This document shows, one piece after another, positions 1 through 38,284 of a DNA stretch of 38,284 bases. The stretch is from a virus. The position numbers and the translations under genes are program-made. The notes beneath the pieces are model-generated. The model saw only the letters and a list, made by a program, of their open reading frames with translations. It searched no databases and was not told the DNA's origin. The stretch lies in the IMG/VR virus record IMGVR_UViG_3300029787_000132, positions 1-38,284 of that record. One strand, given 5' to 3'. How positions within the stretch are numbered: position 1 is the stretch's first letter; every line of letters starts with the position of its first letter.

Positions 1-81
1 ACATGATGTTCCACACAAACAAATACCCCTGAAAAATAATACCCCTCCCCCTTTGTTTTTGAGTGCCGATATGCTGTTGTT

Positions 82-99
82 TTTGTACGGGGGTACAAA
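82..99. promoter_or_regulatory. Palindrome, TTTGTAC-N4-GTACAAA type, copy 1
   Basis: Perfect inverted repeat with 7-base arms (TTTGTAC and GTACAAA) around the spacer GGGG, 60 bases before the first gene. The half-sites are one helical turn apart, as expected for a dimeric DNA-binding protein. The same arms recur at 8216, 13473 and 29584, always at gene borders. Operator, activator site or small RNA hairpin are all possible; the role is inferred. Confidence 0.5.
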
Positions 100-159
100 T
101 CGGGCAAAGAGGGTAGGAATCATACACCCCCATATACTTCTCAGTGACAGGAGATACGG

Positions 160-345
160 GTGATTATCTATGATGATGATGGAAGGATGGATCGTTTGGA
201 GAGTATGGGCCTATGCCCACGCTGTGAGACGCATCTGAGGACTGATTCCAAGGGACGGTGCAAGTGTTGCGGTCTTTATGTGCCTAAATGTATCGATGAA
301 CGTAGAGAGGATCTCTACTTGAAGGATGAGCCTTATAGTACATGA
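160..345 (+). CDS. Small zinc-ribbon-like protein (61 aa)
   Basis: This encodes a 61-residue protein of unknown function. It has a CPRC knuckle at residues 19-22 and a CKCC cluster at 34-37 (C34, C36, C37), with one more cysteine at 44. That spacing fits a small zinc ribbon, so it probably binds one zinc and could contact nucleic acid or a protein partner. The start is a GTG at 160, chosen because AGGAG lies at 149-153, six bases upstream; the internal ATG at 187 has no comparable site. The stop codon lies inside the arm of a long AT-rich hairpin. It is separated from the packaging genes by a structured non-coding gap. I do not recognise a specific family. Confidence 0.7.
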   Translation: MIIYDDDGRMDRLESMGLCPRCETHLRTDSKGRCKCCGLYVPKCIDERREDLYLKDEPYST

Positions 346-403
346 ACTATATAGAGCTTATGTATTATATATATATATAATACACTATGTACTATATAGT
401 TCA
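343..403 (+). other. Long AT-rich hairpin overlapping the stop of the first gene
   Basis: A 12-base arm (343-354) is perfectly complementary to 392-403. Inside it, after a small unpaired bulge, 361-384 is a perfect 24-base self-complementary AT run. The stem includes the TGA of the zinc-ribbon gene. There is no U-tract afterwards, so this is not a standard intrinsic terminator. It could protect an mRNA end or be a DNA site (cruciform or packaging signal). The structure is read directly; the role is not known. Confidence 0.6.
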
Positions 404-406
404 GCC

Positions 407-467
407 GAGGCACCTGTTCTCCCGGTGTCTCCGGCGGGGATGGTTAGTTCCTCCTCCGTCCTCGCCG
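407..467 (+). other. Two abutting GC-rich hairpins upstream of the packaging genes
   Basis: The first hairpin pairs 407-414 with 424-431 (8 pairs, one G-U, 9-base loop). The second starts at the next base and pairs 432-440 with 459-467 (9 pairs, one G-U, 18-base loop). With the AT hairpin at 343-403 they make an almost continuous 125-nt structured stretch between the first two genes. No open frame crosses it with a plausible start. It may be a cis-acting RNA element or a DNA packaging site next to the terminase gene; both are inference. Confidence 0.5.
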
Positions 468-486
468 TCACCGCTAGGGGGCCGTA

Positions 487-699
487 TTGACCCTGTATAT
501 TCTTCTCATAGGATTCATTGGAATTGATGGCGGGTTCGATGCAGACGCATATCTCCTTGAAAAATGCCCCCCGATAGAGGCGGTCATACCAAAAGTTAGG
601 GAAAGGGTGCTAAAGGGCAATGTTATTTACTGGACAGCGCAATGCGGTGAATTTGATTTCGTGCCTTTTGAGATGCCCAAGGATATAGATCGCACATGA
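487..699 (+). CDS. Small protein with hydrophobic N-terminus (70 aa)
   Basis: This encodes a 70-residue protein of unknown function. Residues 3-12 are strongly hydrophobic (LYILLIGFIG), like a short signal or membrane anchor, followed by a polar part with two cysteines (C27 and C53). The TTG start at 487 is supported by a TAGGGGG run six bases upstream; there is no usable ATG near the front. The end overlaps the terminase start in an ATGA, so the two are probably translationally coupled. The layout (hydrophobic front, short cysteine-bearing domain) resembles the 62-aa gene at 10219. It does not look like a small terminase subunit. Confidence 0.6.
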   Translation: MTLYILLIGFIGIDGGFDADAYLLEKCPPIEAVIPKVRERVLKGNVIYWTAQCGEFDFVPFEMPKDIDRT

Positions 700-2204
700 A
701 TCAGATAGCAGGTCTAAAAAACAAGCTGCAAAAGCTGCCCCCCGACCAGAAACAGGAAATTCTGGCCCTCTTGTCCGAGCTTGAAGAGGTCAGGGGCAAG
801 GAAGAGTCCCGTACAGACTTCCTCACCTTCGTGAATCGCATGTGGCCAGCCTTCATTAGTGGCCGACATCACAAGGTAATGGCCGATGCGTTTGAGAGAG
901 TGGCGAATGGGGAGCTAAAACGCCTGATTATCAACATGCCACCCCGTCATACCAAGTCGGAGTTCGCTTCATACCTGTTTCCGGCGTGGTTTCTTGGTCA
1001 ATATCCCGAAAAAAAGGTAATTCAGACCGCTCACACTGCCGAACTGGCTGTTGGATTCGGTCGTAAGGTGCGTAATCTGATCAATCAGGAAGATTATCAG
1101 GAGGTTTTCCCCGGTATAGAGCTTTCAAGCGACTCAAAAGCGGCTGGACGCTGGAACACGAACAAAAAAGGCGACTATTTCGCTATTGGTGTTGGCGGTG
1201 CCGTCACTGGTAAGGGCGCTGATGTGCTGATTATCGATGATCCGCACTCAGAGCAGGACGCTGCGGTAGGTGCGTACAACCCAGAGGTCTATGACAAGGT
1301 CTATGAGTGGTATACATCTGGACCTCGACAGCGTTTACAGCCGGGTGGGGCGATTATTGTCGTGATGACGCGGTGGTCAACACGGGATCTTACGGGTCAG
1401 ATCATAAAATCCGCCACCCAGAGAGAGGGCGCTGATGAATGGGAAGTGATTGAGCTTCCTGCGGTCATGCCATCCGGTGATCCGCTATGGCCAGAGTTCT
1501 GGCCCATCGATCAGCTTGATAGTCTAAAGGCAGAGCTTCCTGTATCGAAATGGTCAGCCCAGTATCAGCAAGACCCGACCTCAGAAGAGGGCGCACTCAT
1601 CAAGCGTGAGTGGTGGCAGGAGTGGGACAGAGAAAACCCGCCGCCTTGCGATGCAATTATCCAGAGTTGGGACACAGCGTTCTTGAAAACACAACGCGCC
1701 GACTATTCTGCTTGCACTACATGGGGCGTGTTCCATCATCCAGATGAAAATGGAGATTCGATACCAAATCTGATTCTGCTTGATGCCTACAAGGAGAAGC
1801 TGGAGTTCCCTGATCTCAAACGCGCTGCCTATGAAAAATACTGGGAGTACGAGCCTGACCAGATGATCGTGGAAGCAAAGGCCGCTGGATCTCCCCTCAT
1901 CTTTGAGCTTCGCGCCATGGGAATTCCGGTGACAGAGTTTACACCATCAAGGGGTCAGGATAAGATAGCCCGTGTCAATGCCGTGAGTGATCTATTCGCA
2001 TCTGGCATTGTGTGGTGTCCTGCAACGAGGTGGGCAGAAGAAGTTGTTGAAGAGTGCGCTGCCTTTCCCGCTGGCGATAATGACGACTTGGTTGACTCCA
2101 CAACGCAGGCTCTTCTGAGATTCCGTCAGGGCGGCTGGATCAGAAGCTCAATGGATGAGTGGGATGATGAGCCGATCTACAGAAGGCCGGTTGAATATTA
2201 CTGA
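696..2204 (+). CDS. terL: Terminase large subunit (ATPase and nuclease)
   Basis: This is the DNA-packaging motor, which uses ATP to drive DNA through the portal and cuts it at the start and end of packaging. The ATPase domain covers about residues 45-260. It carries a Walker A-type loop, MPPRHTKSE (81-89), a Walker B strand VLIIDDP (177-183), and the conserved MTRWSTRDL (224-232) found in this family. The RNase H-like nuclease domain follows, with the acidic residues expected for metal binding at D326 (SWDTA), E393 (IVEAKAAG) and D463/D464 (NDDLVDS). At 502 residues it is full length. The first 35 residues form a helical extension. No recognisable small terminase subunit precedes it in this window. 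Confidence 0.96.
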   Translation: MNQIAGLKNKLQKLPPDQKQEILALLSELEEVRGKEESRTDFLTFVNRMWPAFISGRHHKVMADAFERVANGELKRLIINMPPRHTKSEFASYLFPAWFLGQYPEKKVIQTAHTAELAVGFGRKVRNLINQEDYQEVFPGIELSSDSKAAGRWNTNKKGDYFAIGVGGAVTGKGADVLIIDDPHSEQDAAVGAYNPEVYDKVYEWYTSGPRQRLQPGGAIIVVMTRWSTRDLTGQIIKSATQREGADEWEVIELPAVMPSGDPLWPEFWPIDQLDSLKAELPVSKWSAQYQQDPTSEEGALIKREWWQEWDRENPPPCDAIIQSWDTAFLKTQRADYSACTTWGVFHHPDENGDSIPNLILLDAYKEKLEFPDLKRAAYEKYWEYEPDQMIVEAKAAGSPLIFELRAMGIPVTEFTPSRGQDKIARVNAVSDLFASGIVWCPATRWAEEVVEECAAFPAGDNDDLVDSTTQALLRFRQGGWIRSSMDEWDDEPIYRRPVEYY

Positions 2205-2215
2205 GGGGATCTAGA

Positions 2216-4654
2216 ATGGCAGTCGAAAAGCAGATGACACCATCAAACATTGAGATTGATGATTCTGAATCCGTAGAGGTGGAGGTCATAAATCCAGATG
2301 CCGTCTCTATCTCTGGAGACGATGAATCCATGGTCATCGATTTTTCTGGAGAGATGGTCGATAAGATCATGGGGCCAGAGCATGATTCCAATCTTGCAGA
2401 ATATCTGGAAGACGCAGACCTCGAATCCTTGGCATCAGAGCTTGTAGATGATTTCGAGAACGACAAGCAGTCCCGCCGTGATTGGGCAAGAAGCTACACA
2501 CGGGGTCTGGATCTTCTTGGGATGAAGATCGAAGAACGCACCCAACCGTGGCAAGGTGCAGCAGGGGTGTTTCACCCACTTCTCACAGAGGCAGTTGTTC
2601 GTTTCCAAGCTCAGGCCATGGGAGAGATGTTCCCAGCATCTGGCCCTGTTCGCACAAAGATTGTCGGTCGCAAGGATGCGGATAAGGTCGAACAGGCCCA
2701 GCGCGTAGAAGAGGAGATGAATTATCTCCTGACAGAGAAGATGACCGAATACAGAGACGAAACAGAGCAGATGCTCTTCCGTCTTCCTCTGGCAGGATCA
2801 TCTTTCAAGAAAGTCTACTACGATCCGCTGATGGAGCGCCCCGCTGCCATGTTTGTTCCTGCGGAAGACTTCGTCGTGTCATATGGTGCATCTGATCTCT
2901 CCACATGCCCTCGCTACACGCATGTGATGAAAAAGAACGTCAACGAGATTGTTGAGCTTCAGGTAAACGGATTCTATCGGGATATTGAACTGCCAGATCC
3001 TGAGCCAGATTATTCTGACATTCAGGAAAAGTATGACGAGATCGAAGGAGAGACCGCAGTCATCGAAGATGATGACCGGCACACTGTCCTTGAGTTTCAT
3101 GTCGATCTGAACATGCCTGAGCCGTTTGATGATCCAGACGGCATAGCCCGTCCGTATGTCGTCACCCTAGATAAGTCGTCCAGAATCGTCCTTTCGATAA
3201 GAAGGAACTGGTATGAGGGAGATATTAAGAAGCGTAAGAGACAGCATTTCGTACACTATCGCTACTTACCGGGCCTCGGGTTCTATGGAACGGGCCTTAT
3301 TCATCTTATTGGCGGTCTTGCTAAGAGCGCCACTTCTATTCTTCGCCAGCTTATTGATGCTGGCACTCTATCGAATCTCCCTGCTGGCCTCAAAGCTAGG
3401 GGTCTTCGCATTAAAGGGGATGATTCGCCTCTCATGCCGGGCGAGTTCCGCGACGTTGACGTACCGGGGGGTGCAATTAGGGATTCGATTGCATTCCTTC
3501 CTTACAAGGAGCCGTCATCGGTACTCTATCAACTGCTTGGAAATATTGTCGAAGAGGGGAGGCGGGTTGGCTCCGTTGCGGATGCACAAATTGGAAACCT
3601 CAATCCACAGGCCCCGGTAGGAACAACGCTCGCTCTGATGGAGCGCAGCATGAAAGTGATGTCTGGTGTTCAGGCTAGACTGCATGCCGCTCTGAAAAGA
3701 GAGCTTAGTTTACTCGCCGTTGTCATCAAAGATTACATGCCATCAGAATATGCGTATGAGATGGATGGAGAATTTGATCGTCGCAAAGACTTTGATGAGA
3801 GAATCGATGTAATCCCAGTATCTGATCCAAATGCTGCCACCATGTCTCAGCGTGTGGTGCAGTATCAGGCTGCCCTTCAGTTGGCGCAGCAGGCCCCGAA
3901 CCTGTACGACATGGGCAAACTGCATAGGCAGATGCTGGAAGTTCTGGGAATTAAGGATGCTGACGAGATCATAAAGCTGCCCGAAGACATCAAGCCAGCA
4001 GATCCGGTCACAGAAAACATGGCAATCCTGAAGCAAGAGCCTGTCAAAGCGTTCAAGTATCAGGACCATGAGGCCCATATTCAGGTTCACTTGGCAGCAG
4101 CGCAAGATCCAAAGCTGCAAGAAATCGTCGGGCAAAGCCCGTTTGCAAGCGCGATTCAGGCAGCGATGTCGGCTCACGTTACAGAGCATGTGGCGTTCCA
4201 GTATCGTAAAGAGATAGAGAAGAACCTTGGTGTCGGCATGCCAAATGAGGATAAGCCGCTGCCAGAGGATGTGGAGACTGAGCTTTCCCGTCTTGCATCA
4301 GAAGCCGCAGCAAAGCTGCTGAAACAGGATCAGGCGGAAATGGCGCAGCAAGAAGCCATGAAGCAGCAGCAAGATCCACTTACTCAAATTCAGCAGCGTG
4401 AACTCGCTCTGAAAGAAGCGGAGTTTGAGCATAAGAAGCAGCTTGATATTGCCAAGCTGCAATCAGATTCTCAGGCAAAAGCCGCAAATGTTGAAGTGCA
4501 GAAAGATCGTATCGAGTCGGAGGAAAAGCGTGAAGGCGCTAGGCTCGGAGTGCAAATCGCTCAAAAAGCAGATGATTCTCGTCGAGAGGACATTAGAGAC
4601 GGTATAGAGCTTGGGCGCGAAATAGCTAGGGAGATAGTGGGCGACAATGAATGA
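2216..4654 (+). CDS. Portal protein (P22-like, 812 aa)
   Basis: This forms the ring at the unique capsid vertex through which DNA enters and leaves, and is the docking site for terminase and neck proteins. Its position directly after the terminase, its large size and the order of segments match the P22-like portal group. There is an acidic N-terminal stretch (about 1-85), then the RRDWARSYTRGLDLLG and WQGAAGVFHPLL motifs (about 88-122) and a long mixed core. A glutamine/lysine-rich coiled coil (about 690-800) corresponds to the barrel of long podovirus portals. The ATG at 2216 is 12 bases after the terminase stop. The C-terminus overlaps the next gene by 8 bases. The core family is confident; equating the C-terminal helix with the P22 barrel is inference. 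Confidence 0.9.
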   Translation: MAVEKQMTPSNIEIDDSESVEVEVINPDAVSISGDDESMVIDFSGEMVDKIMGPEHDSNLAEYLEDADLESLASELVDDFENDKQSRRDWARSYTRGLDLLGMKIEERTQPWQGAAGVFHPLLTEAVVRFQAQAMGEMFPASGPVRTKIVGRKDADKVEQAQRVEEEMNYLLTEKMTEYRDETEQMLFRLPLAGSSFKKVYYDPLMERPAAMFVPAEDFVVSYGASDLSTCPRYTHVMKKNVNEIVELQVNGFYRDIELPDPEPDYSDIQEKYDEIEGETAVIEDDDRHTVLEFHVDLNMPEPFDDPDGIARPYVVTLDKSSRIVLSIRRNWYEGDIKKRKRQHFVHYRYLPGLGFYGTGLIHLIGGLAKSATSILRQLIDAGTLSNLPAGLKARGLRIKGDDSPLMPGEFRDVDVPGGAIRDSIAFLPYKEPSSVLYQLLGNIVEEGRRVGSVADAQIGNLNPQAPVGTTLALMERSMKVMSGVQARLHAALKRELSLLAVVIKDYMPSEYAYEMDGEFDRRKDFDERIDVIPVSDPNAATMSQRVVQYQAALQLAQQAPNLYDMGKLHRQMLEVLGIKDADEIIKLPEDIKPADPVTENMAILKQEPVKAFKYQDHEAHIQVHLAAAQDPKLQEIVGQSPFASAIQAAMSAHVTEHVAFQYRKEIEKNLGVGMPNEDKPLPEDVETELSRLASEAAAKLLKQDQAEMAQQEAMKQQQDPLTQIQQRELALKEAEFEHKKQLDIAKLQSDSQAKAANVEVQKDRIESEEKREGARLGVQIAQKADDSRREDIRDGIELGREIAREIVGDNE

Positions 4655-4829
4655 GCTTGAAGCAGTAAGACAGAAGATCAGGGATTATATGAACCACATT
4701 GCAGATCATATGGCTGGCGGGGGTTGTGAGGATTTTGAGTCCTATATGCGACTTGTTGGCAAAGTAGAAGCACTTGCGTTAATAGAGCGAGATGTATTAG
4801 ATTTGGAAAAACTTCTCCAAGAGGAGTAA
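4647..4829 (+). CDS. Small helical protein after portal (60 aa)
   Basis: This encodes a 60-residue acidic, probably all-helical protein. The sequence alternates charged and hydrophobic residues (VGKVEALALIERDVLDLEKL, about 37-56) in a pattern that suggests a coiled coil or helical hairpin. Its ATG lies inside the portal gene in the string ATGAATGA, giving an 8-base overlap and likely translational coupling. Genes of this size commonly sit between portal and head-assembly genes in marine phages, but I know of no tested function. It could be a portal-associated or assembly factor; this is inferred from position only. Confidence 0.72.
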   Translation: MNELEAVRQKIRDYMNHIADHMAGGGCEDFESYMRLVGKVEALALIERDVLDLEKLLQEE

Positions 4830-4879
4830 CGGCTAGGGCCGCAAGGTACTGTGAACCTCAATCACTGCAAGGAAGACAG

Positions 4880-5248
4880 ATGTATTCTGAAGTCAAAGAA
4901 GTCGATCAGAAGGTCGCAAACAAAATACCGGAGCCTTCGGGCTTCAAACTCTTGATCAAGCCCCTAGAGGTAAAAGAGAAGACGGACACTGGCGTTTACA
5001 TGCCGGACTCCCTCAAATCAGCAGAGCAGACAGCATCAGTCATTGGCTTCGTGGTCAAGGCCGGTCCTGACGCCTACATGGACAAAGACAAGTTTCCGAA
5101 TGGCCCATATTGCCAAGAGGGAGACTTCGTTATTTTCAGATCCTATTCAGGCACTCGCTTCAAGATTGATAAGCAGGAGTTTCGTTTGATCAATGACGAC
5201 ACTGTAGAAGCAGTGGTCGATGACCCAAGAGGATACACAAGAGCATGA
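4880..5248 (+). CDS. groES: GroES-like co-chaperonin
   Basis: This is a phage co-chaperonin of the Cpn10/GroES family, which caps the host GroEL ring and helps fold large phage proteins, probably the capsid protein. The GroES landmarks are in order: the first strand GFKLLIKPLE (21-30), a mobile-loop segment around TDTGVYMPDSLKSAEQ (35-50), VIGFVVKAGP (54-63), a roof-loop insertion (64-78), and EGDFVIFRSYSGTRFKID (80-97). At 122 residues it is longer than the 97-residue bacterial GroES, with extra residues at the N-terminus and in the roof loop. AAGGAAG lies six bases before the ATG. It overlaps the next gene by 4 bases, linking it to scaffold translation. No GroEL partner is encoded here. Confidence 0.9.
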   Translation: MYSEVKEVDQKVANKIPEPSGFKLLIKPLEVKEKTDTGVYMPDSLKSAEQTASVIGFVVKAGPDAYMDKDKFPNGPYCQEGDFVIFRSYSGTRFKIDKQEFRLINDDTVEAVVDDPRGYTRA

Positions 5249-6207
5249 GTACAAACCCAGCAGAGAAGTTTGACGAACTGCCTGAAGAGAACGAGGTAGA
5301 GATCGTTGAGTCTGGCGAACTAGAGATCGACATTGTCGATGACACTCCGCCAGAGGATCGTGATCGTCCCAAGAAGAAGGCTGAAACAGAGCCTGAAGCA
5401 AGCGATGATGATGAGGTCTCCAGCTATGGAGAGACCGTCCAGAAGCGCATCAAGCAGATCAAGTATGAATACCACGAAGAGCGTAGGGCAAAAGAACAGG
5501 CCCAGCGCATCCGTGAAGAGGCTGTTTCATACGCTCAAAAACTTCAAGAAGAGAACAACAGGCTCCGCAAAACACTTGACGACGGAGAAAGCACCCTAGT
5601 CGAGCAGGCAAAAACTCGCGTCGATGCACAGATCAATAACGCAAAAATCAAATACAAAGATGCCTATGAGACGGGTGATCCAGACAAAATCATAGAAGCT
5701 CAAGAGGAGCTTAACGCCCTACAGAACGAAAAGTTCAGGGTGAACTCCTATAAGCCTCAAAAGCGGCAGACCGAGACGCCTGTTCCGCAGGCCCCCGCTG
5801 AACAGCCGGTCCAGCAGCCCCAAGTAAAATTAGACGATCGTACAAAACGGTGGGCATCTCAGAACCAGTGGTTCGGAGAAGATGAGGAAATGACCGGGTT
5901 TGCCTTTGGTGTGCATGAGCGTCTGAAGAAAAATGGTATTGAACCACATGACCCACAAAGGGTAGAAGATTATTATAGCGCGGTCGATGAGGCCATGCGT
6001 AAAAGATTTCCAGACAAGTTTGACGAGGTAGAAGTTGAGGAAGCACCGCCCCGTCAGACTGGTAACGTGGTTGCCCCCGCTAACAGGAGTGCAAAAAAAC
6101 CACGCAGAGTGCAACTGACCTCGACTCAAGTCTCTCTCGCCAAGAGGCTTGGAGTAACTCCCGAACAATACGCGGCGCAACTTTTGAAGGAGGCATCTAA
6201 TGTCTAA
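5245..6207 (+). CDS. Scaffold-like head assembly protein
   Basis: This is probably the internal scaffold that guides procapsid assembly. The 320-residue protein has a strongly acidic, disordered N-terminus (about 1-65) and a long charged coiled coil (about 66-175). A proline/glutamine-rich linker follows (about 180-200), then a folded region with SQNQWFGEDEEMTGFAFGVH, and a basic C-terminus ending in a short helix. That build, and the place between portal and capsid genes, match phage scaffolds, which contact the coat through a basic C-terminal helix. The assignment rests on composition and synteny rather than a catalytic motif. The ATG overlaps the GroES stop (ATGA), and the end overlaps the next gene by 8 bases. 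Confidence 0.78.
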   Translation: MSTNPAEKFDELPEENEVEIVESGELEIDIVDDTPPEDRDRPKKKAETEPEASDDDEVSSYGETVQKRIKQIKYEYHEERRAKEQAQRIREEAVSYAQKLQEENNRLRKTLDDGESTLVEQAKTRVDAQINNAKIKYKDAYETGDPDKIIEAQEELNALQNEKFRVNSYKPQKRQTETPVPQAPAEQPVQQPQVKLDDRTKRWASQNQWFGEDEEMTGFAFGVHERLKKNGIEPHDPQRVEDYYSAVDEAMRKRFPDKFDEVEVEEAPPRQTGNVVAPANRSAKKPRRVQLTSTQVSLAKRLGVTPEQYAAQLLKEASNV

Positions 6208-6643
6208 CCGGACACCTCGCTCAAACGAGTCAAGAGACAAGCAAGAGCGCAAGAAGACATGGCAAAGGCCGACCACGTTGCCTGATCCAGAGCCTCGTGA
6301 GGGTGTTGAGTACCGCTGGGTACGAACATCGATCATGGGTGAGACGGACAACAAGAACGTGTCGTCCAAGTTCCGAAATGGGTGGACCCCGGTAAAGGCA
6401 GAAGATCATCCAGAGTTACAGGTCATCCCTGATCACGACTCTCGTTTTCAGGGTAATGTTGAGGTCGGAGGTTTGCTCCTCTGCGAAAACTCTACAGAAT
6501 ACGTTGATTCACGAACTGACGCGCACCAACAGATGAACCAAGATCAACAGGATGCTGTTGATAACAGTTATCTCCGTCAGTCTGATCCACGCATGCCCGT
6601 TCTAAATCCAGAGCGCACGACTAAAACTTCGTTTGGTAAGTAA
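6200..6643 (+). CDS. Conserved head-region protein of unknown function (147 aa)
   Basis: This encodes a 147-residue polar protein with no membrane segment or catalytic motif. The first 25 residues are basic and look disordered. A compact region then follows around EYRWVRTSIMGE and SKFRNGWTPV (about residues 36-66), and again around GNVEVGGLLLCENS (about 87-100). The C-terminus is glutamine/asparagine rich. The ATG at 6200 overlaps the scaffold stop, with AAGGAGG just ahead in the scaffold coding sequence. Its place between scaffold and capsid genes suggests a head-assembly accessory or minor capsid role, which is inference. I do not recognise a named family. Confidence 0.72.
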   Translation: MSNRTPRSNESRDKQERKKTWQRPTTLPDPEPREGVEYRWVRTSIMGETDNKNVSSKFRNGWTPVKAEDHPELQVIPDHDSRFQGNVEVGGLLLCENSTEYVDSRTDAHQQMNQDQQDAVDNSYLRQSDPRMPVLNPERTTKTSFGK

Positions 6644-6696
6644 CCCGTATGGGGCGCTTACCATTGTAAAATGGCTTTGATTAGAAGGAGAGACAC

Positions 6697-7299
6697 ATGT
6701 CTTCAGTAGCCGCTCCCTCCGGTCTGCGCCCGATTGGTCGTCTTGACAGCGGTTCTCTTGAGGTTTTCCGCCAGTACCCGATTGCTTCGGGTTATGGCAC
6801 AGCGATTGCCACAGGGGATATCGTCCATCTGGTTGACGGTGGCACGGCCACCACAATCGAAAAGCAGTCCGCCACTGGCGATGATTCGACTGAGATCGAT
6901 ATCGTTGGTATCTTCCTTGGTTGTTCGTACACAGATCCGAACAGCAATCAAAAGACGTTCAGCCAGCTATATCCGGCAAGCACTGCTGCTTCCGATATCA
7001 TGGCGTATGTCGTAGATGATCCGAATGTTCTGTTCACCATCCAAGCTGATGGTGCGCCGACTAATACAGGTGATATCTATGGCAAGAACACTCTTCTCGT
7101 CCAAACTGCTCCTAACACCTCGCTGAAAGTCAGCCGCGTGGCGTTGGACATCTCTGAGATCAGCACAGATGCTCAAAATCCAATTCGGATTATTGACTAT
7201 CTTGGCGGTGATCAGGGCGACGAGAAAGGTACGTCTTTCCCCATTCTGGTGTGTAAGTTTAATTACCATCAGCATGCACTTGCAACTGGCTCGGCGTAA
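6697..7299 (+). CDS. Putative capsid accessory or decoration protein (200 aa)
   Basis: This 200-residue protein is predicted to be mostly beta-strand, with many Thr, Ser, Gly and Asp residues and no signal or membrane segment. It starts SSVAAPSGLRPIGRL, an N-terminus I associate with proteins encoded just upstream of capsid genes in marine phages. It could be a capsid-stabilising or decoration protein, or a minor head protein. An AAGGAG site lies seven bases before the ATG. It is separated from the preceding gene by 53 bases and from the capsid gene by 10. The structural role is inferred from context and composition. Confidence 0.72.
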   Translation: MSSVAAPSGLRPIGRLDSGSLEVFRQYPIASGYGTAIATGDIVHLVDGGTATTIEKQSATGDDSTEIDIVGIFLGCSYTDPNSNQKTFSQLYPASTAASDIMAYVVDDPNVLFTIQADGAPTNTGDIYGKNTLLVQTAPNTSLKVSRVALDISEISTDAQNPIRIIDYLGGDQGDEKGTSFPILVCKFNYHQHALATGSA

Positions 7300-7309
7300 G
7301 GAGTAGAAA

Positions 7310-8215
7310 ATGGCTATTACACGCGCACAACTCCTGAAAGAGCTACTCCCCGGTCTTAACGCACTGTTTGGTCTTGAGTACGAGAAGTACGAAAACGAGC
7401 ATGCTGAGATCTACGAAACGGAGAATTCAGAGCGTAGCTTTGAAGAGGAAGTCAAATTATCGGGCTTTGGCGCAGCGCCAGTTAAGCCTGAAGGTTCGGC
7501 TATCAGCTTCGATTCGGCGCAAGAGTCGTACACCGCTCGTTACAACCACGAAACGGTTGCAATGGGCTTTTCTGTGACCGAAGAGGCCATGGAAGACAAC
7601 TTGTACGATGCTCTCTCGGCTCGTTACACCAAGGCTCTCGCACGGGCCATGGCGTACACCAAGCAGGTCAAGGCAGCAGCACTGCTGAACAACGGCTTCA
7701 CCACCTTCAACTCTGGAGATGGCGTAACCCTGTTCAGCACCTCGCACCCGACTGTAGCTGGTGGCAATAACGCAAACCGTCCCACCACAGATGTTGACCT
7801 GAACGAGACATCACTGGAAGACGCGGTAATCAAGATCGCAGCTTATGTAGATGAGCGTGGCCTTCTGATTGCAGCGCGTCCTCGTAAGCTGATCGTTCCG
7901 CCTGCGTTGATGTTTGTGGCGACTCGTTTGCTGGAAACAGATCTGCGTGTCGGCACTGCTGACAACGATCTGAACGCCATCCGCTCTAACGGCTCTATCC
8001 CAGAGGGGTATCGCGTCAACCACTATCTGACCGATACTGACGCCTTCTACCTGACAACTGACGTTCCTAACGGAATGAAGCACTTTGTCAGGACGCCTAT
8101 GGCAACCTCTATGGACGGCGACTTTGATACCGGAAATGTACGGTACAAGGCTCGTGAGCGTTACAGCTTCGGTGTATCCGATCCACTTGGTATGTTCGCC
8201 TCTCGCGGGGGTTGA
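7310..8215 (+). CDS. Major capsid protein (HK97-like fold)
   Basis: This is the likely main shell protein. It is 301 residues long and sits after the scaffold and accessory head genes. The sequence has features of the Mu gpT-type HK97-fold coat proteins: a charged N-terminal arm and the VAMGFSVTEEAMEDNLYD helix (about 84-101). A spine helix follows, ARYTKALARAMAYTKQVKAA (about 104-123), then GVTLFSTSHPT (138-148) and RPRKLIVPPAL (190-200). A C-terminal strand ends in RYSFGVSDPLGMFASRG. There is no separate delta domain visible. AAGGAG lies just before the ATG. Directly after its stop come a palindrome and two terminator hairpins, so high expression as a separately terminated unit is likely. 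Confidence 0.92.
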   Translation: MAITRAQLLKELLPGLNALFGLEYEKYENEHAEIYETENSERSFEEEVKLSGFGAAPVKPEGSAISFDSAQESYTARYNHETVAMGFSVTEEAMEDNLYDALSARYTKALARAMAYTKQVKAAALLNNGFTTFNSGDGVTLFSTSHPTVAGGNNANRPTTDVDLNETSLEDAVIKIAAYVDERGLLIAARPRKLIVPPALMFVATRLLETDLRVGTADNDLNAIRSNGSIPEGYRVNHYLTDTDAFYLTTDVPNGMKHFVRTPMATSMDGDFDTGNVRYKARERYSFGVSDPLGMFASRGG

Positions 8216-8231
8216 TTGTACCATAGTACAA
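8216..8231. promoter_or_regulatory. Palindrome, TTGTAC-N4-GTACAA type, copy 2
   Basis: Exact inverted repeat TTGTAC-CATA-GTACAA beginning on the base after the capsid stop codon. It has the same half-sites and spacing as the copy at 82-99. Its right arm runs into the A-tract that flanks the next hairpin. A binding site for a phage or host regulator is the leading idea; part of a 3' end structure is the alternative. Confidence 0.5.
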
Positions 8232-8235
8232 AAAA

Positions 8236-8263
8236 GAAGGGGCAGGCTTCGGCTTGCCCCTTC
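8236..8263 (-). terminator. Strong hairpin with UUCG loop; U-tract only on the minus strand
   Basis: A 12-pair stem (8236-8247 with 8252-8263, one G-U pair) closes on a TTCG tetraloop, a very stable RNA hairpin. On the + strand it is followed by AACTTG, not a T-run. On the - strand it is followed by six U residues (A8230-A8235 on +), so it reads as an intrinsic terminator for antisense transcription. On + mRNA it may instead stabilise the 3' end of the capsid transcript. Confidence 0.75.
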
Positions 8264-8315
8264 AACTTGCATAATATTGATGTATAGTGAATACTGTATC
8301 AGATTCCTCCTAACT

Positions 8316-8345
8316 GAAGCCGCGCATTGCGGCTTCTTTTTTTTT
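8316..8345 (+). terminator. Intrinsic terminator after the capsid gene
   Basis: A perfect 8-pair GC-rich stem (8316-8323 with 8329-8336) with a 5-base loop is followed immediately by nine T residues (8337-8345). This is a textbook Rho-independent terminator for + strand transcription. It separates the head genes from the downstream structural genes, which must be read by read-through or from another promoter. Confidence 0.92.
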
Positions 8346-8406
8346 GAGGTATGGTATGAGATGCCCTGACAGCGAAAGCTGACACCAGCCAAGACAGGAG
8401 TATCAC

Positions 8407-8877
8407 ATGGCTAAAACTACCTTTTCGGGTCCAGTACGGTCCCAGCGCGGGTTTACCGCCCAAGGCGCTAATGCGATGGTTGACATCACCGCAGAAACTG
8501 TTCTCACTTATGACGATCATGTCGGGCGCATCATTAAGGTGAATGATGCGGACGGCGCGATCACCCTCCCCACAATCACAACGGACACGCTTGGCGCTCG
8601 TTATACGTTCTTTGTAGGCACAGACTCTTCAGACTGTGACATCAAAACTGACGGCACAGACAAGTTTGTTGGCTCCCTAGAAGTTATGGGCGGCAGTAAT
8701 GCCTCTTCAACTTTTGTACCGGGTGCAACTAACGATGTTATCTCGATGAATGGAACCACCACTGGTGGAGACAAGGGATCTTACGTTGAGATCACTGCAA
8801 TCGAAGACAACGTGTATCTTGTGCAGGGCGTCCTTGTAGGATCGGGTAGCGCGGCAACACCCTTCGCTGACAGCTAA
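8407..8877 (+). CDS. Putative head decoration or fibre-like structural protein (156 aa)
   Basis: This 156-residue beta-rich protein has many Thr, Gly, Asp and Val residues and no membrane segment. The centre reads like a repeated beta-roll surface protein (TVLTYDDHVGRIIKVNDADG and ITLPTITTDTLGARYTFFVG). Similar pieces occur in phage decoration and fibre proteins. It is the first gene after the capsid terminator and has CAGGAG eight bases before the ATG. A capsid-surface or tail-spike accessory role fits, but no specific family is certain. Confidence 0.7.
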   Translation: MAKTTFSGPVRSQRGFTAQGANAMVDITAETVLTYDDHVGRIIKVNDADGAITLPTITTDTLGARYTFFVGTDSSDCDIKTDGTDKFVGSLEVMGGSNASSTFVPGATNDVISMNGTTTGGDKGSYVEITAIEDNVYLVQGVLVGSGSAATPFADS

Positions 8878-8891
8878 AATAGGAGGCTGTA

Positions 8892-9170
8892 ATGGCGATG
8901 TCTGATGTATTCGCGGTAACCAAAACAGCGGACGCTACGGTGTACGATGGCAGAGTTCGTGTGCGTCAGATCTCAGTACAGACAGCAAGTTCAGGCCACC
9001 CCAAAGTCGTTCTCAAGGACGGGGGTTCTAGCGGGACGACAAAGTTAGATGTTGCCTTCGGTACATCCAACACGTTCTCGGTGAATATTCCTGACAACGG
9101 AATATTGTTTGAATCTGATGTTTATCTGGATCTGACAAATTGTTCTAGTGTGACGGTGTTTCTTTCTTAG
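8892..9170 (+). CDS. Small beta-rich structural protein (92 aa)
   Basis: This encodes a 92-residue protein of alternating hydrophobic and polar residues, consistent with a small beta-sandwich (for example RVRVRQISVQTASSGHPKVV and the hydrophobic tail VTVFLS). It resembles small capsid-decorating or stopper proteins in build, without a diagnostic motif. AGGAGG lies six bases before the ATG, one of the best ribosome sites in the window, suggesting abundant translation. It follows the 156-aa structural gene by 14 bases and may act with it on the capsid surface. Confidence 0.68.
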   Translation: MAMSDVFAVTKTADATVYDGRVRVRQISVQTASSGHPKVVLKDGGSSGTTKLDVAFGTSNTFSVNIPDNGILFESDVYLDLTNCSSVTVFLS

Positions 9171-9178
9171 GGGTTGTC

Positions 9179-9463
9179 ATGGCAGAGCGTAAGGCTAGCA
9201 TGCCCCCTAGAAACAAGAAGAACTTCCGTCCCACAAAGTCTGGCGCTGGCATGACTAAGGCTGGCGTTGCGGCTTACAGGCGCAAGAACCCCGGTAGCAA
9301 GCTGAAGACAGCGGTTACAGGCAAGGTAAAACCCGGCAGCAAAGCGGCGAAGCGCAGGAAGTCTTTCTGCGCTCGTTCTGCTGGGCAAATGAAAAAGTTC
9401 CCGAAGGCTGCAAAGAACCCAAACAGCAGACTTCGTCAGGCTAGGAAAAGATGGAAATGCTGA
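9179..9463 (+). CDS. Highly basic mini-protein with KRRKSFCARS motif (94 aa)
   Basis: This is a 94-residue protein in which about one third of residues are Lys or Arg and only one is acidic. The front is disordered and Gly/Lys rich. The C-terminal 40 residues carry KAAKRRKSFCARSAGQMKK and end NSRLRQARKRWKC, with cysteines at 63 and 94. I associate this C-terminal block with a family of unknown function in marine phages. Such charge suggests DNA binding or binding to a negatively charged virion surface. It is the first of four such proteins within 2.2 kb. Its end overlaps the next gene by 13 bases. Confidence 0.75.
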   Translation: MAERKASMPPRNKKNFRPTKSGAGMTKAGVAAYRRKNPGSKLKTAVTGKVKPGSKAAKRRKSFCARSAGQMKKFPKAAKNPNSRLRQARKRWKC

Positions 9464-9717
9464 GTTCTAAATTCGTAGCCGGAACTTTGTTCGTGTCCGT
9501 TGTCGGCATGTGCGCTACTGGAGTTACATGGATATCCTCTACGCTGATAGGCGTGGACAAGAGCGTTGCTGTCATGTCTGTAAAGATCGATGACAATAGT
9601 CAGAAGATCGATGAGCTACACAACATGCTGAAACCAATGTGGGAAGAGTTCACAGGAAGGAGCTACGATGACAATATCGCGAGCTTCCATGGGGCGTCAG
9701 TTGTCACCGAGCGGTAA
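9451..9717 (+). CDS. Small single-pass membrane protein (88 aa)
   Basis: This encodes an 88-residue protein with one clear transmembrane helix near the N-terminus (about residues 8-34, KFVAGTLFVSVVGMCATGVT onward). A soluble helical part follows (MSVKIDDNSQKIDELHNMLK, about 42-61) that looks like a short coiled coil. The layout is like a small inner-membrane lysis accessory or a XhlA-type membrane protein, but there is no decisive motif. It overlaps the preceding basic gene by 13 bases and the next one by 50, so the three are translationally entangled. Confidence 0.65.
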   Translation: MEMLSSKFVAGTLFVSVVGMCATGVTWISSTLIGVDKSVAVMSVKIDDNSQKIDELHNMLKPMWEEFTGRSYDDNIASFHGASVVTER

Positions 9718-9970
9718 GCGCAACTACAAGTCTGAGTATAAGAACTACCAGTCCACAACTACGCAAAAGAAGCGCAGGGCTGCTAGGAACACGGCAAGAA
9801 ACAGGATGCTTGCGTCTGGCAAGGTGAAGAGGGGTGACGGCAAAGACGTTGCTCATAAGAATGGAAACCCAAGAGATAACAGAAAATCAAATCTCAGGGC
9901 CGTTCCCGCATCGAAGAACAGGTCGTTCAAAAGAACAAGAACGGCAAGGAAAGTAAACAAGAGGGCATAG
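9668..9970 (+). CDS. Basic protein with degenerate HNH-like core (100 aa)
   Basis: This is a 100-residue protein with about 31 Lys/Arg residues. Its middle carries VAHKNGNPRDNRKSNLRAV (about 61-79), which closely follows the core of HNH_3-type homing endonucleases. H63, N71 and N75 are present, but the first of the usual paired histidines is replaced by A62. No zinc cysteines are present. It may keep the DNA-binding fold without nuclease activity, or be a nicking enzyme with an altered site. The ATG at 9668 has AGGAG six bases upstream, so the 50-base overlap with the membrane-protein gene is probably real. Family likeness is read from the sequence; activity is unknown. Confidence 0.7.
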   Translation: MTISRASMGRQLSPSGKRNYKSEYKNYQSTTTQKKRRAARNTARNRMLASGKVKRGDGKDVAHKNGNPRDNRKSNLRAVPASKNRSFKRTRTARKVNKRA

Positions 9971-9979
9971 GAGGTTCTA

Positions 9980-10216
9980 ATGAGAGCGGCAAAGATGCGT
10001 TGCAAGAACAATAAAAAGCCTATTGCCATGAAATCTGGCGGCACAAAGTCTCGTGTAAACGAGTCTGGAAACTACACAAAGCCGGGCCTCAGAAAGAGAA
10101 TATTCAATAGAATTAAGGCTGGAGGAAAGGGCGGCGCTCCCGGTCAGTGGAGTGCGAGAAAAGCTCAGATGATGGCTTCTGCCTATAAAAAGGCTGGTGG
10201 AGGATATAAGTCTTAG
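9980..10216 (+). CDS. Basic mini-protein with PGQWSARKAQ motif (78 aa)
   Basis: This encodes a 78-residue Lys/Arg/Gly-rich protein. The C-terminal half contains IKAGGKGGAPGQWSARKAQM followed by YKKAGGGYKS, a block I have seen repeatedly in small proteins of marine phages and cyanophages, with no known function. The N-terminal half has one cysteine and looks disordered. AGGAGG lies shortly before the ATG. It sits within the run of basic mini-proteins between the capsid and neck genes, so a virion or packaged-DNA role is possible. Role is inference. Confidence 0.72.
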   Translation: MRAAKMRCKNNKKPIAMKSGGTKSRVNESGNYTKPGLRKRIFNRIKAGGKGGAPGQWSARKAQMMASAYKKAGGGYKS

Positions 10217-10218
10217 GC

Positions 10219-10407
10219 ATGAAACACGCTTTTCTTCTATTCGTCTTTTTAGGAGTGGGGGATGATAAGCGCCTTATCAGTAACGACATGTATTTTGAGA
10301 ACTTAAACGAGTGTGTTTATTTTGCTCAAAAGCTACACAAACAGGGAGAAAAGGTAACGTCATATTGTCTGCCGAAGATGGTTGACAGCAAAACGAAGGT
10401 GTACTGA
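10219..10407 (+). CDS. Small protein with signal-like N-terminus (62 aa)
   Basis: This 62-residue protein begins KHAFLLFVFLGVG, a short hydrophobic stretch that could be a signal peptide or membrane anchor. A charged part with two cysteines (C32 and C49) follows. Its build resembles the 70-aa protein at 487. It starts two bases after the previous stop, and its stop overlaps the next ATG (TGATG), so it is translated as part of the cluster. Function is unknown; a small envelope-directed protein is one possibility. Confidence 0.6.
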   Translation: MKHAFLLFVFLGVGDDKRLISNDMYFENLNECVYFAQKLHKQGEKVTSYCLPKMVDSKTKVY

Positions 10408-11096
10408 TGGTTGATCCCGCAAGCGCAATGGCTCTGGCCTCTGCGAGCTTTGCCACCATAAAAAAGGGCTTTGCAATCGGTAGAGATGTTGAGTCCATGA
10501 TGTCAGATATTGGCAGGTGGATGGGCGCTCTCAGTGATCTTGATCAAGCAGAAAAGGAAGCAAAGAATCCACCGATATTCAAAAAACTGTTTGCTGGGAA
10601 ATCAGTCGAACAGGAAGCGATGGAAATATTCGCCCATAAACGACGCGCTACAAAGCAACGCGACGATCTCAAACAGTGGATCAGCCTAACTTTGGGCATG
10701 TCGGCATGGGAGGATTTGCTTAGAACAGAGGCAAAAATAAGAAAGCAGCGGCAGGAAACGCTTTATGCACAGCGTGAAAAGCGCCGTAAGTTTGTCGAGA
10801 TAGTTGCTTGGGTGGCGATGATTGGTGTTGGTGCGGCTGCTTTATTTGGGTTTATCTTGTTGTTAAAGGCCCATACAGCCGTGGCAAAAGAAATGATCAC
10901 ATGCAGGCTTGCTGCCTATGAAAAAATAGACGGAGACTGGGTATGCCTCTATAGAGGTGCGAACAATACACAAGAGCTGGTGCATCTTGGCGGCTCCACC
11001 AGTTGTCCAAGAGATATAACGTGTGAGTATAAACCTAATAGCAAACCTGTTAGCATTAGAGACGTTTTAAATGCAATAAAAGAGGCGATGAACTGA
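10407..11096 (+). CDS. Membrane protein with helical cytoplasmic region (229 aa)
   Basis: This 229-residue protein has a helical N-terminal region rich in charged residues (about 1-130). One strong transmembrane helix follows (about 131-157, EIVAWVAMIGVGAAALFGFI), preceded by an arginine/lysine-rich stretch that would hold the N-terminus inside. The C-terminal 70 residues contain four cysteines (C166, C179, C199, C205) and would lie on the periplasmic side, where disulfides can form. No enzyme motif is seen. It could be a lysis accessory or a protein that changes the host envelope. Both ends overlap neighbouring genes by a base or codon. Confidence 0.72.
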   Translation: MVDPASAMALASASFATIKKGFAIGRDVESMMSDIGRWMGALSDLDQAEKEAKNPPIFKKLFAGKSVEQEAMEIFAHKRRATKQRDDLKQWISLTLGMSAWEDLLRTEAKIRKQRQETLYAQREKRRKFVEIVAWVAMIGVGAAALFGFILLLKAHTAVAKEMITCRLAAYEKIDGDWVCLYRGANNTQELVHLGGSTSCPRDITCEYKPNSKPVSIRDVLNAIKEAMN

Positions 11097-11356
11097 TGGG
11101 CCTTAAAGCACCGCAGAGGAGTCTGAAGGCTTGGACCAAACAGAAGTGGAGGACGAAAAGTGGCAAACCGTCCACGCAGGGTCCAAAAGCTACCGGGGAG
11201 AGATATTTACCGTCTAGTGCTATCAAGTCGTTGTCGTCCAAGGAGTATGCGGCAACCACAAGAGCCAAGCGGAAAGCTACTAAAGCCGGTAAACAGGTTT
11301 CCAAGCAGCCGAAGAAGATTGCCGCTAAGACCAGAGCGCACAGGAGAACTAAATAA
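11096..11356 (+). CDS. Basic mini-protein with SKQPKKIAAKTR motif (86 aa)
   Basis: This encodes an 86-residue Lys/Arg-rich protein with the blocks LKAWTKQKWRTKSGKP (about 10-25), GPKATGERYLPSSAIKSLSS (about 29-48) and SKQPKKIAAKTRAHR (about 69-83). These blocks are familiar from small conserved proteins of cyanophages and other marine phages; I know no tested role. The conserved tryptophans suggest a small folded part rather than a wholly disordered tail. It overlaps both neighbours by one base and directly precedes the neck gene. DNA binding or virion association is inferred from charge and context. Confidence 0.75.
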   Translation: MGLKAPQRSLKAWTKQKWRTKSGKPSTQGPKATGERYLPSSAIKSLSSKEYAATTRAKRKATKAGKQVSKQPKKIAAKTRAHRRTK

Positions 11357-12033
11357 TGTCGGTAGTGACGCCTGATCTTCCCGAGATATTTGAAGAAGCC
11401 TTTGAGAGGGCCGGTCTTCAGATGACTACAGGATATGACCTCAAGACAGCCCGTAGAAGCCTCAATCTAATAACATTGGAGTGGCAAAACCGTGGACTTA
11501 ATCTCTGGACTATTGAGTCTGGTACGCAGGCTCTCACAGCAGGGACAGCAACTTATACGCTCCCTACAGACACGATTGATCTCATTGAGCATCAAATTAG
11601 AACCGGCAGTGGAACATCTCAAGTCGATACCAATGTCAGTCGCATCAGCGTTTCGACGTATGCTAAACAAAGCTCTAAAAACACTCAGGGACGCCCTAAC
11701 CAGATTTTTGTAGATCGTCAGGCGACATCAGTTGCAGTGACACTATGGCCTGTTCCTGATCTCAGCACCTACACACTCTTCTATTACAGACTCAAGGGAA
11801 TATCTGGAGTTTCGTCTGGCATCGGAACTACGGCTGACATGCCGCCAAGGTTTGTTCCATGCTTGGCGTCTGGGCTTGCTTACTACATAGCTATGAAAAG
11901 GCCCGAAGTGTCGGATCGTGTGGCACCTCTCAAGCAGGAATACGAGTTCCAGTTTGAGCTTGCGGCAAGTGAGGATACTGATTCATCATCTATCAAGTTC
12001 GTGCCATACAACACATTCTATGCAGGAGGCTAA
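11356..12033 (+). CDS. Neck or head-completion protein (P22 gp4-like)
   Basis: This 225-residue protein probably docks under the portal and closes the head after packaging. It opens with a helical region around [20 protein letters not shown] and [20 protein letters not shown], then beta segments with [20 protein letters not shown]. Further on are [11 protein letters not shown] and [20 protein letters not shown], and a final helix ([16 protein letters not shown]). This order is characteristic of gp4-like tail-accessory proteins of marine and P22-like podoviruses. There is no sign of a muralytic domain such as that reported for P22 gp4. The assignment is based on pattern and on the P22-like portal and gp10-like genes nearby. 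Confidence 0.78.
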
Positions 12034-12034
12034 A

Positions 12035-12817
12035 ATGGCCATGAAAAAGAAGAGCTATCGTAAGGGTGGCGCTATGAAAAAGAAGGGCATGGCCAAAGGT
12101 GGCAAGCTCAAGATGGTTGAAAAAGACGGTAAGAAGGTTCCATTCTTCGCTGCTGACGGTAAAGGCAAGATGGCCAAGGGCGGCATGATGAAGAAGGGGT
12201 ATGCCAAGGGCGGATCTGTAAAGGTCAAGTCTGGCGATACTCTGTCTCAGATTGCAAAGTCGAAGGGCCTGACCCTCAAGGCCCTGCTTGATGCGAATCC
12301 CAGCATCAAGAACGCAAACATGATTCGTGTCGGCCAAAGTATCAAGATTCCAAACACTGCAAAGCCGGGTGGCTCTGGGGCTGTTTCTAAGAACCCATAT
12401 GCTGGTTTGTCCAAGACACAGATGAATATGCTGCGCTCTAAGGACAAAGGCACCCAGAAGGCCGCTACGAGGGGCATGAGGGCGCAGACGAGGACCACAG
12501 CGTCTCCCACTAAGGCGGCCACGGTAAAGGCGTCTAAGGACGGCTCTAAGGCCGCGATGGAGAAGGCTCGTGCGAAGCGTGCAGCAGCTAAGAAGGTTCC
12601 GGTGCCAACATCGAAGCCAGCGAAGCCAACTAGAAAGCGTTCTCCCGGCAGAGGGGCCACTCCAGTTATACCGGATGATAAGAAGCGGAAGCCCAGCCGT
12701 CGTGATGGCAGAAGGGCTATGGGCGGCATGATGAAGAAAAAGGGGATGTCTAAGGGCGGCACTGTTCGTGGTGCTGGCGCGGCGACACGGGGTAAGAGGT
12801 TTGGCAGAGCAGGTTAA
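12035..12817 (+). CDS. LysM protein with Lys/Gly-rich repeats (260 aa)
   Basis: This protein likely binds peptidoglycan through one LysM domain at residues 62-106 ([17 protein letters not shown] to VGQSIKIPN). On both sides are unusual Lys/Gly/Met repeats such as [10 protein letters not shown] and [10 protein letters not shown] at the front and [11 protein letters not shown] at the end. Between them is a Lys/Ala/Pro-rich disordered linker. The start at 12035 was chosen because AGGAGG lies at 12024-12029. An in-frame ATG at 11918 would add 39 residues, but it sits inside the neck gene and has no supporting site. The repeats may coat DNA or membranes. A virion-associated, wall-binding role is inferred; no hydrolase domain is present. 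Confidence 0.8.
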
Positions 12818-13500
12818 TGCCGTATCTACAAAGCAATATACCCCACTTCAAATGTTGGGTGCGCCGTGAGTATACCCATAATCACAGCGCGTATCATGGT
12901 GAGTTTTTGCATGCTATGGCAATCGCAGTAACTACAATTCCAAACCGTTGTCTGAGCTTTCAGATGATATTTACCGGCTGTGAGGTCGATGATGACGGTG
13001 GCCTGAATGTCCATGGCGGTGCCATGTGGGCTAGGATGCCGATTACTGCTTTGGCTGGGGACACTTTGTTTGAAGATTGGCCTGAGCCAATGCCTGTGCA
13101 TGCAGCGCAACCATGGGACTGTTCGTCTAGGAATCATTCGGTGTATGTCATGGATAGGGCTACGCCCTGCCCTTGGCTGGCAAAAATAGACGGCGAGTTC
13201 TATCCAGCAAAATACTATTTTACTGTCGATTATACAGACAGTGAGATCGCGGATGACCCCGCACAACACAAGCAGAGCCATGTTCTTGAGCTTCTGGACG
13301 CTGGAAAGTGGACAGGCAATATTGTGGCTCTGCCAAACAACAGGGTGAGAGTGACGCATCCCGCATGGTTTGAGACGGGAGAGGGTGCGCCTGACTTCCT
13401 TCCTTCCCAATATGTGCATTACTCAAAGTCTGATCTGGACTACACCTTGGATACGACTCAGATCTTCGACAATTTGTATGCGGGTACAAATGATGACTAA
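12817..13500 (+). CDS. Conserved structural-region protein of unknown function (227 aa)
   Basis: This 227-residue globular protein is rich in Trp, His, Tyr and Asp. Notable segments are HFKCWVRREYTHNH (10-23), NVHGGAMWARMPI (64-76), and AQPWDCSSRNHSVYVMDR (97-114). Further on are GEFYPAKYYFTVDYTD (127-142) and the C-terminal DFLPSQYVHYSKSDLDY. Its size and position next to neck genes match conserved hypothetical proteins in marine phages. The aromatic-rich sheet pattern could suit a structural or sugar-contacting protein, but there is no diagnostic motif. The ATG overlaps the LysM gene stop (TTAATG). Its last codons contain a copy of the TTTGTAY palindrome and the start of the next gene. Confidence 0.72.
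   Translation: MPYLQSNIPHFKCWVRREYTHNHSAYHGEFLHAMAIAVTTIPNRCLSFQMIFTGCEVDDDGGLNVHGGAMWARMPITALAGDTLFEDWPEPMPVHAAQPWDCSSRNHSVYVMDRATPCPWLAKIDGEFYPAKYYFTVDYTDSEIADDPAQHKQSHVLELLDAGKWTGNIVALPNNRVRVTHPAWFETGEGAPDFLPSQYVHYSKSDLDYTLDTTQIFDNLYAGTNDD
13473..13490. promoter_or_regulatory. Palindrome, TTTGTAT-N4-GTACAAA type, copy 3
   Basis: Arms TTTGTAT and GTACAAA flank the spacer GCGG, with one mismatch in 7 pairs. It lies in the last codons of the 227-aa gene and ends on the A of the next gene's ATG, so it occupies the expected ribosome-binding region. It has the same half-sites and spacing as copies at 82, 8216 and 29584. As RNA it could form a short hairpin over the start codon. Confidence 0.4.
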
Positions 13501-14008
13501 CGCCAGAGGCAAATACGCATTTGGTTTTTGCGACAGGACAGGATTCAGATACTCTCTGGATCAGCTTGTTGACGAGTATCAGAATGGCGTAAAGACCGGC
13601 CTCAAGGTTGGCTTTGATGTTGTTGATCCTGATCACCCTCAGAACTTTCTGGGAAGGGTCAGGGTTGATGATCCTCAGTCACTGAGGGAGTCAAGGCCAG
13701 ATAGAGAGGAGCCAGAGTCAATATCATTGTTGGGCAGTGATCCCTTTACAACAGGATCATCGGGATCTAGCGTCATAACCGTGAAAGAGGTAAATCACGG
13801 AAGAAGCACATCTGATACCGTAAGATTTAGGGGTGTTGATAATTTTGATGGTATAACCAAGGCCGTTGTCGAGGCATCGTCTGGATATTCGATAACGAAG
13901 GTGGATTCTGATACCTATACGTTCACTGTTAGTGATGCGGCAAACATTGGCAACAAGAGCGGGGGCGGCGGTATAGCAAGCGCCGGTCCTGTCACGCCGT
14001 TAGCATAA
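13490..14008 (+). CDS. Virion-associated protein with degenerate zinc-ribbon N-terminus (172 aa)
   Basis: The N-terminal 70 residues begin with KYAFGFCDRTGFRYSLDQLV and continue VGFDVVDPDHPQNFLGRVRV. I associate this block with conserved marine phage proteins that often keep cysteine pairs at these places. Here only one cysteine remains, so zinc binding is probably lost. The rest is beta-rich with Ser/Gly/Asp repeats (VKEVNHGRSTSDTVRFRG, about 100-117) like fibre or spike decoration. I set the start at 13490 because it is the first of two in-frame ATGs overlapping the previous stop; 13493 is equally possible. An upstream in-frame ATG at 13370 lies within the previous gene. Role unknown, probably structural. 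Confidence 0.7.
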   Translation: MMTNARGKYAFGFCDRTGFRYSLDQLVDEYQNGVKTGLKVGFDVVDPDHPQNFLGRVRVDDPQSLRESRPDREEPESISLLGSDPFTTGSSGSSVITVKEVNHGRSTSDTVRFRGVDNFDGITKAVVEASSGYSITKVDSDTYTFTVSDAANIGNKSGGGGIASAGPVTPLA

Positions 14009-14017
14009 GAGGGGCAA

Positions 14018-14665
14018 ATGTCGCTTACTTTCGCAGAACTCAAAACGGCTATTCAGGATTTTACTGAAAACACAGAGACGACGTTTGTAAACAACATCTC
14101 TAGGTTTATCCGCACGGCAGAAGATCGCATCTTTTACATGGTCGATCTTGAGTATTTCCGTAAGAACGCCACAAGTGCAGTAAGTCAAAACGATCCGTTT
14201 CTATCTCTTCCAACAGACTTTCTGGCTTCGTTTTCTTTATCTATAACAAATGGAAGCTCAAAACAGTTTCTCTTGCCAAAGGATATTAACTTCATACAAG
14301 AGGCACACACAAACTCCACATCAACCGGAACTCCCCTGTATTACGCTAGATTTGATGTCGATAACCTTTTGTTAGGCCCTACACCGGATAGCAACTATGT
14401 TTGTGAGTTTCATTATTTCTACAGGCCAGCATCACTGACTGCTGGAGCAGAAAGTGGTACTACATGGTTAAGCACCAACGCCCCCAAGGCGCTTCTTTAC
14501 GGTTCATTGTATGAGGCGTATATTTACATGAAGGGGGAGCCTGATATGTTAGAAACATATGATAAGCAGTTTACTGAGGCCCTTAACAGGCTGAAAGATC
14601 TTGCAGAGGCAAGAGAGAATACAGACGCTTACCGTAGGGGTCTGCCAGAACGCCCCCGCACATAA
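14018..14665 (+). CDS. Tail or neck adaptor protein (215 aa)
   Basis: This encodes a 215-residue connector-like protein. Its N-terminus, SLTFAELKTAIQDFTENTET, followed by FVNNISRFIRTAEDRIFYMV, is a helical segment typical of adaptor proteins of marine phages. The centre holds beta segments (FLSLPTDFLASFSLSITNGS and YYARFDVDNLLLGPTPDSNY). The C-terminal helix region includes PKALLYGSLYEAYIYMKGEP and a charged tail. It differs from the gp4-like protein at 11356 but has the same helix-sheet-helix order, so the two may form successive rings below the portal. Confidence in a structural connector role is good; the exact ring is not known. Confidence 0.78.
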   Translation: MSLTFAELKTAIQDFTENTETTFVNNISRFIRTAEDRIFYMVDLEYFRKNATSAVSQNDPFLSLPTDFLASFSLSITNGSSKQFLLPKDINFIQEAHTNSTSTGTPLYYARFDVDNLLLGPTPDSNYVCEFHYFYRPASLTAGAESGTTWLSTNAPKALLYGSLYEAYIYMKGEPDMLETYDKQFTEALNRLKDLAEARENTDAYRRGLPERPRT

Positions 14666-14677
14666 GGAGTAGAAACG

Positions 14678-15151
14678 ATGGCAACAGCAAATGCAGCAAC
14701 CAGTTTTTTGGAAAACAGGCTTCTTAGCTTTATTTTCAAAAACAATGCCGCTTCCTTTAGTTCACCGGGCGACAACATTTTTGTTGGGCTGGCAACAGCG
14801 GTAAGTAACTTTGGCGATACGACGGGTGAATCGGGTGCGCCTTCAATCACTGAGGCCACCTTCTCAAATTATGCAAGACAACAGGTTGCGGCCTCGGGTT
14901 GGACCCTAACCACAGATACAGCAGATACTCAAACCTGTACAACCGCTGCTGATCTTAGTTTTCCAGCATCTGGCGGGACAAACAACACGATTACCCATGT
15001 GTTCATAGCCACGCACGTAAGCGACAGTTTAGACGTTCTTGGCTCTGGTGGTAACGTCTTGTTCATTGGCAAGTTGGACGCCGATAAGGCTATCGCCAGT
15101 GGCGACATCTTCCGCATCAATGCAGGAAACTTAACCATCGAACTGAAGTAA
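14678..15151 (+). CDS. Beta-rich virion structural protein (157 aa)
   Basis: This encodes a 157-residue protein in which a short helix (SFLENRLLSFIFKN, about 9-22) leads into a beta-sandwich-like sequence. The strands NIFVGLATAV and THVFIATHV and the end segment NVLFIGKLDADKAIASGDIF (about 125-144) are typical of a widespread phage structural family that often sits near fibre genes. The neighbouring 150-aa gene has the same layout and may be a diverged paralogue. AAGGAG precedes the ATG. A minor tail or adhesin-attachment role is likely, by context. Confidence 0.75.
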   Translation: MATANAATSFLENRLLSFIFKNNAASFSSPGDNIFVGLATAVSNFGDTTGESGAPSITEATFSNYARQQVAASGWTLTTDTADTQTCTTAADLSFPASGGTNNTITHVFIATHVSDSLDVLGSGGNVLFIGKLDADKAIASGDIFRINAGNLTIELK

Positions 15152-15152
15152 G

Positions 15153-15605
15153 ATGACTATCACGACGGCTCTATGTAACAGCTTCAAGGGTGAACTCTTG
15201 CAAGAGGGTCACAACCTTGCCAGCGATACGTTGAAGATCGCGCTTATAAAGACCAGCGAGTCTGGCACTTATAACGCGACCACAACGAATTACTCTGATG
15301 TCACCGGCAACAGCGACGAAGCGTCTGGCTCAAACTATTCCGCTGGTGGGGTGAACTCAGGCACTGTCACAGTTACCACCGATCAGACGGGTAACCGGGC
15401 CTATGTAGACATAGCCGATACAACATTTTCAAATGTGACTACATCGGCACAGGGCTGTCTTATCTACAACTCAACAAATGGAAATAAAGCTATAGCTGTT
15501 ATAGCTTTTGGCGGCTCTGGAATTTCAGCTTCGTCTGGCGATCTTACAATTCAGTTTCCAGCAGTAGGGACAAATGGTGCTAACGCTATAATCCGTATCG
15601 AATAG
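15153..15605 (+). CDS. Beta-rich virion structural protein, probable paralogue (150 aa)
   Basis: This 150-residue protein starts with SFKGELLQEGHNLASDTLKI and continues with a Thr/Ser/Asn-rich beta pattern, ending SSGDLTIQFPAVG and ANAIIRI. The order (N-terminal helix, strand with LKIALI, late strand before a GDLTI motif) parallels the preceding 157-aa protein, where GNLTIEL ends the chain. Duplication followed by divergence is a reasonable reading. It begins one base after that gene stops and is translated from the same message. It probably belongs to the same tail substructure. Confidence 0.75.
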   Translation: MTITTALCNSFKGELLQEGHNLASDTLKIALIKTSESGTYNATTTNYSDVTGNSDEASGSNYSAGGVNSGTVTVTTDQTGNRAYVDIADTTFSNVTTSAQGCLIYNSTNGNKAIAVIAFGGSGISASSGDLTIQFPAVGTNGANAIIRIE

Positions 15606-15618
15606 ATGGAGATATTCA

Positions 15619-16326
15619 ATGGCGCTTGTTCTGAAAGACAGAATTAAAGAAACGACTACAACCACAGGGACAGGCACCTATACCCTTGCGGGTGCAGCAA
15701 CCGGTTTTGAAGCGTTCTCTGAGATAGGTAACTCTAATACAACTTACTATTGCTGCACTGATGGCACCAATTTCGAGGTTGGTATTGGCACCTATACCGC
15801 GTCTGGTACGACACTAGCCCGTACAACGATTCTCCAATCCAGCAACAGTGACAATGCTGTAAACTGGACATCCGGCACACGCGATATCTTTTGTACACAA
15901 CCAGCAGAGAAAGCTGTGTTTCTAAATTCTAGTGATCATTTAGAAACTGAGGGTGGTGTTATTGCCCTGAAAAACGGCGGCACACAATCAGAGGTGCGGC
16001 TTTACTGCGAAAGTTCAAATGCTCATTATGCCGCGTTGAAAGCTCCCGCTCACGCAGATTTTGCAGGCGATGTAACCTCTACACTTCCATCGGTCACGGG
16101 TACTCTCATAGGCACGGCTAATGCAGATGCCCCTGCAACTGTGTCTAGTAGCTCAGAGGTCGATCATGTTTTAGTTAATGACGGTGGTGTTCTTAAAAGA
16201 TCAACTGTTGCCAATCTCGGCGTAAGTGCCACCAACGCAGACACGGTGGACAACTACCACTTTTCTGTTGTGACATCCCTCCCCGGCAGTCCTGATTCCA
16301 ACACTATTTATTTTGTAACGGGCTGA
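15619..16326 (+). CDS. Tail fibre or adhesin N-terminal-type protein (235 aa)
   Basis: This 235-residue protein has the recurrent marine phage fibre block TTTTTGTGTYTLAGAATGF (about 13-31), then YYCCTDGTNFEVGIGTYT (about 43-60) and TTLARTTILQSSN. It ends with DNYHFSVVTSLPGSP and NTIYFVTG, an ending common in phage fibre proteins. It has the Gly/Thr/Ala-rich beta composition of tail-attached adhesins. The cysteine pair at 45-46 is unusual for an exposed fibre. It likely serves as an anchor or short fibre between the tail and the larger receptor-binding proteins that follow. Confidence 0.78.
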   Translation: MALVLKDRIKETTTTTGTGTYTLAGAATGFEAFSEIGNSNTTYYCCTDGTNFEVGIGTYTASGTTLARTTILQSSNSDNAVNWTSGTRDIFCTQPAEKAVFLNSSDHLETEGGVIALKNGGTQSEVRLYCESSNAHYAALKAPAHADFAGDVTSTLPSVTGTLIGTANADAPATVSSSSEVDHVLVNDGGVLKRSTVANLGVSATNADTVDNYHFSVVTSLPGSPDSNTIYFVTG

Positions 16327-16328
16327 AC

Positions 16329-16541
16329 ATGCTTAATTTTCATTCTGAATCAGAGTACATACTTCTCTCTACACCATTACCTCTTGTAAAGATTCGCTGT
16401 AGAGACGAACGTGGAAGCGAAGATGTCACTGTTTTTGAAGAGATAACGGATATAGAGGAAATGGATTTGCTTTCAATTCTAAGTGCTTGTGAAGAGGCTT
16501 ATGAAAAATGGCAAAATGAAAGAACTAAGGCTGGTGAATAA
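16329..16541 (+). CDS. Small acidic protein beside the fibre gene (70 aa)
   Basis: This encodes a 70-residue acidic protein with a beta N-terminal part (YILLSTPLPLVKIRCRDE) and a helical acidic C-terminus (MDLLSILSACEEAYEKWQNE). There is no membrane segment. Its ATG lies two bases after the previous stop, and its stop overlaps the ATG of the large fibre gene (TAATG). Small genes at this place sometimes encode fibre-assembly chaperones; that role is only suggested by position. I do not recognise a family. Confidence 0.65.
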   Translation: MLNFHSESEYILLSTPLPLVKIRCRDERGSEDVTVFEEITDIEEMDLLSILSACEEAYEKWQNERTKAGE

Positions 16542-18625
16542 TGGCAACTTATTGGTTAGACCCTTTTCTTGAGGCTACCACCCAAGGTAACGGTACTACC
16601 GATACCTCCACCAGAGATGGTGCGTATGCTTCACCATATTCACTTTTAGATTTTTCTGGCACTAGCTCCACAGTTACAAATTTTTCCTTTGCGGATGGCG
16701 ACGAGCTTCGCATTAAGGGACTTTCTTTCAGTACACTGTTTGAAACAATGGGTAATGTTTACGCCCCCGGTACTGGGGGTGTGGATACTTATTTATACGG
16801 TTACTTAACTCCAGTAACAGGCAATACAGATTTTGTTGATACTCTAAACACTACTAAATCTTGTTGTTTTGCATTTCAAAATAGCGACATATCAACTTAC
16901 TTTCCAAACTGGAGTCATCCATTTTTTTTCGTTGGGTATGGGAACAACACCTCCAGAATAAATACCCCAGTTGGCACTTTTCATCATGCGGTTGTAAAAA
17001 CTCAACTGGGTCACGGTTCTGCAAGTGATACGGGTATTGAACTTTTTCGAGTCAAAGATACATACGCCAACGTCATAACTCACTCGTCTAATATTTATTT
17101 TTTTAATATTAGTTACAAGGTCACATTGTCAGCCGGATGGACAAGCGAAACCGCTCAAGGTGGCTATAGCATTCTTGAAACAGCCGGCAGTAGTAGTGGT
17201 AATCTTTATATTCTCGGTAATGCTAATAACAAAATTAAATTAGACTGTGAGCGTCTTCTTGTTGTTCGTAGTTATGGTTTTTCTGGTGTTAATAGTTATA
17301 ACGGAGTCTATGTCGAAGTTGTAGACCTTGACGCAAGGGTAGAAGCAACTGATCACATTGCTCCACAATTAATTGTAGCAACATATTGGCAATTTTACTT
17401 ATATGTTGACACATATCCCGGCAGCACCACTACATGGCCCATGGTTAGCGGAGGTAAGCAATATTCTGGAGCGCCGTATATAACTTATCAACACACCAGT
17501 AATACGAGTCGCACGGGTTCGAGCATAATTAAAAACTATGTAAGTAATTGGAGTTACATTTACGTATTAAATTCTAATAACAATCACGCGATGTCTTTTG
17601 GTAACTTTTATGGTCCTACTTGGGATGGAACTGATGGCAATAACCGCATAATACGATTTGCCACTTCGGGCGTCGGACCATTGACGTTTTTGCAGGATAG
17701 CGTCTACTACATGATTGCAGAGGATAATACTACCGCAATTACTATAGATGCAGACCCCATATACGGAAACGGTCAGGCATACCAGACCGGCCTTAAACAA
17801 CCCGGCGCAGCACCATTAGCAAACGTCTCTCTATCGAATACAATAGGGCCATCCAGAGGGGCTACATTAAATTCAAGTTCTTCGGGTGCAGAATTATTCA
17901 CTACAACAAAAAATGTCGGGACAGGAAATTCATGGTTCGAGTCTGTCTTAGGCAGAACAGGCTTTAATCCGATAGAATATACTTCTTTACTAGAACTCAC
18001 TTGTAACACTAATGATTATAGAACAACCGCGCACAATATTGCCGTTCTCACAGGTACAGCGTTAGGGGCAACAGATGCTCCTAAATATTCAATTTTTAGT
18101 GCTGAAAGTAATGATTTTGATGGCAAACCTTTATCAATCATAGGTGACCCATATACCGCAGGAGTTAATTATGGCGCTCTTCTATATAATGATGTTGTAA
18201 GCAGTACGAGTGTGTTGGTTGGGCAGTGGTCTGGCAATACTGCAAGTGCATCTACGCAGTCTTGGATTCCACTTGAACTTTCTGTGCCAACCTACACCGC
18301 CGGGGTAAGCAACCTTAGAGTTACAGTATCGTCTGCTTACGCGGATGGTGCTAGTAACTCAGCCGCAGGTTCTATTCTTTTACGAGCTTGGCACAGAGAT
18401 GATACGCAAAGTGACAACTTCCGTGTTTATAGTTCGTCGGCTACGGCTATATCTGCCGGTGGTAATCCTTCATCGACAACCACAGTAACACTAAATTTAT
18501 CGAACGTACAAACAAGCGGTCAGGAGAAGATAACAAGTGTCATCGTCGGTATACGTTTAGATTTTACGAGTAATACAAACATACAAAAATACTACATAAC
18601 CAATGCCGCTATAGAGACATACTAA
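16541..18625 (+). CDS. Large receptor-binding or tailspike-like protein (694 aa)
   Basis: This is a 694-residue beta-rich protein, heavy in Ser, Thr, Asn, Gly and Tyr. It starts with ATYWLDPFLEATTQGNGTTD, a block found at the front of phage proteins that carry beta-helix or surface-binding domains. The middle has many short strands of the right-handed beta-helix kind (IFRV, YFFNISYKV, LYILGNANNKIKL, VYVEVVDLDARV). The last 150 residues resemble a jelly-roll module (QSWIPLELSVPTY, NLRVTVSSAYADG, FRVYSSSATAI). No catalytic site is evident. The gene is visibly more AT-rich than the packaging genes. It probably determines host binding and may be recently exchanged. Confidence 0.78.
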   Translation: MATYWLDPFLEATTQGNGTTDTSTRDGAYASPYSLLDFSGTSSTVTNFSFADGDELRIKGLSFSTLFETMGNVYAPGTGGVDTYLYGYLTPVTGNTDFVDTLNTTKSCCFAFQNSDISTYFPNWSHPFFFVGYGNNTSRINTPVGTFHHAVVKTQLGHGSASDTGIELFRVKDTYANVITHSSNIYFFNISYKVTLSAGWTSETAQGGYSILETAGSSSGNLYILGNANNKIKLDCERLLVVRSYGFSGVNSYNGVYVEVVDLDARVEATDHIAPQLIVATYWQFYLYVDTYPGSTTTWPMVSGGKQYSGAPYITYQHTSNTSRTGSSIIKNYVSNWSYIYVLNSNNNHAMSFGNFYGPTWDGTDGNNRIIRFATSGVGPLTFLQDSVYYMIAEDNTTAITIDADPIYGNGQAYQTGLKQPGAAPLANVSLSNTIGPSRGATLNSSSSGAELFTTTKNVGTGNSWFESVLGRTGFNPIEYTSLLELTCNTNDYRTTAHNIAVLTGTALGATDAPKYSIFSAESNDFDGKPLSIIGDPYTAGVNYGALLYNDVVSSTSVLVGQWSGNTASASTQSWIPLELSVPTYTAGVSNLRVTVSSAYADGASNSAAGSILLRAWHRDDTQSDNFRVYSSSATAISAGGNPSSTTTVTLNLSNVQTSGQEKITSVIVGIRLDFTSNTNIQKYYITNAAIETY

Positions 18626-18626
18626 A

Positions 18627-19577
18627 ATGCCAATATCAAGAGTAGGCGCATTAGGATTCTATGACACTAGCACTGTTAGTTCTCTCGGTTTTGTTGATGA
18701 AACCTACACCGAAACAACGGTTTTTGTATATTTACCTACTTTAGTTGCTACTACAAATTTAGGAACAATAGTAGCTACTACTGACGCTCCTCTACTGCCG
18801 TCTCTTTCAGCTACAATCAGTTTAGGAACTGTTATTGCTATAGGCGGGGAAACCGTCGTTCCGATAGCCGCCGGTGTAGTTGCGACCACAGCCATAGGAG
18901 TTGCTGAACTTTTAACCCCTATGACGAATATAAAAATAGGTTCCGTTACCCCGACGGAAATTCATGTAGGAGGGACGCAAATATTTAAGGTTTATGCTGG
19001 TCCTAATCTGGTATGGTTCCAAACACAAGGACAGCCGGTTGGTTTTTCAAGTAGTCTTCTAAGCATTACTGGACAAAACTCATCATGGAATCAACAAACG
19101 ATTGACATAAGCGCGTATGCAGGAAATACGGTTTATTTTGTTGTTAAATACACATCAGGAAATAGTTTCAGAGGTGACTTTCAAATTGATGATGTGACTA
19201 TAGATGGGACTACTTACAACTTTGACAGCAATGCCACTGGATGGCAAACATCGGCTGCAACCTCTTTGGGTCAAACCTTTACTTACAGTAGTATTAGCTG
19301 GGTAGATGTAGCTACTGCAAGTACCACAGGTAGGTGGAATAGAGATGCCAATGGAACAGGTTCGGGTGGTACGGGATTAAGTGTCGATCACACGCTTGGA
19401 ACTTCATCTGGGTTCTACCTGTATACCGAAGTAACTAGTCGTTACAATGGCACTGAGTTTTGGCTACGAAGCCCTTCAATAACTCTAAGTGCTAGCCCCG
19501 GAGATTTGACGTTCTGGGAAGCAAGATATGGGAGCAATATGGGTTCCAGTGAATACTTCTTGGATGTAACAGCCTGA
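18627..19577 (+). CDS. Tail adhesin with permuted MAM-like halves (316 aa)
   Basis: The 316-residue protein starts with short Ala/Thr/Leu-rich repeats (about 36-95, units like LVATTNLGTIVATT). A phage module with IKIGSVTPTEIHVGGTQIFK follows (102-121). After that are two segments that look like the halves of a MAM adhesion domain in reverse order. Residues 154-195 (WNQQTIDISAY, GDFQIDDVTI) resemble a MAM C-terminal half. Residues 224-316 (GLSVDHTLGTSSGFYLYTEV, FWLRSPSITL, LTFWEARYGSNMG) resemble the N-terminal half and stop where the second half should begin. The protein is thus a permuted or two-partial-copy arrangement. It likely binds a surface ligand. The next frame does not continue the domain, so a simple frameshift is unlikely. 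Confidence 0.75.
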   Translation: MPISRVGALGFYDTSTVSSLGFVDETYTETTVFVYLPTLVATTNLGTIVATTDAPLLPSLSATISLGTVIAIGGETVVPIAAGVVATTAIGVAELLTPMTNIKIGSVTPTEIHVGGTQIFKVYAGPNLVWFQTQGQPVGFSSSLLSITGQNSSWNQQTIDISAYAGNTVYFVVKYTSGNSFRGDFQIDDVTIDGTTYNFDSNATGWQTSAATSLGQTFTYSSISWVDVATASTTGRWNRDANGTGSGGTGLSVDHTLGTSSGFYLYTEVTSRYNGTEFWLRSPSITLSASPGDLTFWEARYGSNMGSSEYFLDVTA

Positions 19578-19597
19578 CATAAAGTTAGGAATTAAAA

Positions 19598-22447
19598 TTG
19601 TTTTCAACTTCTGCATTTTCAGAACTACCTTTTGCAGCGGCTCCCGCCGCCGCCACTGGTACTGTAAAGACAGCAGTTGCCAGCCTCTCTGCAAACTTTA
19701 CTCAAACAAGCGCGGCAATAAATGTCGCGTCCGCTGTTGCAGAAATATCTGGCACATCTTCTGCGGTAAATGTGGGCGTTGGCGTGCTTGTTGGCGCATC
19801 AACCGTATCATCTAATTTTACAGAATCCGTAGATGCTATCGGTGTTTTAAGTGGTGTTGCGTCTCAATCTGCAAACTTCACAGAGACAGCGTCAGCCATA
19901 GGTGTGCTGTCTGGAACCGCATCTCAATCTGCAAACTTTACCGAAACTTCTATTGGCACGAGAATACAAGCTGGTATTTCAGAACAGTCTTTCTCGTTTA
20001 CCAAAACCTCTGTTGGTGTGGGTGTTTTCTCCGGCACTTCTAGTCAGGATCTTACTTTCACTGAAACGGCGGTCGGCACCAGAGTGCAAACCGCTTCAGC
20101 TTCCCTGTCTGCTAATTTCACCGAAACCTCTATTGGCACAAGAATACAGACAGGTGTTTCCCAACAATCGTCTGCCTTTACCAAAACATCATCTGGTGTT
20201 GGCGTACTCTCTGGAGTTTCGTCTCAAAGTCTAGATTCCACACAAACTGCAATTGGTACTAGGGTACAAACAGCCTCATCGTCTCAATCTGCTAACTTCT
20301 CCGAAACGGCGTCTGCGGTAGCCGTTTTAACAGATTCGGCCACGCTGTCGTCCTCTCTAGAACAAACTAGCGTTGGATCTGGGGTACTTGTCACAGGTGC
20401 AGATTTAAGCGGAACATCTTCTGCTTTGTCTGTGGGTGTGGGCGTTATTGCTGCAAATGCCACGCTTACATCTAGCTTTACTAAAACGACTAATGCTATC
20501 GGCGTCCTGTCAGGGGCTTCGTCGCAAGATACAAACTTTACCAAAACAACATCTGCCATAAGGGTGTTGTCTGGCAGCTCCTCCCAAGATTTAAATTTTA
20601 CACAAACGACCACGCCAACGCGGATACAGACGGGCGTGTCTCAACAATCATCTGCATTCACTGAAACTTCAGCGGCAGTAAGAGTGCGGCTTGGGGCGTC
20701 GTCTCAATCTTCTAATTTTACGAAGACGAGTTCTGCGTCTCGTACTTTATCTGGTGTTTCTTCACAGGATCTTAATTTTACAAAGACCTCTATAGGCACT
20801 CGATTACGCACCGCGACCTCAACGCAATCTGCAAACTTTGATCAAACAGCCACGGCTATTGGAGTTTTAGTTGACTCTGCGTCGATGTCATCTCTGTTTG
20901 ATCAGAGCAGCAATGGCGTCAGAATTTTAGTCTCTTCAGCAGATTTAAATGGTGCATCTGCATCGGCGTCTGTGGGTGTTGGGGTGCTTGCTGGAACAGC
21001 CACAGCATCTGCTGCGTTCACAAAGACATCATCGGGCATTGGGGTGCTTTCAGGCGTCTCATCCCAATCGGCAAACTTGTCCCAGACAACCACGCCTACA
21101 GCCATTTTAGTAAGCAGCGCAGATTTCGTTACATCATCTACTCAGACAGTTAGTGGCGATACAACGGGGCTTCTGCTTGCATCATCCTCTTTGTCATCAA
21201 ACTTTGCCAAAACAACCATAGCCACACGATTAAGAACCGGATCATCGTCTCAATCTTCAAACTTCACTCAAGAAGCATCTGCACTAAAAATCTTGTCCGG
21301 CATATCTGAACAGTCCTCGGCCTTTACAAAAACTGCATCAGCGGTTGGTGTTTTCTCAGGCGTATCGTCACAGGATCTAAACTTTACAAAGACATCAATA
21401 GGGACGGGCATACGAGTTGCAAGCTCATCACAGTCCGCCGCATTTACAGAGACGGCATCCGCGTTACGTATCCGAACTGGCATTTCTTCACAAGAACTGA
21501 ACTTCATCAAAACAGCTACAGGTGGGTTGATACGGCCAGCGACCTCTAGCCAGTCTGCCAGCTTCACACAAACTGGAGTTGGGACAAAGATACTGACAGG
21601 TGTGTCTACGCAAACATTTAACTTTACACAAACTGCCAATGGTGTGGCGGTTATTGTTGATTCAGCGACCTTTTCATCCTTGTTTGAGCAATCAACCGCT
21701 GCAAATGCAACTTTCAGCGGCGCATCAGAGATAAGCGGCGCAGCTTCAGCTTTATCAGTTGGTGTTGGCATCCTCGTAGGAACGTCCTCTGTATCGTCAA
21801 ACTTTGTAAAGACGGGCATTGGCACGAAGATATTGATAGGGGCGTCCTCTCAATCTCTGAACACAGCCCAAACATCACAAGGCACTAGACTTAGGACGGC
21901 AGACGCCGACATGTCGTCTGCGTTTGATCAAACCAGTGTACCCACACACATACAAGTTGCTGTGTCTGAACAAGAGTTTGGGTTCATCAAAGAGGCTGTT
22001 GGAAGCCTGACCGCTGTGGGGGCTTCAGATCTTTCACTTCTAATGCTACAATCCACGCAAGGTGATATAAAATTTGTTGTAGTTGACGCAGAACAATCTG
22101 TTGAAACTTGGTCTGAAATCTCGCACACAGGAGATACGTGGGCTAATTTGAGCGCATCCGGCACTGGTGAATCATGGGCGGGGATAAGTCATACGGGCGA
22201 CACTTGGTCAGAAATCACACACACTGGTGATACATGGACAGAAGTTACACATGCTGGAGATACATGGACAGAAGTTACGCACACAGGTGATACGTGGACA
22301 AATCTTGGCGCTTCGGGAAGTAACGAGTCATGGACGAGCATCTCCCACACTGGTGACACATGGACAGAAGTGACGCATGATGGCGATACGTGGGCAGACT
22401 TAGACGCTGATACTAGTGCGGAATCATGGGCAGAAATGGTGGACTAA
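19598..22447 (+). CDS. Repeat fibre with 20-residue units and tryptophan-repeat tip (949 aa)
   Basis: The protein is almost entirely repeats. From residue 28 to about 828 there are about forty tandem units of 20 residues, of the type SSQSANFTETASAIGVLSG. An aromatic sits at about position 7, alternating Thr/Ser follow, and a hydrophobic IGVL stretch closes the unit. This pattern suits a beta-solenoid or a long trimeric shaft. From about 835 to the end, a different 9-residue repeat, HTGDTWTEV, appears with regularly spaced tryptophans (ESW, DTW), which may form a binding tip. The TTG start at 19598 is preceded by TTAGGA. No enzymatic motif is seen. It is probably a long tail fibre; length could change by repeat slippage. 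Confidence 0.8.
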   Translation: MFSTSAFSELPFAAAPAAATGTVKTAVASLSANFTQTSAAINVASAVAEISGTSSAVNVGVGVLVGASTVSSNFTESVDAIGVLSGVASQSANFTETASAIGVLSGTASQSANFTETSIGTRIQAGISEQSFSFTKTSVGVGVFSGTSSQDLTFTETAVGTRVQTASASLSANFTETSIGTRIQTGVSQQSSAFTKTSSGVGVLSGVSSQSLDSTQTAIGTRVQTASSSQSANFSETASAVAVLTDSATLSSSLEQTSVGSGVLVTGADLSGTSSALSVGVGVIAANATLTSSFTKTTNAIGVLSGASSQDTNFTKTTSAIRVLSGSSSQDLNFTQTTTPTRIQTGVSQQSSAFTETSAAVRVRLGASSQSSNFTKTSSASRTLSGVSSQDLNFTKTSIGTRLRTATSTQSANFDQTATAIGVLVDSASMSSLFDQSSNGVRILVSSADLNGASASASVGVGVLAGTATASAAFTKTSSGIGVLSGVSSQSANLSQTTTPTAILVSSADFVTSSTQTVSGDTTGLLLASSSLSSNFAKTTIATRLRTGSSSQSSNFTQEASALKILSGISEQSSAFTKTASAVGVFSGVSSQDLNFTKTSIGTGIRVASSSQSAAFTETASALRIRTGISSQELNFIKTATGGLIRPATSSQSASFTQTGVGTKILTGVSTQTFNFTQTANGVAVIVDSATFSSLFEQSTAANATFSGASEISGAASALSVGVGILVGTSSVSSNFVKTGIGTKILIGASSQSLNTAQTSQGTRLRTADADMSSAFDQTSVPTHIQVAVSEQEFGFIKEAVGSLTAVGASDLSLLMLQSTQGDIKFVVVDAEQSVETWSEISHTGDTWANLSASGTGESWAGISHTGDTWSEITHTGDTWTEVTHAGDTWTEVTHTGDTWTNLGASGSNESWTSISHTGDTWTEVTHDGDTWADLDADTSAESWAEMVD
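19679..22081 (+). repeat. About forty tandem 60-nt coding repeats
   Basis: The coding DNA repeats with a period of 60 bases, matching 20 codons, from 19679 to about 22081. Units keep phase along the region apart from one 22-codon unit near 21121-21186. Third-position differences among units show that they have diverged under selection on the protein. It is not a CRISPR array, as there are no conserved non-coding repeats with unique spacers. Confidence 0.9.
22103..22438 (+). repeat. Tandem 27-nt coding repeats with GDTW motif
   Basis: The last part of the fibre gene repeats a 9-codon unit, of the kind THTGDTWTEV with variants (SHTGDTWSE, THAGDTWTE). Longer spacer units containing ASGTGESWAG or ASGSNESWTS appear about every third or fourth repeat. 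The evenly spaced tryptophans are the most conserved positions. Confidence 0.85.
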
Positions 22448-23518
22448 ATGGCTTCTTCATACACAAACAATCTTGGCATAGAAAAGCCCGGCTCTGGCGA
22501 GCAGGCTGGAACGTGGGGAACAACCACAAATTTAAACTTTGATATAATAGATAGAGCCGTCTCTGGGGTTGGAGCAGTAACTCTTTCTAACACCACGCAT
22601 ACCTTGACTACAGAGGACGGCATCCTTTCGGAAGGCGGTCACCGGGTTCTTGTGTTGGGGGGATCGCCGTCAGGCACAAATACCATAACAATTTCGCCCA
22701 ATGATCAAGATAAGGTGTATTTGGTAAAGAATGGGTCTGGTCAGACTGCCACATTCAGCCAAGGTTCTGGCGCAAACGCCTCTGTAGTAAATGGTGAAAT
22801 TGCTTGGATCTTTGCGGATGGCGCTGGTGCTGGTGCTGCGGTTGAAAAGGCTGAGTTCACTCCAGACATTGTGAACGACCTGACTCCGCAGTTGGGCGGC
22901 AATTTGGATGTTAATGCGAAGAATATCACGTTTGGCGACAGCAGTGGCGCATCTGATGATCGCTTGACCTTTGGCGCAGGTACAGATCTTTCCATATACC
23001 ATGACGGCACTGATTCAAACATCGTCAACGCAACAAACGAGCTTAATATAAAAGGCGATGGCATTACGTTGTTGAGCAACACAAGCGGCGAGGAATACAT
23101 CACCTGTGATCTTAATGGTGCGGTTACGCTCTACCACAATGATGTCATCAAAGCCGCAACAACCGCGAATGGCCTGTCTATCACTGGCACAGCGGTAGCG
23201 ACCACAAACACGGATACCAGCAACTCAGGTAATGTAACTTTAGATTTTTCAGCGAATCAAAATTTTGTGCTGACGTTGACAGGCGATGTAACGCTCGACA
23301 ACCCCACCACAGAACAGGTTGGACAATCCGGCTTTATTGTTTTCATTCAAGATAGCACAGGTGGTCGCGAGGTGAGCCTTGGTACACAGTACAAGACGAA
23401 AGGTGGCGTAAATACACTGAATTTATCTAGTGCTGCTGCTGCAATTGATCTTGTGCCTTACGTTGTTATAGCCGCAGACAGTATCCTGTTAGGCACACCG
23501 CAAAAGAATTTCAGTTAG
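22448..23518 (+). CDS. Tail fibre protein with IYHDGTDSNI motif (356 aa)
   Basis: This is a 356-residue fibre protein. It begins YTNNLGIEKPGSGEQAGTWG (about 5-24), a block seen at the front of many phage fibre proteins, and continues with Gly/Thr/Asn-rich strands. RLTFGAGTDLSIYHDGTDSN (about 172-191) is a block that recurs in fibre and spike proteins of marine viruses. The C-terminus has VTLDFSANQNFVLTLTGDVT and ends QKNFS. There is no catalytic motif. It starts directly after the repeat fibre gene stop and ends ten bases before the LamG/SPRY gene, so the fibre genes form one unit. Confidence 0.82.
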   Translation: MASSYTNNLGIEKPGSGEQAGTWGTTTNLNFDIIDRAVSGVGAVTLSNTTHTLTTEDGILSEGGHRVLVLGGSPSGTNTITISPNDQDKVYLVKNGSGQTATFSQGSGANASVVNGEIAWIFADGAGAGAAVEKAEFTPDIVNDLTPQLGGNLDVNAKNITFGDSSGASDDRLTFGAGTDLSIYHDGTDSNIVNATNELNIKGDGITLLSNTSGEEYITCDLNGAVTLYHNDVIKAATTANGLSITGTAVATTNTDTSNSGNVTLDFSANQNFVLTLTGDVTLDNPTTEQVGQSGFIVFIQDSTGGREVSLGTQYKTKGGVNTLNLSSAAAAIDLVPYVVIAADSILLGTPQKNFS

Positions 23519-23527
23519 GAGCCTCTC

Positions 23528-26500
23528 ATGTCAGGCCCATTCGGTGCAGGTGGTTTAGGGTTTTTTGGTACGGCAGAGTTCTATGATTATCTGTTGAAGC
23601 GTTCTCTGCGTTTCAATAATGATGGCTCAACAGGGGCAACTGGAACTACAAGTCGATTAAAATTTACACCTGACAGTGCAGGCACTAGCAACACTGACTG
23701 GACTGTATCATTTTGGATCAAGCGTAACTTACTTAGTACGACACAAGATATCATTGATGTGGGTGCGGGTGATGGAACGGGGGGTTCGGGATCAAGCGAC
23801 AGCAACACTGATTCCATTCAGTTTCAGTCAGATGACACCATACGCATCCAAAATAATGGAAGCGCAATTCTACACACAAATTCCCTATTCCGCGACACAT
23901 CTGCTTGGTACAACATCGTCGTCAAATCAGATGCCGACAACGGCACTGCCGCTGACAAGCTGAAGGTTTATATTAACGGAGTGGATCAAGATGATAGTGC
24001 CGCTGGCGGCGGTGGGTTCAGTACGGATAATAGAAGTGGCCTGTCTTCTTGGGCAGAATTTGGATCAACTGATCCGATACAAATAGGCGCACGGATATAC
24101 AACAACGCCAACAACCTCGACGCATATCTAGCTGAGTTTCACTACGTTGATGGCACGGCTTTGACCGCATCGTCATTTGGTGAAACAAAAGAAGGTATCT
24201 GGATATCAAAACAATACACAGGCAGTCATGGCACCAATGGTTTTTATTTAAACTTTACCGACGACAACAGCGCCGCAGGGTTTAGTTCTGTTGCATACAC
24301 AGGTCCGATACCAAAGGCATCGCCTCAAGATACGACAGGTGAGGTCACAGGTGTAGGTTTTCAACCTGATTTTGTCTGGATAAAAAACAGAACAAACGGA
24401 AATAATCATCAGCTATATGATGTTGTAAGAGGCATTACTTCAAGCGGAACACAAGTAATCCACACCAGCTCACCGAACGCAGAATCGACCAGCAATAATA
24501 ATGGCGGCGTTTCAGCAATAACTGTTGATGGGTTTACAGTCAAGGCAGGGACTGATGGCGGCAGTGACCCGTCTAATACAACACGGGCTAACCTCGTTGG
24601 TGGTGATAATCACAATTATGTCGCGTGGAATTGGCAAGCAGGAGGTGCGCCCACAACGGACAACAGCGCAGGCGCTGGTAACGTCCCAACAGCAGGCTCT
24701 GTCAAGATTGACGGTTCTAATTCGGGGTCTGCTTTGGCTGGCACCATACCAGCTACAAGATTATCAGCTAACACAACCTACGGCTTTAGTATCGTCACCT
24801 ACACTGGGACGGGTGTGAATGGTGCAACTGTAGCGCACGGTTTGGGTTCCGCCCCCACAATGATTTTTATAAAATCAAGATCAGCCACAAGCGCAGATGG
24901 CAATTGGGTCGTCTATGCTAAAGCGGGAACAGTAGATGAGACAGATTATCAATTATTAAACTCAACCGTTGAGGCGACTGATGCAGTAGGGGCATTCAAT
25001 GACACGGCGACCACATCAGATGTGTTTTCGCTAGGGACTTTCGATGATGTGAATGAAAGCACTAAAACCTATGTGGCATATTGTTGGGTTGACGTTTCAG
25101 GTTACAGCAAAATAGGTGGCTATACTGGCAACGGCTCTACTGGGCAAACTATCACAACGGGTTTCAAAGTAGGCTGGCTCATGGTCAAGCGGACAGATGT
25201 AGCCAACTCATGGTACATCGTTGACAACACCCGCTCTCCGAATACCGCCGCAGGCAATGATGATTTGCTTTACGCAAACCTAACCAGCATTGAAGGTTCA
25301 ACAAACGATTTCTTGTCCTTAACCAGCACAGGCTTTACGCTCAACTCAGATTCTCCAGCCGTAAATACTAGCACCGGCGAATATATTTATATGGCATTCA
25401 AGGACACCCGCACCAATGCGTATTATTTAGATCAGTCAGGCAATGCAAATAATTTTGCGGCAACAGGTTTGGAGTACAAAGATTCACGCCCTGATTCTCC
25501 AACTAATAACTCAGCTACCTTTAACGCTCTAGTTAAAGACCTAAGATACGCCACTGCACTTTCTGACGGCAACAAGACAATCACTTTCACATCTGGTAGC
25601 AGCGGTTTTTCGGGTTGTCCCATGACAATATTCCGCAATGAGGGAAAGGCGTATTGCGAAGTTAATCTTGACGTTACGTATTCTGGCGACAGCACTGACA
25701 GTCAATGCGTCTTTGTTGTTGATGACGGGCAAGATTTTTCAGCCATTGGAAGCGGTTCGCAAAACAGCGCATTGGTTGGGTCTTACTGCGGCGGCGGTTC
25801 AGGTAGCGCACCCGCTGAAATTAGCAGCAACGGATCAGATCAAGGTGGTTCGCCAAGCAAGTACCGCACGCAAAATGATCGTGTCGGCGTTTACATAGAT
25901 TTTGATGGTGATGGCACAAATGGCAAAGGTTTCTTTGCTTTAAACGGTACAGTGCAAACCGTCAACGGTACGCCTGACATTGCGAACGGCACCAACCCAC
26001 ACTTTACCTTCACAGCAAATAGCAGACTTACGGTTGGTGTGGGCGGCATACATGCTGGCACTCCCGCCGTGCTTACTTTGAAAGATGACTCTAGTGATTG
26101 GGAAACAACCCCACCTTCTGGATATACATCTTTTTCAACGGCCAATCTGCAAGACCCTGCAATTGATCCGAATAAAGGCGATGATCCAAAAGAATATTTT
26201 AATACGGTTCTCTACATAGGTGACGGTTCTTCAAATAGAGGAATCACAGGAGTAGGATTTTCTCCTGATTTTCTCTGGATTAAAGATAGGGTAGCCACAA
26301 ACAATCACATTTTAGTGGACAAGGTGAGAGGTGTAGCTAAATTACTCTTCTCTAATAGTAATATAGCAGAAATTTCTGGTGCAACCCAAATAGCAAGCCT
26401 AGATGCGGATGGCTTTACGTTGGGAACAAGCACAACATATGTAAATGAAAATGGCAGTTCAAATGCTTATGTGGCATGGAATTGGAAAGCTGGCGGCTCT

Positions 26501-27211
26501 ACACAAACAACCAATACTGACGGAACAATCACCAGCTTGGTATCTGTTAGTGCTGAATCTGGATTTAGCGTTGTTGCATACACTGGCACAGGTTCCGCTG
26601 GCACAGTGGGACACGGACTTGGAAAGGCTCCAGCGTGGATAATCATTAAAAACAGAGGCACAGGAAATAGAGAATGGCTAATATATCATCACGAATCAGA
26701 GGGCGTTCCTCAAAATTTTGGTATGTTTTTTACTAATGCTGATCCATTTGATGATGACTCTGCATTCAACGACACGGCTCCTACAACAGACGTTTTTAGT
26801 GTAAAAAATTCAACTTCTTCAAATAACACAAGTGAAGAATATATTGCTTACTGTTTTGCAGAGATAGAAGGTTATAGTAGGTTTGGTCGTTTTGCTGCCG
26901 TAGGTGGTGCAGATAATAGTTTTATTTATCTAGGTTTCAGACCAGCGTGGTTCTTAATTAAACGCGTAAATGCAGACGGATACGATTGGGTTCTTTACGA
27001 TAACACGCGTGATCCGTTTAACGTAGGTAGCACTAGAGTAAGCCCAAATTTATCAAATGCTGAAGTTACTGGTGCCAGCAATTACGGAATTGACTTTGTG
27101 TCGAACGGAGTAAAGTTACGTTCAGGACAAGCTGACACTGCTACAGATGGCGGCACATACATTTACATGGCTTTCGCTGAACAGCCATTCAAATATGCAA
27201 ACGCGCGATAA
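23528..27211 (+). CDS. Large tail protein with LamG-like and SPRY-like domains (1227 aa)
   Basis: This is the largest complete product in the window. Its order is a LamG-like lectin domain (about 15-220; WTVSFWIKRN, WYNIVVKSDAD, AYLAEFHYVDG), module A1 (about 275-367; GVGFQPDFVWIKNR to VAWNWQAGG), module B1 (about 416-634), an SPRY-like domain (about 677-868; RVGVYIDFDGDG, GKGFFALNGTVQ), then module A2 (about 909-988; GVGFSPDFLWIKDR to VAWNWKAGG) and module B2 (about 1010-1227). B1 and B2 share YIYMAF, GHGLGKAP-like and KRTD/KRVN motifs, so A and B are tandem duplications around the SPRY domain. Such proteins are common in marine phages and probably bind carbohydrate on the host surface. No hydrolase site is evident. 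Confidence 0.85.
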   Translation: MSGPFGAGGLGFFGTAEFYDYLLKRSLRFNNDGSTGATGTTSRLKFTPDSAGTSNTDWTVSFWIKRNLLSTTQDIIDVGAGDGTGGSGSSDSNTDSIQFQSDDTIRIQNNGSAILHTNSLFRDTSAWYNIVVKSDADNGTAADKLKVYINGVDQDDSAAGGGGFSTDNRSGLSSWAEFGSTDPIQIGARIYNNANNLDAYLAEFHYVDGTALTASSFGETKEGIWISKQYTGSHGTNGFYLNFTDDNSAAGFSSVAYTGPIPKASPQDTTGEVTGVGFQPDFVWIKNRTNGNNHQLYDVVRGITSSGTQVIHTSSPNAESTSNNNGGVSAITVDGFTVKAGTDGGSDPSNTTRANLVGGDNHNYVAWNWQAGGAPTTDNSAGAGNVPTAGSVKIDGSNSGSALAGTIPATRLSANTTYGFSIVTYTGTGVNGATVAHGLGSAPTMIFIKSRSATSADGNWVVYAKAGTVDETDYQLLNSTVEATDAVGAFNDTATTSDVFSLGTFDDVNESTKTYVAYCWVDVSGYSKIGGYTGNGSTGQTITTGFKVGWLMVKRTDVANSWYIVDNTRSPNTAAGNDDLLYANLTSIEGSTNDFLSLTSTGFTLNSDSPAVNTSTGEYIYMAFKDTRTNAYYLDQSGNANNFAATGLEYKDSRPDSPTNNSATFNALVKDLRYATALSDGNKTITFTSGSSGFSGCPMTIFRNEGKAYCEVNLDVTYSGDSTDSQCVFVVDDGQDFSAIGSGSQNSALVGSYCGGGSGSAPAEISSNGSDQGGSPSKYRTQNDRVGVYIDFDGDGTNGKGFFALNGTVQTVNGTPDIANGTNPHFTFTANSRLTVGVGGIHAGTPAVLTLKDDSSDWETTPPSGYTSFSTANLQDPAIDPNKGDDPKEYFNTVLYIGDGSSNRGITGVGFSPDFLWIKDRVATNNHILVDKVRGVAKLLFSNSNIAEISGATQIASLDADGFTLGTSTTYVNENGSSNAYVAWNWKAGGSTQTTNTDGTITSLVSVSAESGFSVVAYTGTGSAGTVGHGLGKAPAWIIIKNRGTGNREWLIYHHESEGVPQNFGMFFTNADPFDDDSAFNDTAPTTDVFSVKNSTSSNNTSEEYIAYCFAEIEGYSRFGRFAAVGGADNSFIYLGFRPAWFLIKRVNADGYDWVLYDNTRDPFNVGSTRVSPNLSNAEVTGASNYGIDFVSNGVKLRSGQADTATDGGTYIYMAFAEQPFKYANAR

Positions 27212-27225
27212 GGGGATAGTTAGCT

Positions 27226-29364
27226 ATGCCACTTACAAAATTACAGTTTAGGCCGGGCATAAACCAAGAGGTCACCTCGTACTCTAACGAAGGTGGCTGG
27301 CGAGACTGTGACAAAATCCGCTTTCGGATGGGTTACCCAGAAAAGCTAGGCGGTTGGGAGAAGTTATCGTCATCAACGTATCTTGGATCTGCACGGGCGC
27401 TGCATAACTGGATAGCTCTTGACGGCTCAGACTATCTTGGAATTGGCACACATCTCAAATATTACATCGAAGAAGGTGGTGGTTTTAACGACATTACACC
27501 TCTGCGTGTAACCACTAGTGCCGGTGATATAACTTTTGCCGCTACAAATGGCAGCGCCACGATCACTGTTACAGATACAGCGCACGGTGCTGTTGAGGGC
27601 GACTTTGTCACGTTTTCTGGCGCGGCGTCTCTGGGTGGATTGATCACTGCCACAATCTTGAATGCAGAACATCAGATCGCCAGCATCATCAATGTTAACA
27701 GTTATACGATCACAGCGAGTGTGGCAGCTAATTCTAGTGACACAAGCAATGGCGGTTCTAGCGTTATCGGCGCATATCAAATTAACACAGGTCTTGATAC
27801 TTCAGTTGGCGGCACGGGTTGGGGTGCTGGTTTATACGGCGGTGTGGCAGCGGGTGCGTTAGAGACAACGATTAACGAAGGCGGCGAATTTTCCAATTCT
27901 GACACCACGCTCACCGTGACAAGTGGCACAGGCATTGCCAACAATGACCTGATATTGATTGACAATGAGATACTGGAAGTCACCAACGTCGCCACTAACG
28001 ATCTCACTGTGACACGCGCCCAATCAGGCACAGAAGCCGCTGCTCACGCCAATGGCTCCACCGTAACTTTGATATCTGGCAATGCGAGTGCAGCTAACGA
28101 TTATTTTGGCTGGGGTGACGCCGCGTCTGGTGGCCTAACAACCACGACACAGATACGTCTGTGGTCACATGACAACTTTGGTGAAGATCTGCTTATCAAC
28201 CCACGGGATAGCAACATCTACTATTGGGATCGAACAAACAACCTACCTAGCCGTGCTGTTGAACTATCTACACGCAGCGGCACAAAAACGAGTGTCCCGC
28301 AGAAGGCAAAACAAGTTCTTGTGTCCGATCAAGACAGGCACGTTATTGTATTTGGGTCAGATGGTTTGGGGGGAAGTTCAAGCGCCACACAGGGTGATGG
28401 GGTGCAAGACCCCCTGCTAATACGTTTTTCTAGCCAAGAAAACCCAATCGATTTCTTCCCGACATCCACCAATACTGCTGGTGATTTGCGACTCGGTTCT
28501 GGCTCTACCTTTGTTCAGGCGGTAGAGACAAAGCGTGAGATACTTGTTTGGACGGATACAGCTTTATTTTCTATGCAGTTTATTGGTCCTCCGTTCACTT
28601 TTGGCCTGTCTCAGCTTGCCTCTAACATCACAATCATGGGTCCAAACGCAGCGGTGTCTACAGAGGATGTTGTGTATTGGATGGGAATAGATAACTTCTA
28701 TGTATATTCTGGCCGCACACAACAACTGCCATGCACTGTAAAAGAAAAGGTATTCGGAAACTTTAACAGAGCGCAATCTGACAAAGTCACATCGGGAATA
28801 AATTCAGAGTTTAGTGAGATATTTTGGTTTTATCCCTCTTCTAGTGCTTCGGATAATGACAGATACGTGGTGTACAATTATCTGGAGCAGATTTGGTATT
28901 TTGGAACGCTGGCAAGAACGGCATGGCTAGATCGTGGGACAAGGTCAAATCCCATGGCTGCGGGCAGTCAATACATATACAATCACGAGATTGGGTTTGA
29001 TGATGATGGGTCAGCTATGACCTCGTTTGTTGAGTCTGCCGGTATTGATATAGGTGATGGAGATAAGTTTACTTATATCAGGAGAGTAATACCTGATTTG
29101 TCATTCATAGGTTCTACAAATCTCAGCAGTCCACAAGCAGTCTTCACCATAAAGTCCAGAAGATTCCCCGGCGCTACATTCGACAACACAGATTCCGGCA
29201 CGGCGATTGGCTCTGTATCAGGCGACGTAGAGACATTTACAGAGCAGTTGCATTTAAGATCTAGGGGCAGGGCATTTGCATTGAGAGTGGAAAGCACAGC
29301 AGTGGGGACCAAATGGAAGTTGGGAAGCCCACGAGTTGATTCTCGCGCAGATGGAAGACAATAA
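27226..29364 (+). CDS. P22 gp10-like packaged DNA stabilisation protein (712 aa)
   Basis: The opening LQFRPGINQEVTSYSNEGGW and the following WRDCDKIRFRMGYPEKLGGW (about 26-45) match the N-terminal signature of gp10-like stabilisation proteins, which form a ring below gp4 and hold the packaged DNA in. The gp10-like body continues with LLINPRDSNIYYWDRTNN, VFGSDGLGGSSSATQGDG, and LVWTDTALFSMQFIGPPFTF, then YWMGIDNFYVYSGRTQQLPC and YNYLEQIWYFGTLARTAW. An inserted region of about 180 residues (about 90-285, including TITVTDTAHGAVEGDFV) makes it longer than P22 gp10 (472 residues). Co-occurrence with a P22-like portal and gp4-like neck supports the call. Confidence 0.85.
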   Translation: MPLTKLQFRPGINQEVTSYSNEGGWRDCDKIRFRMGYPEKLGGWEKLSSSTYLGSARALHNWIALDGSDYLGIGTHLKYYIEEGGGFNDITPLRVTTSAGDITFAATNGSATITVTDTAHGAVEGDFVTFSGAASLGGLITATILNAEHQIASIINVNSYTITASVAANSSDTSNGGSSVIGAYQINTGLDTSVGGTGWGAGLYGGVAAGALETTINEGGEFSNSDTTLTVTSGTGIANNDLILIDNEILEVTNVATNDLTVTRAQSGTEAAAHANGSTVTLISGNASAANDYFGWGDAASGGLTTTTQIRLWSHDNFGEDLLINPRDSNIYYWDRTNNLPSRAVELSTRSGTKTSVPQKAKQVLVSDQDRHVIVFGSDGLGGSSSATQGDGVQDPLLIRFSSQENPIDFFPTSTNTAGDLRLGSGSTFVQAVETKREILVWTDTALFSMQFIGPPFTFGLSQLASNITIMGPNAAVSTEDVVYWMGIDNFYVYSGRTQQLPCTVKEKVFGNFNRAQSDKVTSGINSEFSEIFWFYPSSSASDNDRYVVYNYLEQIWYFGTLARTAWLDRGTRSNPMAAGSQYIYNHEIGFDDDGSAMTSFVESAGIDIGDGDKFTYIRRVIPDLSFIGSTNLSSPQAVFTIKSRRFPGATFDNTDSGTAIGSVSGDVETFTEQLHLRSRGRAFALRVESTAVGTKWKLGSPRVDSRADGRQ

Positions 29365-29594
29365 TGGCTCAAGTTCAAATACCTCCACCCAGACTGCCAG
29401 AAGCGCCACAGCAATACGATGTTGCATACATGGCTGATTTGCTTCGTGCTTTGGAGACATTTATTGCACAAGAGAGAACGCCCGGTGAAATGAGGGCAAC
29501 AAAGATCACGTTGACAGATTTGCCCACTAGCTCTAGCGGCCTAGAAACTGGCGCATTGTTCAACGATGGTGGAACCGTCAAAATTGTATCATAG
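29364..29594 (+). CDS. Small conserved protein after the stabilisation gene (76 aa)
   Basis: This is a 76-residue protein with a proline-rich front (QIPPPRLPEAP), then a helix around VAYMADLLRALETFIAQERT (about 20-39), and a beta-type tail ending FNDGGTVKIVS. The end resembles the strand-closing motif of fibre-type proteins (GALFNDGGTVKIV). It starts in an overlap with the gp10-like gene (ATAATGG). It may cap or link a tail component, but no function is recognised. Its stop codon falls inside a copy of the TTGTAY-N4-GTACAA palindrome. Confidence 0.72.
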   Translation: MAQVQIPPPRLPEAPQQYDVAYMADLLRALETFIAQERTPGEMRATKITLTDLPTSSSGLETGALFNDGGTVKIVS

Positions 29595-29599
29595 TACAA
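29584..29599. promoter_or_regulatory. Palindrome, TTGTAT-N4-GTACAA type, copy 4
   Basis: Arms TTGTAT and GTACAA flank the spacer CATA, with one mismatch. The spacer CATA is the same as in the copy at 8216. It spans the stop codon of the 76-aa gene and most of the 15-base gap before the EF-hand protein, taking the place of a normal ribosome site. It stands at the boundary between tail and lysis genes. Confidence 0.45.
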
Positions 29600-29609
29600 A
29601 TAGACTGAT

Positions 29610-29933
29610 ATGACCGGCAAGAAGCTACAGAATGAGAGCAAATACGATCAATACGATATGGATGGCGATGGCGTCGTCACAGATGAAGAGCTTGAGCATG
29701 CCAAGGAAATAAAGGAAACAGAGAGAGACCTGAGAAAGAGCCTAGCTCAGTTAAGAATGGCAAGATTCACCTTGATGGGCATGGGCCTTTTTACGCTTGC
29801 CATGTTCACCCCGTGGGTTTCTATAGAGAGAATACAGGCTCTTTCAGAAATTTCGTCATTATTCTACATTTCAGGCGCTGGTATCGTGGGGGCCTATATG
29901 GGGACCACTGCGTGGATAGCCAAAGGCAAGTAG
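29610..29933 (+). CDS. EF-hand protein with two membrane helices (107 aa)
   Basis: The N-terminus carries a canonical 12-residue EF-hand calcium loop, DMDGDGVVTDEE (16-27), with ligand residues D16, D18, D20, T24 and E27 and a backbone position at V22. A charged helix follows (about 28-52), then two transmembrane helices (about 53-72, FTLMGMGLFTLAMFTPW, and 82-104, SLFYISGAGIVGAYMGTTAW). The layout is that of a small holin-like protein with a cytoplasmic calcium sensor. It is followed by a 3TM holin-like gene and, after one more gene, a lysozyme. Calcium control of lysis timing is an inference. No clear ribosome site precedes the ATG. Confidence 0.8.
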   Translation: MTGKKLQNESKYDQYDMDGDGVVTDEELEHAKEIKETERDLRKSLAQLRMARFTLMGMGLFTLAMFTPWVSIERIQALSEISSLFYISGAGIVGAYMGTTAWIAKGK

Positions 29934-29952
29934 AAAAGGGAGAGTGTTAGCA

Positions 29953-30348
29953 ATGTTACAGGCGTTAATCGGGCCGGTTACGGGCCTTCTGGACAAATTT
30001 ATAGAGGACAAGGATCAGAAAGCAAAGCTCGCTCACGAAATAGCGACCATGGCCGAAAAGCAGATGCACGAAGCCAACATGGGTCAGATAGAGATCAACA
30101 AGGCAGAGGCGCAGCATAGGTCTATATTCGTTGCAGGGTGGCGTCCATTTCTTGGGTGGTGCCTTTCTTTCGCTATGGCATGGCATTTTGTTCTCGCCCC
30201 TGTCACAATGTTTATATGTTCATACTTAGGGATAGAGATACCAGAGCTACCGACTTTTGATATGGACAGCCTGATGACTGTTCTATTGGGCATGTTGGGC
30301 CTTGGCGGTCTCAGGACTGTAGAAAAGGTAAAAGGGATCACAAAGTAA
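29953..30348 (+). CDS. Holin-like protein (3TM, gene-transfer-agent type)
   Basis: This 131-residue protein has a helical amphipathic front (LQALIGPVTGLLDKFIEDKD) and a charged segment with IATMAEKQMHEANM. The motif SIFVAGWRPFLGWCLSFAMA, the hallmark of 3TM holins first noted in gene transfer agents, starts the first transmembrane part. Further hydrophobic segments include WHFVLAPVTMFICSYLG and LLGMLGLGGLRTVEKV. It probably makes inner-membrane lesions that free the lysozyme. The ATG at 29953 is favoured because GGGAG at 29938-29942 is ten bases away; an in-frame GTG at 29944 is only one base from that site. It overlaps the next gene by one base. Confidence 0.82.
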   Translation: MLQALIGPVTGLLDKFIEDKDQKAKLAHEIATMAEKQMHEANMGQIEINKAEAQHRSIFVAGWRPFLGWCLSFAMAWHFVLAPVTMFICSYLGIEIPELPTFDMDSLMTVLLGMLGLGGLRTVEKVKGITK

Positions 30349-31049
30349 TGCCAGAACCGGGTATAGGAAAATCAGAGCCAGTACCTCTCGCACAGCAGAT
30401 TACTGATGCTGGCGGCGAAAGGTATCCCGGTGGGGGAGCGAATACGACTGACGTATTCAGTCAGGTCAATGATCCCGCGAGAGTGGCGCAGGCTATTTAC
30501 GGGGCCACTGGCGGATTAGAAGACATTCTGACTAAAGAGCAATTCTTTGCTCAGAATCAAATGACCCTTGCCAATCCTTATGGCATTCAAGGATTGTTCA
30601 CGAGAGCAGGAAAATTTGATCCGTCCAAGATTGATTACTCTGGTCTCATGGATGAAAAGACCAGACGGGGCCTCATGAATCTTGCATATGACAGGTATCG
30701 CAATCCGTTTGCGAGGACCAACATCTTTGGGGATGAAGTGGGGGGCAACCCAGAGACAGGCGAGGTCAGATATGGCCTTGATTCATTTGGAAGCCCCAAG
30801 GAGACGTACTTGGGTGATGTGGTCGATGTTCCGCTGCCCAAAAGCAAAACAAGGGGCCTTGCAGAAATGATCCCCGGCGGCATTGGGCTTTTGGTTAAGA
30901 TGCTTCCCGAAGAAAAGAGAAAGATGATTGAGGCTAGGATGCTTCCCGGTGGAGCGCCTACAGCGGCCCAAGGTAGAGCAGAGTACGAAGCAAATAAGCC
31001 CACAGGAAGCCTTCTTGAAAACCTTCTAAAGATGGGGAGGGGCAAGTGA
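30348..31049 (+). CDS. Protein of unknown function between holin and lysozyme genes (233 aa)
   Basis: This 233-residue protein has no signal, membrane helix or enzyme motif. A glycine/proline-rich front (PGIGKSEPVPLAQ) is followed by helical stretches (VNDPARVAQAIYGATGGLED, about 40-59), a central LMDEKTRRGLMNLAYDRYRN, and a C-terminal GLAEMIPGGIGLLVKMLPEE. The tail is Gly/Lys rich. Its build resembles internal virion proteins encoded a little further on (32939), so it may be a small ejected protein lying within the lysis genes. It starts in the holin stop overlap and ends in a GTGA overlap with the lysozyme. Confidence 0.7.
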   Translation: MPEPGIGKSEPVPLAQQITDAGGERYPGGGANTTDVFSQVNDPARVAQAIYGATGGLEDILTKEQFFAQNQMTLANPYGIQGLFTRAGKFDPSKIDYSGLMDEKTRRGLMNLAYDRYRNPFARTNIFGDEVGGNPETGEVRYGLDSFGSPKETYLGDVVDVPLPKSKTRGLAEMIPGGIGLLVKMLPEEKRKMIEARMLPGGAPTAAQGRAEYEANKPTGSLLENLLKMGRGK

Positions 31050-31492
31050 ACATAGACAAGTTGAGGACAGAGATTGCAGAGGACGAAGGCTGCAAATACG
31101 AAATATATTTAGACCATCTCCACCTACCAACTTTTGGAATTGGCCATCTTATTACCAAGGACGACGAGGAGTACGATCAGCCTGTAGGCACAGTGATTGA
31201 GCAGGAAAGAGTGCAGAAAGTGTTTAACCTTGATATGGCTGTGACCGTAGACGAGTGCAAAGTTCTGTATCCAGACTTTGATGATTTACCCGAGGACTGT
31301 CAGCATATCATCTGCAACATGATGTTTAATATGGGAAGACCTCGTCTCTCCAAATTCAAGGGTATGAAGGCTGGTGTTGATGCTAGGAATTGGAACAAGG
31401 CTGCGGACGAGATGGTCGATTCGAGGTGGTACACACAAGTCCCAAATCGTGCTAGAAGATTAGTGAGCAGAATGCGGGCGCTATCGGAGTAG
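31046..31492 (+). CDS. T4-type lysozyme endolysin (GH24)
   Basis: This is a muramidase that breaks the glycan strands of peptidoglycan at lysis. The T4 lysozyme catalytic triad is present in order: E14 in EDEGCK, D23 in YLD, and T29 in LPTFGIGHLIT. A substrate-cleft and lobe region follows with MMFNMGRPRLSKF (about 91-103), and the C-terminus has WNKAADEMVDSRWYTQVPNR and RARRLVSRM. At 148 residues it is close to the 164 of T4 lysozyme. There is no signal peptide, so it needs the holin to reach the wall. The start is a GTG at 31046 overlapping the previous stop. This is the clearest enzyme in the window after terminase. Confidence 0.94.
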   Translation: MNIDKLRTEIAEDEGCKYEIYLDHLHLPTFGIGHLITKDDEEYDQPVGTVIEQERVQKVFNLDMAVTVDECKVLYPDFDDLPEDCQHIICNMMFNMGRPRLSKFKGMKAGVDARNWNKAADEMVDSRWYTQVPNRARRLVSRMRALSE

Positions 31493-31501
31493 GAGACTGG
31501 C

Positions 31502-32530
31502 ATGGCTTTACCACTATTATTGGGATTGGGCGGATCGGCGCTAGGTGCCGCTGGCATGTTGGGTGGTTTAGGTGCCTTGGGCGCTGGGGCCATCGGATCT
31601 GGCCTTGGGTCTCTTGCTCAAGGCGATGATCTTGGCACAGCCATAAGCACAGGCATGATGTCTTATTTTGGCGGCAAGGCTCTTGGTGGATTGTTTGGCG
31701 GCGCTGGCGGCGCTGCTGGCGCTCAGGGCGCTGCCGTTGCCCCATCTGCTAGTGATCTCGCCGTGGGGGCTGGTCAAGGGGCGCAAGGATTGGGTTCTGG
31801 CATTCCTTTAGACCCCGGCATGATGGCTGGAAATACAGGCGCGTCCGTTGCAAGCGAAGCAGCTAAATCAAGTATATTATCTGACCCAACAGTGGGCATG
31901 ACGTTCAAAGAGTCCCTGCCTTACGCGGGGTCTGCTTCAGGGCTTGGGGCATTAGCAGCGCCAAAATTTCCAGAAATAAAGAAAAAAGAGTACCCAGACA
32001 TACCGGAAAATCTGGGTGAAAAGAGAGATATGAAAAGCCCTCTATCTGACTTTAGGCCCGGCCTTGATCCAGAGTTCAGGTATTTTGCAGAGGGTGGTGA
32101 GGTGCAGCGGCCAAATGATAAACAGATTATCGGCGATGCTGTAGACGCCATTCAAGGCACTCACCCTGACCCTAAAGGGGCGTTGGGGCTATTTGTTGCT
32201 ACATATGGCGACGATGCTCTAAGAGATTTGGTTGCGCGTGTCCGCAGTGGCGAGTTTGAAGAAAACTCAGGGGTTACAGAGGGTATGGTTGAGGGCGTGG
32301 GTGATGGCATGGATGACATGATCCCAGCCACGCTTGAGGGAGAGCAAGATGTTGTTCTGTCTGACGGAGAGTTTATCGTTCCGGCTGATGTTGTAAGTGG
32401 CCTTGGCAACGGGTCAACTGATGCTGGAGCAGAGTCTCTATATGACATGATGGACAGGGTCAGAGAGATGAGAACAGGCATGGCAGAGCAGCCTGATCAG
32501 GTTCCGCAGGGTATGATGCTCCCAGCATGA
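31502..32530 (+). CDS. Gly/Ala-rich internal virion protein (342 aa)
   Basis: The first 75 residues are a very Gly/Ala/Leu-rich hydrophobic sequence (LPLLLGLGGSALGAAGMLGG) with glycine-spaced helices, like membrane-inserting segments of ejection proteins. A linker and a charged middle follow. The C-terminal part has ATLEGEQDVVLSDGEFIVPA and SGLGNGSTDAGAESLYDMMD, blocks recurrent in marine phage internal proteins. There is no catalytic motif. It begins a five-gene run (to 38284) with overlapping ends, which resembles the internal-core region of podoviruses. It may help form the pore for genome entry; this is inference from composition and position. Confidence 0.76.
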   Translation: MALPLLLGLGGSALGAAGMLGGLGALGAGAIGSGLGSLAQGDDLGTAISTGMMSYFGGKALGGLFGGAGGAAGAQGAAVAPSASDLAVGAGQGAQGLGSGIPLDPGMMAGNTGASVASEAAKSSILSDPTVGMTFKESLPYAGSASGLGALAAPKFPEIKKKEYPDIPENLGEKRDMKSPLSDFRPGLDPEFRYFAEGGEVQRPNDKQIIGDAVDAIQGTHPDPKGALGLFVATYGDDALRDLVARVRSGEFEENSGVTEGMVEGVGDGMDDMIPATLEGEQDVVLSDGEFIVPADVVSGLGNGSTDAGAESLYDMMDRVREMRTGMAEQPDQVPQGMMLPA

Positions 32531-32946
32531 TGATTACAGCGGTCCCTATTGAGGGAGTGGACATTGTCTGGGAGGATGCAAAAAAGGTTCTTCATAAGTC
32601 GGTAGAAACATCGGCTGGCAAGTTTGAGGTGGAAGATTTAAGACAAGAGTTGAAGGCAGGACAGTTAGTGCTTTGGCTGGTAATGGATGGGAGCGAGGTT
32701 TTGGCAGCTTTGACCAGCAGAGTTATAGAATATCCCGGCAGAAGAGCGATGGCACTAGATTGGGTTGGCGGGAAACACATGAGGAAGTGGTTACCCTTGG
32801 TCCTAAATACGTTACAGAGATACGCCACAGATTGTGGCTGCAAGCACATAGAAGGCTATGGGAGAAAAGCGTGGGGCAGAATCCTACAGAAGTATGGATG
32901 GCAGCCTGAATACATAGCGTACAGGATGGAGTTAAATAATGGGTAA
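32527..32946 (+). CDS. GNAT-fold-like protein among internal virion genes (139 aa)
   Basis: This 139-residue protein follows the strand-helix order of a GNAT acetyltransferase fold: WLVMDGSEVLAALTSRVIEY (about 50-69), RAMALDWVGGKHMRKWLPLV (about 73-92), and CKHIEGYGRKAWGRILQKYG (about 104-123). The last corresponds to the region where GNAT enzymes have a helix before the final strand. T7 gp13, a virion-assembly protein, is of this kind, so the match with the surrounding genes suggests a similar structural rather than enzymatic role. The acetyl-CoA loop (Q/R-x-x-G-x-G/A) is not clearly present. It overlaps both neighbours (4 and 8 bases). Confidence 0.75.
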   Translation: MMITAVPIEGVDIVWEDAKKVLHKSVETSAGKFEVEDLRQELKAGQLVLWLVMDGSEVLAALTSRVIEYPGRRAMALDWVGGKHMRKWLPLVLNTLQRYATDCGCKHIEGYGRKAWGRILQKYGWQPEYIAYRMELNNG

Positions 32947-33826
32947 GGGCAGGTCATCGGTTCCAGCAGAACAGACCATTACACAAACAAATCTCCCGCC
33001 ATATATCGAACCCTATGTCAAAAGAATACTTAATAGGGGTGAGGGTATCTCCAATCAGCCATACGAGGCTTACGAAGGCCAGCGTATAGCTGAAGACGCC
33101 TCAGATGTTATCGCAGGCAGAGATAAAGCAAGGCAAATTGCCGGCTCAGGTATCGAAGGGCTTGCTGAAGCCATGTCTAGGGCTGAAGCAGGGGCTGGAT
33201 TCGATGCTGGTAAATTCGACGCCGCCACTGCTGGTGAATATATGTCTCCATTTATGCAAAAGGTGGTGGATGTCCAAAAAGAAAGAGCGATTCTGGACGC
33301 GCAGAGGGCGGGGGCAGATAGAGCCGCGCAAGCTGTACAAGCTGGGGCGTTTGGCGGCAGCAGAGCCGCAGTTCAAGAGGGTCTCGCGGATGAGGCGCTC
33401 AGTAGGCAGCTTGCAGAAATACAGGCATCGGGGCAGCAGCAGGCATTTGAACAGGCACAGCAACAGTTTGAGAGAGATAGATCAGCACGAGCGGACGCAG
33501 AGAGGATAGGTCTAGGCGCGGCGGAACTTCTGGCTGGGTTGGGCGGTCAGGGGAGAGCCAGCGATGTAGAGAGCGCCAAGCTCTTGGAGACCATAGGCAA
33601 GGATGAAGAGGCCAAAGATCAAGCTAGCATCGATATGGCCTATGAAGATTTTATTCGTCAGAGAGACTTTGACAAAGAGCAGTTGATGTTCTTGTCGGCT
33701 CTAGCAAGGGGCATCCCTGTAACCCCATCAACAGAGCTTCAAAAGTTCCAGAACGTCAATCCTTTGCAACAAATGCTTGGAACGGGTATATCGGCACTTG
33801 GTTTGTATAAGGGGCTGGGCGGCTAA
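32939..33826 (+). CDS. Helical internal virion protein (295 aa)
   Basis: This is a mainly helical, charged 295-residue protein. Blocks that I associate with marine phage internal proteins include LPPYIEPYVKRILNRGEGIS (about 19-38), GEYMSPFMQKVVDVQKERAI (about 98-117), and AGAFGGSRAAVQEGLADEAL (about 134-153). A long Gln/Ala/Arg-rich coiled coil follows (about 150-190), and the end is LQQMLGTGISALGLYKGLGG, which resembles a membrane-associating helix. No enzyme motif is seen. It probably packs in the head or portal channel and is ejected with the larger proteins after it. Overlaps on both sides indicate coupled translation. Confidence 0.75.
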   Translation: MGKGRSSVPAEQTITQTNLPPYIEPYVKRILNRGEGISNQPYEAYEGQRIAEDASDVIAGRDKARQIAGSGIEGLAEAMSRAEAGAGFDAGKFDAATAGEYMSPFMQKVVDVQKERAILDAQRAGADRAAQAVQAGAFGGSRAAVQEGLADEALSRQLAEIQASGQQQAFEQAQQQFERDRSARADAERIGLGAAELLAGLGGQGRASDVESAKLLETIGKDEEAKDQASIDMAYEDFIRQRDFDKEQLMFLSALARGIPVTPSTELQKFQNVNPLQQMLGTGISALGLYKGLGG

Positions 33827-35973
33827 TGAACATTATCGATATACAAGACCAGCTAAAGAACTTCTCAGAGCAACAGCTTATTTCAGAGATGCAGATGCCA
33901 TCGGGTTCTGCGCCTCAATTTCTTGTGTTGAGCGAGATCAAGCGTCGTAAGCGTGTCCGTGATGATTTTACAAAGCGTGAGGCCGCACAGCAACCTACTG
34001 TAGCGCAAGAGGCCGTTGCGTCCGCTGGCGTTCCTCAGAGTGGAATTGCGGGAATGGCAGAGGCCATGGCACCAAAAAGTACCATGGTACAAAAAGATAT
34101 GAGGTCTGGTGGCCTTATGCAGTTTGGTTCAGAAATACAAAGAGGTCTCGCCGAGAAGGCACAAAACGAACAAATAGAGCCATTTTTAGACGAAGTAGAA
34201 CAGATGGCTCAGACAGAGTTTGGCGTTGATTCTGCTTCATTTGGCGCTGGCATGAGGCCAATGCCAACTAATATTAGGCCCATGACTCCCTCTGCTGGGC
34301 TGGCCGCTCTCAACCCCTTTGGGGCCACAAAGACGGGTGGCAAGGGCGGGGCGATGCTGGGCATGAATCGGATGGCCACCCTACGCGCTCAATCGAATCC
34401 TGTTACAGAGCCTCAGGTTATGCCCTCCCCAGTTCAAAAGTATGATGAGGGCGGTGTTGTAAGGGCCAGCATTGGGGCATTTTTTAATCCTGATGGAACG
34501 CCCACAGAGGCCGGTATCAGAGCCTTAATAGCTCAGGAGAGTGGTGGCGATCCCAAAGCAAGGGGTTCTCTTGACGAGGTGGGCATTGGTCAAATTCGCC
34601 CCAGCACGGCACTGATGCCGGGGTATGGAGTTCAGTCAATGTTTCCTGAGATTGCTGCAAAGATCGGCGAGGGCAAAGAATACGCCACAGCCGATGATGC
34701 GTATCTTGCAAACAAGGATCTGATCGATGCGGGACTTGAAGATGTAGATATGTCCACAAGATTTTCTAAGGATTATCTCACTGCCATGAGCAAGCAGTTT
34801 CCCAGTGATCCTAACCGTGCTTTGGCCGCTTACAATGTTGGACCGGGTACTGCTGCTGAATTAGAAAATCCAGCTGAGTTTGATTATGTGACAAGCGTTC
34901 TGGGCCGCATGGGTGATGGCTCTGATGAGCCGGGAATCATATCCAAGGTCGCATCAGCAATTAACCCCATAAGCACGGCTCAGGCACAGGGCGTCGGGTC
35001 TTCTTTAACTTCGCCGACCATGATGTTCGACGATGACGTTGAAGATGTTGACCCGACAAGAGAATTGAGAGGTGGCCGCAAAAGGAGGAGAGATGGTGAG
35101 ACAGTATTGACTGAAGATGACCGGGGCGAAATGAGCGTTGCGGATAGTTTTCAGGTAATACAGGACGCCATGGATAGCGGCGAACTGCCTGAGCCAGCGG
35201 GTGGTGAGGGTGTGTTGGCAGGTAGAAATGTACCTAGAGAGGCACCTCCTGAGAAAGTTGTTCTTGAAGAAGAAGATTTGGCCGATCCGGTCATTATGCA
35301 GTTCAGTGAGCTTTCTCCCGGCCAGCAAAGGCAATACTCCAAGAATAGGAGCGTCCCCGGCGTTGATCTCGTGATTGACGACAGGGAAATGAGTCCGATA
35401 GCTGACTTCGTTATGGGTGCCACTGGTGCTTCTGATGATGAAGATACAGTCGAAGATCCAGCCGCTCCACCGACCACGCCGGAACCTGAAGCACAGCCAG
35501 AGAGAAAAGGTACAGATGATGGCTCTACGCCTCAAACTGGGCTTGCAAAAGAAATAGCAGACCTTAGGGCAAAGCTGGAGAAGGACAGAGAAACTGACAA
35601 GTATCTGGCTCTGGCGCAAGCTGGCCTAGCCCTCATGTCGTCTAAAGAGCCTACGCTTCTTGGTGCAGCAGGAGAGGCTGGCATAAGCGGACTAACGGCA
35701 TTCCGTGAAGCACAAGACAGATATCAAGAGGGTGTGGTTGATCTGATCAACGCTAAGGCAAAGCTGCAAAAGAAATCAGGATCAGGATCTGAATTTACAG
35801 CGAATCAGATGCTGCAACGGGCTAGTGATTTGAGAAAGCAAATAGCTGACGGCATGGGGAGTGAAGAGGACAATATTAGAAACGCCTTCTTAGCCGACAT
35901 GTTGGAGCAAAGAGCATTCGGCATGGTCGGGGCTGGCGGCTTGGGCGCGTTTGATGTAGCCACTCAGGAGTAG
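33826..35973 (+). CDS. Internal virion protein with lytic transglycosylase domain (715 aa)
   Basis: This is a virion protein likely to open the wall locally during entry. A soluble lytic transglycosylase (SLT) domain occupies about residues 228-365. It has the catalytic glutamate E238 in IAQESGGDP, then GIGQIRPSTALMPGYG (about 252-267) and AAYNVGPGTA (about 334-343) with YVTSVL closing the domain. These match the ES, GxxQ and AYNxG motifs of family-1 transglycosylases. The region before is low-complexity. After it come acidic, Pro/Glu-rich linkers and a charged coiled coil (about 575-640). Size and place parallel the SLT-bearing internal protein of T7-like phages, though sequence order differs. 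It overlaps the preceding stop by one base. Confidence 0.88.
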   Translation: MNIIDIQDQLKNFSEQQLISEMQMPSGSAPQFLVLSEIKRRKRVRDDFTKREAAQQPTVAQEAVASAGVPQSGIAGMAEAMAPKSTMVQKDMRSGGLMQFGSEIQRGLAEKAQNEQIEPFLDEVEQMAQTEFGVDSASFGAGMRPMPTNIRPMTPSAGLAALNPFGATKTGGKGGAMLGMNRMATLRAQSNPVTEPQVMPSPVQKYDEGGVVRASIGAFFNPDGTPTEAGIRALIAQESGGDPKARGSLDEVGIGQIRPSTALMPGYGVQSMFPEIAAKIGEGKEYATADDAYLANKDLIDAGLEDVDMSTRFSKDYLTAMSKQFPSDPNRALAAYNVGPGTAAELENPAEFDYVTSVLGRMGDGSDEPGIISKVASAINPISTAQAQGVGSSLTSPTMMFDDDVEDVDPTRELRGGRKRRRDGETVLTEDDRGEMSVADSFQVIQDAMDSGELPEPAGGEGVLAGRNVPREAPPEKVVLEEEDLADPVIMQFSELSPGQQRQYSKNRSVPGVDLVIDDREMSPIADFVMGATGASDDEDTVEDPAAPPTTPEPEAQPERKGTDDGSTPQTGLAKEIADLRAKLEKDRETDKYLALAQAGLALMSSKEPTLLGAAGEAGISGLTAFREAQDRYQEGVVDLINAKAKLQKKSGSGSEFTANQMLQRASDLRKQIADGMGSEEDNIRNAFLADMLEQRAFGMVGAGGLGAFDVATQE

Positions 35974-35975
35974 AC

Positions 35976-38284
35976 ATGCCTATTACATACGTCCAAGGGC
36001 AGTCGGGCAAGGTTTACCCGTTTAACATATCTGGCCTATCTCCAAATCAAACAGAACAACAAAAAATAAACGAAGTCCTCATTGGTCTTGGTGACACCTC
36101 TGCTGCCCCTGTGGCTCAAGAAGAAGAGGCTGGAATCGTATCCGGCGCCATAGGTCAGGCATTCGGCAGGGGCGTAGACACCTTGCAACTTGGCTTTGGC
36201 TCTGCGCTTGAGGGCCTTGGCAAGACAACTGGCCTTGGGTTCTTGGAAGAGTTCGGCGAAGACGTTGTCGAAACAAACAAGAAACAACTTGCCGAGTCAG
36301 AGCAATACGCCACAAGGCTTGATGATGTCAAAGACATCGGCAGCGGCTTAGACTTTTTCGGACAGACACTAGCAGAACAAGCCCCACAGCTTGGCTCAAC
36401 CATCGGAGGCAGCGTTGTTGGTGCAAAAATAGGTGCTGCCGGTGGCCCGATAGGCGTTGTCGTTGGCGGCATAGCTGGTGGTCTGGCTGCAAACCTGCCC
36501 TTCTTCTATGGCATGAACCGCGAGGCTCAAAAAGATGAGAGTGGCGTTGTTCAAAGCGAGGGTGTTGCCGCACTTACCGCAATACCACAAGCGTCTCTTG
36601 ATTTCATAGCAGATAGAATTGTTGTTGGCTCTTTGCTGACGCCAGCCCTCGTAAGAGGAGGGGGCCTTTTTACAAGGGGAGTAAAGGGCGTTGGTGTAGG
36701 TGCCGTGGTGGAAGCGCCAACAGAAGTCGGCCAGCAAGTCTTAGAGCGGATGCAGGCTGGCCAAGACATATTAAGTGAAGAGGCCATAGATCAATACATA
36801 GAGGTTGCCGTTGCTGCTGGTCTTGTTGGTGGAACTGTAAGGGGTACAACACAGGCTTTTGATAATTTCGACAAGAAACAAGAAATACAAAAGAAAGAAC
36901 AACTTGAAAAAGACCTGTCAGATCTACGCTCAGAGGTTCACCGTAACGCTGCTTTAGGTCAGAGAAGGCTGAAAGAAGGTGAAGAAGCTCAGGCTGATCT
37001 GGACAAGATAGCAAACGAGGGCATGACCCTTGAGCAGCAAGAGCAGAAGAGGCAGCAAGAGCTTGAGAAAATAACCTCTGGAGAGGTCGCTTACCCGGTA
37101 AACAAGCTGGATGAATCTGCCCAAAGGACCATTAGGGCGGCGAGAGCAAGAACCTCTCCCAACAGATTTGCTGTGCAAAGCCCTACTATCACACCATCAG
37201 AGTTGCGGAGCCTGAGACTTGACTCGCTTGCTGATGCCGTGGAGCAGAGCCAGAAGGGCGCTGTAGACTCCAAGCCAGCATCTCATGCCACCACCAAGCG
37301 CAAGTTCAATCAGAAGCAGTACGATGATGCCGTTCAAAAGGTCATCGATGACGGCAAGGCTGACATAGACACCATTCAGTCTGCCGCAAAGGACGACAAT
37401 GGCGATGCGGTAGCGCCTAGCGTTGCCGAAGACATTAGGGACGAGATGATCGCCAACAGGGTCATTCGTCAGGCAGAACCGAATGTTTATGTCCCTCTCA
37501 CCGACCAAGAGATACAAGATGATGCTGCGGCACCCTTGAGAAGAATTGTGTCTCAAGAGCAGAAGCGTCTAGAGAGGCTGAGAAAAGAAAAAGAAAAGCA
37601 GATAGAGCGTGAAGAAAAGCTCAAGAAAAACTGGAAGGCGACCCCAAAGCAGGAGCAGCAGCTTACAGAGAGCAAGGCTCGTGGCGACGAGATTGACGCT
37701 GCCATCAGGGCGTCTGAGGCAAGGGCGATTGGCCTTCAGCGTCAGGTAAACACCATAGAGTCCAGAACTGGTGCGAAGGGCGCTCTTGATCAGCAGCAAT
37801 ACACACAAGAACAGGCCAACGCTGCACTAGAAACATCAAGGCTTGCGTCCGTTGTCGAGCAGACACAGGAATACAAGGCAAAGAACGAGCAGCTTGGCAG
37901 GCAGTTGGCTCAAGACCTGAAGAAGCTGGTTGGCGTTGATGTTGATTTGTCCATCGATCCAAAGGTCATAGAGACACCTCCGGGTCTGGTCGTAGAAGGT
38001 CAATACGATTCCAGCAAAAAGCTGATTGCTCTTGCCATGAGCGTCTATGACGTTGGCCTTACAGAACAACAGAGGCTAGCGAAGCTGAGGGGCGTCCTCA
38101 ATCACGAAGTCATACACGCCCTCAGAGACATCGGTTTGTTTACGCAGACAGAGTACGACTCTCTGGTCGCTGCCGCATCGAAGAGAAAATATACGGTAGT
38201 ACAAAATGGCACTAACGTCGAAAGAGACTACACGTTTGTAGACAGGGCGCAGCGCATCAATCAGAAGAAGCCAGAGGAGAGCTT
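35976..38284 (+). CDS. Giant internal virion protein with HExxH motif, partial at window end
   Basis: The open frame begins with an ATG at 35976, six bases after AGGAG, and runs open for 769 codons to the edge, so the C-terminus is missing. The front (about 1-90) is mixed. It is followed by Gly/Ala-rich hydrophobic segments (about 129-172, GGSVVGAKIGAAGGPIGVVV and on) and others near 205-290. From about 300 to 640 lie long charged coiled coils (KEKQIEREEKLKK). Near the end, residues 710-714 read HEVIH in LNHEVIHALRD, a zinc metallopeptidase HExxH signature. It may be an ejection protein with a protease for itself or for host proteins. The third zinc ligand cannot be placed with confidence in the visible part. 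Confidence 0.85.
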   Translation, partial: MPITYVQGQSGKVYPFNISGLSPNQTEQQKINEVLIGLGDTSAAPVAQEEEAGIVSGAIGQAFGRGVDTLQLGFGSALEGLGKTTGLGFLEEFGEDVVETNKKQLAESEQYATRLDDVKDIGSGLDFFGQTLAEQAPQLGSTIGGSVVGAKIGAAGGPIGVVVGGIAGGLAANLPFFYGMNREAQKDESGVVQSEGVAALTAIPQASLDFIADRIVVGSLLTPALVRGGGLFTRGVKGVGVGAVVEAPTEVGQQVLERMQAGQDILSEEAIDQYIEVAVAAGLVGGTVRGTTQAFDNFDKKQEIQKKEQLEKDLSDLRSEVHRNAALGQRRLKEGEEAQADLDKIANEGMTLEQQEQKRQQELEKITSGEVAYPVNKLDESAQRTIRAARARTSPNRFAVQSPTITPSELRSLRLDSLADAVEQSQKGAVDSKPASHATTKRKFNQKQYDDAVQKVIDDGKADIDTIQSAAKDDNGDAVAPSVAEDIRDEMIANRVIRQAEPNVYVPLTDQEIQDDAAAPLRRIVSQEQKRLERLRKEKEKQIEREEKLKKNWKATPKQEQQLTESKARGDEIDAAIRASEARAIGLQRQVNTIESRTGAKGALDQQQYTQEQANAALETSRLASVVEQTQEYKAKNEQLGRQLAQDLKKLVGVDVDLSIDPKVIETPPGLVVEGQYDSSKKLIALAMSVYDVGLTEQQRLAKLRGVLNHEVIHALRDIGLFTQTEYDSLVAAASKRKYTVVQNGTNVERDYTFVDRAQRINQKKPEES

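Follow-up and report, generated by a model that had tools for sequence, protein, structure and literature searches.

A putative length-variable shaft protein of exact 20-residue repeats in podovirus-type marine phages

The reach of the adenovirus fibre is set by its repeat number, and the curli proteins CsgA/B are built of ~20-residue two-strand repeats that bear a likeness to the units described here. The shaft of the native adenovirus fibre comprises 22 repeats (PMC8869412). In the tail fibre of Enterococcus phage EfV12-phi1, tandem duplications of 1.8-kb blocks evolved experimentally under host resistance (PMC6365445); the delta head fibre of Orsay virus is a pentameric β-bracelet with an 8-residue period (PMC7565637), and the HTVC023P-type pelagiphages include members encoding curli secretion systems together with CsgA/B (PMC9599517).

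The locus analyzed here lies in a 38,284-base virus record with podovirus-type gene order, and this whole stretch of DNA is referred to as the window. Its repeat protein resembles each of these systems in part. Like the adenovirus shaft, a triple β-spiral, it would form a rod of short β-repeats between an anchoring and a binding end; the two share no sequence match, however, and here the unit is exactly 20 residues long with an NFTxT core and is seen as a monomer model only. As in EfV12-phi1, the copy number changes in frame and in tandem, there in a tail fibre gene and here in a tail-module gene, but instead of 1.8-kb blocks we find 60-nt units exchanged in blocks of 4-5 in natural populations. 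With the Orsay delta fibre it shares short strands, 3-residue loops and a length defined by repeats, all taken here from a low-confidence model in which strand and turn together span ~10 residues; the sequences are unrelated. Our search of the literature on 20-residue fibre repeats of phages and on variation in repeat number returned no directly relevant work. The ORF, as argued below, probably encodes a shaft of variable length, part of a fibre or spike associated with the tail of a podovirus-type marine phage, a reading in which we infer virion location, fold and oligomeric state.

Gene setting and architecture of the repeat protein

The repeat gene is encoded within a tail/adhesin gene module, and it is this position that suggests a fibre role for its product. 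The main genes of the window are:

696-2204: terminase
2216-4654: portal
7310-8215: major capsid protein
14018-14665: SU10-type adaptor
16541-18625: 694-aa tail-region protein (g16541), no significant Pfam or PHROG match
18627..19577, + strand: upstream neighbour with a MAM domain (Pfam MAM, E 3e-12)
22448..23518, + strand: conserved downstream neighbour g22448, MASSYTNNLGIEKPGSGEQAGTWG leader, phrog_31104
23528..27211, + strand: LamG-like + DUF7483 tail fibre/virion structural protein, variable among relatives
27226..29364, + strand: virion structural protein g27226, phrog_3287, homologues annotated as 'stabilization protein'; gene used for the backbone tree

After g27226 come a holin with three transmembrane segments (3TM), a phage lysozyme and further structural genes. 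By terminase, the closest phage records (55-58% identity) are 023Pt_psg01, Pelagibacter phage HTVC027P and DSL-LC04, and HTVC023P-type pelagiphages are among the nearest isolates. The MAM protein has a GLGFYDT-type leader and about three LSATxSLGTVxA repeats in addition to its MAM domain; homology between its first 100 residues and the 20-aa units was considered and is unsupported by hhalign. Elsewhere in the window, the ORF at 11918-12817 contains, as judged by eye, Lys/Gly-rich repeats and, after them, a stretch resembling LysM; a 33-nt tandem repeat at 12041-12103 underlies the former.

The repeat gene itself is organized as follows:

19598..22447, + strand: repeat-protein ORF, 949 aa; TTG start, aligned with GTG/TTG/ATG starts of relatives
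19598..19657, + strand: N-terminal leader (LFSTSAFSELPFAAAPAAAT), M[FL]GxxAFxExxFA in relatives (alignments); presumed attachment end
19658..21157, + strand: units 1-25, 20 aa each, residues 21-520 (unit HMM)
19718..19777, + strand: unit 2, cap-like, GTSSAxxVG type, without aromatic residue
19838..20137, + strand: units 4-8, site of the unit 4/unit 8 chimera of L001, in which 240 nt are missing
20318..20677, + strand: units 12-17, site of the unit 12/unit 17 chimera of L001, in which 300 nt are missing
20378-20437, 20918-20977 and 21704-21763, + strand: cap-like units resembling unit 2 (higher-order repeat of 9-13 units)
21158..21163, + strand: sole length change, +2 residues (translation and unit layout)
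21164..22063, + strand: units 26-40, 20 aa each, residues 523-822 (unit HMM)
22064..22444, + strand: C-terminal tail of 11 aromatic repeats of ~10 residues, WTEVTHTGDT type; presumed distal end or tip

A ~20-residue leader, which reads FSTSAFSELPFAAAP in the window, 40 units and a 127-residue tail thus make up the ORF. The first-pass annotation had described about forty 20-residue repeats with one clear length change, and this description holds: a unit HMM finds 40 domains, arranged as 25 and 15 units of exactly 20 aa on either side of a single insertion of residues 521-522. The units follow an approximate consensus of TGVLSGVSSQSSNFTQTSVG. Phe occupies position 14 and Thr position 17 in 30 of the 40 units each, position 3 is Val, Ile or Leu in 37, and position 20 is Gly, Ala or Pro in every one. 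The array consists of 20% Ser, 14% Thr and 12% Ala with neither Cys nor Trp, and the whole protein has a pI of 4.6.

In the protein the period is pronounced, with a self-identity of 0.33 at lag 20 and 0.34 at lag 60 and a highest value of 0.15 in 200 shuffles across lags 1-129; in the DNA the corresponding 60-nt period is invisible to TRF, whose sole report within the ORF is a 30-nt unit (3.2 copies, 81% matches) that falls among the Trp repeats of the C-terminus, at 22205-22300. Pairs of units average 34% amino acid and 44% DNA identity, with a top DNA identity of 75%, which marks the array as old and diverged rather than as simple sequence. Since the longest exact internal repeat measures 20 nt in the window gene and 15 nt in L001, a relative with 31 units, assembly artefact or collapse is unlikely for both, and so is an assembly error in the count of 40. 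The corresponding repeats reach 46 nt in L002 and 56 nt in L158, which makes their counts of 44 units each somewhat less secure. The cap-like units of the window are units 2, 13, 22 and 35; such units recur in the remaining long members and, in several members with 14 units, as units 2 and 9. Their spacing would fit growth of the array by duplication of multi-unit blocks.

Distribution of the family and turnover of its units

Neither the window protein nor relatives with few and many units match Pfam above curated cut-offs, and across the family, window protein included, no PHROG is better than E 0.007 and no PDB sequence better than E 0.25. The initial impression that the units match no common phage fibre repeat is borne out by these searches, and the protein is a member of a previously uncatalogued phage protein family. 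Scans of IMG/VR identified ~100 contigs encoding relatives. All full members share the leader and the 20-residue units and end in an aromatic tail of ~10-residue period; the window protein has all of these features as well as synteny with g22448. In nearly all relatives covering the region, the gene lies directly upstream of a g22448 homologue and a few kb ahead of a g27226 homologue. Bacterial genome contigs that were scanned gave no match to any relative, and an HMM search found no homologue in the scanned stretches of HTVC027P, HTVC023P, 023Pt_psg01, CRP-901, DSL-LC04 and CRP-811. A tblastn search of phage records with the repeat protein was likewise without match, a negative weakened by active low-complexity masking. 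No isolate or proteome in this analysis yielded a family member.

In some phages, this slot or one beside it is occupied by proteins that resemble the family in layout and bear other repeats. L163 (3512-5338) encodes a protein with the same leader type and 24 units of ALVAKGAASVSGAASVSVTG that follows a relative of the MAM protein and is only distantly similar to the family; its array is homogenized in DNA (60 nt x 18.4 copies, with a 240-nt higher-order unit) and is a better candidate for slippage than that of the window. In L186 (5282-7291) and L216 (5885-7006), GVAGTGAIGTVTV-like or related ~22-aa repeats are combined with aromatic C-terminal repeats. Against Pfam and PHROGs, these look-alikes from L163, L186 and L216 scored below threshold for every family.

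Comparison of repeat numbers among related genomes, which the first-pass annotation had proposed, reveals strong variation: the family has members with 4/5, 6-10, 14, 18, 30, 31, 40 and 44 units, 4-5 being the commonest count. Long alleles are those of L159 (30 units), L001 (31), the window (40), L002 (44) and L158 (44), and the MAM neighbour accompanies most alleles of 30 or more units. The C-terminal tail ranges from 22 to 127 residues. In a backbone-based sample, for which loci were picked via g27226 and not via the repeat, the slot was covered in 40 cases; the repeat gene is present in 31, and the other nine have a different protein or nothing of this type. Fourteen of the 31 carriers have 4-5 units, eight have 9 and five have 14, and counts of 6, 10, 18 and 44 occur once each. 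Moreover, L168 and L169, whose g27226 is 91% identical to that of the window, have a slot without a repeat gene of this type. Because the gene is missing from these two genomes and from 9/40 loci, the group as a whole does not depend on it, and L168 and L169 indicate that the whole cassette is exchangeable.

How unit number relates to phylogeny is seen in a midpoint-rooted g27226 tree of 66 rows. The window, with 40 units, groups with L068, which has 14 and whose g27226 is 91% identical over 712 columns; downstream of the array, lysozyme, holin and g29610 of the two are 98-100% identical in amino acid sequence. Together with five 5-unit phages they form a 7-row clade with 100% SH-aLRT. Two further large clades are uniformly 5-unit, save for one truncated row. 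With truncated rows set aside, the tree requires a minimum of three switches between '5' and 'more', whereas none of 50 label shuffles required fewer than 12; consequently, unit number is heritable yet not fixed. On a root placed only at the midpoint, a 5-unit ancestor is plausible. The stability of the minimal length in other lineages indicates that length is not simply drifting.

Closely related alleles reveal how the array changes. Between the window and L001, retained units are mostly 92-100% identical in DNA, and L001 lacks window units 5-8 (exactly 240 nt) and 13-17 (exactly 300 nt), that is, four and five units. Each breakpoint in L001 is one chimeric unit, composed of the head of unit 4 and the tail of unit 8 or the head of unit 12 and the tail of unit 17, and each switch point has 5 nt of shared sequence (TCTGC and AAACT, respectively). 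Loss in L001 would be simpler than duplication in the window because the missing units have no near-identical copy there. In L158 and L002, both with 44 units, most retained units are 97-100% identical; L158 lacks units 8-11 of L002 and has four extra units after unit 1, so that one loss of four and one gain of four leave the total unchanged. The deletion junction has 9 nt in common, ACCGAAACA, located in the conserved FTET core. Chimeric units with 5-9 nt of shared sequence thus occur at the three junctions examined, and block events separate alleles that are ~97% identical in DNA.

In-register blocks of 4-5 units and short junction homology point to whole-block recombination in the conserved core of the units. 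The first-pass annotation had invoked replication slippage, which describes these changes poorly: neighbouring units average 44% DNA identity and are too diverged, and the observed events remove or add blocks of 4-5 units in register, with chimeric units at junctions that share 5-9 nt exactly. Slippage on identical neighbours was accordingly rejected as the main mechanism for the window array, given its mean unit DNA identity of 0.44 and the lack of a 60-nt TRF array.

Across the 29 units shared by the window and L001, dN/dS is 0.125; the array is therefore kept as protein under purifying selection. The repeat gene is 91-96% identical in DNA between the two, compared with amino acid identities of 55% for g16541, 70% for the MAM protein and 59% for the LamG/DUF7483 protein. 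The product of 16541-18625 is also just 47-55% identical in L002 and L001, which are otherwise close to the window. A conserved repeat gene beside diverged neighbours is the pattern expected if a common shaft is paired with receptor-binding parts that can be exchanged.

Predicted fold and competing readings

AlphaFold2 modelling of the full window protein as a monomer, from a 17-row alignment, gave an all-β structure with strands of ~7 residues every 10 residues, that is, two per unit, connected by 3-residue turns. The mean pLDDT is 44, and the best stretch, near residues 90-190, attains about 60-64; an AlphaFold model of a 5-unit relative shows the same strand pattern, also at a pLDDT of 44. 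Foldseek found no match in PDB or BFVD at E<=0.001, and VIA-align second looks returned mostly β-solenoids of low sequence identity: the APK16 tailspike (Z 14.9), EtpA (12.5), Awp1 (12.2 over residues 54-264 at 3.6 Å) and the HK620 tailspike (10.1). The right-handed β-solenoids APK16, HK620 and EtpA are the best of these structural matches; they were obtained with a low-confidence model and lack sequence similarity, so that the likeness of the modelled repeat to β-solenoids is suggestive only. The coils of known tailspikes are also more irregular in length than the exact 20-residue units found here.

The solenoid shaft anticipated by the first-pass annotation is therefore partly upheld, by the two 7-residue strands per unit and by the dominance of β-solenoids in the second look, and is weakened by the pLDDT of 44 and by the lack of a significant Foldseek match. 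The same balance applies to the strongest rival of a length-variable shaft, namely a monomeric right-handed β-solenoid adhesin or tailspike-like stem with one coil per unit, in which the solenoid surface binds ligand and unit number would mean valency rather than reach. The modelled unit geometry and the structural matches speak for this rival, but monomeric solenoids are usually modelled by AlphaFold2 with high confidence, and we consider it unlikely. An obligate multimer, for instance a trimeric fibre, could account for the weakness of the monomer prediction. Taken further, the protein might represent a new fibrous β-fold of 10-residue strand-turn modules, two to each 20-residue unit, whose chains are probably intertwined, since the monomer prediction fails. 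Natural phage populations might keep adjusting the length of the rod as diverged units recombine in register, which would make otherwise near-identical alleles polymorphic in length; we offer this combination tentatively, as a doubtful proposal.

Two readings would place the protein elsewhere. Synteny cannot tell head from tail fibres, and a head fibre or capsid decoration protein might have its gene merely located among tail genes; the gene lies, however, between MAM/lectin-like and tail genes and far from the capsid gene at 7310-8215, and we judge this highly improbable. Slightly less credible still is an extracellular fibre protein of functional-amyloid or curli-like type, produced in the course of infection and no part of the virion, a reading prompted by the curli systems of HTVC023P-type pelagiphages. 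Its repeats of ~20 aa, its Ser/Gln/Asn-rich two-strand units and the predominance of five units are reminiscent of curli, but the window gives no hit to PF07012 (Curlin_rpt), for which the E. coli control was positive. Secretion genes of the CsgG/CsgF families are likewise absent among the window proteins scanned, a set that leaves out some small ORFs of a record that may be a fragment, and the gene sits in a structural tail module. The shaft reading, for its part, has to accommodate the 5-unit majority of relatives, which would give a very short shaft.

A model for length variation and its meaning

For a length-variable shaft, the following picture can be envisaged. The N-terminal leader most likely anchors the repeat protein to the tail, and the 20-residue β-units would make up an extended rod. 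The C-terminal aromatic repeats may constitute either the distal end of this rod or the site at which the variable lectin-like adhesins encoded alongside dock. Unit number would then set rod length. Forty units would measure about 19 nm if each were a solenoid coil of 0.48 nm, or about 70 nm if the shaft were a triple β-spiral with the residues per length taken from PMC7565637. In-register recombination between non-adjacent units would delete or insert whole blocks with the frame intact, and exchange of the host-recognition cassette between phages would also change unit number. Rod length, in turn, may affect host contact.

The locus thus introduces an uncatalogued marine phage family, presumably structural, whose natural members form a graded length series while their gene context is conserved, and it documents turnover of whole-unit blocks between near-identical alleles. 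The role of fibre length in adsorption is an old question, which these natural alleles make testable.
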